Shown here: piece after piece, positions 1 through 50,165 of the stretch | How positions within the stretch are numbered: the first letter of the stretch is position 1 | How the letters are laid out: every line of letters begins with the position of its first letter | From: a virus | Virus record (IMG/VR): IMGVR_UViG_3300030061_002072 | Span: 4,940-55,104 of that record | DNA: 50,165 nucleotides | Reading direction: 5' to 3' (one strand) | Made by a program: the position numbers and the translations under genes | The notes under the pieces: generated by a model | What the model saw: the letters and a program-made list of their open reading frames with translations, nothing else | The model's database searches: none | What the model was told of the DNA's origin: nothing

Positions 1-71
1 AAGGCACTCCAATCTGTCCTATGTGCAACAGGGAGTTCTCACAGATGAGATGCGAGGGGTGTGGGGAATGA
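1..71 (+). CDS. C-terminal fragment of a zinc-ribbon protein (cut by window edge)
   Basis: The frame starting at base 3 stays open to a TGA at 69-71 and ends in a protein-like tail, with CPMC followed 8 residues later by CEGC. Two CxxC knuckles this close indicate a small zinc ribbon. The stop overlaps the ATG of the next gene as ATGA, the coupling seen throughout this block, which supports the reading frame. The rest of the gene lies off the window, so the full product cannot be named. Confidence 0.6.
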   Translation, partial: GTPICPMCNREFSQMRCEGCGE

Positions 72-1057
72 GATTCATGAAGTTCAATCCTAATGAGCAG
101 TCCCTCATAGACAGAGGCCCTGAAGCTCATACAGAAGAGCTTGAGCAGTCGTATCATGGTAGTACATATGCTTGGTCACCGGGCATGGACAAGAAGCTCA
201 GAATGAGTAAATCATCTCTAGGCTCATTCCTGTGGTGTCCATTCAAGTACAAGGCTAGCTACATATATGGCCTCAACGAGGAGGAAACTGAAGATATGGT
301 CAGAGGTACCAACGTCCATTCCATAGTGGAGTACTTCTGGGACAATGTGACTGACGTCAAACAGGAAGCAGTGGAGCTATTGCAGAAGGGAGAGGAGAGA
401 GAGGCTAAGAAGCTATTGAAGAAGGTGATACCTGACCCTCCGATGCCCTACTTGCTAGGGGAGGAAGCGGTGATAGACCAATGGTTCGAGTGGCAGTGGA
501 ACAGATTCAATGTAACTGAGGGATTCAACTGGGAGGCAATAGGCAATGAGGTTTCGGCCCATGCCTGCATAGACGTTAGTGTCGATGGGGAAACATACCC
601 GGTTCACTTACGTGGCTTCATAGACACGGTCTTCTCCGATGGGAATGGAGGCTTCGTTCTCATGGAGCTCAAGACGGGCAAGTGGAATCAGAGGAAGGCC
701 AAGAGCATGAGGGAGGAAATGCAATTCTATCGGCTCATGCTAGAGGAAGGTAACTACACGAAGTACCTACCAGTATCAGCATGGGCTTGGGAATTTCCAA
801 GAGGATGGGCAAATGGCGGCCTCAAAGCGGAATGGGAGATTGAGAATACCAACACTAGGAAAACCAGCTATGCCCCTAAAACAGTATCCAAGAACATAGA
901 GAAGCTCGTTAGAGCACACATTAACGATTCATTTGAGCCCGCTCCTAAGGAGTGGAGAGGGCCAGATGGAGAGACTCTGTCTAGTTGCCAGATGTGCAGC
1001 TTCATGGAGATATGCCCTGCTTGGAGCATGGATGCGGAAATGGAGGAAAGAGAATGA
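68..1057 (+). CDS. Cas4/RecB-like PD-(D/E)XK nuclease with Fe-S cysteines
   Basis: A 329-aa protein, probably a DNA exonuclease acting in replication or end processing. Starting from the ATG at 68 it shows the order typical of Cas4/AddB-type nucleases: Cys57 in FLWCPFKY, His84 in GTNVHSIVEYF, Asp186 in GFIDTVF, Glu200 and Lys202 in MELKTGK, a following Gln helix (EEMQFYRLM), and a C-terminal cluster with Cys307, Cys310 and Cys316 (CQMCSFMEIC). One N-terminal and three C-terminal cysteines are the usual 4Fe-4S ligands of this family. The frame is open further upstream to an ATG at 23, but the start at 68 forms an ATGA overlap with the preceding stop and is preferred. It overlaps the next gene by 4 bases. 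The family is clear; the exact role (resection, recombination or packaging) is not. Confidence 0.85.
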   Translation: MRFMKFNPNEQSLIDRGPEAHTEELEQSYHGSTYAWSPGMDKKLRMSKSSLGSFLWCPFKYKASYIYGLNEEETEDMVRGTNVHSIVEYFWDNVTDVKQEAVELLQKGEEREAKKLLKKVIPDPPMPYLLGEEAVIDQWFEWQWNRFNVTEGFNWEAIGNEVSAHACIDVSVDGETYPVHLRGFIDTVFSDGNGGFVLMELKTGKWNQRKAKSMREEMQFYRLMLEEGNYTKYLPVSAWAWEFPRGWANGGLKAEWEIENTNTRKTSYAPKTVSKNIEKLVRAHINDSFEPAPKEWRGPDGETLSSCQMCSFMEICPAWSMDAEMEERE

Positions 1058-1389
1058 AGAGAGAAGACATGATACAGAAGCTGAATAGAGTAAGAATCGC
1101 CTTGGAGGATTACGTCAGGACTGACAACGATAGCATAGAAGTGAATGTGAGGTATGGTCTGATAGACCCAAAGATGTACACTATCAGACTCACTGAGCAA
1201 ATGACGATGGACGCTTACATTGATAATAACGAGCAGGACATCCCAACGTCATTTCCAGTGTTGGATGTGATTGTACACAAAGGGGCCTTCAACAGGAGGA
1301 AGGATTGGGAGCTAGTCTATACACCAGAGGTTCTGGCTATGGAGATTTATGACGCTGCTCGAAAGCTACCTAACTACGAAATCAGGTGA
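1054..1389 (+). CDS. Unknown 111-aa protein
   Basis: The start at 1054 forms an ATGA overlap with the nuclease stop, so translational coupling is likely. The product is a soluble mixed alpha/beta protein with no signal peptide, membrane segment or cysteine cluster. It begins MKREDMIQKLNRVRIALEDY and has a central beta-rich stretch. I do not recognise it. An in-frame ATG at 985 would add 23 residues inside the nuclease gene and has no support. Its place between a nuclease and a primase suggests an accessory replication role, which is inference only. Confidence 0.7.
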   Translation: MKREDMIQKLNRVRIALEDYVRTDNDSIEVNVRYGLIDPKMYTIRLTEQMTMDAYIDNNEQDIPTSFPVLDVIVHKGAFNRRKDWELVYTPEVLAMEIYDAARKLPNYEIR

Positions 1390-2500
1390 TTCGTTGACTT
1401 TTATCGAGTTGGACTTTCCGAGGGAGGTCCTTGAGATTAGCGAGGGAGGCGTCAGTGGCGGTCGCTGGATAGTCAACAATTGGGATGAGCTTGAGAAATA
1501 CTGGAAGAACAAGAACGGGCGGGGTGATGCATACTTCACCGCATATGGCTTCAGACAGACTCAACCTCCAAAGCACCACAGAGCGGCACATAACAGCGCC
1601 ATAGTGAGGCACTTCGTGATGGACTTCGACTGCAAGGACTTCAAGCAGAACGGAGCGCCTGTTGAGTTCTCCTTCATGCAAGAGCAAGTCAGAAGGCTAC
1701 ACGAACACCTCCTTGTCAATGACTACTTGCATTACATCTGGTTCAGCGGAGGCGGTTTTCACATCTGGATTCCCATCTCAGAAGTGCATCTGCCCACAGA
1801 TGGTATAGACGTCACTAGAATAAAGAGGGCAGGCAGGGAATTGATGACCAAGTGGTACAACCTGTTGAACCTATCATGTAATGACCCCACAGTCGCATTC
1901 GATGTGGCCGGTATGATAAGAATACCAAACTCCTACAACTACAGGAGAGGCTGTTGGAGCACCCCTCTGACGTCAGAAGAGATAATGAGTCTCAATGAAG
2001 ATGACTTGTATGATTTGTCTCAAGACTACCGAGGTGGCTACATAGCGCATGGTAGCTCCAAAATAGAGTTAAAACTCCCGGAAAGGACAAAGGGCGCGTT
2101 CTACATAAGGAGAGGAAAGGTATCTGATTTGCCTGACGTGTCATTGGGTAACATGATTGTGTTACCTTGTATAGCTCAAGCCGCCCTAGGGGCAGGCAAT
2201 CCCCCACATAGAGCTAGGTATCACTTGGCCTCTTACTTAGCTGATAGACTTAGGTGGTTCTTACCATTCGACGCTGTCAATGAGAAAGAGCTTAACAGTC
2301 ACACTGAACGTATTGTGGGAATATGCTCCGAACAAGGTTGGGCTGATTACAATCAGGATATAACCAGAACTCAAGTTGAGAGTATAGTACATAAGGGATA
2401 TCCGCATGCAAGATGCGCTACACTGATACAAGAGGGGTTCTGTGTAGGCAAGTGTAGATTTCATGATGGGACTGGAGATGAACTGTTTGACCAAATGTAG
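1349..2500 (+). CDS. Fused archaeo-eukaryotic primase (PriS-like catalytic domain plus PriL-like Fe-S domain)
   Basis: A 383-aa protein that should make primers, and perhaps short DNA, at the viral fork. The N-terminal half has the AEP motifs: Asp92 and Asp94 in VMDFDCKD (metal binding), SGGGFHIW at 133-140 with His138 (nucleotide binding), and Asp185 to Arg191 in DVAGMIRIPNS. The C-terminal part resembles the large-subunit domain: LPCIAQ with Cys274, NPPHRARYHLASYL, then Cys356, Cys365 and Cys369, four cysteines as in the PriL 4Fe-4S site. PriS-PriL fusions are known in archaeal plasmids and viruses. The ATG at 1349 has GGAG upstream and overlaps the previous gene by 41 bases. A TTG at 1394 is an alternative start that keeps all motifs. 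Confidence 0.85.
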   Translation: MTLLESYLTTKSGDSLTFIELDFPREVLEISEGGVSGGRWIVNNWDELEKYWKNKNGRGDAYFTAYGFRQTQPPKHHRAAHNSAIVRHFVMDFDCKDFKQNGAPVEFSFMQEQVRRLHEHLLVNDYLHYIWFSGGGFHIWIPISEVHLPTDGIDVTRIKRAGRELMTKWYNLLNLSCNDPTVAFDVAGMIRIPNSYNYRRGCWSTPLTSEEIMSLNEDDLYDLSQDYRGGYIAHGSSKIELKLPERTKGAFYIRRGKVSDLPDVSLGNMIVLPCIAQAALGAGNPPHRARYHLASYLADRLRWFLPFDAVNEKELNSHTERIVGICSEQGWADYNQDITRTQVESIVHKGYPHARCATLIQEGFCVGKCRFHDGTGDELFDQM

Positions 2501-2729
2501 AGATTGTGGAACAAAGTTGAGAAGTAGGAATATTAGAAGGAGGAGACTGAATGGGTATGTGTCTAGACAGCTATGCCAACACTGCTTCAATCACCCGAAG
2601 GAGAAGGATAGGTGCGAAACAATCAAATCCAACGGGGAGAGATGCAAAATGAGGAAGAAGGAAAACATGATGTGGTGCACATATCATGTCCCTAAGGAAG
2701 AGGAGAACGATGGAGTTACACATAGATAG
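2463..2729 (+). CDS. Small double zinc-finger protein
   Basis: An 88-aa basic protein. The N-terminal half has CRDC and CQHC pairs flanking a run of arginines, a zinc ribbon that could contact nucleic acid. The C-terminal half has a second pattern, RCETI, ERCKMR, then WCTYH, resembling the small C-C-C-H modules seen in many phage and bacterial proteins. The start is uncertain: ATGs at 2463, 2466 and 2478 are all in frame and inside the primase end, and none has a well-spaced ribosome site. It overlaps the ERCC4 gene by 20 bases. No specific function can be given. Confidence 0.7.
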   Translation: MMGLEMNCLTKCRDCGTKLRSRNIRRRRLNGYVSRQLCQHCFNHPKEKDRCETIKSNGERCKMRKKENMMWCTYHVPKEEENDGVTHR

Positions 2730-3390
2730 CAATGAGAGAGGAAAACTTTGCGACGCTGTCATTCGTAAGGCAAACAGCGCTGGTTTGATTGTGGAGAGGA
2801 AGACTCTAGTGGTAGGGGACTACTTGCTAGGCGGAGCTTGTGTAGAGGCAAAGAGCATCGGGGACCTCCTGCATTCATGTGATAGCGGTCACCTGTGGAA
2901 GCAGTTGGATAACATGGATGCTAACTACGAGAGGTTCTTCCTTCTGATACATGGCACTATCGCTGAATACGTCAAACACCAGAAGAAGCCCTACAGCGCC
3001 GTCCAAAGCAAGATGATTGGATTGGTAGGCAGAATCATGGCGGACTTCGACTGTCAGGTGTTCTACACCCCTCACACCAGTGAGGCTGCTCTCTTCATAA
3101 TCAAACTGCATAACAAGCTACACAAACCAGCTTCCAGACACGGAGCACAAGCAATAAGGAGAGTCAGCACGAACGACGTCAGGAAAGACGTACTGCTAGC
3201 TATACCGGGGGTAGGCCCCACTATGGCTGACCGCCTGCTCAAGGAGTGCGGCTCGATAGAGGAGATGCTCTACATGGAATCGCTGAAGAAAGTGAAGGGC
3301 TTAGGGGACAAGATAGCTAAGAGGATAATATCAGTTCTAACTAGTGAGGGAGTCATCCACATAGAGAGAAATGTAATGAAAAGAAGATGA
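2710..3390 (+). CDS. ERCC4-domain (XPF/Hef/Mus81-type) nuclease with HhH domain
   Basis: A 226-aa structure-specific endonuclease candidate for branched or flapped DNA. The nuclease core shows Asp6 and Glu9-Arg10 (DSNERG), GDYLLGG with Asp37, then Glu46, Lys48 and Asp52 in VEAKSIGD. The family signature is ERKxxxD; here the Arg is Ala (EAK), while the acidic residues and Lys that bind metal and support catalysis are kept. The C-terminal third is a tandem helix-hairpin-helix region, with IPGVGP near 165-170 and KGLGDK near 196-201, as in XPF and Hef. There is no helicase half, as in short crenarchaeal XPF. The ATG at 2710 has AGGAG 6 bases upstream and is preferred over 2686. Confidence 0.88.
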   Translation: MELHIDSNERGKLCDAVIRKANSAGLIVERKTLVVGDYLLGGACVEAKSIGDLLHSCDSGHLWKQLDNMDANYERFFLLIHGTIAEYVKHQKKPYSAVQSKMIGLVGRIMADFDCQVFYTPHTSEAALFIIKLHNKLHKPASRHGAQAIRRVSTNDVRKDVLLAIPGVGPTMADRLLKECGSIEEMLYMESLKKVKGLGDKIAKRIISVLTSEGVIHIERNVMKRR

Positions 3391-3423
3391 CTATATAAAC
3401 AAGGTATGGAGGAAAAAATATGG
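3391..3423 (+). promoter_or_regulatory. Candidate archaeal promoter and strong ribosome site before the ATPase gene
   Basis: A TATA-like CTATATAAAC at 3391-3400 is followed by GGAGG at 3408-3412 and an ATG at 3420, spaced 7 bases from the GGAGG. That ATG opens only a 5-codon frame (MELVT, then TGA). The block 3405-3423 matches the start region of the gene on the other strand at 9039-9021 in 18 of 19 bases, and there the ATG is the real start. It may be a promoter plus a leader peptide, or the true start of the ATPase gene with a frame disruption. Confidence 0.5.
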
Positions 3424-3460
3424 AGTTGGTAACCTGAAGAACGCGAGCGAGTATGAAGCA

Positions 3461-4840
3461 GTGAAGAATTATCCTGTGTTCGATGGATACATCAAACACT
3501 TCGGAAACGTATCGATGGACAATGACATACCAGCTATGCTATCTTTCTTCTTCGTCCAAGGTCAATTGGCAGTACCATATGTGAGAATACCATGGGGAGC
3601 CAGTCACTTGGACCCTAGAGTACACTCCTTCTGGATTCAATCCAGTAGGACTGGCAAGTCAATCGCTTGGGAGTTCGTAGGGGACATACTGAACTCGGTT
3701 GGCATACCTACCGATTTGTACACCACAGGCACGGATGCAGGCCTCATAGGCGGATTCGAGGAAATTACTGATGGGGAAGGCAACAAGGAGCAGATTCTCA
3801 AAGAGGGTTTCCTCAATGGGCGCAAGGCCTTGAACTTCGATGAGGGGTCAATCATCCTGAATCCGAACAAGCACAGCTCAGAGACTGTCCTCTACCTACA
3901 GTCGGCATGCAACCCAGTGGGTAGCAACAACAACGTTCTCGTGAAACACACCAAAGCTGGGAGAATAGAGACTGAATCCCTAGTATCACTGTGGATTACC
4001 ACATACCCACCTGCTGGTGTCAAGGAGTATGTTCTGACAAAGGGTATCTTCCAGCGAGTCCTTCTGTATTGGTCTCACTGGGACATGAGTCGTAGGAAGA
4101 ACGTAAGCGAGCTGAGAGCTGAGATGGCCTACAAGAAGATACCCAAGATGGAAGTGACGTATGATGACTTGGTCGACTACTTCACCACACTGGAGAAGAA
4201 GCTCAAGAACAGGGTGCTGGAGATTACAGAGTGCTCGGTGCTTGAATGGGACACGAAGTCTAGGTCAGAGCAAGAGGAACTGCTTCAAGACACCATGCAG
4301 GACATGTACACTGCTGACCCATACACGTTCCTACCATCCTTACTATCCGCCATAGATGAGTACTACCAACTTATGGACGGACTAGGTCCGGGCATCAGCG
4401 ATGTAGTATCGTCATTCATCCCGGCGATGGAGAACTACACTGTCATATTCGCTACACACATAGCCATGCTCGATGACAAGTGGCAAGTCGATGGCAACCA
4501 CGTCAGAATGGCCACTGAGATTCTCTATGACTTGTTCCGCAATCTGATATCTTGGCTTGAGGGAGAGGTCGAGATAGGACCTAAGGTCAGCGAGAGAGCC
4601 ACTCAGAGAAACAAGTGGATTGTGGCAATGCAAGCCACTGTGCCATACGAGCTAGGTAACAGGGGAGAGGGATGGCATAGCAAGGCCGATGTCATAAAGG
4701 CGTACATGTCCCAGACTGGAATCACCAGAGGAACCGCGTACCAGCACTTCGACAAGTGGGCTAAGTCAATCTTCAACGAGAGCAAAGACGGTACCAAGGG
4801 ATACCTGAGGCTTAGGGAGGAATTAAAGAATGTCACTTAA
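3461..4840 (+). CDS. P-loop ATPase, candidate replicative helicase (DUF3987/phage helicase-like)
   Basis: A 459-aa protein numbered from the GTG at 3461. It has a Walker A QSSRTGKS at 60-67, a Walker B LNFDEG with Asp127-Glu128, a sensor-like SLWITTYPP near 177-184 and a candidate arginine finger Arg199 in GIFQRVLLYW. The C-terminal 60 residues (near SQTGITRGTAYQHFDKWAK) look like a winged-helix DNA-binding domain. This order fits phage or plasmid helicase-type ATPases, and its place after primase and nucleases agrees. No close family is certain. The start is doubtful: the frame is open and protein-like for 27 codons upstream of the GTG without any ATG, while a strong ribosome site and ATG at 3420 lie in another frame. 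The true N-terminus is therefore probably longer than drawn. Confidence 0.65.
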   Translation: MKNYPVFDGYIKHFGNVSMDNDIPAMLSFFFVQGQLAVPYVRIPWGASHLDPRVHSFWIQSSRTGKSIAWEFVGDILNSVGIPTDLYTTGTDAGLIGGFEEITDGEGNKEQILKEGFLNGRKALNFDEGSIILNPNKHSSETVLYLQSACNPVGSNNNVLVKHTKAGRIETESLVSLWITTYPPAGVKEYVLTKGIFQRVLLYWSHWDMSRRKNVSELRAEMAYKKIPKMEVTYDDLVDYFTTLEKKLKNRVLEITECSVLEWDTKSRSEQEELLQDTMQDMYTADPYTFLPSLLSAIDEYYQLMDGLGPGISDVVSSFIPAMENYTVIFATHIAMLDDKWQVDGNHVRMATEILYDLFRNLISWLEGEVEIGPKVSERATQRNKWIVAMQATVPYELGNRGEGWHSKADVIKAYMSQTGITRGTAYQHFDKWAKSIFNESKDGTKGYLRLREELKNVT

Positions 4841-4967
4841 AAGGAAGGTATGCTGGGAGTGCAAGGGGAGGCAGTACGTGTACAAGCAGAACTCAGATGG
4901 CAGTTTCTCCTGTGAGGCATGTATTTGCCTAGCTTACCCTGAGGAGATGATTACGGATGAGCAATGA
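4830..4967 (+). CDS. 45-aa zinc-ribbon protein
   Basis: A short frame begins with ATG at 4830, overlapping the end of the ATPase gene, and ends at TGA 4965-4967 inside the start of the exonuclease gene. The product has CWEC near residue 8 and CEAC near residue 28, a classic four-cysteine zinc ribbon, with a basic start (MSLKRKV). The overlaps on both sides and the paired cysteines make it very likely real. The function is unknown; it is one of several tiny zinc ribbons placed between replication genes here. Confidence 0.75.
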   Translation: MSLKRKVCWECKGRQYVYKQNSDGSFSCEACICLAYPEEMITDEQ

Positions 4968-5568
4968 CATAATGGCACTAGACATAGAGACGAGCAACTA
5001 CTCATGGGAGATAGGTGGTTGGGACAACAAGGCTTTGTTCGACACATCAGTGGTAGCCACATGGGATGGCAAGGACGGGCACATCTTCACTAAAGCGGAT
5101 GTTCATCTAGATGGAGCTGAGACCCATGACTTACACCCACGAACTCTAGGCGACCACATCACTGCTCACATAGAGAAGGGCGGTAGGATACTAGGTCACA
5201 ATATAATCAGCTTCGACTTACCAGTGCTCAGGGAGTCCTTGGACTGCTGGGCGGCAGGCGATGTGATGCAGAAGTCGGACAGCATCATAGACACCAAACT
5301 ACTCTTCCAGAAGTCATCCTTGCCTTATGGCAAGTTGGAGACGTCATTACAGTCATTAGTATCACACACGCTTGGTAAGAGCAAAAGCATGAGCAGTGTC
5401 GATGCGCCTAGAGGATGGCGCGATGGTAAGTACGAGGAGGTGTGCGACTACTGCTTGAAAGACGCGCAACTCACGTACGACATATACGCATATGCGAAGG
5501 AGCATGGCGTCTTGAAGTCGAGGTCTTTCGAGACCGGTGACATAGTAGAGGTTGAGTTGGAATGGTAA
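4957..5568 (+). CDS. DnaQ-like DEDDy 3'-5' exonuclease
   Basis: A 203-aa stand-alone 3'-5' exonuclease of the RNase H-like fold, probably proofreading or trimming DNA ends. The Exo I motif is LDIET with Asp9 and Glu11, Exo II is GHNIISFDLP with Asp87, and Exo III is YCLKD with Tyr165 and Asp169, so the DEDDy set is complete. The length fits a lone exonuclease domain, and no polymerase domain follows. ATG at 4957 lies in the last codons of the 45-aa gene, and its own end overlaps the next small gene. Any viral DNA polymerase must lie outside this window or be the host enzyme. Confidence 0.85.
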   Translation: MSNDIMALDIETSNYSWEIGGWDNKALFDTSVVATWDGKDGHIFTKADVHLDGAETHDLHPRTLGDHITAHIEKGGRILGHNIISFDLPVLRESLDCWAAGDVMQKSDSIIDTKLLFQKSSLPYGKLETSLQSLVSHTLGKSKSMSSVDAPRGWRDGKYEEVCDYCLKDAQLTYDIYAYAKEHGVLKSRSFETGDIVEVELEW

Positions 5569-5738
5569 CACAGGAAGAATTTGAAAAAACGAAGAGAGAA
5601 TTGATACAGCATCAAATTGCCTTTGACATAATATACAGAATGGTCACTGGCGGAAGCAACCTGCATGATATAAGCAGGGCTGTATCCAAATTGAAGGTGC
5701 GAGTGGGATATCCTTTTGGCGGAGATGAGGAAGAATGA
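5562..5738 (+). CDS. Unknown 58-aa protein
   Basis: A small frame from ATG 5562, overlapping the exonuclease stop, to TGA 5736-5738, which overlaps the thermosome ATG as ATGA. The product is a helical, charged protein (MVTQEEFEKTKREL onward) with an acidic end (GGDEEE). The double overlap makes translation likely. No family is recognised. Its immediate coupling to the chaperonin gene is the only contextual hint. Confidence 0.65.
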   Translation: MVTQEEFEKTKRELIQHQIAFDIIYRMVTGGSNLHDISRAVSKLKVRVGYPFGGDEEE

Positions 5739-7246
5739 GTGACACCAAGACAGAGATGACGCTCAGGACCAACATAGAGGCAGCTAGAGTTATAGTCAAC
5801 ACAGTCAAGACAACTCTAGGCCCGCTAGGCAGGGACAAGCTCCTAGTGGATGCAGGTGGCAATACAATCGTCACCAACGATGGGGCGACGATACTACGAG
5901 AGTTGGATGTCAGTCACCCAGCAGCCAAGATGATTATCGAATGCGCTAAGACGCAGGAGGCCGAGTGCTACGATGGCACGACCTCGTCCGTCATAGTCGC
6001 TGGTCAACTTCTCGCCAATAGTGAGGGGTTGCTGAACAAGGGGCTTCACCCTAATCTAGTGTGCATGGGATACCATGACGCAGCTAGGCTAGCCATAGAG
6101 AGGCTCAACGAGCTTGGTAGGCAACCCATGGACATGGATGACTCCCTTAGCGCTGTAGTCAAGACAGCGATAACAGGGAAGACCCTAGCTGCAGATATGA
6201 ACCATGTGACTCTCCTAGTTAAGGAGTCACTGGATGGCACAACCAAGAAGCCTAGAGTCATATGCCTGCCGGGAGGAGGGCTGTCAGACTCCGAGCTCAT
6301 TCAGGGAGTCGTGGTGAACAAGACGACCGTCTTACCATTGGAGAGTGACTACAGGGAGCCTACTGAGGCGAACGTCATACTACTAAACTCCGGCATGGAG
6401 CCTGCAAAGACTGACGACAACGTCCAAGTGCAACTGGATATGAAGGGGTACTCACAGCTCAAGTCATCAGCCAACAACGATGTTCTACAGTCAGCCAAGC
6501 AGATAATAGAGGTCTTAGGTGGTAAAGGTATGGTCTTCGTCAGAGATGGTGTGTCGGACTCAGCAGTGGCTTACTTGAAGAAGCACAACGTCAATGTGGT
6601 TAGAAGGATACCAGAGAGCGTAATTCAATCGCTGTCCGCATCCTTGGGAGTCCCTGTGCACCACTCGCCCTCCGAGGGTATGAGCTCAGTACAGACTCTC
6701 ATACAGGAGAAGGAGATTGACGATGTCAAGTATCTGTTCGTAGAGGGGGATAGCCCAGAGGTAAACACATTGGTCCTCAGGGGGTCAACCAGAACCACTC
6801 TCGATGAGACTGAGAGGGGATTCGATGACGCTCTAGGGGTAGCGGCTCTCCTGAAGGAAGGCGGGGACTACGTATGGGGCGGAGGCTCCACCTACGCGGC
6901 TCTTGCCTATCACCTGAGGACAGAGGCGGCAAGCGTCAGTGGACGCAAGCAGATGGCCATAGAGGCATTCGCTGATGCCTTGGAGATAATACCAGCCACT
7001 CTTGCTGAGAACAGCGGACATGACCCACTGGATTGCATACTCGGAATGAGGAAGCACCTGTATGACGACCCCCTCATGGAGAGCAAGGCCATGGGGCCAA
7101 ACGTTGAGGAAGGCGGACTGACCGATATGGCTGTGCTGAGTGTGGTTGAGCCCATGAAGCTAGTCAGGCAAGCTATACTAAGCGCAACAGAGGTCACAAC
7201 GGCCATGCTGAAGATTGACGACATGGTGGCTAAGAGGGCAGAGTGA
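5735..7246 (+). CDS. Group II chaperonin (thermosome) subunit
   Basis: A 503-aa ATP-dependent protein-folding ring subunit of the archaeal/CCT type. Visible landmarks are TTLGPLGRDKLL and TNDGATILRELD (nucleotide site), DGTTSSVIVAG (the GDGTT loop, with Gly replaced by Tyr as CYDGTT but Asp kept), FDDALGVA, WGGGSTYAAL and a C-terminal TTAMLKIDDMVAK helix. It is about 40 residues shorter than usual: the apical-lid region around 210-245 is compressed and the Gly/Met-rich tail is absent. Thermosome genes are known in marine archaeal viruses. It could form homo-rings or mix with host subunits, and may help fold virion proteins; both are inference. GAGG lies upstream of the ATG. The TGA overlaps the next ATG. 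Confidence 0.93.
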   Translation: MSDTKTEMTLRTNIEAARVIVNTVKTTLGPLGRDKLLVDAGGNTIVTNDGATILRELDVSHPAAKMIIECAKTQEAECYDGTTSSVIVAGQLLANSEGLLNKGLHPNLVCMGYHDAARLAIERLNELGRQPMDMDDSLSAVVKTAITGKTLAADMNHVTLLVKESLDGTTKKPRVICLPGGGLSDSELIQGVVVNKTTVLPLESDYREPTEANVILLNSGMEPAKTDDNVQVQLDMKGYSQLKSSANNDVLQSAKQIIEVLGGKGMVFVRDGVSDSAVAYLKKHNVNVVRRIPESVIQSLSASLGVPVHHSPSEGMSSVQTLIQEKEIDDVKYLFVEGDSPEVNTLVLRGSTRTTLDETERGFDDALGVAALLKEGGDYVWGGGSTYAALAYHLRTEAASVSGRKQMAIEAFADALEIIPATLAENSGHDPLDCILGMRKHLYDDPLMESKAMGPNVEEGGLTDMAVLSVVEPMKLVRQAILSATEVTTAMLKIDDMVAKRAE

Positions 7247-7431
7247 TGGGGCGGTTGATGGACCGCCTCAAGGTACGTTGCCGGAACTGCGACCACTTGC
7301 ATGTACCACGACCGCTATCAGCGAAGTACCACGATGGGGAGGGTGGTAGAATACAGCTCTGGCAGTGTAGGGAGTGTGGCCACTTCTGGCAGGATTCAGT
7401 ATTCAAGTATCGTAGAAAAAAGAAGGAGTGA
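7246..7431 (+). CDS. 61-aa zinc-ribbon protein
   Basis: ATG at 7246 overlaps the thermosome TGA as TGATG, so it is coupled to it. The product has CRNC near residue 12 and CREC near residue 41, separated by a probable beta-hairpin, and a very basic end (KYRRKKKE). This resembles transcription-factor-like zinc ribbons (the QLWQCRECGHFW segment recalls TFIIS/TFB-type ribbons), so a role in transcription or nucleic-acid binding is possible but unproven. The stop abuts the methyltransferase start region. Confidence 0.75.
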   Translation: MGRLMDRLKVRCRNCDHLHVPRPLSAKYHDGEGGRIQLWQCRECGHFWQDSVFKYRRKKKE

Positions 7432-7436
7432 TGATT

Positions 7437-8213
7437 ATGAATATACTAAGTGTTTTTGATGGAATGTCTTGTGGTCGAATTGCATTAGAGAGAGCAGGTA
7501 TCAACATCGAAAACTACTTCGCATCTGAGATTGATAAGTACACTATTCAAATCGCTAAGAAAAACTATCCAGACACGATTCACGTGGGCGATGTCACGGA
7601 GCTTAAGGGCTCAGACATACCTGTTGAGATAGACCTGTTGATGGGGGGCTCTCCCTGTCAAGGATTTAGTTTTGCTCAAGGTGGTAAGGAGCTTAACTTC
7701 GATGACCCCAGAAGCAGGCTGTTCTTCGAGTTCGTTAGGTTGTTGAATGAATGCGAACCTAGGTACTTCCTTCTGGAGAACGTGAGAATGAATCAGAAGT
7801 CACAGGATGTGATAACAAGATTTCTGGGTGTCGAGCCTGTGAGAATCAACAGTGACTTGTTCGTAGGACAGAACAGGGAGCGTCTGTACTGGACAAATCT
7901 AGAGATAAAACCACTCCCTGAAAGACCAGAGTGGGATGGGCAATACTACCAATGGAGGAGGACTTACTTCAGGGAGAACAAGTCGGGAGTCTGCCCATGC
8001 TTGACTGCTAACATGGGTACAGGAGGACACAACGTACCCTTGAAATCAGAGAATCTGGCAGACAAGCTGACGCCAGTTGAATGTGAGCGCCTACAGACCA
8101 TACCTGACAATTATACTGAGGGTGTGTCCAACACACAGAGATACAAGATGATAGGAAATGGTTGGACTGTTGATGTTATTGCACATATTCTTAGTGAGTT
8201 ATCATCAGAATAG
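7437..8213 (+). CDS. DNA (cytosine-5) methyltransferase
   Basis: A 258-aa SAM-dependent C5 methyltransferase that probably marks viral or host DNA. Motif I is LSVFDGMSCGRIAL, motif IV is GGSPCQGFS with catalytic Cys74, motif VI is ENVR at 114-117, motif VIII is QNRERLYW, and the C-terminal motifs IX/X run through TPVECERLQTIP and MIGNGWTVDVIAHIL. The target-recognition part is short, as in phage enzymes. ATG at 7437 is chosen because AAGGAG sits 8 bases upstream and MNILS is a normal family start; ATG 7431 and GTG 7428 are also in frame. The first 150 bases are more AT-rich than the neighbours, a hint of recent transfer. No restriction partner is visible. Confidence 0.92.
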   Translation: MNILSVFDGMSCGRIALERAGINIENYFASEIDKYTIQIAKKNYPDTIHVGDVTELKGSDIPVEIDLLMGGSPCQGFSFAQGGKELNFDDPRSRLFFEFVRLLNECEPRYFLLENVRMNQKSQDVITRFLGVEPVRINSDLFVGQNRERLYWTNLEIKPLPERPEWDGQYYQWRRTYFRENKSGVCPCLTANMGTGGHNVPLKSENLADKLTPVECERLQTIPDNYTEGVSNTQRYKMIGNGWTVDVIAHILSELSSE

Positions 8214-8272
8214 ATAAAAAAATTGAGCAATTATACAAAAAGAAAATATAGTATCGGTTTACTTTCTACACC
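8214..8272 (+). promoter_or_regulatory. AT-rich spacer with candidate promoter for a leaderless transcript
   Basis: This is the only real gap in the plus block. AAAATATA at 8243-8250 is centred about 26 bases before the ATG at 8273, the usual distance from an archaeal TATA box to the start site. No ribosome site precedes that ATG (CTTTCTACACC), which fits a leaderless message. There is no clear hairpin or oligo-T terminator for the methyltransferase. Confidence 0.45.
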
Positions 8273-8563
8273 ATGAGTTTGTTTCGATGGTTTGCACGTA
8301 AGTTGATGGGGATAATGGGTAATGTGTATGTATGGTTGGACAAACGAGTGGAATACACCAAGGAAGAGGTAAGCAGCGTCTTGGGGATACCCATAGACGA
8401 GGACCTGCAAGTGAGCTCCAGATACGAGTTATGCAGAAGGGTAGAGGAGACGTTCAATGTGCCTAAGGACTCCTTCTGGACTTTGCATAGCACTCAAAAA
8501 ATAAGATTTGCAGTACAGCAGGCTAGGAATCTACAAGCTAAGGGAGCTGTTACAAATGAGTAA
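8273..8563 (+). CDS. Unknown 96-aa protein
   Basis: It begins MSLFRWFARKLMG, a basic amphipathic helix that could lie on a membrane, then a soluble helical part containing TKEEVSSVLGIP and VPKDSFWTLHSTQKIRF. No family is recognised. It is preceded by a candidate TATA box and no ribosome site, so it may be transcribed on its own. The end overlaps a 25-codon frame. Codon use (AGG, AGA, ATA) matches the block. Confidence 0.65.
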   Translation: MSLFRWFARKLMGIMGNVYVWLDKRVEYTKEEVSSVLGIPIDEDLQVSSRYELCRRVEETFNVPKDSFWTLHSTQKIRFAVQQARNLQAKGAVTNE

Positions 8564-8633
8564 CTCTCTATACAGCCTAATGAAATCTATCCTTATTGTT
8601 GATTTTGACGAGCTAATGGAGGAGATAGAATAG
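8556..8633 (+). CDS. Possible 25-aa peptide
   Basis: ATG at 8556 overlaps the stop of the 96-aa gene and the frame ends at TAG 8631-8633. The product (MSNSLYSLMKSILIVDFDEL...) is short and acidic at its end. The coupling is like that of true genes here, but the length alone cannot prove it. A second open stretch in the -1 frame starts beneath it, so it may be the front of a broken gene. Confidence 0.35.
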   Translation: MSNSLYSLMKSILIVDFDELMEEIE

Positions 8634-8710
8634 ACTCCGATGATGGCATTACCCTAGAGGGATACAACAGGTTCTGGAACTGGCTCTGCAAGAGAATCTT
8701 TCTAGTCTAG
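8609..8710 (+). pseudogene. Open frame without a start codon, possible broken gene end
   Basis: The frame from 8609 to TAG 8708-8710 reads as a protein-like tail (DSDDGITLEGYNRFWNWLCK) but has no ATG, GTG or TTG. It lies in the -1 frame relative to the 25-aa frame above. A single base loss or gain, natural or from sequencing, would join the two into one product of about 55 residues. No clear slippery heptamer is visible at the junction. Confidence 0.3.
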
Positions 8711-9024
8711 CAGTCCACAGCATCAGTGAAGCCCTCTTGGGTCTTCAGATGCAGGTAGCACTGCTTCAGTAAGTTGTACTGGGTCTTAGCGTTGGCAGTG
8801 TCCAATTCAAATTCGCCATTGAAACTACTGATTGCCGATGCGTCTTGCTCGTAGGCATCGTCACTGGCATACACCTTACCACGATATTTGACATTGAATG
8901 ACTTTACTTTATCACCATCCCCAGTGATATCTACTCTCTTATCCACACGAGCGTCAACTATGACGCAATATGCGTAATCACACGTTATCCCAAACTCTGT
9001 CTCATACTCTACCTTCAATGCCAT
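8707..9024 (-). CDS. Unknown 105-aa protein at the end of the virion block
   Basis: A small soluble protein (start MALKVEYETEFGITCDYAYC, then a beta-rich body) of a type often found beside tail fibre genes in marine phages; that comparison is from memory of style, not a match. It carries four cysteines without paired knuckles. The start has GGAGG 7 bases upstream (within ATGGAGGAAAAGATATG). It ends tail to tail with the plus block, its TAG overlapping the plus-strand stop. Confidence 0.65.
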   Translation of the reverse strand: MALKVEYETEFGITCDYAYCVIVDARVDKRVDITGDGDKVKSFNVKYRGKVYASDDAYEQDASAISSFNGEFELDTANAKTQYNLLKQCYLHLKTQEGFTDAVDC

Positions 9025-9063
9025 ATCTTTTCCTCCATATTTTCTTTATTAAACATTTATCAC
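9025..9063 (-). promoter_or_regulatory. Start region of the 105-aa gene, near copy of the 3405-3423 block
   Basis: Read on the minus strand, TATGGAGGAAAAGATATGG at 9039-9021 contains GGAGG and the ATG at 9024. Upstream lies AT-rich TTTAATAAAG, a weak TATA-like element. The block matches the plus-strand 3405-3423 in 18 of 19 bases. Confidence 0.45.
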
Positions 9064-9675
9064 TCACAATACGAATGTGTACTCTATGTTTACACTAGCA
9101 GATGCACTACCACCAGCATTAGTGGCCGTACAAGAAACATTGATGTGAAATACATCATTAACCGCTGGGAAGGTAAGGCTTTTACCGCCACCAAATGTCA
9201 ATACTGCCTTTTCACCTACTCCATCACCACTAGAGATATTAAGAGAGTTTTGATTAGTGCTTGCCGTCCCGGTTATAGATGCGGCGACACCCGTGCCCGT
9301 TAGACTATTGTTCTCACCTACAATAACGTCCCATGCGAAAGTACAGTCGGCTAAGGCTGAAGCAGTCATGGTTGATGAGTCTAAGAACCCACCAAACTCC
9401 AAAGTAGCCTGAGTAGCAGAACCAGAGTAAGCACTATTCAAAGTACCTATGTTTACGTTAACTTGGTAAGCACCACTACTGAAGCTACTACCGTCATGAT
9501 TGAATGGCGAGGATATACCCGTATCTTGTTCTTGTATATCAACGGCATCAGTGTTACCACTAGCAGTATCAGGGTTAAAATCCATTATTCTCAAACCCGA
9601 TGGTGCAGCTGTAGTGGCATTTGCCGTTTTCAATTGTTGCGCGACACCAGCGACACCTACCATTATCGAAGCCAT
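9064..9675 (-). CDS. Beta-rich virion protein, 203 aa
   Basis: Starting at ATG 9675 (GGTGA just upstream), the protein is rich in Ser, Thr, Gly, Asn and Ala with alternating hydrophobics throughout, typical of beta-sandwich virion or fibre-tip proteins. The last stretch (VFHINVSCTATNAGGSASAS) looks like an Ig-like strand pair. The upstream ATG at 9699 overlaps the fibre gene end and has no ribosome site. Position directly after a fibre gene suggests a tip or accessory fibre component; this is inference. Confidence 0.6.
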   Translation of the reverse strand: MASIMVGVAGVAQQLKTANATTAAPSGLRIMDFNPDTASGNTDAVDIQEQDTGISSPFNHDGSSFSSGAYQVNVNIGTLNSAYSGSATQATLEFGGFLDSSTMTASALADCTFAWDVIVGENNSLTGTGVAASITGTASTNQNSLNISSGDGVGEKAVLTFGGGKSLTFPAVNDVFHINVSCTATNAGGSASASVNIEYTFVL

Positions 9676-9680
9676 CTCAA

Positions 9681-11255
9681 TCACCCAATGTATATCCAAG
9701 TGTTAGCAGCAACAGAAACGTAGGTCCTAGCAGTCTCATCAGCCATAGCAGCATGAGCAGTCCATCCTGATGCTATTGCGTTTGATGTCCCAAGTGCGGG
9801 TGTAGCTGCACCACCAGTGTTGTTGATGATTGTGTATTGCTGACCCGACTCTGCTGTTGCAGGTAGAGTCAGTGTACCTGCTGTCCAGTAGACGTATGAG
9901 CCGGACTGAGCATCTGTGAGTGTTGTGTTACCGCTTACCGCCTTTACCTTAATCTTGAGAGCCTTGATTCCGTTTGAATCTCCCTTTATCCAAGTGACCC
10001 CACCATCACCACTACCTATGATAATCTGGTCATCACCTGTTGCGGTATCTACATCAAAGTTACCAATTACTAGATTGTTATCTCCCGTAGTGATATTATC
10101 CCCTGCTTGATACCCAATGCAGATATTGCTATCAGCAGCACCGGACATATTCCCTCCCGCTACATAGCCAATTAGAGTGTTGTTACCACCACTAGCAATA
10201 CCATCGCCAGCCATAGAGCCAATAATTACGTTATAAGCGGAGTTGAGGCTTTTACCAGCATCTCTCCCAATAAATACGTTATTTGTTTGGTTGCTAACAG
10301 TTGAGCCAGCATTGTAACCTACTGCTGTATTAGAACCCCCGCCGGTCAAAGCAGTTAGGGCACTCCACCCAACGGCAACATTGGCAGAAGCACTTGCCGC
10401 ACCATCTATAGTATATGCACCAATACATACGTTATCTTCCCCGTAAGTTATTGACTTGCCCGCATGATGGCCGATATATACTGCTTCATGTGAGTTAGTA
10501 ACGCTTTTACCAGCTTCTGTTCCTATGGCTACGTTACTATGTCCAGAAGTCATACCAGCAGAAAATACATCTTTTCCTATTCCTATGTTATTATCTGCAC
10601 TACTTAGTGTGCCGCCTTGAGGTGGGGCCGCACCATCCGGCGAAATTAGAATACTGTCTGTGAAGTTAGTGGTATTGCTGATTACATCTGTTAAATCATT
10701 GAGGGTAGAAGCACCACCACCTGCTGCGTCCTCCCAAGCAACACCGCTGCCCGTTGAAGTAAGAATTTGACCGTCTGAGCCCTGACCGCCATTTACCTTG
10801 AAGTTCTCGGCATCGACCAATCCAAAGTATGAGTTCTTGAACTTGAGAGAAGATGTTCCTAAATCTACATCGTTGTCCGTTTGAGGTCTAAATACCCCAT
10901 CTGAAAGAGTGAGTTGAACAGCGTTAGCTGCTTTGAAGTCGATTTCATCTGCTGTACCGAAGTCGATGGCGGTTTGAGCATCCTCACCGATAATCAAATC
11001 GGTTGCGTGAATCGATGTAATCGCAGTCTGAGCTGCTGCCATGCGTGCTGCTGCCAATGTTCCAGAGCCTATGTTGGAGGCGTTAGTGGTGTCTGTTGTT
11101 GCAGAGGTTGCTAATGATGTTCCGTTGAGTGTTATAGCATCAGCTTCTAACGTACCATCAACATCTACGTCCCCCGATATATCGAGGCTGGCCGCCGTTA
11201 CACCTTCAGTAACCACAAGCCCATTCTTTACTACAAAGTCCCTCTTCGTTGCCAT
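9681..11255 (-). CDS. Tail fibre with YadA-head-like repeats
   Basis: A 524-aa fibre candidate. The N-terminus MATKRDFVVKNGLVV matches the start of the 555-aa fibre gene (MGTARDFHVKTGLVV) and is the usual virion-attachment style of marine phage fibres. Residues about 215-410 hold roughly eight or nine repeats of about 20-26 residues of the form NVAIGxxAGxS (for example NTAVGYNAGS, NVFIGRDAGKS, NLVIGN), as in trimeric YadA-like head beta-rolls. The end (about 435-524) is a separate beta domain rich in Thr and Ala. AGGTGA-type ribosome site (GGTGAAACAATG). Likely trimeric and exposed; the receptor is unknown. Confidence 0.75.
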   Translation of the reverse strand: MATKRDFVVKNGLVVTEGVTAASLDISGDVDVDGTLEADAITLNGTSLATSATTDTTNASNIGSGTLAAARMAAAQTAITSIHATDLIIGEDAQTAIDFGTADEIDFKAANAVQLTLSDGVFRPQTDNDVDLGTSSLKFKNSYFGLVDAENFKVNGGQGSDGQILTSTGSGVAWEDAAGGGASTLNDLTDVISNTTNFTDSILISPDGAAPPQGGTLSSADNNIGIGKDVFSAGMTSGHSNVAIGTEAGKSVTNSHEAVYIGHHAGKSITYGEDNVCIGAYTIDGAASASANVAVGWSALTALTGGGSNTAVGYNAGSTVSNQTNNVFIGRDAGKSLNSAYNVIIGSMAGDGIASGGNNTLIGYVAGGNMSGAADSNICIGYQAGDNITTGDNNLVIGNFDVDTATGDDQIIIGSGDGGVTWIKGDSNGIKALKIKVKAVSGNTTLTDAQSGSYVYWTAGTLTLPATAESGQQYTIINNTGGAATPALGTSNAIASGWTAHAAMADETARTYVSVAANTWIYIG

Positions 11256-11280
11256 TGTTTCACCATGATTTCACTGTCCA

Positions 11281-13554
11281 TCACTTGATTACTTGAGTTG
11301 TAACTACGTCGTAGGAGTACGACACCGTGCCCCCGCTGCTGTTTGTAAATTGTAGAGATATATTACTTCCATTTTTCACAGCATCCCAAGATACTAGGGC
11401 AGCGTTACCTGATTTAGTTGATACAATCCCGTAGTGTGTTAGATAGATGTCAGTACTTGCTGATGGTGCAGAGGCCCCTTTGTAATTTACAAGTATCTCA
11501 CCACTCTCAAAGTCAGTACCATCAGTTATCTGATAGATGAACTTAGCAGTTCTGAATGTACCATATGCATAGGAGAGCACAGTCTGGGTTGCACTATTGG
11601 CAACTGATTGCGAGTCTGCAGTGGCTGTGTCCAACACTGCTACAGCATCAACGCTTATCGTACTTCCAAGAACTTGCCCAGCGCTACTGTAGATGACGGC
11701 CTTGCTGTTGACTACGGTTCCCGCGCTTGAGCCATCCAATAGGTTCAGTTCCGCCCCTGTTGATGTAACAGCGGTAGATGCGTAGTTGAAGTTGCCAGCA
11801 GCGATGTTGACTTCCCCTGTTCCGTTTGGTGTGAGTGTGATGTCACCGTTAGTGTCGGTGCTAGATATCGTGTTGCCATCGATGGTGATGTTATCTGCCA
11901 CGAGAGAGCCACCAGTGATGGCGCCTGTCGTCGTGATGGTAGAGGAGCCGTTGTCTATGTTGCCGAAGCCCGATGTTATGGAACCCGAGTTCAAGGCACC
12001 GACGGTCGTGAGGCTTGATGTGACAACTCCGGTTCCGAGGGTGTTGTTGCTTAGCACATCTGTACCTGCAATCTTGAGAGTCTCGCTTGTTGTAGCCAAG
12101 TCTATGTCTACGTTTGACTGAAATGCTGTCCTAGCATGTACGTACTTCCAGTGGATGTTGGTGGCACCAGTTGCGTCTATCTCCATTCCGCTACCATCTG
12201 CGTTGGCGATTGAGTCGTTGCCCTTCGAGACAGTAATCAAGTCGTCTTCCACTGTCAGTTGGGTTGTGGATATGGTAGTGGTGGTACCATTGACTGTTAA
12301 ATCACCAGCAATAGTGGTGACTGAGCCTGAGCCCGCACCTATCGTGACGTCGACGACGCCATCCGTAGCGTGTTGTCCCTCAAGGACCAGTCCTGCTGTG
12401 AGTGCTGTGTCGGTACCATCGCTCTCAGCGACTAGCAAGGACATCTTCCCTGCCTCATCTGAGTTGTCTGCCTCCGATACCTCAACGAGAATCTGCCCGA
12501 AGGAGGTCTGGGCCTGTGCCGCATCATCCCCTACGAATGTAATCTTACCGACGTCATCATTGTCAGCACCAGCAGCGCCCTTGTCCTTGACGAATTTCAG
12601 CTCTGCTGAGGATGTATCGTTGGTAGTATTCTTAATCTCGACTACTGGCTTACCTGAGGCACTGTCAGAGAAAACTACGGATGGCGAGGTTATTGCCACT
12701 CCTGTAGTAGCAGTTATGCCTGATACTGGGCCCACGATGTCAATAACAGCATCGGCGTCTATGTCCAACTGACCGTTGGCCGTCGAGTGCACTTTGAGTC
12801 CAGAGTCCCTGAATTGGAGTTGCATTGCCGCATTCAGTAGCAGTCCTGTGTCAGCGACGTGTGTGAGTGTGACGTCGGTGTCAGCACCGAACCCTAGCAC
12901 AGCGGCATCAGACAGGAGGGTGAGGTCATCACCGACTGTGACGTCTGCGTTGAAGATAGCCTTGCCTTCCTCGCTACCATCGAGTGTCAGGAACGTGGTA
13001 TCGCTACCCCCATCAGTTCCCTTGAAGATGATGTCGCTGTCACTAGCCTGAGCATCAATCGTGATGTTTCCAGTGGTGGTAGCCAGAGTCACAGCAGCGT
13101 CTCCAGCAGTCAGGTCATCAGCGGCTAGAGCGGATGCAGTGCCACCGCCGGATGCGGTGATTTGTAGTATCGAGGCACCAGTGTCGTTCTGAGCATCAGC
13201 CGCTATGGTTATCCCAGTGCCAGCCTTCAACTCGAAGGCAGCAGGACCACCCGTGGCAGCCCTTCGCTCACTCAGTATGGTGATAGTCTGCCCAGTAGCA
13301 ACGGTTCCAGTCAATGGCCTGCTGAGATAGATATCGTTGTTGTCTATCTGAGTTACTTTGGTGCCTTTAGACAACTGTGCGTGGGATACGTGGTCGCCAA
13401 CAGCGAAAGAGCCCGGAGAAGAGGACGATATCTTTAACGAGCCCACTAGGTGCTGAGCATCTGTTGTAGCACTACCCTTAGCTACTTGTATGGCATTGAA
13501 GGCCTTCGCTCTGGAGGCTGTGCCCCCTTGACCAGTACCACCCGGATTACCCAT
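11281..13554 (-). CDS. Tail fibre protein, 757 aa
   Basis: A long Ser/Thr/Asp/Gly-rich beta-repeat protein. It contains segments common in phage fibres, such as NGTTTTISTTQLTVEDDLI and NITIDGNTISSTDTNGDI followed by LTPNGTGEV, the latter also found in variant form in the 555-aa fibre. The C-terminal 110 residues (from about TQTVLSYAYGTFRTAKF) form a distinct beta domain that resembles in layout the end of the 804-aa protein. Start at ATG 13554 is chosen (GGTGG upstream); a GTG at 13563 adds three residues. Surface binding role inferred from family style and position. Confidence 0.7.
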   Translation of the reverse strand: MGNPGGTGQGGTASRAKAFNAIQVAKGSATTDAQHLVGSLKISSSSPGSFAVGDHVSHAQLSKGTKVTQIDNNDIYLSRPLTGTVATGQTITILSERRAATGGPAAFELKAGTGITIAADAQNDTGASILQITASGGGTASALAADDLTAGDAAVTLATTTGNITIDAQASDSDIIFKGTDGGSDTTFLTLDGSEEGKAIFNADVTVGDDLTLLSDAAVLGFGADTDVTLTHVADTGLLLNAAMQLQFRDSGLKVHSTANGQLDIDADAVIDIVGPVSGITATTGVAITSPSVVFSDSASGKPVVEIKNTTNDTSSAELKFVKDKGAAGADNDDVGKITFVGDDAAQAQTSFGQILVEVSEADNSDEAGKMSLLVAESDGTDTALTAGLVLEGQHATDGVVDVTIGAGSGSVTTIAGDLTVNGTTTTISTTQLTVEDDLITVSKGNDSIANADGSGMEIDATGATNIHWKYVHARTAFQSNVDIDLATTSETLKIAGTDVLSNNTLGTGVVTSSLTTVGALNSGSITSGFGNIDNGSSTITTTGAITGGSLVADNITIDGNTISSTDTNGDITLTPNGTGEVNIAAGNFNYASTAVTSTGAELNLLDGSSAGTVVNSKAVIYSSAGQVLGSTISVDAVAVLDTATADSQSVANSATQTVLSYAYGTFRTAKFIYQITDGTDFESGEILVNYKGASAPSASTDIYLTHYGIVSTKSGNAALVSWDAVKNGSNISLQFTNSSGGTVSYSYDVVTTQVIK

Positions 13555-13555
13555 A

Positions 13556-15223
13556 TCAACCACCAGCTCCGCCTATTGACAGGCCGTTCACGTTCACTGA
13601 GTACGTAGTTGTGTCGTTGCTTGTATGAGTGTATTTGCTAGTGTATTGGAAAACGAGCACCATCGTGTCCTCGGTCGACCCTGCTCCATCCTCTTGCTTC
13701 ATCCAGACGAATCTACCAAGCTCGACGTCACCAGACTCGTGCTCCACTATCGTCTCTATGGCACCCGAGGCATTCACCAAACCGTACACCTTGTTCACCA
13801 CTCTCTTCTGTATGACGTTCGAGGCATTCTTTATCGTGGCGACGCAGAAGGCCTCTGCCGCTTGGAATATGTCTATTGTTGAGGAGTTGCTTGCGGTTCC
13901 AGTGTCGCCTACCGCTAACCCCAGTATATTGACGCATCCTACATTGTTCGCGTTCGTGCCGAAAGTAACGCTACTTCCGTCTGTACTAGGTTGCTTCACC
14001 CTACCGGACACCTCTGTGACGGAGATAGTCTCGCTGGTGTAGAAGTTCGTGCCGTCTATGTCTATTACCTTGTGAGTCCCAGATGAATTCCCTGCTACAT
14101 CGGCTGCGTCAAGCACACCAGTGCTCTCCCGCATCCTAGCGTGGCCACTGTGAATATAGCCACTAGCAGTGACATTAACCACTCCGTCTATGGAACCTGA
14201 TAGCGTTGCGTTGCCTGTGACATCAATACCATCTGTTGCCGTGGCCAACTTGGTGTTGGAGTTGAACTTGAGGTTGATTGCGCCGTCTGCGTCCAGATGC
14301 AGGTGAGCCGCTAGGCTACCGCTTCCATCTACGGTGGCGATGGTAGACTCCCCGTTTGCCGCTGAGGTGATGCTGAGCGTGTCGCCTGATGAGGGAGTCA
14401 TCACAATTGAGTCATCGGTGATGACTGTGCTACCGACAGTGAAGTCAGTCGAAGCATCGATTGTAGTACCTACAATAGCAGCGAATGTACCTGCTGCTGC
14501 GCTGTTAGCACCAATAGTCGTACCATCTATCGAGCCACCATCTATGTTGGCTGTGGTAACTGTACCCAAGTCAGCAATAGTGGTGCCGTTGAATGTCGAG
14601 TTCTTACCAAAGACGATTTGCTCACTGCTGTCGGTAGTTACAAACTTCATGTACGAGTTCGAACCCTCGGTGATGTTGAGCGCGTCTGCTAGATTGTCTG
14701 CGAGGGTTATCTTGGATTTGGTTGTGTTAGCGCCGCTGAAGTCTACGTTGAGGCCAGCACTGGCGGCATCGACACTTATGCTGTCTGCGTTTATGTCACC
14801 GACGTTGGTGATGCTGTAGTCACCGAGGCTCAAGTCGCCACCGAGCGCTGTGATGGTGACTGTGCCAATCGTACCTCCTGAAACCGCATCACCGCTGATT
14901 TGGTCGGCTGCAAGAGTCAGTGTACCAGCAGATACGTCTAGGGTCTTACTGCTCCCTACAGTGATATCTGATGTGGCGATGGTAGCCCCGTCTATCGTAC
15001 CAGCGTCTATGTCGACCTTCGAGATGACCACCGAGCCAGTGCCGTGAGGAGTGAGATTAATGGCACCATTAGTGTTAGTGGAAGTGATATCGTTGCCATT
15101 AATCGTGATATTGTCAATATTTGCCTGTCCGCTGCTAAGAACAAGGTTTCCGTTAGTCAGCGTAACATGGCCCGAATCCACTACTAATCCTGTTTTTACA
15201 TGGAAATCGCGTGCTGTACCCAT
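13556..15223 (-). CDS. Tail fibre protein, 555 aa
   Basis: Begins MGTARDFHVKTGLVVDSGH, an attachment-type N-terminus shared with the 524-aa fibre. A repeat NITINGNDITSTNTNGAI then LTPHGTGSV near residues 38-70 is a variant of the one in the 757-aa fibre. The middle is low-complexity Thr/Asp/Ser/Ala beta repeat and the last 150 residues form a more complex domain, likely the receptor-facing tip. It has a clear AGGTGA ribosome site 6 bases before the ATG. The stop at 13556 overlaps the region of the next start. Role in host contact is inferred. Confidence 0.7.
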   Translation of the reverse strand: MGTARDFHVKTGLVVDSGHVTLTNGNLVLSSGQANIDNITINGNDITSTNTNGAINLTPHGTGSVVISKVDIDAGTIDGATIATSDITVGSSKTLDVSAGTLTLAADQISGDAVSGGTIGTVTITALGGDLSLGDYSITNVGDINADSISVDAASAGLNVDFSGANTTKSKITLADNLADALNITEGSNSYMKFVTTDSSEQIVFGKNSTFNGTTIADLGTVTTANIDGGSIDGTTIGANSAAAGTFAAIVGTTIDASTDFTVGSTVITDDSIVMTPSSGDTLSITSAANGESTIATVDGSGSLAAHLHLDADGAINLKFNSNTKLATATDGIDVTGNATLSGSIDGVVNVTASGYIHSGHARMRESTGVLDAADVAGNSSGTHKVIDIDGTNFYTSETISVTEVSGRVKQPSTDGSSVTFGTNANNVGCVNILGLAVGDTGTASNSSTIDIFQAAEAFCVATIKNASNVIQKRVVNKVYGLVNASGAIETIVEHESGDVELGRFVWMKQEDGAGSTEDTMVLVFQYTSKYTHTSNDTTTYSVNVNGLSIGGAGG

Positions 15224-15238
15224 TACTTTTCACCTATT

Positions 15239-17653
15239 CTATATCTCTAAAGCCTGCCATGTTACGCGCACCGTTACGTTCTTACTGTTGACCGTAGGGG
15301 TAACCTGCAATTGAATCTTTTGCGTAGCACCGGAACCAGTGAGTCCGATTTGATACGTTCCTTGTTGTGTGCTATCACTAGTTACTATACCATATGTACT
15401 GAGGAAGGCAGCAGTTGCATCTGCATCACTAGCACCATTATGAGTAACGACCATTTCAGCGGTTTCAAACACTGAATCAGTAGTGTTTTCAACTGAGACT
15501 AGTAATTTAGAGCCCTTAAACTCCCTAGCGTTAAACAAGTCTATGGTTAGTGCAGTGCTGGTTGAGGAGCTACTTGTATTAACACTAGCAGGCGACCCGA
15601 AGCCGACCTTATTGAGGTGTAGGTCTGCTAGCGGTGTCGCTTGGTTGATACCAACGAAGTTGTTGGTCGAGTCAGTCTTGATAAGGCTGGTATCCACTAC
15701 TAAATCAACAGTGTTGACCGTATCCAAGAACCCAGTTGCCCATCTGACCGTATCACTACCGAAGTTTTTGCTACTGTCAGCGCTTGGGAAAAGATGCTGG
15801 TTGAATGTCCACGAGTCCGTGCTATCGGTGAATACTATGCTCTTATCGCTGTCGGATGACTTGAGGATGATTCCACCACCATCAACTGCTGCATCGTTAC
15901 CCTCAGAGCCACTAGGAGAGTGTGCGAGTTCGATGAGTTTGTCATCAATTGTGAGGGTAGTAGAATTGACAGTTGTCGTTGCACCGTTGACAGTTAATGT
16001 TCCTGTCACAATCAAATCTTGATTGACGGTTAAATTACCAGCAGGTCCGATGCTTGTGATTCCTGCTTGATTTGCGTCTAGATTCAGTGCACCGCTAGAA
16101 GCAGAGATTCCTGTACCAGCCATCGCTGTAGCCAAATCCGCAACTGTGTCCTTCTTGGAGGAATTGTCATCCGCATCTATGAAGACTATGGAGTCCGCTG
16201 CTACGTTTATTGTCCCTGCCGATAGGTCATTAAGGCTAAATTGAGCGTTTACATTTGACATTTGTATGGCTGTTGCATTGAACTTGAGCACGTCGTTACC
16301 ATCGTCATACCACAGGGTTCTAGCGTCTGGACCTGATGAAGCAGGGTTGCTTGTCACACTGGCTTTGAAAGAAACACCACTGGGACCACTGAGAAGCCCG
16401 GTCATGGTGAGATTGGGGGTATTGAGTGTGTTGCCCCCTGAGAAAGTTAAGTCTGTATCATTGGTGAAAGCAGCACTACCATCGCTCAGTTGGACAGCCC
16501 CCGCTGAGCCACTTGCCGTTGAGGTCGTTGTGGATGAGGCGAATATCTTTACCCACGCAGAGCCAGTATACACGAATATGGCGCTAGAACTAGGCCCAAC
16601 GTCTCCGGCGGTAGCACCGCCATTACTCAGACCACTGGGGTCGAAAATTACTTTGTGAGTGCTAGTCTGTGCGTTATTCACGATAATCATGTGACTTGGT
16701 GGGAACGTTCCTGAGGGGGTGATGTTAATGTCTCCACTTGCTGGTGTTGCGTTGAATATGTTTGGGCCATCGAACCTGACTGTCTGTGCGGTGTTCAGCA
16801 CACTGATTTTGTTAGGCCCTAACCTATGGGTCCTCCTGCTACCGCCTTGCTTACCGCTGAAGTAGAGGACGTGGTCTCCGTCAGTACCATCGGTGCCGAA
16901 ACTGTACGACTGCCATAACGCACCGAAATTAGAGGCAGAGAATCCACCTACCTCGTCACCACCACCGTGCATGCCGTCCAAGTCCGCAGCGGAGTCCATC
17001 CTGTTGCTTTGGTTGCCTACGGAGCCACTGGTCATCGGACTCAGGTAGATTGGCGAAGGCCGGATGAAGGTGCGCATGTCGAAGACCTCGGTGACTTCTA
17101 GATTCAGGTCTCCAGCGCTGCTATTGTGTTGGCACTTCACGACTGCGAGCACGGTGCTCTGCTTGGAGGATAAGGTTAGGCCGCCATTCAATCCGCTGGT
17201 ATCCCCAAGGAAACTCTCAGGAGTGACGGGGAACCCGCTACTGACTGCACTACCTTGTTCTATCTGAATGTAATTGGTGTTCGCATTACTGCAAACATAT
17301 ACCACTAGGAGGCAAGACTCTCCGCTAGAGAGAGCGCTGGTTGAACCCTCTATGGTGCTTTGTTGTAATGTGATTGTGGTAGTGGCACCTGAGTTGATAT
17401 TACCAAACGGGACAATCATTCCGTCCAAGACAGCGAAACCACCTCTCACGATTATTGAGTTAGTGCCGTTGTCTGTAACTAGCCCCGGTGTGGTCGCCTT
17501 AGCGTTCCTATTACTGTCACCAGTTGCCGTGTCCTCATACATCAGTATGCCATTGCCGTGCACACCCTCGAAGAGGTTGGTTATCGAGGGTGATAGGATA
17601 TAGTCGCCGTCAGTGAGAGCCTGTGTATGTCCAGACTTTGCGTTTTCACCCAT
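15239..17653 (-). CDS. Tail fibre or baseplate-linked protein, 804 aa
   Basis: The N-terminal 250 residues (MGENAKSGHTQALTDGDYIL onward) differ from the other fibres and form a compact beta domain, perhaps the joint to the tail tip. The middle and end hold fibre-type segments such as VTGTLTVNGATTTVNSTTL and TIDDKLIELAHSPSG, widespread in marine phage fibres. The last 115 residues make a terminal beta domain. As the first of four fibre-type genes after the hub, it may be the one anchoring the rest; this is inference. Confidence 0.65.
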   Translation of the reverse strand: MGENAKSGHTQALTDGDYILSPSITNLFEGVHGNGILMYEDTATGDSNRNAKATTPGLVTDNGTNSIIVRGGFAVLDGMIVPFGNINSGATTTITLQQSTIEGSTSALSSGESCLLVVYVCSNANTNYIQIEQGSAVSSGFPVTPESFLGDTSGLNGGLTLSSKQSTVLAVVKCQHNSSAGDLNLEVTEVFDMRTFIRPSPIYLSPMTSGSVGNQSNRMDSAADLDGMHGGGDEVGGFSASNFGALWQSYSFGTDGTDGDHVLYFSGKQGGSRRTHRLGPNKISVLNTAQTVRFDGPNIFNATPASGDINITPSGTFPPSHMIIVNNAQTSTHKVIFDPSGLSNGGATAGDVGPSSSAIFVYTGSAWVKIFASSTTTSTASGSAGAVQLSDGSAAFTNDTDLTFSGGNTLNTPNLTMTGLLSGPSGVSFKASVTSNPASSGPDARTLWYDDGNDVLKFNATAIQMSNVNAQFSLNDLSAGTINVAADSIVFIDADDNSSKKDTVADLATAMAGTGISASSGALNLDANQAGITSIGPAGNLTVNQDLIVTGTLTVNGATTTVNSTTLTIDDKLIELAHSPSGSEGNDAAVDGGGIILKSSDSDKSIVFTDSTDSWTFNQHLFPSADSSKNFGSDTVRWATGFLDTVNTVDLVVDTSLIKTDSTNNFVGINQATPLADLHLNKVGFGSPASVNTSSSSTSTALTIDLFNAREFKGSKLLVSVENTTDSVFETAEMVVTHNGASDADATAAFLSTYGIVTSDSTQQGTYQIGLTGSGATQKIQLQVTPTVNSKNVTVRVTWQALEI

Positions 17654-17657
17654 GCTA

Positions 17658-18002
17658 TCACTTGACCTCCACTACGAGTTGGAATATAATTTCATTTGTG
17701 GTTGTCTTCTTAATAGGCCTGAATACGTGCCTTGAGATTGGTGTAAAGTCACTTGTGCCCCTCAACTGTATGTACACTTCTTTGAGTGTCTCGTTGAAAC
17801 TTTCAGAGACTGGTAGTGAGCCCTCGACTAGGAGGGTGGAGTTATCCATTATCCTGACAGTGGGTGTGACCGTTACAGCAGGTCTGCCCGCTGCACCATC
17901 AGATGAAGTGGCTGGTGTACTGTCAAACCCTATGACCATCTCATTGATGTTGTCAGCGATAGTCTCTATCATCAGTCGCTTTAGATGGTCATTTGCTGGC
18001 AT
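17658..18002 (-). CDS. Small tail-tip protein, 114 aa
   Basis: A compact beta protein with a helical start (MPANDHLKRLMIETIADNIN) and strands such as VTVTPTVRIMDNSTLLVEG and EVYIQLRGTSDF. GGAGGG precedes the ATG by about 8 bases, and the start overlaps the end of the hub-like gene. Its place between hub and fibres suggests a linker or fibre-attachment part of the tip. No family recognised. Confidence 0.6.
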   Translation of the reverse strand: MPANDHLKRLMIETIADNINEMVIGFDSTPATSSDGAAGRPAVTVTPTVRIMDNSTLLVEGSLPVSESFNETLKEVYIQLRGTSDFTPISRHVFRPIKKTTTNEIIFQLVVEVK

Positions 18003-19419
18003 ATTCTATTCCCTCCGTTTCTGTGATTGTGACTCCTTCATCTTTCGCCATGCCTATGACTTTGTTGTTGCCACCTAACCTCCCCCTATCGCTATTTCGG
18101 CCAATAAGGAACCCAGACTCATTGGTTGTGTACACTATGACAGTTGGTGTTATGATAACCTCCATGGCATCGAAGAAGGAGAAGTTCTCTGATAAGATTT
18201 GATTTGTCTTATCTGGATTTGATAGGGAGGAGGTAGTTATGCTACCCTCCCTGATGTTCTGTAAGACACCCTCAAGACCCGACTCCACATTGAGGAAAGT
18301 AAAGTTGCTCAGTCCGTTTATGGTGTGTCTGCACTCCAACACAGCCAACCTCTGTCCTTCGTACTCTACTACATCACCGGGCCTTAGCTCCCAAGCATTG
18401 GGGTGCCCTTGGCTGCTTATCTTGCCTGTTAGAGTTGAATTGGCCCTGAGTATCTGTCTCGCAACTGTCTTCGCTCTTGTTAGGTTCGTGATTGATGCGT
18501 CGAACAGGGGTCTGGTATTCTCTATGACATCGACATCATTGAGACCCTGTTGCTTGCTTCTGTCATCCATGGTGAACAATAGCTCCTCATTGACGGCTAT
18601 AGGAATACCCTTGACGGTGATTCTATTCTCCACGTTCTCAATCGGTGTTGTGTCTTTGTTGCCGAATCTCAGGTTGTAGATTATGCTTCTAGTTACATCT
18701 GCATGATTGAAGGGCACGTAATTTAGATTGCCGAATCTGTCTAGTTTCACAACTCTGTTGTCGTGTCTGGATATGTATCTTAGTGCTGTTACTAGGTTTA
18801 CACCGTTGAAATCAGCAGCCAAGAATGTGTTACTGCTCTTACGTCTATTAGCCCCCATCTTTGTTACGGTGGTAGGGGAGCCTATTGTCACAGCATTCAG
18901 GGAGTCAGTGATTGACTCACCTACCCTGATTGCCAAGTCGGTGGTGCGCAAGCCTATGTCGATGCCTTGTCCGAGTCTGACCCTTGTGTCATCAAAGCCT
19001 AAGTCCTTCAGTGTGACACCCCTCATGTTACGCATGTCTGCCCTGAGGCCAGATGTAGTGCTTGCCGTGGTGCTTGTAAGAATCCTCTTCTTCTGGTCAC
19101 TCTCACTGAAGAGTAGTTTGGTGATGCTGTTCTTACCTTTACTGGAGAACACGTCCGACTTTAGTGTATGACCATCCGTTTCTGTGTGAGTGAGCAATAT
19201 GGTAGACTCAGATTCTGTGAATGAGTATGTCCTCTCAGATGCAATCTCGTAGTTGTCGGCATTGACTGCCTCAATCGTGACAAGGGACTTCGCGTTGCTC
19301 TTGGGTTGGACCTTCGCATAATGCGCAGCATTGTCGACGAATACGGGCTGTCTCAAGTCGTTCATGACATCAGTGAGAGTGCTGTCGAACCTACCTTTCG
19401 AGGACTGTATCAAACCCAT
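17989..19419 (-). CDS. Hub-like tail tip protein, 476 aa
   Basis: Probably the central tail hub, similar in style to gp27/gpD-type proteins. The segment AWELRPGDVVEYEG near residue 345 is the kind of motif seen near the end of hub proteins, where a beta barrel closes the tip. The body is a mix of beta strands and polar loops (KDLGFDDTRVRLGQGIDIG). ATG 19419 forms a TGATG overlap with the giant gene stop; a TTG at 19422 is one codon upstream. Position after the giant gene and before the fibres agrees with a tip component. The assignment rests on style and context. Confidence 0.55.
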   Translation of the reverse strand: MGLIQSSKGRFDSTLTDVMNDLRQPVFVDNAAHYAKVQPKSNAKSLVTIEAVNADNYEIASERTYSFTESESTILLTHTETDGHTLKSDVFSSKGKNSITKLLFSESDQKKRILTSTTASTTSGLRADMRNMRGVTLKDLGFDDTRVRLGQGIDIGLRTTDLAIRVGESITDSLNAVTIGSPTTVTKMGANRRKSSNTFLAADFNGVNLVTALRYISRHDNRVVKLDRFGNLNYVPFNHADVTRSIIYNLRFGNKDTTPIENVENRITVKGIPIAVNEELLFTMDDRSKQQGLNDVDVIENTRPLFDASITNLTRAKTVARQILRANSTLTGKISSQGHPNAWELRPGDVVEYEGQRLAVLECRHTINGLSNFTFLNVESGLEGVLQNIREGSITTSSLSNPDKTNQILSENFSFFDAMEVIITPTVIVYTTNESGFLIGRNSDRGRLGGNNKVIGMAKDEGVTITETEGIEYASK

Positions 19420-22400
19420 CAAGCACCATCTCCGCTGTGGTCAGTTACGTTGAACGACACGTCTCCCTTGTGACCTTTGTTGTGCAGGGATTGACTGAAC
19501 CTCGGTTTTACCGTGAAGTCGCTCTTTGTCGTTTCATCATCTGTCTCCTTCTCGACCCTCCTTCTAGGTGCATCGGACCTGTGATGTTGAAGAGTGTTCT
19601 CCGTAATGATAAGTCTTGACACGTCAGTCGAAAGGGCGTTACTGAAACCAGAGACCTCAGAGCCTAGTAACTTCGGTCCCATTGAGGATGGGGTCTCAAA
19701 CGCACCTGTCGGGTCAAATGTGAATATTGGTAGATACGGTCCGTTGGTATCAGGCACGGCTCTGCCCGATGACAGGTTGGCAGTTGGTGCTCTACCGTTG
19801 GGCGTCTCATAGGTGAAGATACCGTACTTACCACCGGATGTAGCGTGCAGGTAGTTCTGCAAGTGCTGTGGCGATGTGGCGTTGAGCGAGTTATGTATTC
19901 TGAATACCTCTACGTGATTTGCATCTAGCACTCTGATTGGCCTTAGGACAAACCTGACAATTCTGTCATCCTCATTGTTCCTAACAGTGTCAGAGGTGTA
20001 ATTGGTGGCGTCTTGGTATGGGTTGCTGGTGTCATTGCTACCAGTCAGGGACGCAACACCCCAACCAGTGTCATCGAACAACCCTGAGTAACTCTTGGTC
20101 TCTATGATGTACGAACCACCGTATGGTCTGAACGCATTGGTGTGGGAGTACTTGTGGGCAGCGCTAAGAGTTGACCCCGCTGTCTGTCTGCTGAAAGACA
20201 TGGTGTTGTAGTTGGCATCGGTCAATGAGCCCTCTATCTGCATGGAGCCTTGTAGCACGACCCTCTGACCGACGTTTCTGTCGGTGTGAAGGCTGTGGGC
20301 CTCGGTGTTGATTACCACATGGCTCTGCTCCACGCCTTCAACCACCTCTGCATCGATTCCAATCCTCGGGCTCGTTCTGGATACCGGGTCCTTGTGGACT
20401 GTCGTGCCTGACACCTCTTCGACCCTGTCACTCACAGTTGCCTCGGATTTCAACAGACCATTGTCGTCTATTCCCAGTTTGGCGCTTATGCCTCTCTTGA
20501 CCTCATCGGCTTGCAGTACATCGTTACGGGGGCGTAACAGACCATCACCGAAGAGCGGTTCAGCGGTGTTGTGACTTAAGACGATGCCTGTCTTGTGGTT
20601 GGGGGACGATATCTCCGTCAATAGACTCTCGTTGAATGCGGTGGGGTATCTGACGCCCCTGCCGTTACCCATGTCCCCTATGCGCAGTGAGTGAACTGGT
20701 GAGAACACATCAACTAACGTGGTGGTGCTGTTGTTGTTCTTGCTGTTTAACACACCCCCGAATCTCGGTATGGTGTAGTTAGTGGTGACTGAGATGTTGC
20801 CATTCGTCAAATCAGCGATTCCCTTGAGGTTGAAGAGTGGTTTGCCACTATTGTATATTCTAGCGTAAGCGCTGTTGGTGCCGATGTCGTATGCATCTGC
20901 ACAGTCCCACGAGGGCCTGATACCGAATCCACGCACTGGAGTGCGCCTTACGTCCTCTCCACGCTCATTGCCCCACCAATCCACCAGATAGTGCTGGGAG
21001 GCTATGGAGAGGCTTGTGATGCCCTTTCCTTCGATATCTCCCCACCAGTCCCTCTCAACACCCGTCGGGTTGCGTATCGTGCGAACAGGGGTACCGAACG
21101 GTCTGGTCATCCTACGACCATCGCTGTACCTCACCTGCCAGCCCTCTTGGTCTTGATTGAGCATACCTGTGAAGTTCGTTTGCCTCTCCATCACACCGAC
21201 ATAGGTGAGGGCCTTGGTCGCAGCGCTGTCCCCTGCACCACCACCGTATAGCCAGCCACTGCTGTATGCTTCTGTCTGCACAAGTGGCCCAGCATCGTAG
21301 TTCGTGGTGTTTTGACCAGAGCCTGAGGCGGTTGCCTCATACAGTGCTCGGGGTGGATATAGGTCGTATCTAGGCCTGTTATAGGCTTGCCGTACAGCGT
21401 TACGGTGCCCATATGGCCTTCTTCTGGTAGTTGCCATAGACCCTGTTGCAATACCTGAGGATACAGCATATGAGCCATCATCGTCGCTGTCCACCCATTC
21501 CAAGTTGCTGTCAGAGGAGAAGTTAGCACTAGTGGATGTAGCATGCACGTTCCAAGATGCGCTTGCCATGCCATATAGGTCTAATTTGCTTGCATGAGGC
21601 CCTCCACGGCTACCACAAGGCCAGAAACCGCTTAGCATGACGTTTGTACCACCAGCATCATGTGTGCTATTGCCGGATGTAACTTGCCCGTCCCTAGTGA
21701 TATTAGGCCTCTTGATTAGGAAGTCAAAAGGTCCGGTACTTATTGAGTGTGTGAAATCATGGTAGTGTATGGTCTCGAAATGCTCAGGCATCGAATTGTA
21801 CTGAGCCTTGTTGACAGGAGCACCTTTCCAACTGCGAGAAGTGTTGTCAGAGAAGTATGTATTAGGCCTACCTAGATTGTGATGCCACATACATAGGAAA
21901 GCATCTGGTACGAATCTACTGTTTGTATCTTGATTACCATCAATTATATCTGGAAGTATATTTGCAAATACACTTTTACTCGTGTCTGTAATTATATCAC
22001 CAGCAGGTAAAGTATCATAACTATGTGTTAAAGTGAGTATAGCACCGTTGAACATATTGTCCCAAAAGCCATCAGCACCCGATTTAGAGGCTAAATTGAG
22101 TGTTTTAGGAATATTTACCGTTGCTGCCGTGTTTCCATCCACACTAGCCAACGCTTTGGAATAGACATTGCCGTTTTTGGCTGTATACTGCACTTCTTGT
22201 TCATAGTATGGGAACATTGGGAATGTATTTGCATTATCTACAACTATAGTTCCACTAGTATTGAATGATTGTACTATACATTTTGGAGATATGCTGATAC
22301 TTCTTCTGTATTTATCGTATATATCTAAGTATAGTGAAGTATATCCATTGATAGTTAGTTGACTACCCACGCTACCAAAGGTGCTTCTCATGAATAAGTA

Positions 22401-25400
22401 GTAGTCATCAGGGCTATATTGAGTGAGTTTTCTGTAATTTGTAGCTTCTGAAACTGCACTTCCATTGTATTGTATACCATTCTTGTGTAGTATGCTCCAC
22501 CATGGTATGTGTAATGTGTGAGCAGGGGTTGCATTGCTGAACATTTTGCTATATGGGAATCCCCTTCTTGTGAATGCAGGGCTTTCTGTCAATTGTGCAC
22601 CTATGTGATTGTATGACATTAGTGGTGGTATATTGGTGAACTGGCTACCGGGGTCATTACTCACATCTAATATCTTCTCATTGATGAAAACTTCACAACC
22701 TCGCACGTCTGCATTAGTGGCCTTTGCAAGCACTAGAGTAAGTCCACCCTTGTCATTTGAGTCCCCAGCGTCCTTTTTGATGCCAATAACAGTGTTTATC
22801 TGCTGACTAGTAAGTTCAGTCGTCGAGTTGTTATGATAACCAACTAGTTGGTGGTTGAAGAGATTTGGTTGTATCACAATCTGATATGCACCAACCTCAG
22901 CAGGGTCAGGGAAGTGCCTACCTAGTGTATATTCACTAGCGGCCTCTAGCACTATACTGTGGCCACCTGCCTTGTTTACCGTGCCTGCTAGTGCAGTAGC
23001 AGAGCCACTATCAGTTCCCTTGTCAGAAGATGCTAATACACCATAACCATCATATTTGACACTCGTCTCGAACATCAATGTAAATGCGCCTCCGTGTATA
23101 TCGCTGGGCAGCGACGGAGCTGCGTTTACACCACTGAAGTTTATCTCACTGTCAAGTGGCTTGATATTGTCCTCAAGGGACGTTCCCAAGGATGTTTCAA
23201 CACCTGATAGTTTGTTGATTGCAGTTGTATGCTTGTCGAAAAGACCTGCGTCATGGAAAGAGGTTGTCGAATTAAAATCGGCCAAATGGCGCCTGTAGAG
23301 GCTTTGATACGCTGGATGTGCCCAATGACCGGGTAGCATCGGCATTGTTGGTGTGACGAAGTGATGCCCCATTCTGGGGTAAGGCATGGGTGTCATCACG
23401 GGTTTGCTGTAAGCATCGAATCCAACTGTTTGCCCACTGACATGGTAGAGGGTGTTGGCCATGTCTGGGGAGTTACCGCTCACCTCTGCATGGTCCCTCA
23501 GCCTCCTTGCTGCGAAGAATCGGTTGCTACCTGCTGGTATGTAGTAGGATGGGACGACTTTGAGGTCAGTGACGGTCTGCCCTGCCATGAAGGTAGCGAA
23601 GTTAACATCGCCCACTACTGTGATAGAGGTGCTGCCTTGAGCGGTGTAGGAGCACACAGCACCCTCGTCGGTGGTGGGGTTGTACACCCTGAGGAACTTC
23701 CTAGTGTCCTGCACTGTGCCGAAGCCAGCGGCAAAGACATCAGTGTCCAACACCGCATCGATAGTCAGGACGCTTGTGCTGCTGTTCCATGCTGTCACTG
23801 AGACTACGTCGTTCTCGACACCACCGGCGTGTGTGTAAACCGCTGGGTATCTGTGTGAGTGACTGTGACCCATCTTCGTCACGTGGAAGTACAGGGTTCT
23901 GTCATGGAGTTCGTAACTTGTGTTGAGTGGTGAGTTGTTGTTCCAAGCACCTAGTTCGGAGTCAAATGACACTGGGTTGATTCTCTCCCAGTTGTGATTC
24001 TCGTATGTCGGTCCTTGTCTCGGGCTGGACACTGAGTTGTCGAACAGGTGGGTTGTAACCGATGAGCCCAAGTCAGGATGATGCATACCACCAGTACCCA
24101 TGGTCTCGTTCTGGTATGCCTGTATGGGGTCGTAGCCCGAGCGCACCACTATGTTGCCGGGTATCGAGTTGGGGTCTGGTAACTGCACTTTGAGGTTGGG
24201 CTCCTTGCCACTGTTTGCAAGTGCAGGCGCCCTACCATCCACGCCTCTGTTCTCAGGAACACGGAAGCCTCGTATGATTGTGCCTAACGGGCTACCACCC
24301 TCTATCTTATGCATCTGACCGCTATCGTCCCTCACATTGATGCTTTGGAACTGCACTTCCTCATTCGGTATGTCAAGGACATTGCCTACCTTGTAGGGGT
24401 GCTTTCTAGCGAACTCAGGGTGTGATAATTCCTGTGCTTGTAACACTGGCATCATCGCGCTGTTGGTAGTTTCGAAAGAGAATCTGACATTACCGTATAG
24501 CTTCTCACCTGTGAGAATCGCTGCATTACTCTTCACACGTGTGACCCATGGCACTGCTCCTAACCCACGTGCGTTTATTGCAGGAAGGGAGAGGTTTCCA
24601 CCATCCATTCTTTTCCAAACCACGTTCTCCACTGAGAAATTATGTGCAGCGGAGTCCTCGTACATCTGGAAAGCATTAACATCACTCAACCAATAGTTTG
24701 CTGGCCAGTTAGTTGTGTGTGCCGTAGTATGACTATCAGCAGATGTATTTCTCTCCGCATCACCGGACTCAAGTAACACAGAGCCGACTGAGTGGTCTAG
24801 GTCGAACAACAAGTCTCCTATCTTGTTCAATCCCGGTACTGCGTTCTTCAGTTCCAATTCATTTGACTGAGCGGTGTTATTACCCGCATCACCATGGAAG
24901 TAGTTGCTGATTCCAGAAAACGTGGTAGCAGCCCAATTAGCACTAGCAAGATTGGCAGCAATTGGCACAGTTGTGCTGTCAACAATCAGTGCCTCTACGT
25001 TTGGCCCTGCGTTGGCTGGTGCGATAAATCTGTCCTGACCATGGAATCTCTCGTCCCACTGTGTGTTACCGGCGTATGTAATTGGGTTCGTGCTTTGACC
25101 TATGACCTGCAACCAGTCTCCATTGGCGGTTATGCCGTCCCTGTCGAACTTAGCGACAAGACTGCTTTCAGAGTCGTAACTGACAACTAGGAAAGCACTG
25201 GTGTAGAGTCCCTGAGGTAGAGTGAGTTCTTTTGGTAGGGGTGTGTTGTCTATGTAATTAGTAGGCACATTCCACTGATTGGCATCATTTGTGGTGTCTT
25301 CAGTATGTGTAAATGCATACGTGTAGGTATCGTATGCTCCACCGCTACCAGTCGTTAGATTGTACTTGGTGTAGAAGTTAGCCTTCTTCACGTGTGTAGC

Positions 25401-28400
25401 GACGTAGATGCCTATCCCATCTATGGTGGGTGTGCTCTCAGGGCTGTTTCTTATTGGTGCCACGACTGGTACATTGCTATGTGTGTTCATTACAGTACCA
25501 GCAGTTCCGTATGGGGAGAAGTTGAGCATGGGATGGTGAGCACCTAGACCTGCTGCATAACCAGTGCCTGATGTGTTCTTGGTTATCTTCAGGCTATTGA
25601 GATAGGAGTACCGTTCACCATGCCACCCTATCGCCCCTACAGGTCTAGTGCGGTCAACGGCGTCCGCTATGCCTGAAAAGTGAACTTGTGTCATGTGGTC
25701 TCTAGTCGACACATTCTCGTTGTTAAATCGGAGAGTGCCTGCCTTGGACCACACGTACAATGTGTATGTATCATCAACAGCAGCGAAGTCAGCAGATGCT
25801 CCGGCTTTGAAATCCTCCCAAGTCTGGGGGTCTTCGGCTTTACTCTGACCATGTATCCTGTTCGGTGCCATGTAGAATCTCACTTTCCAGTTGCTGGAAG
25901 ACTCATTGAGAACTTCCCTTGAGTGATAGGGCACCCAAGCGACTGCGCCATTTGACTCCTTGATTGCCCTCAGCCAACCAGATGTCGGTAATTGTTCAAG
26001 GTACTCCTGCGTGAATGTCGTGCCGTCCCCGTCATTGAACTCGCTGTCTATGTAGTTGCCAGTGGATGAACTGTCGTTATACTCATCTAAAGTGCCTAGA
26101 TGCCTCCAGCCGTATCTATCCTGACGCATCGCGTTGCCCATGGACGGCATGTGAGTGCCACCTAGCGCCTTGAGCGAGCCAGCACCGGGGAATGCGTTGA
26201 TTGCCGCTCCTAACACCGTGGCCAACTCTTCACCGTTCTGGCATCGAGTCGCATCGACAACTATGTATTCCATGTCTACATCACCGCTTACCACAGCCTC
26301 ACTGCCGTTACCGACGTAGTCCAGTATGCGGTCAGTCAACGGCCCTGCGACTCTGAACGCAGTTGGGTGTATCTGGTTGGCCCTCTCCCAGTTGCTACTG
26401 AGGACTCTTGAGTCCGACTTGCCCTTGTGTGGTGGGTTGAATGTGAGTTGGTTGTCCAACCAAGAGCCGCCGGGGTGGTATCCACCGTCCATGTGCCACA
26501 CCGTATCAGCAGCCATGGTGATGCCGAAGCCTATGGTAGGTGTGTGCATCTTGGGTGTGACTCTCGTGAGGTCATTGGCATCATATGGAGTGTCATCATT
26601 CAGTTGTTGTCCGTAGTGCCTACCGTGCTCTGGTCTCTGTTTGAGTTCCTCCTTCATTGTGTAGCCTGCTGGTGACTCCCAGTTGACCATCGCCCTCCAA
26701 TGGAAGCCAGCGGTGGTGTTGTAGTAGTCCTTGCGAGGTGGTAGGAAGGAGTGCCTACTGTTCTCTATCGAGTTGGGGAACAGTTGCTGGTCATTGCCAA
26801 GACTGCTGTAGCCGCCCTTGAAGGGCACACTCGCCCATGTGTTACCACTTGTGATTATACGACCCGGATATGGCTCTTTTGCGTTCGTAGTGCCACTTTC
26901 ACTATCCAAGGCAGCCTCGTTGGTAAACGGGAAAGCCTGCCCCGGACCGAATATTAGATATGTAGTCTTGCTGTCAATACTGTTCACATGGTCTTCGTAT
27001 CTCGCGGTCGGGTGTGCAAATCTAAGCACCATTGGTACTGGTTTTGCCTTGACCACGCCACTAGTGTATGTGGAGGAGCCTCTGTTCAAATCAGGTGACA
27101 GTATGTTCTGTTTATTGAATACTGGAGGTGTGATACTGCCACGATGTTGGTTGCACAGAGCTGCGCCGGGGAAGAAGGCGAACATGGCGTTGGTGTCAAG
27201 CATAGCGAAACTCGTCGATATTTCACTGGCATTCTGAATACCAGAGACACCTGTAGGCCCGTTAGCGTACGGATGTGTGTAGAATGACGAGTAATCGTTT
27301 GTGGTACCATCGTTTACATCAAGCACGACACCGCTAAAGCCGCCACCGAAGAACAGGGGCACACTATGGTCCCTGCTGCTCTTACCACCACGGAAGTGGA
27401 CGATGGGCTCTGAGAACACACTGCCTATGGAACGAAGGCCGTTGAAATCAGGGTCGAAGTGTGTGCTGAGTATGTTGCCCTCGAATGTTATCTCTCTAGG
27501 CATGTTGTTAGAATCGTCTATATCCCAAGATAACTCTGTGGCAGCGTTTGTACCCACTTTGCTTTCAACGACTATCGACTTCTCATTCGTCAGGTATATT
27601 CTCTTCCTCTCACCGAACGATGGTATTCTGCTACCTGTCGTATCAGTACATGCTGGTATGAGGAACTGGAACATATTAGCACCAAGGGTCACTGTTGATT
27701 GCCAGTCCTTGGTGGTCTCAGCGATTGCTTTTCTCCTTGTTATCTGTAGTGTATCCGCTACGTTGACACGTAATTCGTCTATTGAGAAACTAGTTGTTGT
27801 ATTGGTAGCGGTAACTCGTCCTAGCACCCTATCAGCGGCATCTACAATCAGGTCCCCTACGGTGAACACGTTTGAGTTTCCACCATCTATTGCTATCGCA
27901 CCGGTGTGGCCCTCAGCAAATTCACCATCGACAACAACCGCAGAGACTGTAGAAAAACCCGTGGTGTAAATGGAATGTGGATTGTCTATGGAGGGTAGTA
28001 TGTGGTCTCCAGAGTATCTGGTATAATCCATTCCCTTTAGTCCTCTTGACCATTTATTTGTATTCAGTACAACGTTTTTGGAATCTACCAAATTAGGTGA
28101 TGCTGTATTTCCCATGGGTCCTTTTGCAGTTGTTCGTACTTGCAAAACTGTATATGGTACATATCCACAATCTATGTTTCTACTTGCATCTATATTAGCA
28201 TCAGTCACTGCACGTGATGTACCGAATGCATAACTAGCAGTGCCAGTGGGTCTTGTTACTTTTTCAACCTCACCGAATTCCAAGTGTGCTGCTTGAATAC
28301 CCAAATCCCTAAACACAGATGCATTGTAAGATGTATTCAATGGTTTTACTCTTTTGTTAGGATTATACGCTCGTATTTTTATCGCGTTGGGGCTAACACC

Positions 28401-31400
28401 CCACTCTCCAAACGTTTTACCATCGAAGGCATACATGTCTGTGCAGTCAAACGTATGCCCGTTTAAGCTGTTTACTTCATCTCCTGCATTGATTGCAGCA
28501 GCAGTCACAGCAGCGAGCAACTCATCTGTAACTAATGTGGTTTGATTCAATACAGAAGATATGAGATAAGAGGTGCTTGTGAGTGAGGACACTCCTGTAA
28601 CGCCATAGAACACAGTGCCGCTTCTATGAGTATATGACAACGTTAGACCCACATTCGCATCACCGGCACCGTCATAGTCGCTAATCTGTATGATACCGTC
28701 TTCCTTTGGGAATCCAAGATAACCTAGTTTGTCATCAGTAAAAGATGCGTCAAAGGGGGCAACAAAGGTAATTGATAGGGTTTCACTGCTCAATACCGCA
28801 GTGACTAAAGTAGCAGCGTTTGGTGCGGCGACACCTCTCCATTTTGCTCCTCTCCAACTACCCAAGCTCTCAGATACGGCTGAGAAACTCATTCTACCAG
28901 TGGCATCGCCGGAACCACTCATGGCACTGCCAATTGTAAAACCGCCCTGTGATACATCTCTGTCGTCTATGAATACGCATACCTCTTCCTCTATCGTGTC
29001 AGGCAGTGACGTGTTGCTATTGGAGAAGGACTCACCCATGGTTCTGTAGATGTATCTTAGAGTGTTCTCCCTACCTAGATTGTCAGTCAGGCTCAGACCG
29101 TATATCTGCCCTATGCCGACTGCGTCTTGGGACACCTGAGATGTGGGCACATGTGAGGAGTAAGTGGATGTCGATGTCGTGCCGTACCTGTTGTTGAACT
29201 TACTCTCGCCGTTGAAGCCAAAGCCCCAACTACCCGCATCTGGCGCAAAGCCGGGTACACCGCTTGCGACCAGACCACCGAAGTTGACTCTAGCAAGCGC
29301 ACTCGGCCCTGTCCTCAGACCTCTGACTAGGGATGAAGATGAACCCTTGATGTCAAGAGATTCCACATTGATTGAGTTGTGGTTCTTCCCGCTTATCGAA
29401 TCTGAGACTGCTCTCATCACTGGTGTGTCTTCGAAATCAGCAACGCTCCTGACATCCTCACCGCTCTCTATAGATGTCACATACTGCTGTAGTGTCGTTA
29501 TTGGTGCAAAGGGCCTGCCGTTCTTATCAAGAGGCATAGGGGCCGGGTGCATGTTCTCACCCTCTCTCTCATCTGGAAGGGCCCAGAAGTTTCTCCATCT
29601 GCCACCATGACCAACTAGGAACTGAGGTTGATACGATGTCTGCCCTGTGCTGTTGTCCAGCCAAGCGCAGAAATTTCTACCACTGGCACCCGGTACGGTG
29701 CTGTGTAGGACGATAGTGAAGCCTACGTCACCATTTAGGTCTTGCACCTCTCTTCCTATATGAGCACGGATGTATCCCATGTGCGTGCCCCTGTCACCGT
29801 TGTCTGTATGCCAGAAGGGGGCAGGGTCGTGAGCAGAGCCACTTAGCAATCTAGCGTTTAGAGCAGCATGCTGGTTTATCATACGGACTACTTCTTCTGC
29901 ACCACTGAGAGTATTGACAACACCATCCTTCTCCGCCACCTCACCCAAGTCTATCGTCAGTCTTCTGACGAAGCCCATGTCCTTCCACTGTGGTAGGTGC
30001 TGTAGTCTAGTTTCCTCATGGGAGGATAGGTCGAGTGATGTGTTGCGTATTCCCTTGAGACAGAGGAAGGCAGGTATGACTCTAGTGCCATCGGGAGTAT
30101 CGAAGAAAGTAGCAGGGTCTCTGAAAGTGCAATTGCTAGTGCCCTTTCTCAGGTCTATTAGGGAGTCAGTGTAGGAGTCCACAGCATCCACTGGTATTCT
30201 GGTGAAGTCATGTAACGGGTCAGCGATTTTGTGAAGTGATACGCTGTCGTTTGTTCTGGGTGTTAGGCTGTAGCCGTTTCTGAGTCCATCGACTGCACCC
30301 CCGTAGGAGTATCCAGTGTGGACGTAGTGTCCGTGTGACTTTCCGTACAACCTAGCGCCTGCTATGCTTCTACCATCAGTCGGGAAGTCATTGGTATCCT
30401 GATTATTGAATGTGGTTGAGTCCAACAAGTCTTCAGTATGTCGATTAGACAGGTCGTGGGCGTATGCGCTCTCTATGAACTTGGATTGCTGTGTGCTTCG
30501 TATGTATGGGTTCTGTGACAGGAATCCGTTAGTGACATCTATCTGCGTGGTCCACGGGCTTGGGCCTGCTCCGTTGTAGACAGCGTTGACCTTGTGTAGC
30601 CTGCTCCTTGTGCTGCCGCCGTCCTCAACCACTTCCTTAGGCCATCCTATCTGAACGGCATCAGGGCTAGTTTGTACCTGCATGTGTATGTCTTGGAATG
30701 CGATGAACTCCTTGTCATGTGCCACATCGTACAATAGCACACGCGCATGGTCGTCGTTTGATAGATAGGGGTCAATAAATGCCACAGTGGGTGCTTGTGA
30801 TACAGTCAGTCCTAATGCTAGGTAATTCTCCTCAACCGTTCTGTTGACGTGTTGGACATAGTTTCTGGCTGTTTCCAGACAGGTATTGCCAATCATGAAG
30901 TTCTCAAGCGGTATGCTGTCTCTGGGGTTGGTGGTGTCTAACTCACCAGCACCGCCATTGAAGGCGTTCCAGACCTGTGACTCGTTGTAGACTCCTCTGC
31001 TCTTGGCAAACAGCCCCTCAACAGCGTGCGGGTTGTTGTATGACATATTAGCCCATACGGTGTCACCATCACGGAATCCACCGGCTGAGTAGGGATTGAG
31101 CCATGTTGCATTGAGAACGGCATCCTTCTCCTCGTAGTCACCCATCCATACTGCTATTTTTGCATTGGATGGTATTACTGGCGTTGCGGCAGTCATGTTG
31201 ATGATTTGAGTGCCGTTTGCATCAGCGCTCTCGACTTCACTAACGATTCCTATTCTTCGTATTTTGTCAGTGCTAGTGTCTTCCAAGTAGTAGAGGATGT
31301 CGCCTTTCTTGACATTCGTGCCGTGTAGGTCGTTGACGTTCTTTCCACTGGCACCGTCTACGGTTATCTCGAACTCTGATGATGAGTCCGCGCTTTGTGC

Positions 31401-34400
31401 AGTAACGGTGACATCGGTAATGTTCAGGCTGTTCTTTAACTCACGATAGTACTGAGAGCCATCTGATACCTCTGTGGTTACTGAGGTCCCGAGTATGCTT
31501 CTACGTTTGCTTGTCAGGGTTATCTTGACGCCTTCAGGAAATCCCTGCGCGGCTTTCAATTCCTCATTGTCATTGAATGCCCCATTAGTGGTTCCCCCAC
31601 CCACTGTAACTGCTGTTGATGAAACAGCGGTTATCTCTCCAGCACTACTACCATCGGATTGGAAAAGTAAATCACCCACAGTAAATATCGTAGTTGCATC
31701 AACACCGTCTACAATCATGGCGCTAGTTGTTCCCTGTGCATAGGAACCACCACCAAGTGCAGTTCTATTGATTAATACACCAGTATCGACTAATGGATAT
31801 GTAGCACCGGATGTTTGGAAGACCAGTGTTATGCTGTTCTTAGGTGTTGCGACGCTGTTTATCGTCTTGATGTGGCCATGATACTGGTAACTGTACACCG
31901 TGCCATTGTCATCGTACTGCACCTCGTATCCCAAGTCCCCAACGGAGGAGGGAGCATTTGCTAGAGTATCGTATCCCAAGTCAGGGAACTTTGCGAAGTC
32001 CTCTTCACTGAGAGTGATTGTAACAGCCTGTTCCGGCACACCTGTGAGTCTAGTGACAGTTGCAGTCAGCACCTTACCAGTAGCACGTTTTACATCTACT
32101 CTAGGTGCGTGTGGATTGGACTCTGGCCCAGCCTTGAACTCAACGGCACTGACGTATTGTCGCAGGCCGTAGTCTACATTTCCACCCTGTGTCTTTACAC
32201 TGGCAGCATCGTGATGATATTCATCCCTGTTTTCGAAGTCGGAGGATGGTGTGAACTCATCTGAACTGATTGGTATCAGAGAACTGTCTATGCCTGCGTC
32301 GTTGATGAAGACGGAAATGCCCACTGCTAATGACTCAAAGAAGTTCGGGCTCTGCCCGTATGTAGCGTCGAGCAACTGTAAGTACCCATCGCTTCTATTG
32401 ACACTGGTGTACCAAGACCACTCACCATTGGCAAGATGCACCTTTCTGTAACGATACGCGGTGGTTACGCCTTTGTAAGTAGCAGTGCTTGTGGTTGAGT
32501 CTGGAAAGATGTTTATGTTGTTCACATACAGCCTTCTGTTAATGGTATCCCATTTTATTGCAAATGTCGAATCTAAGTATTCCCTGTTCTGCAAAGCTAT
32601 TGAAAACGCTGATTTGGCTTCCCTGTCTGCAAGTTCATTCTCGCTCTTGAATCTCCTACCGACCGGACTGGGATTGTATGTGTGTGCTGTATGAGTAGCG
32701 TCAACGTGTATTTTGAATGCATTACCGGGTCCAACAGAGTCGTGGAAGAACTGCTCAGAGAACAGGGGTATCTCCGCTATTGCCCTAGTGCTTGCGTACT
32801 GAGTCCCTAACTGATAGTCATGCTGTACATCGTTTAGAGACTGATGCATCCTATCATTCAAGGTAGTGCCGTTTTCCAAGTCAGATTCGTTTCCAAAGTC
32901 CGCTTCACTGAACACTGTGAAGTTACCGTTTATAGTGACGGAGGTACCACTGGTCGGTCCAACCATGAAGCCAGTAGCGTTGAGTAGTTTACCGACTGCT
33001 AGGTGCGAGGTGCCATCACTGGACAGGAAGTCCAAGGTAGACGCGCTGGCTGCGCTGAAGACAAACGTTGACCCAGTCTTGCTGTCGTACTTGGCACTGC
33101 TCCCATCAGGTAGGTGTATTCTACCATAACGAGGGAAGCCGTATGTTCCCCAAGATGCTAAATCAGTGCTTTCATTGTTCAAGGGCTTAACGTGTAGCGT
33201 CGCCGCACCAGTGCTCCAGTTGACGTCTAGTTGGTGTGCTGTCACTGAGTAAGACCTGCGGGTTGAATAGGACTCATGAGCAAGTATGCTCTTCTGAAAA
33301 ACAGGTCTGGTGTCCATGGCACCTTGACCCGGTCCACCTAGACTCACCGTGACCACAGGCGCATTGGGTTCTATCTCCTTGACAATATGGGAGTCTGGAC
33401 TTCCCTTCCCTGTGAAGTCTATTCTCCTAGATACGATGGAGTCTGCAACACCGACGCACCTAATCCCCTCTATACCACCTTGCTCACCCACAGTCTCATC
33501 AATGCTCCTAACCTTGGCACGACTCATCATGTAGAGTATAGACACACGATTGAGGACACCGCTGATATTCACATTAGAGAGAAGCATACTGCGTCTTCTA
33601 TCAGTCGGTTGCAGTATGATACGCATGTCAGCGGAGTTATTGCCAGTCAGTGTAAAGTTGTCAATAACATCGTACATCTCGTAAATGGGGGTTGCAGAAG
33701 TCACAGTGCCTGTGTCAAACTGACCAGCAGCAGGGCTGTTGGGTGTTACATCGGGCTCTAGTCTATCGTAACTGCCTTTATCTGTCAGGAGTTTTGTGTT
33801 CTTGACTTGATTGAAATAGAGCCTATGAAACACTGAATCATGGTCACCAGTGGTGCTGGTTGACTCAAGTATGACACCGGGAGTCTGATTCTGTATGGAG
33901 TCCGAGTTGTTCCTCGGTGTGTAGTTCGCTGGTGTGAGGGACTCATCAACCTCGTCATCGGAGGAGAAGCCCTCTGATGTATCACCCACAAAACTGTGGT
34001 CATAGAGTAGTTCATCGCCTACGTTTATCTCCTCTGTATCGACGTCGATGTAACCACCGGGTGAGAATAACGTGTGACCTGATGCGATTGAGTTGATGAT
34101 GGCATCGTAAACATACTCGCTACCGGAGACTAGAGTATCGGAGGACGGCACTGTCTTCTCTACCATGAGCAAGGGTTGCACTGTGCCACTCATGCTCGCA
34201 CCAGTCAGGTCGATGGCGTTGTAGTGTATCTCAACAAAGGGTGCTAGGGTTGGTGTCAGTTGCGTAAGCCTCGGTACGTGTAGTATAGCGACCCTGCTCT
34301 CCTTTGAAGGTTTAACGTGATACTTGCGTATGTCATCGCTGATGTGCGTCTGCGCATCGTCCGAATCATATACTTGGAAGGGCGGCACGGGTCCTTTTAG

Positions 34401-36200
34401 AGCAAAGGGTGTGTAATCGAAGTTAGGGCCACCAATCGCTATGAGTTTTCTCTTACCAGTGGGTGGACTACCAGTGCCATTGTATGAGTTGAACGCCACC
34501 GTAACAGTGCTGGAGTCTACCACATTGACAACTTCCATATTGCCAAACTCACGGTAAATATCTACCATACTATTTATTGAAACTCTATTGTGTATGCCTG
34601 TTTGCACTTCGTCATAGATGATTTCTATAACATCAGCGGACCCATCAGCTCTCTGGTCTATTATCTCCTCAGAGGACTTTGGTAGCATTCTCAGGTAACA
34701 GTGACCCTCGACGTGGTTGTTGGTGTGTCTACCACTATGACCTATCTGATACGCCTCATCGACCGTAGTAGGCCAAGTAGCCGCAAAAGGGTTGTTGGTG
34801 TCAGAGGATGTGGTGGCCATAGCGGATGAGTAGACGAAACCATGGTTCTGGAACTCACTCTCGTCAATCACCATCTGCCCTGTCCTATCGATAATCTGAG
34901 AAGTAAAGTGCGGAGGCTGATACGGGTTACCAGTCGCTGAGTCTAGGAGAAGGTCGGAACTCACTACAACGAAGTGGTTGTCCACTCCAGTGCTCCTAGT
35001 GTGTAAAGCAGGTATCATACCGTTGGTAGAGGAGGCGAAGTCTAGGTGTATGCTGGACACAAGTAGGTTGCCTGTATCGACGTTTATGCTGTGTAGCCTA
35101 ACTCTCTCAGGTGGTTTGCTGTTAGGCGCTTTGGTATCAGGGTCAATCCCATCTGGGTTGATTAGGAGGTTGTAGGGCGTATGGGAGATAGCATGTGTGG
35201 ATAGAGAGCCGGACTGATAGTCTAGAACTTTGTAGTCCCCGCTGGAGTACTTATGCACACCTGTGGAATCCTTGGAAAACACGTAGTTGCTAGTGACACT
35301 TGACAGCCCGGTCAAACTCTTTGCTAATGTTGTAGCATCCGCACTGGACATACTAATTTGGGAGACTGTAACGCTGACTCCATCTATAGTAGTGCTATTG
35401 TTTGCTATCGAGGAGAATGTAAACACACCTTCTATTGGTGATATTGGCTCTTCGAATCTATACAACAGCAGAGTCTCAGCATCTAAGTACGGACCATTGC
35501 CATCAACCATGCTTTGGTTAAAAGCAGCACTAATGTGTATACCCTCCATGGTGCCACGGAATCGCCCACCCTCACCGCCGATGAATGTGCGGTGAGACGA
35601 TGACCTGAGTGTCAGTCCCTTGTCCTTTGTTGATTCTGATGCCACCATGGCTCCATTGACATACAACTCCACTGCTGATGGTCTTACTGCAGCTACCACG
35701 TGTATGAGTGGCCTGTGATTCTTGTTCAAGTCAGTAGCATCGTCACTACCGCTGACGAATCTGTTGTACGAGTCCTGTATCCCCTGATACTCTATGTGGG
35801 GATAAACGGTTCCCTCGTATCTGTTAGACTCCTCATTCGCCGTGGTTAGTGTGACAGTTGTATCTCCTTGGTCCCCTGTAAGATGTGCTACAAACACAGC
35901 AGGGCCGGGTGTGTCTATGTTTCCTAGTGATAGCCTGAACTGTCCCTCCTTCTCGATGACTGTACCACCGCAGTCTGGTATGACCCATGCCTCGATTGTG
36001 ATGTACCCGTTGAAGGCTCCAGATGTAGCCCCCTGTGACCTGTATGAGAGGGGAGCGTCGGGTGAGAGGATGTTCCTGACATCATAGGTGTCTTGGGTTG
36101 TTTTGTCACCTAGCGTAGAGAAAGCACCCTCAGGCACTACGATGCTGTCAGTGATACCGTTGAAGAACATCGCATGGTTCTTACGGGTAATTACTGTCAC
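19419..36200 (-). CDS. Giant virion protein of 5,593 aa with LamG-like domains
   Basis: One uninterrupted frame of 16.8 kb, about 600 kDa, a third of the window. The N-terminus (AMFFNGITDSIVVPEG, then ITIEAWVIPDCGGTVIEKEG and VELYVNGAMVAS within 1-250) is a concanavalin/LamG-type fold; a second such domain lies near residues 4,340-4,480 (GGAFTLMFETSVKYDGYGV). Related beta modules with FTVGDL recur near residues 1,500 and 2,777. The rest is Asn/Ser/Gly/His-rich with many aromatic residues, no signal peptide and no membrane segment. GTG at 36200 has GGAGGAG 5 bases upstream. It lies between the distal tail protein and the hub, so it is likely a tail-tip or side-fibre adhesin. Two internal stretches are clearly AT-rich. 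Confidence 0.8.
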   Translation of the reverse strand: MTVITRKNHAMFFNGITDSIVVPEGAFSTLGDKTTQDTYDVRNILSPDAPLSYRSQGATSGAFNGYITIEAWVIPDCGGTVIEKEGQFRLSLGNIDTPGPAVFVAHLTGDQGDTTVTLTTANEESNRYEGTVYPHIEYQGIQDSYNRFVSGSDDATDLNKNHRPLIHVVAAVRPSAVELYVNGAMVASESTKDKGLTLRSSSHRTFIGGEGGRFRGTMEGIHISAAFNQSMVDGNGPYLDAETLLLYRFEEPISPIEGVFTFSSIANNSTTIDGVSVTVSQISMSSADATTLAKSLTGLSSVTSNYVFSKDSTGVHKYSSGDYKVLDYQSGSLSTHAISHTPYNLLINPDGIDPDTKAPNSKPPERVRLHSINVDTGNLLVSSIHLDFASSTNGMIPALHTRSTGVDNHFVVVSSDLLLDSATGNPYQPPHFTSQIIDRTGQMVIDESEFQNHGFVYSSAMATTSSDTNNPFAATWPTTVDEAYQIGHSGRHTNNHVEGHCYLRMLPKSSEEIIDQRADGSADVIEIIYDEVQTGIHNRVSINSMVDIYREFGNMEVVNVVDSSTVTVAFNSYNGTGSPPTGKRKLIAIGGPNFDYTPFALKGPVPPFQVYDSDDAQTHISDDIRKYHVKPSKESRVAILHVPRLTQLTPTLAPFVEIHYNAIDLTGASMSGTVQPLLMVEKTVPSSDTLVSGSEYVYDAIINSIASGHTLFSPGGYIDVDTEEINVGDELLYDHSFVGDTSEGFSSDDEVDESLTPANYTPRNNSDSIQNQTPGVILESTSTTGDHDSVFHRLYFNQVKNTKLLTDKGSYDRLEPDVTPNSPAAGQFDTGTVTSATPIYEMYDVIDNFTLTGNNSADMRIILQPTDRRRSMLLSNVNISGVLNRVSILYMMSRAKVRSIDETVGEQGGIEGIRCVGVADSIVSRRIDFTGKGSPDSHIVKEIEPNAPVVTVSLGGPGQGAMDTRPVFQKSILAHESYSTRRSYSVTAHQLDVNWSTGAATLHVKPLNNESTDLASWGTYGFPRYGRIHLPDGSSAKYDSKTGSTFVFSAASASTLDFLSSDGTSHLAVGKLLNATGFMVGPTSGTSVTINGNFTVFSEADFGNESDLENGTTLNDRMHQSLNDVQHDYQLGTQYASTRAIAEIPLFSEQFFHDSVGPGNAFKIHVDATHTAHTYNPSPVGRRFKSENELADREAKSAFSIALQNREYLDSTFAIKWDTINRRLYVNNINIFPDSTTSTATYKGVTTAYRYRKVHLANGEWSWYTSVNRSDGYLQLLDATYGQSPNFFESLAVGISVFINDAGIDSSLIPISSDEFTPSSDFENRDEYHHDAASVKTQGGNVDYGLRQYVSAVEFKAGPESNPHAPRVDVKRATGKVLTATVTRLTGVPEQAVTITLSEEDFAKFPDLGYDTLANAPSSVGDLGYEVQYDDNGTVYSYQYHGHIKTINSVATPKNSITLVFQTSGATYPLVDTGVLINRTALGGGSYAQGTTSAMIVDGVDATTIFTVGDLLFQSDGSSAGEITAVSSTAVTVGGGTTNGAFNDNEELKAAQGFPEGVKITLTSKRRSILGTSVTTEVSDGSQYYRELKNSLNITDVTVTAQSADSSSEFEITVDGASGKNVNDLHGTNVKKGDILYYLEDTSTDKIRRIGIVSEVESADANGTQIINMTAATPVIPSNAKIAVWMGDYEEKDAVLNATWLNPYSAGGFRDGDTVWANMSYNNPHAVEGLFAKSRGVYNESQVWNAFNGGAGELDTTNPRDSIPLENFMIGNTCLETARNYVQHVNRTVEENYLALGLTVSQAPTVAFIDPYLSNDDHARVLLYDVAHDKEFIAFQDIHMQVQTSPDAVQIGWPKEVVEDGGSTRSRLHKVNAVYNGAGPSPWTTQIDVTNGFLSQNPYIRSTQQSKFIESAYAHDLSNRHTEDLLDSTTFNNQDTNDFPTDGRSIAGARLYGKSHGHYVHTGYSYGGAVDGLRNGYSLTPRTNDSVSLHKIADPLHDFTRIPVDAVDSYTDSLIDLRKGTSNCTFRDPATFFDTPDGTRVIPAFLCLKGIRNTSLDLSSHEETRLQHLPQWKDMGFVRRLTIDLGEVAEKDGVVNTLSGAEEVVRMINQHAALNARLLSGSAHDPAPFWHTDNGDRGTHMGYIRAHIGREVQDLNGDVGFTIVLHSTVPGASGRNFCAWLDNSTGQTSYQPQFLVGHGGRWRNFWALPDEREGENMHPAPMPLDKNGRPFAPITTLQQYVTSIESGEDVRSVADFEDTPVMRAVSDSISGKNHNSINVESLDIKGSSSSLVRGLRTGPSALARVNFGGLVASGVPGFAPDAGSWGFGFNGESKFNNRYGTTSTSTYSSHVPTSQVSQDAVGIGQIYGLSLTDNLGRENTLRYIYRTMGESFSNSNTSLPDTIEEEVCVFIDDRDVSQGGFTIGSAMSGSGDATGRMSFSAVSESLGSWRGAKWRGVAAPNAATLVTAVLSSETLSITFVAPFDASFTDDKLGYLGFPKEDGIIQISDYDGAGDANVGLTLSYTHRSGTVFYGVTGVSSLTSTSYLISSVLNQTTLVTDELLAAVTAAAINAGDEVNSLNGHTFDCTDMYAFDGKTFGEWGVSPNAIKIRAYNPNKRVKPLNTSYNASVFRDLGIQAAHLEFGEVEKVTRPTGTASYAFGTSRAVTDANIDASRNIDCGYVPYTVLQVRTTAKGPMGNTASPNLVDSKNVVLNTNKWSRGLKGMDYTRYSGDHILPSIDNPHSIYTTGFSTVSAVVVDGEFAEGHTGAIAIDGGNSNVFTVGDLIVDAADRVLGRVTATNTTTSFSIDELRVNVADTLQITRRKAIAETTKDWQSTVTLGANMFQFLIPACTDTTGSRIPSFGERKRIYLTNEKSIVVESKVGTNAATELSWDIDDSNNMPREITFEGNILSTHFDPDFNGLRSIGSVFSEPIVHFRGGKSSRDHSVPLFFGGGFSGVVLDVNDGTTNDYSSFYTHPYANGPTGVSGIQNASEISTSFAMLDTNAMFAFFPGAALCNQHRGSITPPVFNKQNILSPDLNRGSSTYTSGVVKAKPVPMVLRFAHPTARYEDHVNSIDSKTTYLIFGPGQAFPFTNEAALDSESGTTNAKEPYPGRIITSGNTWASVPFKGGYSSLGNDQQLFPNSIENSRHSFLPPRKDYYNTTAGFHWRAMVNWESPAGYTMKEELKQRPEHGRHYGQQLNDDTPYDANDLTRVTPKMHTPTIGFGITMAADTVWHMDGGYHPGGSWLDNQLTFNPPHKGKSDSRVLSSNWERANQIHPTAFRVAGPLTDRILDYVGNGSEAVVSGDVDMEYIVVDATRCQNGEELATVLGAAINAFPGAGSLKALGGTHMPSMGNAMRQDRYGWRHLGTLDEYNDSSSTGNYIDSEFNDGDGTTFTQEYLEQLPTSGWLRAIKESNGAVAWVPYHSREVLNESSSNWKVRFYMAPNRIHGQSKAEDPQTWEDFKAGASADFAAVDDTYTLYVWSKAGTLRFNNENVSTRDHMTQVHFSGIADAVDRTRPVGAIGWHGERYSYLNSLKITKNTSGTGYAAGLGAHHPMLNFSPYGTAGTVMNTHSNVPVVAPIRNSPESTPTIDGIGIYVATHVKKANFYTKYNLTTGSGGAYDTYTYAFTHTEDTTNDANQWNVPTNYIDNTPLPKELTLPQGLYTSAFLVVSYDSESSLVAKFDRDGITANGDWLQVIGQSTNPITYAGNTQWDERFHGQDRFIAPANAGPNVEALIVDSTTVPIAANLASANWAATTFSGISNYFHGDAGNNTAQSNELELKNAVPGLNKIGDLLFDLDHSVGSVLLESGDAERNTSADSHTTAHTTNWPANYWLSDVNAFQMYEDSAAHNFSVENVVWKRMDGGNLSLPAINARGLGAVPWVTRVKSNAAILTGEKLYGNVRFSFETTNSAMMPVLQAQELSHPEFARKHPYKVGNVLDIPNEEVQFQSINVRDDSGQMHKIEGGSPLGTIIRGFRVPENRGVDGRAPALANSGKEPNLKVQLPDPNSIPGNIVVRSGYDPIQAYQNETMGTGGMHHPDLGSSVTTHLFDNSVSSPRQGPTYENHNWERINPVSFDSELGAWNNNSPLNTSYELHDRTLYFHVTKMGHSHSHRYPAVYTHAGGVENDVVSVTAWNSSTSVLTIDAVLDTDVFAAGFGTVQDTRKFLRVYNPTTDEGAVCSYTAQGSTSITVVGDVNFATFMAGQTVTDLKVVPSYYIPAGSNRFFAARRLRDHAEVSGNSPDMANTLYHVSGQTVGFDAYSKPVMTPMPYPRMGHHFVTPTMPMLPGHWAHPAYQSLYRRHLADFNSTTSFHDAGLFDKHTTAINKLSGVETSLGTSLEDNIKPLDSEINFSGVNAAPSLPSDIHGGAFTLMFETSVKYDGYGVLASSDKGTDSGSATALAGTVNKAGGHSIVLEAASEYTLGRHFPDPAEVGAYQIVIQPNLFNHQLVGYHNNSTTELTSQQINTVIGIKKDAGDSNDKGGLTLVLAKATNADVRGCEVFINEKILDVSNDPGSQFTNIPPLMSYNHIGAQLTESPAFTRRGFPYSKMFSNATPAHTLHIPWWSILHKNGIQYNGSAVSEATNYRKLTQYSPDDYYLFMRSTFGSVGSQLTINGYTSLYLDIYDKYRRSISISPKCIVQSFNTSGTIVVDNANTFPMFPYYEQEVQYTAKNGNVYSKALASVDGNTAATVNIPKTLNLASKSGADGFWDNMFNGAILTLTHSYDTLPAGDIITDTSKSVFANILPDIIDGNQDTNSRFVPDAFLCMWHHNLGRPNTYFSDNTSRSWKGAPVNKAQYNSMPEHFETIHYHDFTHSISTGPFDFLIKRPNITRDGQVTSGNSTHDAGGTNVMLSGFWPCGSRGGPHASKLDLYGMASASWNVHATSTSANFSSDSNLEWVDSDDDGSYAVSSGIATGSMATTRRRPYGHRNAVRQAYNRPRYDLYPPRALYEATASGSGQNTTNYDAGPLVQTEAYSSGWLYGGGAGDSAATKALTYVGVMERQTNFTGMLNQDQEGWQVRYSDGRRMTRPFGTPVRTIRNPTGVERDWWGDIEGKGITSLSIASQHYLVDWWGNERGEDVRRTPVRGFGIRPSWDCADAYDIGTNSAYARIYNSGKPLFNLKGIADLTNGNISVTTNYTIPRFGGVLNSKNNNSTTTLVDVFSPVHSLRIGDMGNGRGVRYPTAFNESLLTEISSPNHKTGIVLSHNTAEPLFGDGLLRPRNDVLQADEVKRGISAKLGIDDNGLLKSEATVSDRVEEVSGTTVHKDPVSRTSPRIGIDAEVVEGVEQSHVVINTEAHSLHTDRNVGQRVVLQGSMQIEGSLTDANYNTMSFSRQTAGSTLSAAHKYSHTNAFRPYGGSYIIETKSYSGLFDDTGWGVASLTGSNDTSNPYQDATNYTSDTVRNNEDDRIVRFVLRPIRVLDANHVEVFRIHNSLNATSPQHLQNYLHATSGGKYGIFTYETPNGRAPTANLSSGRAVPDTNGPYLPIFTFDPTGAFETPSSMGPKLLGSEVSGFSNALSTDVSRLIITENTLQHHRSDAPRRRVEKETDDETTKSDFTVKPRFSQSLHNKGHKGDVSFNVTDHSGDGA
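21880..22640 (-). other. AT-rich island inside the giant gene
   Basis: Counting bases 22201-22320 gives 37 G+C of 120 (31 percent), against 38 of 60 (63 percent) at 26161-26220 in the same gene. The frame stays open (about residues 4,520-4,770), so it is coding, but its codon use is unlike the flanks. It may be a module acquired by recombination. Confidence 0.6.
28000..28450 (-). other. Second AT-rich stretch inside the giant gene
   Basis: Bases around 28050-28400 are visibly richer in A and T than the flanks, with runs such as TTTTTATC, while the frame continues (about residues 2,583-2,733). The edges are less sharp than for the island near 22,200. Confidence 0.45.
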
Positions 36201-36213
36201 TGATTCTCCTCCA

Positions 36214-37377
36214 TCAAGATAGTATCATGTTGTCTATTGGTGCGAATATCAAGTTGAACGAGTATACAGACTCACCAGCATCATATGTGATATCGAGTTT
36301 CTGCACCGCTCCTTGGATGCCTCTACGCTCATCATTCAGACCAGACATATCTACACTTGCGGGATGGTTATTACCCTCCGATGTCTTTTCCTTGCCGTAG
36401 TAGAATCCAGTGGGCATGAAGAAGTTACGTGCGACATACAACTCGCCATTCTCTGCTTTTATCGTGGAGTTGTACGGTATCTGTATGCCAACTATATAGT
36501 CCCTCAGGTCGTTTCTGTCTCTGGCTTTTTTCTTGCTTTCTTTCACAGCAATTTGAGAGAGGTATTTACCTCTTCTAGAACTGTTGTTGATTACACCGTA
36601 GAGGTCCTGTACCTTGTCACCTGCTGATTTTATGTTTTTGTCCGACCCACCTGAGAACTTCCTTATGATAGGGTTGACAAAATATGCACCGGCGTTAGTA
36701 TCAAGAAAGAAATCAGGCGTAATAATAGTCCTAGCGGTAGACAGACCAGTAGTGGCCATTGTGATACTTACAAGCGTACTAGCATCGGATAACGCACCAC
36801 TGGAAGTCGCTTTCTTACCACCGTTTGTGGGAACCGTAGCAGTGTACTTGGATGAGAGTTGCGCGTTGATGTATGCAGCGACACCCGTGGCAATCTGCTC
36901 AGGTGTCGCATCACTGGTGTTCACCAACACTGTAGGCGTGCTACCAGCACCGCCTGTCGCTGAATACGCAGTAGCACCAGCACTAGCAGTGTTTGTGAAA
37001 GTTATCAAATCTAACGCGGTGCTTGACTTAGATTGTATTCTAAGAATGCGTCCCAGTAATGCTGTTAAGTTGGTTGACGAAGCCCAAGAGGCAGCCACAG
37101 CGGTTTGAGTCCCGCTTCTGTCATTTATCCGATGACCGAAGTCTATGGTAGCAGAGTGTGCTGCTTCTGGCGTACCGTCCCTGTCATCACTGATTACGCC
37201 CTGAATGTTGATGAATGCCTTGTTTATGTTCCAATCCATTCCTATTCTTCTGCTACCGGTCCAAGGTAATGCTGAGCCACCGACTTTCCTTGTCGTGCTT
37301 AGAACCATGCTAGTAGCGTCTAACTCAATGAGCCTTCCATTCTCTTGAACCAATCTGATGGGAACGGCCTTTGCCAT
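36214..37377 (-). CDS. Distal tail or tail-tip protein, 387 aa
   Basis: ATG at 37377 overlaps the tape measure TGA as TGATG and has GGAGGT 7 bases upstream; a TTG at 37380 is one codon earlier. The ends (MAKAVPIRLVQENGRL and LDITYDAGESVYSFNLIFAP) look like a tube-like beta fold, and residues about 105-215 are a Thr/Ala/Ser-rich insert (with TPEQIATGVAAYINAQLSS) resembling modules inserted in other virion proteins here. Directly after the tape measure, siphoviruses carry the distal tail protein that starts the tail tip, so this is the likely role. Confidence 0.6.
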   Translation of the reverse strand: MAKAVPIRLVQENGRLIELDATSMVLSTTRKVGGSALPWTGSRRIGMDWNINKAFINIQGVISDDRDGTPEAAHSATIDFGHRINDRSGTQTAVAASWASSTNLTALLGRILRIQSKSSTALDLITFTNTASAGATAYSATGGAGSTPTVLVNTSDATPEQIATGVAAYINAQLSSKYTATVPTNGGKKATSSGALSDASTLVSITMATTGLSTARTIITPDFFLDTNAGAYFVNPIIRKFSGGSDKNIKSAGDKVQDLYGVINNSSRRGKYLSQIAVKESKKKARDRNDLRDYIVGIQIPYNSTIKAENGELYVARNFFMPTGFYYGKEKTSEGNNHPASVDMSGLNDERRGIQGAVQKLDITYDAGESVYSFNLIFAPIDNMILS

Positions 37378-38231
37378 CAACCATACCTCCCACTCATTGT
37401 TCCCCCACCAACACTGCGTGCAAGTTCTTGTTGTATCAAGTCACCAATCTCCCTAGCCAACTCCCTCTTGTCAGTAGCATCGGTGATGCCGCTAAGGTTG
37501 AATGTCATCTCAAAGTTATACGACACACCGCCAGATACGGCTGTGCCTACAGTGGTGCCACCGCCTCCACCGCCACCTGTAACGAAATCCTTCACACCAC
37601 CGACTACAGATGCTCCAAAGTCAAATATACCTTTTAGAGCACCACCAATCGCATCGAATATTCTACCAAGGGTATTGTCATAGATACTACTCATCACACT
37701 TGTAACAGTGTCCCAAGCGCTACTAATCGTATCAAAGACAGTGCTAGCAGCATTTTGCAACCCCTCAAATGCTCTTCCAATGGTAGCATCAAAAATAGTG
37801 GACATAGCACCTGTGACCGTGCCCCATAGAGACCTGAGGCCATCAAATGCGATTGTAGCACCAGTCATCAGACCTTCGAATAGCCTACCAAATGTGCTAT
37901 CCCATATCGTCTTTGCATTCTCCAGCGCTTTGCCCCATTCACCACTGAACAGGTTGAACCAGAACATCATGCCCTCCTTCATCAGGTCCCATATCGGCAT
38001 AACCACCCCGTTCCATATTGAGACGATTGCTTGGGTCAAAGGCTCAAATGCTTCTTTTATGAAATCAAACGCATCAACCGCCTTATCTCTAGCGAAAGCA
38101 AAAGCCTGACCCAACGCTTGACCTATTTTTGTAGCTGCACCGCCTATTACGCTCATTCCTGCGTTAATCGTTTGTAAAACACCCTGCATAGCATTGAGAG
38201 TGAGTAAGGCAGCCTGTAGTCCAACTGCCAT
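37377..38231 (-). CDS. Short tape measure protein, 284 aa
   Basis: It should span the tail lumen and set tail length. Residues 1-100 are hydrophobic helices (MAVGLQAALLTLNAMQGVLQ), followed by a 37-residue repeat in about 2.6 copies (109-145, 146-182, 183-205; IWDSTFGRLFEGL, IFDATIGRAFEGL, IYDNTLGRIFDAI), a seven-glycine hinge near 227, and a C-terminal segment (DKRELAREIGDLIQQELAR) of the kind found at tape measure ends. At about 1.5 angstrom per helical residue the tail would be near 40-45 nm, short for a siphovirus. It starts at the stop of the chaperone frame and precedes the distal tail gene, the canonical order. Confidence 0.8.
   Translation of the reverse strand: MAVGLQAALLTLNAMQGVLQTINAGMSVIGGAATKIGQALGQAFAFARDKAVDAFDFIKEAFEPLTQAIVSIWNGVVMPIWDLMKEGMMFWFNLFSGEWGKALENAKTIWDSTFGRLFEGLMTGATIAFDGLRSLWGTVTGAMSTIFDATIGRAFEGLQNAASTVFDTISSAWDTVTSVMSSIYDNTLGRIFDAIGGALKGIFDFGASVVGGVKDFVTGGGGGGGTTVGTAVSGGVSYNFEMTFNLSGITDATDKRELAREIGDLIQQELARSVGGGTMSGRYG
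37617..37907 (-). repeat. 111-bp in-frame repeats of the tape measure gene
   Basis: Two complete units of 37 codons and a partial third encode residues 109-205. Conserved positions include the aromatic and Gly-Arg pair of xFGRLFEG/xIGRAFEG/xLGRIFDA and the D-T-V-T segment. Copy number changes here would change tail length by about 5-6 nm per unit. Confidence 0.7.
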
Positions 38232-38521
38232 TAGAAGTCCTCCTCCATCTCAAGAAATGTATAGTCGAACTCAACAGTGTCATCGCTGTCTGATACCTTT
38301 TGCCTTTTGTGCTCTAGCTTCTCTTCTTCATTGATTGCAAGAGCCCAAGATAGAGATTGTCTGAAGATTGGTTCGCTCATGTTGTAGACCTCGTGTAGTG
38401 ATATACTGTAATGTTTCGCCACGATATAGGCGAACAGTTGCATCTGCATTTCTAAATCTTCTGAAGACTCTATTCTTCTTTTCTTTAGAAACTGCCGAAC
38501 TTTCAACTGTTCGCCTTCGTA
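38231..38521 (-). CDS. Second tail assembly chaperone frame (T-like), reached by -1 frameshift
   Basis: This frame encodes 96 residues after the shift point (YEGEQLKVRQFLKKRR onward, then a helical part with FAYIVAKHYSISLHEVYNMS and an acidic end). The only candidate initiator is a TTG at 38506 with no ribosome site, whereas a slippery heptamer in the preceding frame delivers ribosomes exactly into this frame. The G plus T fusion would be 211 aa (115 + 96). In lambda-like phages gpGT is made this way and binds both tube and tape measure proteins. The gene ends at the tape measure start. Confidence 0.75.
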   Translation of the reverse strand, partial: YEGEQLKVRQFLKKRRIESSEDLEMQMQLFAYIVAKHYSISLHEVYNMSEPIFRQSLSWALAINEEEKLEHKRQKVSDSDDTVEFDYTFLEMEEDF

Positions 38522-38865
38522 AAACCCCCTTGCATTGCCTCCGCCAACTCATCTGGCTTAGGTAGTAGTGCTGCTATCTGCTGACCGACGTATGCGTTTA
38601 GGTTCATCATATCATCAACAGTCAAATCGGGGTTTGTTCTTACAACCCACTCTGAGAATGCGTAACGCCAGTATCCATCTAGATTCAAAGAAACGTCATT
38701 GCCTTCCATAGAAAACATGCTTTGCGCTGCTTTTTGCACGTCAAAAAACGTAATTTCTCTTATCCAGACTTCCATCTTCATGTCTGGATTATCGCGGTCT
38801 GCACTAACTTCGTGCCTTTGTTCACTCTTCCTCGTAATTAGGTGATTCTTGTCTACTATCGTCAT
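38503..38865 (-). CDS. Tail assembly chaperone (G-like), 120 aa
   Basis: A 120-aa protein lying between tube and tape measure genes, as gpG does in lambda. The N-terminus (HEVSADRDNPDMKMEVWIRE) leads into a helical body, FDVQKAAQSMFSME and DDMMNLNAYVGQQIAALLP. It starts inside the last 44 bases of the SAP-domain gene. The end, GGFTKANS, covers the shift site: most ribosomes would stop at TGA 38505-38503, a fraction would move to the T-like frame. Function by synteny and the frameshift; sequence similarity to named chaperones is only weak by eye. Confidence 0.75.
   Translation of the reverse strand: MTIVDKNHLITRKSEQRHEVSADRDNPDMKMEVWIREITFFDVQKAAQSMFSMEGNDVSLNLDGYWRYAFSEWVVRTNPDLTVDDMMNLNAYVGQQIAALLPKPDELAEAMQGGFTKANS
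38521..38527 (-). other. Programmed -1 frameshift slippery site G_GGT_TTT
   Basis: On the minus strand, 38527 to 38521 reads GGGTTTT with the zero frame split as G GGT TTT, an exact X_XXY_YYZ heptamer. After slipping back one base the next codons are TAC GAA GGC GAA CAG TTG, which continue into the 91-codon frame. The zero frame stops 16 bases downstream at TGA 38505-38503. Position and outcome match the known G/GT arrangement. Confidence 0.8.
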
Positions 38866-39571
38866 GTTGTGTCACATCCTCGGTTGCAGCCTCTTGCGAG
38901 GGGGCATCCGGCGTCACATCAGTAGCCTCTTGCGAGGGGACGTCAGTTTCGCCTTTGGTCGGTTGGTCGACTATACCTGCGTCATGGTGTCGGAGTCTTA
39001 ACACTACCTCAGATTTAGTGCCTCTGATGGTTATTCCTCGCTCTTTGCACAATGCCTGTAACTCACGCACGGTGAATGAGTTGTAGTCTATCTCTCCCCC
39101 AAATGGATTATCCCTATCATCGATTACGGTTTCTTCAACGACAACCTCTTGAGGAGCTTCCACAATCTCTGTTTCCTCCTCCTCTTCCTCAATCTCCTCG
39201 ACTCTCTCTTCAGTATCCTCAACCTCTGCTTCCTGTTCGGGCTGGACACCATCATCAATCTCCTCTATGAACTCCTCTTCAAACATCTCCTCTATGGCTT
39301 CTGCCACGTCTGACACTTTGTCCCTTAGAACATCGAAGGCCGCATCTACCCAAGAGGGGGTTTCATCCACAACCTCCTCTATGTGACCGTTTCTTATCCT
39401 CTCCATTACTATGTCATCAACTGAACTTCTGCTGGATTGAGTGAGCAAACCCTCATGCCATTCTTGCTTGTATGTAGTTATACCATTGATATTCAATAAC
39501 CACTCAACGTATTTGCTGTGTGGATGTCTACTATAATACTGAACCCTTTTAACTGGCTTTGGTTGTAACAT
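38822..39571 (-). CDS. Acidic protein with SAP domain, 249 aa
   Basis: Three parts are visible: an N-terminal ordered domain (MLQPKPVKRVQYYSRHPHSK to about 95), a highly acidic linker (about 95-150, runs of Glu and Val), and a SAP-type helix-extended-loop-helix (162-196, FTVRELQALCKERGITIRG then TKSEVVLRL) followed by a Ser/Gln/Glu tail with a 12-residue repeat. SAP domains bind DNA. The gene sits between the tube and chaperone genes, where lambda has no such gene. The N-terminal domain may bind tube or tape measure while the SAP part contacts DNA, but this is inference. No transmembrane segment. Confidence 0.7.
   Translation of the reverse strand: MLQPKPVKRVQYYSRHPHSKYVEWLLNINGITTYKQEWHEGLLTQSSRSSVDDIVMERIRNGHIEEVVDETPSWVDAAFDVLRDKVSDVAEAIEEMFEEEFIEEIDDGVQPEQEAEVEDTEERVEEIEEEEEETEIVEAPQEVVVEETVIDDRDNPFGGEIDYNSFTVRELQALCKERGITIRGTKSEVVLRLRHHDAGIVDQPTKGETDVPSQEATDVTPDAPSQEAATEDVTQHDDSRQESPNYEEE
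38889..38939 (-). repeat. Direct repeat in the SAP-protein tail
   Basis: The 15-base GCCTCTTGCGAGGGG (plus strand) occurs at 38889-38903 and again at 38925-38939, 36 bases apart, so exactly 12 codons. It encodes the repeated PSQEA unit. Probably a simple duplication in a flexible tail; it also forms a small palindrome (CCTCTTGCGAGG). Confidence 0.7.
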
Positions 39572-39579
39572 AGTATCCC

Positions 39580-41661
39580 TCAGGCATGAATAACGGTATC
39601 TGTTGCGATGACCTTTATTGCCTTTGGTAATATCTTCAACTTTGCTCTTAGTGGCCCCTTGTCCTCTGGTATCGGTAGAGGTGCCTCAACAATGTAATAG
39701 TCATCAATGAGTATGTCAATGCTTTCTGCTGTACCACTAGATACGACTTTGTTGAATGAGAGGCGTATCATGTCAGAATCTGTCTGTGCTGCCTCATCAG
39801 TATCATCGAAGTTCTCAACTGCTCTTCGCATGTTGTGATAGAATAGAGGGTCGTCTACGATTATCTCCATCTCCAAATCATACTCAGTCTTACCCTCAAC
39901 TGCCAACGTAGGGTTACGTGTCCCTGCAAATGGAACTTGGTCAGTGGCAGCGTTGCCTATGTTAGCAGCACTGATGGTATAGTACTGCTGGACTCCGGTC
40001 TTGCCGTTTAGAGTGAAAGACACTACTTGCCCTAGTTGGGTACCTAGCATGCTTATGTTGCCGTTGTAGAACATGAATGGTTTTTGAGTGCCCTTCTCTA
40101 TACCAGATTGCTTTCTCTTGACTTCCGTGTTAGCGGTATCCTCAAACAATCTATGAGTGTTGTACCTGTCACCGGGGTTGGTTGACTCCAATCTACCTGT
40201 GTCTGTATAGCACAGTGCTGAGTCGAAATTTACAGTCATGCGTAGCGCAGCGTCTGTGTCAGCGTTCAGGGAGAAGTCCTTAACCTTACAACCCCTGAAT
40301 ACACGAGTCAACTGCTTGGAATCCGTAGTACCACCGTCAAATGTACCAGCATTGCTGTCTGTGTCCCTTCTTCTAACGCTAACTTCCATCGCAAATGAGG
40401 GGACAGTGGTGCGTGAGAAGAATAGGTGATTGACGGGATTGGACAAGGCACCAGTGGTTTTGTTTCTGTGTGGACTGCCGTTGCTTGAATCAGTCTGGTA
40501 TCTAGCGAAGTAAACTCTGGCATTGTTGTCATATGCATAGTGAAGAGGGTCGTCCAACCAGACCTTTGCATCACCACCGGACATGCTTATTGCCACTATC
40601 CTTCTGACCTCCTCCTTGATTGCTTTGTCAATTATCTGAGTGGCATTGACTGCTGGCCATGCATCCGCTGCTAAGTCTCCACCAACACCAGTGTCTCTGT
40701 ATGTTTGAACATCGACTCTGTCGACCGTATCACTAGCACCATCGATGAAGATGTAATCGCCTATCTTCAAATCAGCACCACTACCACCATCCGCTGGTAT
40801 TCTAGGATTGGTACTGCCACTGCTGTCGAAGGTGATGAATGACGTCCCAGCCTCGGTTGCTGCTGCTAGTTGATACGTATCACTAGCATGACCCTGTTGC
40901 CTTACACTGTCTGCGTTTACGACTTCCTGCCCTAAGCAGTAGTAAAACCACCTGCCGTTGTGTATGTTGCAATCGAAAGAGCCTCCCACGTTGGTGAACC
41001 TACCGGGGACCTGTACTGCCACATCACGACCAAGACCTACCACGTGATACCTCTTGAGGTCAACTTTGGTCTCAGGGAGGGAGACTGTGCTTACCAGTCC
41101 AACGAATTGGTCAGTCAAGACACTCTCAGCAGATGCATTAGCAGCATCGGCATGGGCCATGTCAACGTCGATGTTGGGCGTTGCAAATGGTAGGATGGTC
41201 ATTACATCGTTTGACTCGGAGTCCTTGTCAGCAGCACTATGGTCGGTTTTCAGTGCTGGTGTTATCGTAATCTCAGTCTTACCGTCATTGTCATTGTTAG
41301 CATCATTGGCGACTTCCTGCTTGATGATTGTGAACATTCTGCCACTGTTACCGTAATCATCATCCTGTGAGAAGTTGGAACTCCCAGATGCTATTGAGAA
41401 GATGACTTTGCTACCGACTAACATGCCATTTGGAAACTCAAGTATACCGCTGTTTACTGGTGTATCTGCAACACCACCGCTAAGAACGATTACACTGGTG
41501 TCTTTAACCAAGTCTTGATGTGGTGCATTAGCAGCATTAGCGCCAGTTTCGAAGGAAGCAGTGAACTTGAAGGAACCCGCATAGTTGTGCTCCAAGCGTA
41601 TTGCAGACTCGTGCCCGAACGTTACTTCGGACAAATCTCCACGATAAACTGTCGACGGCAT
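39580..41661 (-). CDS. Major tail tube protein with inserted domains, 693 aa
   Basis: Likely the tube subunit. The conserved core shows at GSFDCNIHNGRWFYYCLGQ (about 225-243), CKVKDFSLNADTDAALRMTV, FMFYNGNISMLGTQLGQVVS and the C-terminal RAKLKILPKAIKVIATDTV, patterns of tube or sheathless tail proteins. Between these, Ser/Gly/Asp-rich stretches (about 70-150 and 265-335, with TSFITFDSSGST and GDYIFIDGASD) look like inserted beta modules. Typical tube proteins have 150-250 residues, so this is two to four times normal. No separate sheath gene is seen. GAGG lies upstream of the ATG. The order before the chaperones and tape measure supports the call. Confidence 0.7.
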   Translation of the reverse strand: MPSTVYRGDLSEVTFGHESAIRLEHNYAGSFKFTASFETGANAANAPHQDLVKDTSVIVLSGGVADTPVNSGILEFPNGMLVGSKVIFSIASGSSNFSQDDDYGNSGRMFTIIKQEVANDANNDNDGKTEITITPALKTDHSAADKDSESNDVMTILPFATPNIDVDMAHADAANASAESVLTDQFVGLVSTVSLPETKVDLKRYHVVGLGRDVAVQVPGRFTNVGGSFDCNIHNGRWFYYCLGQEVVNADSVRQQGHASDTYQLAAATEAGTSFITFDSSGSTNPRIPADGGSGADLKIGDYIFIDGASDTVDRVDVQTYRDTGVGGDLAADAWPAVNATQIIDKAIKEEVRRIVAISMSGGDAKVWLDDPLHYAYDNNARVYFARYQTDSSNGSPHRNKTTGALSNPVNHLFFSRTTVPSFAMEVSVRRRDTDSNAGTFDGGTTDSKQLTRVFRGCKVKDFSLNADTDAALRMTVNFDSALCYTDTGRLESTNPGDRYNTHRLFEDTANTEVKRKQSGIEKGTQKPFMFYNGNISMLGTQLGQVVSFTLNGKTGVQQYYTISAANIGNAATDQVPFAGTRNPTLAVEGKTEYDLEMEIIVDDPLFYHNMRRAVENFDDTDEAAQTDSDMIRLSFNKVVSSGTAESIDILIDDYYIVEAPLPIPEDKGPLRAKLKILPKAIKVIATDTVIHA

Positions 41662-41675
41662 GGCTTCCTCTCACC

Positions 41676-42125
41676 TCATGGGATTAACTCTGCAAAGATA
41701 ACAACTTCTATCTGGAAGGTCATTCTGAAGAGTTTCTTGCTCCTATCTGACAAATCCGTGCGAGTTTTGTACACCAATCTGTCAAAGTTGACACCGTCGC
41801 CTTTTCTGTTCAGATGAATGCATCTTCTCAACTCGTTCTCCATCTTTTGAAAATGCGTGCGACTCCTCATGGTTCGCATGTCTACGGTGATGTTTATCCT
41901 AGTCGTCACGAAGTCATACAGCAACTCAGGGGTCTCCTCGTTGTGCGCTGTCTCAAAGACGAGTAAGAAGTCAGTCTTATCCAAGTCCAGACGCTTGCCT
42001 CTCTCAGGTCCGGTCTCGGCTATATCAATGATAACAGGCTTGTAGTTGTCAGTGTTGCCCCTGCTCCAATTATCGCTGAGCACATCAACCACAGCATCAA
42101 TGCCCTCTTTGAACGTCGCTACCAT
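41676..42125 (-). CDS. Tail terminator or completion protein, 149 aa
   Basis: A single alpha/beta domain: helical start (MVATFKEGIDAVVDVLSDNW), strands (DFLLVFETAHNEE, RINITVDMRT), and a final pair (LFRMTFQIEVVIFAEL). This size and layout match neck or tail-completion proteins between connector and tube genes. The ATG has GGAG 8 bases upstream. The function is assigned from position. Confidence 0.6.
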   Translation of the reverse strand: MVATFKEGIDAVVDVLSDNWSRGNTDNYKPVIIDIAETGPERGKRLDLDKTDFLLVFETAHNEETPELLYDFVTTRINITVDMRTMRSRTHFQKMENELRRCIHLNRKGDGVNFDRLVYKTRTDLSDRSKKLFRMTFQIEVVIFAELIP

Positions 42126-42127
42126 GA

Positions 42128-42460
42128 TTAGAACTCCATGAACTCTTTCTTCTTCTTCTCACGGTCATAAGCGTCGTGGTCAGGGAGAATGACGCCTCCC
42201 TCGTTTCTTAGTTTATACTCAATTAATATAGGGGATTCAGTCATCATTCTTCGGTTGACCCTATCCTGCAATAGGGCCTCGTCCTCGAACGATAAGTCAT
42301 CACCATCAAGACCCCTCTCGGTTCTCTCTACAGCCTCCCTGTAGTCAGAGCCCTCTGTTACTGCTTTCTGTATTTCTTGCTGGACATCACCACTGCCTAG
42401 TGCAGCATCGAGTGTCTTCTTCCACTCAGCATAGACAAGTCTCTCCATTTCTTTACTCAA
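42128..42460 (-). CDS. Small head-tail junction protein, 110 aa
   Basis: A mostly helical charged protein (LVYAEWKKTLDAALGSGDVQ, and a Lys-rich end YDREKKKKEFMEF). It starts at a TTG (42460) that overlaps the connector TAA and has GAGGTGA 6 bases upstream, which supports the TTG; an ATG four codons later is the alternative. It lies between the connector and the tail terminator, where small neck or scaffold-like proteins occur. No family recognised. Confidence 0.6.
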   Translation of the reverse strand: MSKEMERLVYAEWKKTLDAALGSGDVQQEIQKAVTEGSDYREAVERTERGLDGDDLSFEDEALLQDRVNRRMMTESPILIEYKLRNEGGVILPDHDAYDREKKKKEFMEF

Positions 42461-44018
42461 AGGAAATCACCTCTATGTATCTAGGTAGAGTCCTATCGAT
42501 GTCTTGTCTGTATAGTTGTATCTTAGATGACAGGTCAACGTTCTGAGTTCCCTCTGGTATGAGGACGCTTCTGTCATCGCTTAGTAGTAACTCGATGGCG
42601 ACCATCTTAGTACAAACGTCCTCAATGGCTTTCTCCACGTATCGCTCACCGTAGATGTATGCGACCTTGATTGCGTTCCACTCGAAGAACGGGTATGAGT
42701 TGTTGAAGTAGACTATGCCCATCTCATGGTCTACCCAGTAGTCCCTCAGTCTTGCCCTATCACCGCTAGAACTACCACCCTGCAAGTCAACTTGTAGTAT
42801 GTTTTGTGTTACGGTGAGTCCATTCAAATCGTCTACGGAAGAGCCTATGACAGAAGCGCACCCAGTGAATGTTGTGGCTGTCTTACCTGTGTATCTAATA
42901 GCGGTATCACCAACGGATAGAACCCCAGCAGAAACAAATCCAGATGTCGAGTCAACGGTTAAGACAGTCGTTGTAGCATTGCTGACAGTTGCAGTTCTCG
43001 TTTGTACTTGGTCTAACTCGATACTGCTGTCTGTAACAACAACGCTACAAGATTCACCTGCTTGAGTAGACCGCATACTAGTGACTTTGACTTGACCACT
43101 ACCGTAGTCTGCATTGGCCGTGGCTAGGAACTCGTTATGCAAAGCGACGTTGGACGTGCTTCCTTCTAGTGTGAATGCGGGTGCAAACTCAACGGCTGCC
43201 TTGCTGACCCTGTCTTCCTTGTTAATTAGGTCAGCAAGATTCTGTGCTGTAGTTATCATGTCGAAATCTGCTCTCCATTGTCCGGTTCCTGTGCCTGTTG
43301 TGAGTGTAGCCGCAGTACCATTGCCGGGAGACATAACGATAGAGCCAGACAACGAACGTGGGTCGTCTGGTATCTTGATACGGAACTCAGCAGCACCTAT
43401 CTCTCTGTAGTCATCACCTTGCCACAGTTCAACTCGTAGCAACTGTTGTACGTTTCTGAATAATAGGGGCGCTGTACCAACGTAATCAGTGTAGTATCGA
43501 CGCCTGTACGGTTTGTATGTGTCGAAGTTAATGTACTCGGCAGAAACTAAATTAGGCCTCCATGAGTTGTGAGTCGTGTTATCTATTCTATCTTGTGCAC
43601 GTAGAATGAGTTGCTTTACCTTCTCATGTGTGATGCCTCTGGTGCTTCCGTTTGTGAATGAGGCTTTGTTCTGTACGAATGGATTATCAGCAGTCTGGTA
43701 ATCAGTGTCGGTTATCGAATCAGCAAAACCAAGTCTGACTCCATTTATGTTTGAAGTTATAGTGGTAATTACCCTTTCCAAACCTAGAGGGTCAGCGTCA
43801 CTGTATATCAGAATCGTGTCTCCTACTGCGAATCCGATGTTACGAAAGTCAGTTCCAGTAACGAAAACCCCTGTAGTACCAGCGTCCGCCGCCATTGCCA
43901 CTGCTTCTTGAGGACCTATCTCCAACAAGTCAGCGACTTTCTGTGGTGTGGTGTATGCAAGAGCATCAGGGTCAAGGGGTCTCGTCTCAGGCTCACCGGG
44001 ACTGAATACTTGTGGCAT
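42453..44018 (-). CDS. Head-tail connector (adaptor) protein with inserted beta modules, 521 aa
   Basis: The ends resemble gp6/Ad1-type connectors: N-terminal helices (TTPQKVADLLEIG, HEKVKQLILRAQDRIDN) and a C-terminal helix (YVEKAIEDVCTKMVAIELLL). The middle, about 220-420, is Thr/Ser/Ala-rich and contains modules such as TTTVLTVDSTSGFVSAGVLS and QNLADLINKEDRVSKAA that occur in similar form in other virion proteins. Usual connectors have 100-150 residues. It begins with a TAATG overlap and precedes the neck genes. The structural assignment is from layout and position. Confidence 0.6.
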   Translation of the reverse strand: MPQVFSPGEPETRPLDPDALAYTTPQKVADLLEIGPQEAVAMAADAGTTGVFVTGTDFRNIGFAVGDTILIYSDADPLGLERVITTITSNINGVRLGFADSITDTDYQTADNPFVQNKASFTNGSTRGITHEKVKQLILRAQDRIDNTTHNSWRPNLVSAEYINFDTYKPYRRRYYTDYVGTAPLLFRNVQQLLRVELWQGDDYREIGAAEFRIKIPDDPRSLSGSIVMSPGNGTAATLTTGTGTGQWRADFDMITTAQNLADLINKEDRVSKAAVEFAPAFTLEGSTSNVALHNEFLATANADYGSGQVKVTSMRSTQAGESCSVVVTDSSIELDQVQTRTATVSNATTTVLTVDSTSGFVSAGVLSVGDTAIRYTGKTATTFTGCASVIGSSVDDLNGLTVTQNILQVDLQGGSSSGDRARLRDYWVDHEMGIVYFNNSYPFFEWNAIKVAYIYGERYVEKAIEDVCTKMVAIELLLSDDRSVLIPEGTQNVDLSSKIQLYRQDIDRTLPRYIEVISFE

Positions 44019-44317
44019 TAGAGCCTTGCCTCCTCATTTCTAGTTGCTAAATTATATTCCATTGGTCTGCTACAAGAACCACAAGTTTCTCTCCACATAA
44101 AATGAAGGAAGCCACAGTGCTTGCACCTTGTACCAGAACCTATGTTAAGTATATCAGCGACGTCTTTGACGCGCTTGTTTTGTTTGCTTACAGTACCCTT
44201 CAAAGGATTGGGGTTGTCCCCAACCACTCCATCGTCGTACTTTATGTCCGAACGTACGTTTTGTTTCTGTGCTCTGGATATGTCTTCGATATCAAGTTCT
44301 CTCAATTCGAAACCCAT
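44018..44317 (-). CDS. Zinc-ribbon head-module protein, 99 aa
   Basis: The first 60 residues are charged and helical (MGFELRELDIEDISRAQKQN). The end carries CKHC near residue 65 and CGSC near 79, a zinc ribbon. Its DNA is tail-coupled to the connector (TAATG) and has GGTGAGGGG before its ATG. It may help assemble the neck or bind DNA at the portal vertex; function unknown. Confidence 0.65.
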   Translation of the reverse strand: MGFELRELDIEDISRAQKQNVRSDIKYDDGVVGDNPNPLKGTVSKQNKRVKDVADILNIGSGTRCKHCGFLHFMWRETCGSCSRPMEYNLATRNEEARL

Positions 44318-44332
44318 TCATACCCCTCACCA

Positions 44333-44527
44333 TCAAACGTATGTCACCAGTATGTAGACATTACCCAAAACCGTAAACGGGTCCGACGCTATCAGGCTGG
44401 TAGTGCTTGACGCATCACTCAACGTACCTACAGCAGTTGCTATGGTCGTTGACAGCGTGGACGTGTCACTGAACTCCTTCGGTGAGAAGGGTCCAACGAC
44501 TTTGTACTTCGGTGTTAGGTTAGCCAT
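44333..44527 (-). CDS. Small virion protein, 64 aa
   Basis: A Ser/Thr-rich beta-type protein (MANLTPKYKVVGPFSPKEF, then TLSTTIATAVGTL). GGTGA lies 5 bases before the ATG. Too short for a family call; the position among head genes suggests a minor capsid or cement role. Confidence 0.55.
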   Translation of the reverse strand: MANLTPKYKVVGPFSPKEFSDTSTLSTTIATAVGTLSDASSTTSLIASDPFTVLGNVYILVTYV

Positions 44528-44540
44528 TTAGGTCACCGCC

Positions 44541-44822
44541 TTAACTGCGGTGTCCCATAGCGAACCATGTGCCGTCTTGCCCGTTTACGTTCTGGATAAC
44601 TAGGGAGGTGCCGTTGATGAGTGCGAACACTCCATCGACTCCTGCTCCAGTTCCAGCAGTTCCGCTTCCCGCAACTGCGTTGCATGCTACTATGTCGGCT
44701 AATAGACCAGATAGGTCGATAGTGCCTCCAGCATCGCTTCCGCCATTGGTAAAGGTTCCAGTAACCATTAGCAGGTTACCCATTGTGTGTGGTCGTGTAT
44801 CAATTGTACTTTCAAATGCCAT
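44541..44822 (-). CDS. Small virion protein, 93 aa
   Basis: A Gly/Thr/Asp-rich beta protein (LLMVTGTFTNGGSDAGGTID and SLVIQNVNGQDGTWF) with GGAGG 9 bases before the ATG. It could be a minor head or decoration protein; no family recognised. It follows the acidic HeH-type gene. Confidence 0.55.
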   Translation of the reverse strand: MAFESTIDTRPHTMGNLLMVTGTFTNGGSDAGGTIDLSGLLADIVACNAVAGSGTAGTGAGVDGVFALINGTSLVIQNVNGQDGTWFAMGHRS

Positions 44823-44826
44823 TTAT

Positions 44827-45240
44827 TTATTCCTCCTTTATTATTTCCTCGACTGGTTCTTCGACGATTTCTTCTACTGGGGCCTCTTCTACTACGGCCT
44901 CCGGTACGACTACGGGGGCAGGTGGGTTAAGGACCTTGTCAACCAGACCCAATAGTTTGGTCTTAGTTTTGTATCCTCCACCCACGCTGCTTCCGTTATC
45001 TTCAAGCCATTTGATGATATTGGCTCTTGTCCAACCATCATCTGGCAATCCGTCTCCATTCGAGTCAATGTGGACTCCTTCGTCTCCCTCAATCAGAAAC
45101 ACTGCGTCACTGATTTTCCTACGGAATTCGTCTAGCCATTCCTGACTGACTTCCCTTTTCTGTCCACGAATGAATGCCGGGACCTTTGGGTCCGGGCTCT
45201 TCCTCTCGTAGTAGGGTCCTTTGTAGGTCATGTGGGGCAC
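44827..45240 (-). CDS. Acidic head-module protein with calcium-loop-like and SAP/HeH-like motifs, 137 aa
   Basis: The start GTG 45240 has GAGGTGG 6 bases upstream; ATG 45231 is the alternative. Residues 59-70, DSNGDGLPDDGW, look like an EF-hand or thrombospondin-3-type calcium loop. It is followed by a helix-loop-helix (WTRANIIKWLEDNGSSVGG then KTKTKLLGLVDKVL) that resembles SAP/LEM/HeH folds, and a Pro/Val/Glu-rich end (EEAPVEEIVEEPVEEI). This combination echoes the SAP protein at 38822-39571. Its place behind the capsid genes suggests a minor head protein. Confidence 0.6.
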   Translation of the reverse strand: MPHMTYKGPYYERKSPDPKVPAFIRGQKREVSQEWLDEFRRKISDAVFLIEGDEGVHIDSNGDGLPDDGWTRANIIKWLEDNGSSVGGGYKTKTKLLGLVDKVLNPPAPVVVPEAVVEEAPVEEIVEEPVEEIIKEE

Positions 45241-45251
45241 GAAAGACCACC

Positions 45252-45680
45252 TCAGACTACCACTAGCAGTAATTCTGCTCCAGTCGTGTCGTTAGTAGTA
45301 CCGTCAGTTGTTGCCTCTATGTCGAAGGTCAGTACAAGGTCGCTGGTTTTTACCACTGCAAAGTTAGCAGTTGCGTCCGCGTGCTGTCCTACTACTGTTA
45401 GGATTTTGCTGCAAGAGCCGCTTAGGGTAAGAGTCTCGCCTTCTGCTAGAGCGCTGTTCATTGTCACAGCGACTAGCCTTGGGCTTCTTCTGTCTACTAC
45501 CTGTGTGTTAGTTGCTTGGAAACCGTCTAGGTTACCGGGGTAACCAGCAGTTGCCTGTCCGTCGAGCCATAGTGTCTCGCTTTCGTCATTGCCAGCCCAT
45601 AGACCAAGGTCTAGGTTGACCGTGGTGGTAGCGCTGCCGCTTGTTGTGTATGTTATTCCTCTGTGTGTTGTTGCTGCCAT
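45252..45680 (-). CDS. Candidate capsid decoration protein, 142 aa
   Basis: A beta-rich Thr/Ala/Asp protein directly after the capsid gene (MAATTHRGITYTTSGSATTT, LTLSGSCSKILTVVG, TFDIEATTDGTT). It shares the GAGGTGA ribosome site of the capsid gene, preceded by AATAA in both, which suggests matching high output. Small beta proteins here are commonly head decoration or cement, so that is the leading guess. A minor tail role is possible. Confidence 0.6.
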   Translation of the reverse strand: MAATTHRGITYTTSGSATTTVNLDLGLWAGNDESETLWLDGQATAGYPGNLDGFQATNTQVVDRRSPRLVAVTMNSALAEGETLTLSGSCSKILTVVGQHADATANFAVVKTSDLVLTFDIEATTDGTTNDTTGAELLLVVV

Positions 45681-45714
45681 ATCATTTCACCTCTTTATTA
45701 TCTCCTCTGCAACC
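45681..45714 (-). promoter_or_regulatory. Strong ribosome site of the decoration gene
   Basis: On the minus strand, AATAAAGAGGTGAAATGATATG puts GAGGTGA 6 bases before the ATG. The same AATAA plus GAGGTGA unit precedes the capsid gene. GAGGTGA is fully complementary to the usual archaeal 16S rRNA tail. Confidence 0.6.
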
Positions 45715-46854
45715 TCACTTTAGGTCACGAATACTCCCTTGTGCGCCGAAGAAAGTGGTCCATATCTCACCCATGGTTCGGTATAGTCCCTCTTGACCCA
45801 ATCTGTTGATTGCGAATGGGTCGCCAGTCTCGATTCCGCTCTCGAAGTACTGCGTTGGTATTGCAGTGCTAAAGTAGAGGTAGTCTGTATCTAGGTAGTA
45901 AATCTTGGATAGGTTTCCGTCGTCATCCATGTCCTTGGTTGGGATGATTGGTACACCGTTGTAGGTTGCGACGATGAATCCGGCTTCCATACCGGGAACA
46001 CCTTTCACACCGTTGTAGGTTGGTGTAACTCTCTTCTCTTCCATGAACCTCTGCTGGGACTGTAGTAGTTGCTGTAGTCTCATTAGAGTGTCGTATCCAG
46101 TTAGCATGACCTTGGGGTTTCCACCACGCTCCCAGATTTGCTGGAACAATGTGTCCAGTTGGTCTAGGGATAGCGTTCGGTCAGTACCACCGCTGTCACA
46201 GTTGACTTCTGCGTCAGACCATGAGTTAGCGGACCTGTCGATGCTGTATAGGTCCATATCTGCGTCTGCGCTCACGTGAGTTGTACCGCCTCCCATTGCT
46301 GAGTGGCTTGCAGTAACTCGGTCTAGTGACTCGAAGTTGTTTGCTGCTGGTGTGTCGACGTCTGTTAGAAGCATCTTGTTGACCATCTCTGCGTGGTGCT
46401 TACCCATCTCTTCCTTTAGGACTGCTCGGATGTCTCCCAATCCGTCGTCCCTGTCTGCTAGGAAGATAGCTGTCTCAGACATATCGAACGTGTGTGCGAT
46501 AGTCTTTGGCTTTGCAGCGATGTGCTGGAAGGTAGGCTTCACAGTGTCTGGTAGTATTGCATTCTCAGCTACACCACCGTGGACTACACCTGCGTTAGGC
46601 TTGTCTGTGATAACTCTCCAACCACTCCTGTCCCAAGGTCTCTTGGGTAGGATGCTGAAAGCGTTGAACTCTTGGTTTAGTTGCGACCAGACCTTGCGAC
46701 CGTAGATTGCTTGGTATGTACCAGCAGTCGTGGACAGCATAGGACTGTCAGCCTTGAGCAACTCGCTACCGGAGTAGGAGTAACCCATTGCGTTTCCGGC
46801 GCCATAGTAATAGCGCTCCATGTCAGTTATTGTTCGTACGTAATCTCTTGCCAT
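45715..46854 (-). CDS. Major capsid protein, HK97 fold
   Basis: A 379-aa capsid candidate. Its N-terminus is MARDYVRTITDMERYYYGAG. The body shows an extended middle (IAAKPKTIAHTFDMSETAIF), a long spine-like helix (IRAVLKEEMGKHHAEMVNKM), and a C-terminal domain with TPTYNGVKGVPGM and VATYNGVPIIPTKDMD, the P-domain and A-domain style of HK97-type capsids. It lies immediately behind the protease gene with GAGGTGA 6 bases before its ATG, consistent with high expression. Length is usual for the fold. The order protease, capsid, decoration supports it. Confidence 0.85.
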   Translation of the reverse strand: MARDYVRTITDMERYYYGAGNAMGYSYSGSELLKADSPMLSTTAGTYQAIYGRKVWSQLNQEFNAFSILPKRPWDRSGWRVITDKPNAGVVHGGVAENAILPDTVKPTFQHIAAKPKTIAHTFDMSETAIFLADRDDGLGDIRAVLKEEMGKHHAEMVNKMLLTDVDTPAANNFESLDRVTASHSAMGGGTTHVSADADMDLYSIDRSANSWSDAEVNCDSGGTDRTLSLDQLDTLFQQIWERGGNPKVMLTGYDTLMRLQQLLQSQQRFMEEKRVTPTYNGVKGVPGMEAGFIVATYNGVPIIPTKDMDDDGNLSKIYYLDTDYLYFSTAIPTQYFESGIETGDPFAINRLGQEGLYRTMGEIWTTFFGAQGSIRDLK

Positions 46855-46871
46855 ATTTCTTCACCTCTTAT
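46855..46871 (-). promoter_or_regulatory. Strong ribosome site of the capsid gene
   Basis: The 17-base spacer reads AAATAAGAGGTGAAGAAAT before the ATG on the minus strand (with neighbouring bases), with GAGGTGA at spacing 6. Same unit as before the decoration gene. Confidence 0.55.
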
Positions 46872-47732
46872 TTACTCCGGGTTGAATGCCCTTGTAGCCA
46901 GATTGTGGACTTCACTCCATGACATTCTGGCTAGGTCTTCTGTTGAAGGCACGCTGACTGTTGGCTCTGCTGACTTCTGAATGGTTTCACCCACTGCTGG
47001 TGCAACGCCTGCCTCGATTCTCTCGGTCAGTGCTTCAATTGATTTCTGTAGGTCTGCTAGAGGACCGCGTGCATCGTATGCTGCTGCCTCGGCTTTTGCG
47101 ATTTCCTCTTGGCGCTCGTTTGAGTAGCGACTTGCAAAGTGGCTCTCAAGGCTTCCTCGGAACTCCTGCTCTAGTGCAGCAGCCTTGTAGACTTCGTATG
47201 CGGCCTCTACATCTGCGTCACTAACAAGTGCTGGGTCTAGATAGTCAGATTTCTTGACTTCTTTCTTACCACCGCTACCGGTTGTTCTGGAAATAGCGTT
47301 AGTAGAGGGAGCACCGTTTTCTTGTGCTCGGCCTTTTACTTGACCACCGAAGTAGTCAGCACCGTCTCCAATAGACTCTGGTGTGGAACCCAAGTTAGCT
47401 TTGGCGAGGTCATCGAAATGGGCTCTTGCGCCATCGATGTCGACTCCACCGCTCTTTAGGGTGTCTTCCATCCAGTTGAGGTAATCTGAAGTAATGACAT
47501 CGGAAAACTCTTCAGACTTTTTCTTGTCTTCTTTGTCCTCTTCTTTCTTGTCTTCGCCCTTCATGTAGGCTTTCTCTTTGTCATCCTTATCCTCGTCTTT
47601 GCTGTCTTTCTTGCTTTCCATGTGTTCTTTCAGACCTTCGGGCATACCCTTCTCCATGGAGTCGAGTCTTCCTTCTAGACGAGAGAGCACATCGCTCATC
47701 TGTTTCATCATGTCGTCATTTTCTTCTGTCAT
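46872..47732 (-). CDS. Nested scaffold protein, 286 aa (internal start in the protease gene)
   Basis: ATG at 47732 lies in frame inside the protease gene (its residue 179) and is preceded by AAAGGAG with an exact 8-base spacing, stronger than the site of the full-length start. The product is a scaffold-like protein: Lys/Glu/Asp-rich coils (KKDSKDEDKDDKEKAYM), then helical segments to the end. Lambda C/Nu3 is the known precedent for a scaffold made from an internal start of a protease gene. Whether it is used here is inference, but the site is clear. Confidence 0.7.
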   Translation of the reverse strand: MTEENDDMMKQMSDVLSRLEGRLDSMEKGMPEGLKEHMESKKDSKDEDKDDKEKAYMKGEDKKEEDKEDKKKSEEFSDVITSDYLNWMEDTLKSGGVDIDGARAHFDDLAKANLGSTPESIGDGADYFGGQVKGRAQENGAPSTNAISRTTGSGGKKEVKKSDYLDPALVSDADVEAAYEVYKAAALEQEFRGSLESHFASRYSNERQEEIAKAEAAAYDARGPLADLQKSIEALTERIEAGVAPAVGETIQKSAEPTVSVPSTEDLARMSWSEVHNLATRAFNPE

Positions 47733-48266
47733 GTTTATGTCTCCTTTATCTTCTTTTAATATGCTAAAAGTTGCTTCTGGGTTTATTCCTTTTTCACAAA
47801 TAGTGATTTCGTGTAGTTCAAGTTTACTGATTTCTTGGTAGTCGCCCCTTTTTGGGTCCGATTTCCTCATTCGCTTGAATGCTTGGCCTCCGATGCTGAA
47901 TCCCCTTAGACTTCCCTTGCGTATTTCCGCTGAGACTTCCTTGGCCTTCTCGATGTCACTTCTGAGTTGTACTACAACAAACATCCCGACATCGTCGACT
48001 TCGCTTTTCCATAACCTCCCTTCACTATCTGTGTAATTTGGAACAACTTCTCCGACTTGTATATTTGAGTGCGCTAGTTGGACGTTTCTGTACTTCGGGT
48101 CTTCCATGAACTTCTGAAATGCGTCCTTCAATGCCCCCCTTGTGATTATATCGCCCTGCTTGTCAACCAACTCGACACTGGCGTAACCAGCGACAATGAG
48201 GTCTCTTCCACCCTTGAGGAGGGAAATCGACTCATCTCTTCTGAGTAGTTGCTCACTTAGGACCAC
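46872..48266 (-). CDS. HK97-family prohead protease fused to scaffold, 464 aa
   Basis: The N-terminal 175 residues are a U35/S78-type protease: QLAHSNIQVGEV with catalytic His66, RGFSIGG with Ser124, and LELHEITICEKGINPEATFS, the typical acidic-residue region. It matures the capsid and clears the scaffold. Residues 180-464 are charged, coiled, scaffold-like, with a C-terminal capsid-binding-type end (WSEVHNLATRAFNPE). GTG at 48266 is the start; an ATG out of frame at 48286 is not. A nested start makes the scaffold alone. Position before the capsid gene is canonical. Confidence 0.85.
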   Translation of the reverse strand: MVLSEQLLRRDESISLLKGGRDLIVAGYASVELVDKQGDIITRGALKDAFQKFMEDPKYRNVQLAHSNIQVGEVVPNYTDSEGRLWKSEVDDVGMFVVVQLRSDIEKAKEVSAEIRKGSLRGFSIGGQAFKRMRKSDPKRGDYQEISKLELHEITICEKGINPEATFSILKEDKGDINMTEENDDMMKQMSDVLSRLEGRLDSMEKGMPEGLKEHMESKKDSKDEDKDDKEKAYMKGEDKKEEDKEDKKKSEEFSDVITSDYLNWMEDTLKSGGVDIDGARAHFDDLAKANLGSTPESIGDGADYFGGQVKGRAQENGAPSTNAISRTTGSGGKKEVKKSDYLDPALVSDADVEAAYEVYKAAALEQEFRGSLESHFASRYSNERQEEIAKAEAAAYDARGPLADLQKSIEALTERIEAGVAPAVGETIQKSAEPTVSVPSTEDLARMSWSEVHNLATRAFNPE

Positions 48267-48324
48267 TGACCTTGCGTTGGTTTGTCATACTACTTATACC
48301 GCTCGCAGTACTAACTGCAAGGTT
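48267..48324 (-). promoter_or_regulatory. Candidate archaeal promoter for the protease-capsid genes
   Basis: Minus-strand GGTATAAGTAG around 48300-48290 is TATA-like and about 27 bases before the GTG start at 48266. Next to it, GCAGT (48305-48309) and ACTGC (48314-48318) form an inverted repeat with a 4-base loop that could be an operator or hairpin. This is the largest gap in the head module. Confidence 0.5.
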
Positions 48325-50145
48325 TCATGCATCTAAATCGTTGTACTGCTCTTCCTTTTCCTTCTTTTCTTTAGGCTTCTTAGGATAGTCGGATGGCTTT
48401 TCTGGGTCTTCTTCAGGTCTTTCCTTCATGTCCCAGTCGGGTATGGCGTGCTCAGAAGTTAGACTAGTTGGTCCTCTAGGACTAGCTATATCAGAACCAA
48501 CGTCTATTCCCAACGCCCTACCGCCACTCATAGGATAATGACCACTGCCTGCTTTTTCCAAAGCCTCCAATGCTTTCTCCATTATCAGCAAGGCCTTCAG
48601 GGTGTCTTTTGGTTTCAACAGAATGTTCTTGTCCTTCTTGGGTTTGAGTAGACCACCGCTCTGATGCTCTATTCTCTTAGCGCGTTCTTCGGTCATACCG
48701 TCTTTTGCATTGTTCTCATCCCAATCTGCTCTATCTGCGTTAGTGCTAAGATAATCAAATTCTTTTTTCTCTTTCAACAATTCATTGAAACCTTGTCGCC
48801 AATAAGGTTCTAGACTGTTAGCGAGTCTTAGAGAATAATCCGACTTGGTTATACTACCTATAGCCGCCATTGGATTTACAGGCTCGTTATCGACTATCTC
48901 GTACTTGACTAAATCCTCTGGTAAATGTATTACAAAGTGACCTCTATCGATTTCCATAGCAAAGGGAATGTGTATGTTCTCTACCGCCTTTGCAAGCAAA
49001 ACCCACTTTGGATGCCTCTCCTCTCCTTTCATATACGTAGACTTAGCATCCCTCAAGAGTAATTTTTGCCCATCACCGCCGAGGTCCTTGATAGCATCCT
49101 CGAAACCAACCTCATCAGTAACACGTATGGATTCGGGGCTAGGGACATGAACAGGCTCATGACTTTCGAACTGTCCCCTCAGTAACTTAACTCGCTCTCT
49201 AGTAGTAAGGTCAGTGACATCCGTCTCCTCGTACAGCATTATGTCGTTTATGTGCAAATCATCACCGACTATGGTGCAATCAATGACATAATCCCTCTCA
49301 CAGACCTTCCTGAGTGATGCTCTTATCTCATCATCGACGCCGACTTTCTCGCCATCCTCGTCAGTGATGTCTATTCTTTTTCCCTTTCTCTTCACTTTCA
49401 CTCTCTTACCATCGTGATACTTCGATATGACCCACTCGCCAGTAAAGCCCCGTAGTTGCTCCATATCCTCAATCTCAAATATTCTGTGAAGCGGGTCAAT
49501 GAGTGGCAGTTCCTTAGGAAGTTCCGCTTTCAACATTTTTCCAACCTGATAGAAATCATCAACCGGTGCCTCACCGGTATTCTGGTTTATTCTCATTTGG
49601 TTGTTCTGCAAAGCAGAGAGTTGTGATAAACCGGGACTGGAAAGCAGTTCATCGACATACTCTGGAGTGTCTTGGAACAGAGCCCGTATCCAAGGCTCGC
49701 TGACTGAGTTTAACAATTGCTCATTCGGCATGTTGGCACCAACCACAGGAGTATTTTGTGAACCCATAAACTCGTGACCGATGGTCGGTGACATGGGATA
49801 TCCGTAGTCCATTCTGCCTGAGTTGAAAGCCGGGACCACTGTGTTGCCCTCTAGACTGGATACTGGTCTTATCGGTACGGTCATCTTACCATGGACTGGT
49901 TTTGTTACACCACCAGCACTGGCATCCTCTAGAGGACCGGATTGTCCCTCGTCAAATGTGTAAATGCCGTTTGACATTGCTTGGTAATATGCTTTCATTC
50001 TTTTCGATGAGGCCTGAATGGGAAAAGCACCTCGGCTTGATTTACCTCTAGGAGGCAATGGATGGGGGTGAACTTCTAAACCGTATGCGGTTAAATCACC
50101 TCTTTCTCTAAATTTTGGACTTCCTAAACGAGTAAGCGCACTCAT
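48325..50145 (-). CDS. Head-module protein with degenerate ATP-dependent DNA ligase-like domain, 606 aa
   Basis: Residues about 235-390 follow the order of the ligase nucleotidyltransferase fold: WVISKYHDGKRVKV (motif I region; Lys242 three, not two, before Asp245-Gly246), YVIDCTIVGDDLHINDIMLY (motifs III and IIIa; DGE is DCT), VTDLTTRERVKLL (as after motif IIIa in ligases), GQKLLLRDAKSTYMKG (motif IV; the Lys is Arg) and HPKWVLLAK (motif V). Key catalytic residues are changed, so it is probably non-enzymatic. The first 230 residues are Pro/Ser-rich and unassigned; the end is charged (KKPKEKKEKEEQ). It lies before the protease, where a portal or minor head gene is usual, but it does not read like a portal. 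Start at ATG 50145, overlapping the upstream stop. Confidence 0.6.
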   Translation of the reverse strand: MSALTRLGSPKFRERGDLTAYGLEVHPHPLPPRGKSSRGAFPIQASSKRMKAYYQAMSNGIYTFDEGQSGPLEDASAGGVTKPVHGKMTVPIRPVSSLEGNTVVPAFNSGRMDYGYPMSPTIGHEFMGSQNTPVVGANMPNEQLLNSVSEPWIRALFQDTPEYVDELLSSPGLSQLSALQNNQMRINQNTGEAPVDDFYQVGKMLKAELPKELPLIDPLHRIFEIEDMEQLRGFTGEWVISKYHDGKRVKVKRKGKRIDITDEDGEKVGVDDEIRASLRKVCERDYVIDCTIVGDDLHINDIMLYEETDVTDLTTRERVKLLRGQFESHEPVHVPSPESIRVTDEVGFEDAIKDLGGDGQKLLLRDAKSTYMKGEERHPKWVLLAKAVENIHIPFAMEIDRGHFVIHLPEDLVKYEIVDNEPVNPMAAIGSITKSDYSLRLANSLEPYWRQGFNELLKEKKEFDYLSTNADRADWDENNAKDGMTEERAKRIEHQSGGLLKPKKDKNILLKPKDTLKALLIMEKALEALEKAGSGHYPMSGGRALGIDVGSDIASPRGPTSLTSEHAIPDWDMKERPEEDPEKPSDYPKKPKEKKEKEEQYNDLDA

Positions 50146-50165
50146 CGCCCCATACTCGGGATTTG
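50142..50165 (-). CDS. Last codons of an upstream head gene (cut by window edge)
   Basis: The minus strand reads CAA ATC CCG AGT ATG GGG CGA TGA, and the TGA (50144-50142) overlaps the ATG of the 606-aa gene as ATGA. By gene order it could be the portal end, but only seven residues are visible. Confidence 0.35.
   Translation of the reverse strand, partial: QIPSMGR

Follow-up and report, generated by a model that had tools for sequence, protein, structure and literature searches.

Several papers have listed a DNA ligase within the replication machinery of magroviruses (Apasviridae, Aoguangviridae), and the "ATP-dependent DNA ligase" annotated in one genome of group A adjoins the prohead protease (PMC7318539). 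This annotated gene probably belongs to the pseudo-ligase family described here. The two share the position beside the prohead protease; however, the annotated gene was described as a replication gene, whereas the gene of the window was found to be degenerate and to lie in the head module. The ligase homology was annotated before; the accessible magrovirus literature mentions neither that the active site is lost nor that the gene lies in the head module. The literature found on inactive or pseudo DNA ligases dealt mainly with mammalian ligase IV and included nothing on viral heads. Catalytically inactive LIG4 promotes repair (PMC9638927); unlike the viral pseudo-ligase, LIG4 is cellular, was inactivated experimentally and is not a head protein. 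The archaeal ATP-dependent DNA ligases (PDB 3rr5, 4eq5, 2cfm, 3gde; PF01068) resemble the degenerate domain in fold and in the order of the landmarks, whereas the degenerate domain is devoid of the catalytic Lys, the Glu residues and the motif V Lys and is embedded in a head-module protein.

The window, i.e., the whole stretch of DNA that was analysed (50,165 nucleotides; IMG/VR record IMGVR_UViG_3300030061_002072, positions 4,940 to 55,104), ends where the record ends. The frame of the gene is open through this end and hence the gene is truncated (Table 1). The complete gene was found in the near-identical IMG/VR contigs L001/L002 as an ORF of 1737 aa (L002:2608-7821); residues 1126-1737 lie in the window. 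The ATG of the 606-aa reading is Met 1132 of the full-length protein, and what the preliminary description had taken for a 606-aa protein is actually the C-terminal third of the 1737-aa protein, cut by the record end. In the near-identical contigs the order of the genes was portal, three small genes, the pseudo-ligase gene, prohead protease and major capsid protein (MCP); the MCP was nearest to those of HVTV-1/HCTV-1 (33-34%). In 61/61 magrovirus-like (degenerate) loci the pseudo-ligase gene immediately preceded that of the prohead protease, and the gene in this slot adjoined the protease in all 80 loci when the 19 loci with an intact ligase were included. The placement among head genes, as first proposed, was borne out by these neighbours, and such a position alone does not establish virion membership. 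The record was found to encode a family B polymerase and a thermosome; from these and the published descriptions of Magrovirales, we infer that it is a magrovirus of marine Poseidoniales archaea. The N-terminal 1300 residues of the 1737-aa protein gave no PDB match below E 0.3 and only isolated weak matches in PHROGs. No relative of the 1737-aa protein or of the intact head-slot ligase was found by tblastn against named phages, and the scan of cellular genome contigs gave no relative.

Table 1. Positions of the head-module genes and of the ligase-like landmarks in the window (residue numbers are those of the 606-aa reading).
Feature	Position	Strand	Remarks
Head-module gene, C-terminal 612 codons	48325..50163	-	Frame open through the record end
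Degenerate ATP-dependent DNA-ligase adenylation (nucleotidyltransferase) domain	48784..49533	-	Residues 205-454
RGFTGEW signature	49432..49452	-	Also present in the intact head-slot ligases
Motif I region SKYHDGKR	49402..49425	-	Residues 241-248; position of the catalytic Lys is Tyr243
Motif III D289-C290-T291	49273..49281	-	Ligases have DGE; Glu lost, Asp invariant
Motif IIIa region HINDIML	49234..49254	-	Residues 298-304; Asp301 invariant, Phe mostly lost
Motif IV region QKLLLRD	49048..49068	-	Residues 360-366; Glu lost, invariant Arg365 in place of Lys
Motif V region PKWVLLAK	48988..49011	-	Residues 379-386; 2/3 Lys lost, PKW invariant
Prohead (head maturation) protease, with C-terminal extension	46872..48266	-	PHROGs head maturation protease, E 7e-14; directly downstream
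HK97-type MCP	45715..46854	-	PHROGs major head protein, E 8e-60; gene after the protease

The Pfam scan of the single ORF gave DNA_ligase_A_M as the sole hit, at E 0.01 and below the cut-off of that family. A scan with a six-sequence profile of the domain recovered 166 related viral stretches, from which 80 loci were kept, and PF01068 (DNA_ligase_A_M) was matched by 41/41 distinct degenerate domains (best 6e-07). The best named viral matches of the domain were DNA ligases. The profile of the degenerate domains alone aligned to the relatives with intact motifs at an hhalign probability of 99.8 (E 5e-28); the same profile placed DNA ligases on top of a PDB search at E 0.01-0.02 only, and a PDB profile search with a 7-sequence alignment of the whole fragment gave no match. 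The AF2 model of the domain had a pLDDT of 90.9 and a pTM of 0.86 with an input alignment of 59 sequences that included 18 intact ligases, which is a caveat on the modelled fold; with only 6 close homologues the pLDDT was 36. The Foldseek search of the model against the PDB returned archaeal DNA ligases first (best E 7e-10). Structure prediction, Foldseek, PF01068 and hhalign agree on a nucleotidyltransferase fold of the ligase type. The series of ligase-like landmarks, previously read by eye, was present and in order on the minus strand, and the homologue matches put it beyond chance. Four strands followed motif V in the model, and motif VI was not recognised in the degenerate domain. A weak match to the m3G-cap-binding domain of snurportin, in which the capping-enzyme fold is used without catalysis, was found in 17/41 degenerate domains; unlike the pseudo-ligase, snurportin-1 is cellular, binds the cap and is not a head protein.

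Residues were counted on an alignment (A5) of 41 degenerate and 18 intact domains, 59 in all. The motif I Lys, the motif III Glu, the motif IV Glu and the two key Lys of motif V were each present in 18/18 intact domains and in 0/41 degenerate domains. The Lys of motif IV, conserved in 18/18 intact domains, was substituted by Arg in 41/41 degenerate ones. The motif IIIa Phe, which stacks on the adenine in ligases, was present in 8/41 degenerate domains and lost in 33/41. The Gly and Arg of motif I, D289, D301, R318, D366, S369, Y371, G374 and P379-K380-W381 were invariant in 59/59, and TDLTTRER was located at residues 311-318 of the 606-aa reading on the minus strand. The changes of DGE to DCT in motif III and of Lys to Arg in motif IV, both read from the single sequence beforehand, were upheld, and the conservation of two of the three residues named for comparison (D289 and R365) was confirmed. 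The third, K242, which had been taken for a motif I Lys shifted by one, was not conserved, the position containing K in 6/41 domains and V, I, T, D or others in the rest. K242 was rejected as a relocated catalytic nucleophile because of this variability; the catalytic Lys aligns with Y243. As judged from these residues, ligation by the degenerate domain can be ruled out and binding of adenylate is unlikely.

A ligase with motifs I-V intact was found in a sister group of 19 loci (L072-L075, L077-L091; 18 distinct domains); in 19/19 it was encoded just before the prohead protease. The intact motifs were QEKYDGMR, LDxE, HVFD, EGV(V/I/L)xKD and PKWxKWKK, and the intact head-slot ligase matched PF01068 at E 2e-31 and the DNA ligases of the PDB at E 4e-21. 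By profile and tree, these enzymes in the same slot of sister viruses are the nearest relatives found. Motif VI was not recognised in them, and so their activity is graded only as likely. The N-terminal signature IF(E/D)xxDM...GF(T/S)GEW, with variants, was common to the degenerate and intact groups. In the tree, which had two outgroup ligases only and long branches, the degenerate domains formed a single clade (support 99/97), and the degenerate and intact domains together excluded the separate ligases of two other genomes, G007 and G017 (99/93). The sister ligases resemble the degenerate gene in slot, domain, N-terminal signature and position as sister clade. However, they are 842-920 aa long (a few are cut at the contig end) with intact motifs, whereas the degenerate proteins are 1700-2140 aa long with the motifs lost, and the N- and C-terminal regions of the two differ.

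In L074, L083 and their relatives, the C-terminal ~300 residues after the ligase part were found to be conserved, with GYHEYxxxGDKFxxxxHxRVVPL, and Pfam gave no domain for them. The same two sister loci contained proteins of 900-1060 aa between portal and head-slot ligase (L074:3335-6103, L083:2800-5988), for which similarity to the large protein of the window's group was not detected. For the small genes of the slot in the sister group, hhalign showed no homology to the large protein.

The pseudo-ligase domain was the best-conserved part of the protein. The dN/dS of the motif I-V region was about 0.03 in seven close genes, where many dS values were near saturation, and likewise in a second group; the bulk of the N-terminal part had 0.12 and 0.27 in those two groups. 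The close pair L012/L014 had a dN of 0.005 and a dS of 0.47. With its scaffold residues invariant and a dN/dS of this order, the domain is, by these measures, a maintained pseudo-enzyme. The alignment and the tree show a single loss of the entire catalytic apparatus, with no sign of a return, and no other part of the protein is under purifying selection as strong as that on the fold. It seems that a relative of the enzyme that looks active to this day in the sister viruses was converted into a structural or binding component of the head. The earlier proposal of a repurposed inactive ligase in the head module is supported and is strengthened by the intact counterpart in the same slot. We tentatively suggest, with some doubt, that an archaeal tailed-virus lineage may once have carried a ligase in the head module, which in the magroviruses became a conserved non-catalytic module. 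A repurposing of this kind would offer a clear example of an enzyme recruited as a structural component of a tailed-virus head, with dead and intact versions that can be compared in the same gene slot.

Ligases separate from the head slot were found in G007 (elsewhere in the genome, L096:1222-2361, 379 aa) and in G017 (L092:853-2418, 521 aa, ending in a motif VI-like RFPRYVKYRDDK); G017 encodes both this separate ligase and a head-slot ligase. Among the nine degenerate-clade records larger than 90 kb, which may be incomplete, eight contained no second PF01068 domain and none contained an NAD-dependent ligase domain. Since the annotated ligase of the group A genome adjoins the protease and is probably of the pseudo-ligase family, the presence of a replicative ligase of their own in magroviruses needs a gene-by-gene check, and part of what has been annotated as the magrovirus replisome may in fact be this pseudo-ligase.

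The explanation that we favour overall, by a little over even chances, is a head-internal protein with the dead ligase as a binding module. That the pseudo-ligase domain itself is a non-catalytic binding module is plausible, at somewhat less than even chances; its target would be the portal, another head protein as its partner, or the packaged genome at an end or nick, and its role would be in assembly, genome retention or ejection. The internal proteins of T4 are directed into the prohead by a capsid targeting sequence that is conserved, and one of them, IPI, is injected proteolysed (PMC3012670). By analogy, chances are even that the large protein is a core or cargo component inside the prohead, and it may have an N-terminal leader that the neighbouring protease cuts. 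Most members of the large protein contained (D/E)LLK(S/A) near residue 18; in many of them, out of more than 100 lysines, none scored higher as a site of this kind. Such a site was also conserved in the MCP, ~25-35 residues from its N-terminus, and where the protease begins. Leader-like sites near the N-terminus were present in 6/15 head-slot gene families vs 2/22 downstream families, a moderate enrichment. The recurrent hydrophobic-Leu-Lys followed by Ala/Ser/Gly may both target proteins to the capsid as a leader and mark the maturation site, where the adjacent prohead protease would cut; in the protease, the motif may merely be the first strand of the fold. Candidate protease sites bracketing the pseudo-ligase domain had only moderate scores and are not claimed. 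Near the N-termini, hydrophobic-Leu-Lys and then Ala/Ser/Gly was seen to recur in the MCP, the protease (all loci) and the large protein. Several of the small head-slot ORFs in L077, L079, L087 and L091 begin like MSWxxILKA.

The protein may instead be ejected cargo that acts on the host: its dead ligase would bind nicks, ends or the partners of the host ligase and thereby serve as a decoy, or as a shield from repair or defence by the host. The portal-protease interval of HVTV-1 contained gp115 (L104:4539-8480), with matches to zeta-toxin (E 3e-20) and ADP-ribosyltransferase (E 1e-08), and this protein makes the region look like one that houses large cargo. The internal proteins of T4 and P1 are packed, ejected and counter host defence (PMC3012670, PMC12810830). 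Like the pseudo-ligase protein, gp115 is large, multidomain and encoded in the equivalent part of the head module; however, it carries different enzymes and homology to the large protein was not detected, the slot proteins of HVTV-1, vir519 and vir335 all being non-homologous to it in hhalign. Moreover, host-directed factors usually vary fast, whereas the pseudo-ligase domain is the most conserved part here, and we consider action on the host unlikely. gp115 was also found to contain a repeated VSDPTEQAPNRWT-type stretch after LKD and looks like a multi-effector cargo.

The mean net charge was -6 in the degenerate domains vs ~0 in the intact relatives, and the whole protein is acidic too. This acidity, and the gene being always beside that of the protease, would suit a pure protein-protein scaffold, i.e., a docking site for the protease/scaffold or the portal during prohead assembly with no contact to DNA or nucleotide. 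Such a scaffold leaves unexplained the cleft-lining motif I Arg, the S-x-Y-x-x-G loop and PKW, which are invariant in 41/41, although some of these residues may be structural; we give it a small chance. A plain grip on DNA, one of the functions suggested at the outset, is disfavoured because the domain is acidic. A sensor of a nucleotide (ATP/AMP) or cap-like ligand on the inactive nucleotidyltransferase fold, in part also suggested then, is highly improbable in spite of the weak matches to snurportin, because the positions of the adenylate pocket (motif III Glu, IIIa Phe in most domains, two motif V Lys) are lost. Within the favoured reading of a head-internal binding module, it is conceivable but rather doubtful that a virion-packaged pseudo-ligase holds the genome end or is ejected and that the sister viruses still package an active ligase that seals the incoming genome.

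Outside the head module, the window contained the gene of the thermosome-type chaperonin at 5735-7246 (plus strand). The thermosome was present in 8/9 degenerate-clade records searched vs 0/4 records with an intact head-slot ligase. The tail region of the window (19419-36200, minus strand) was found to contain one open frame of 5593 aa.
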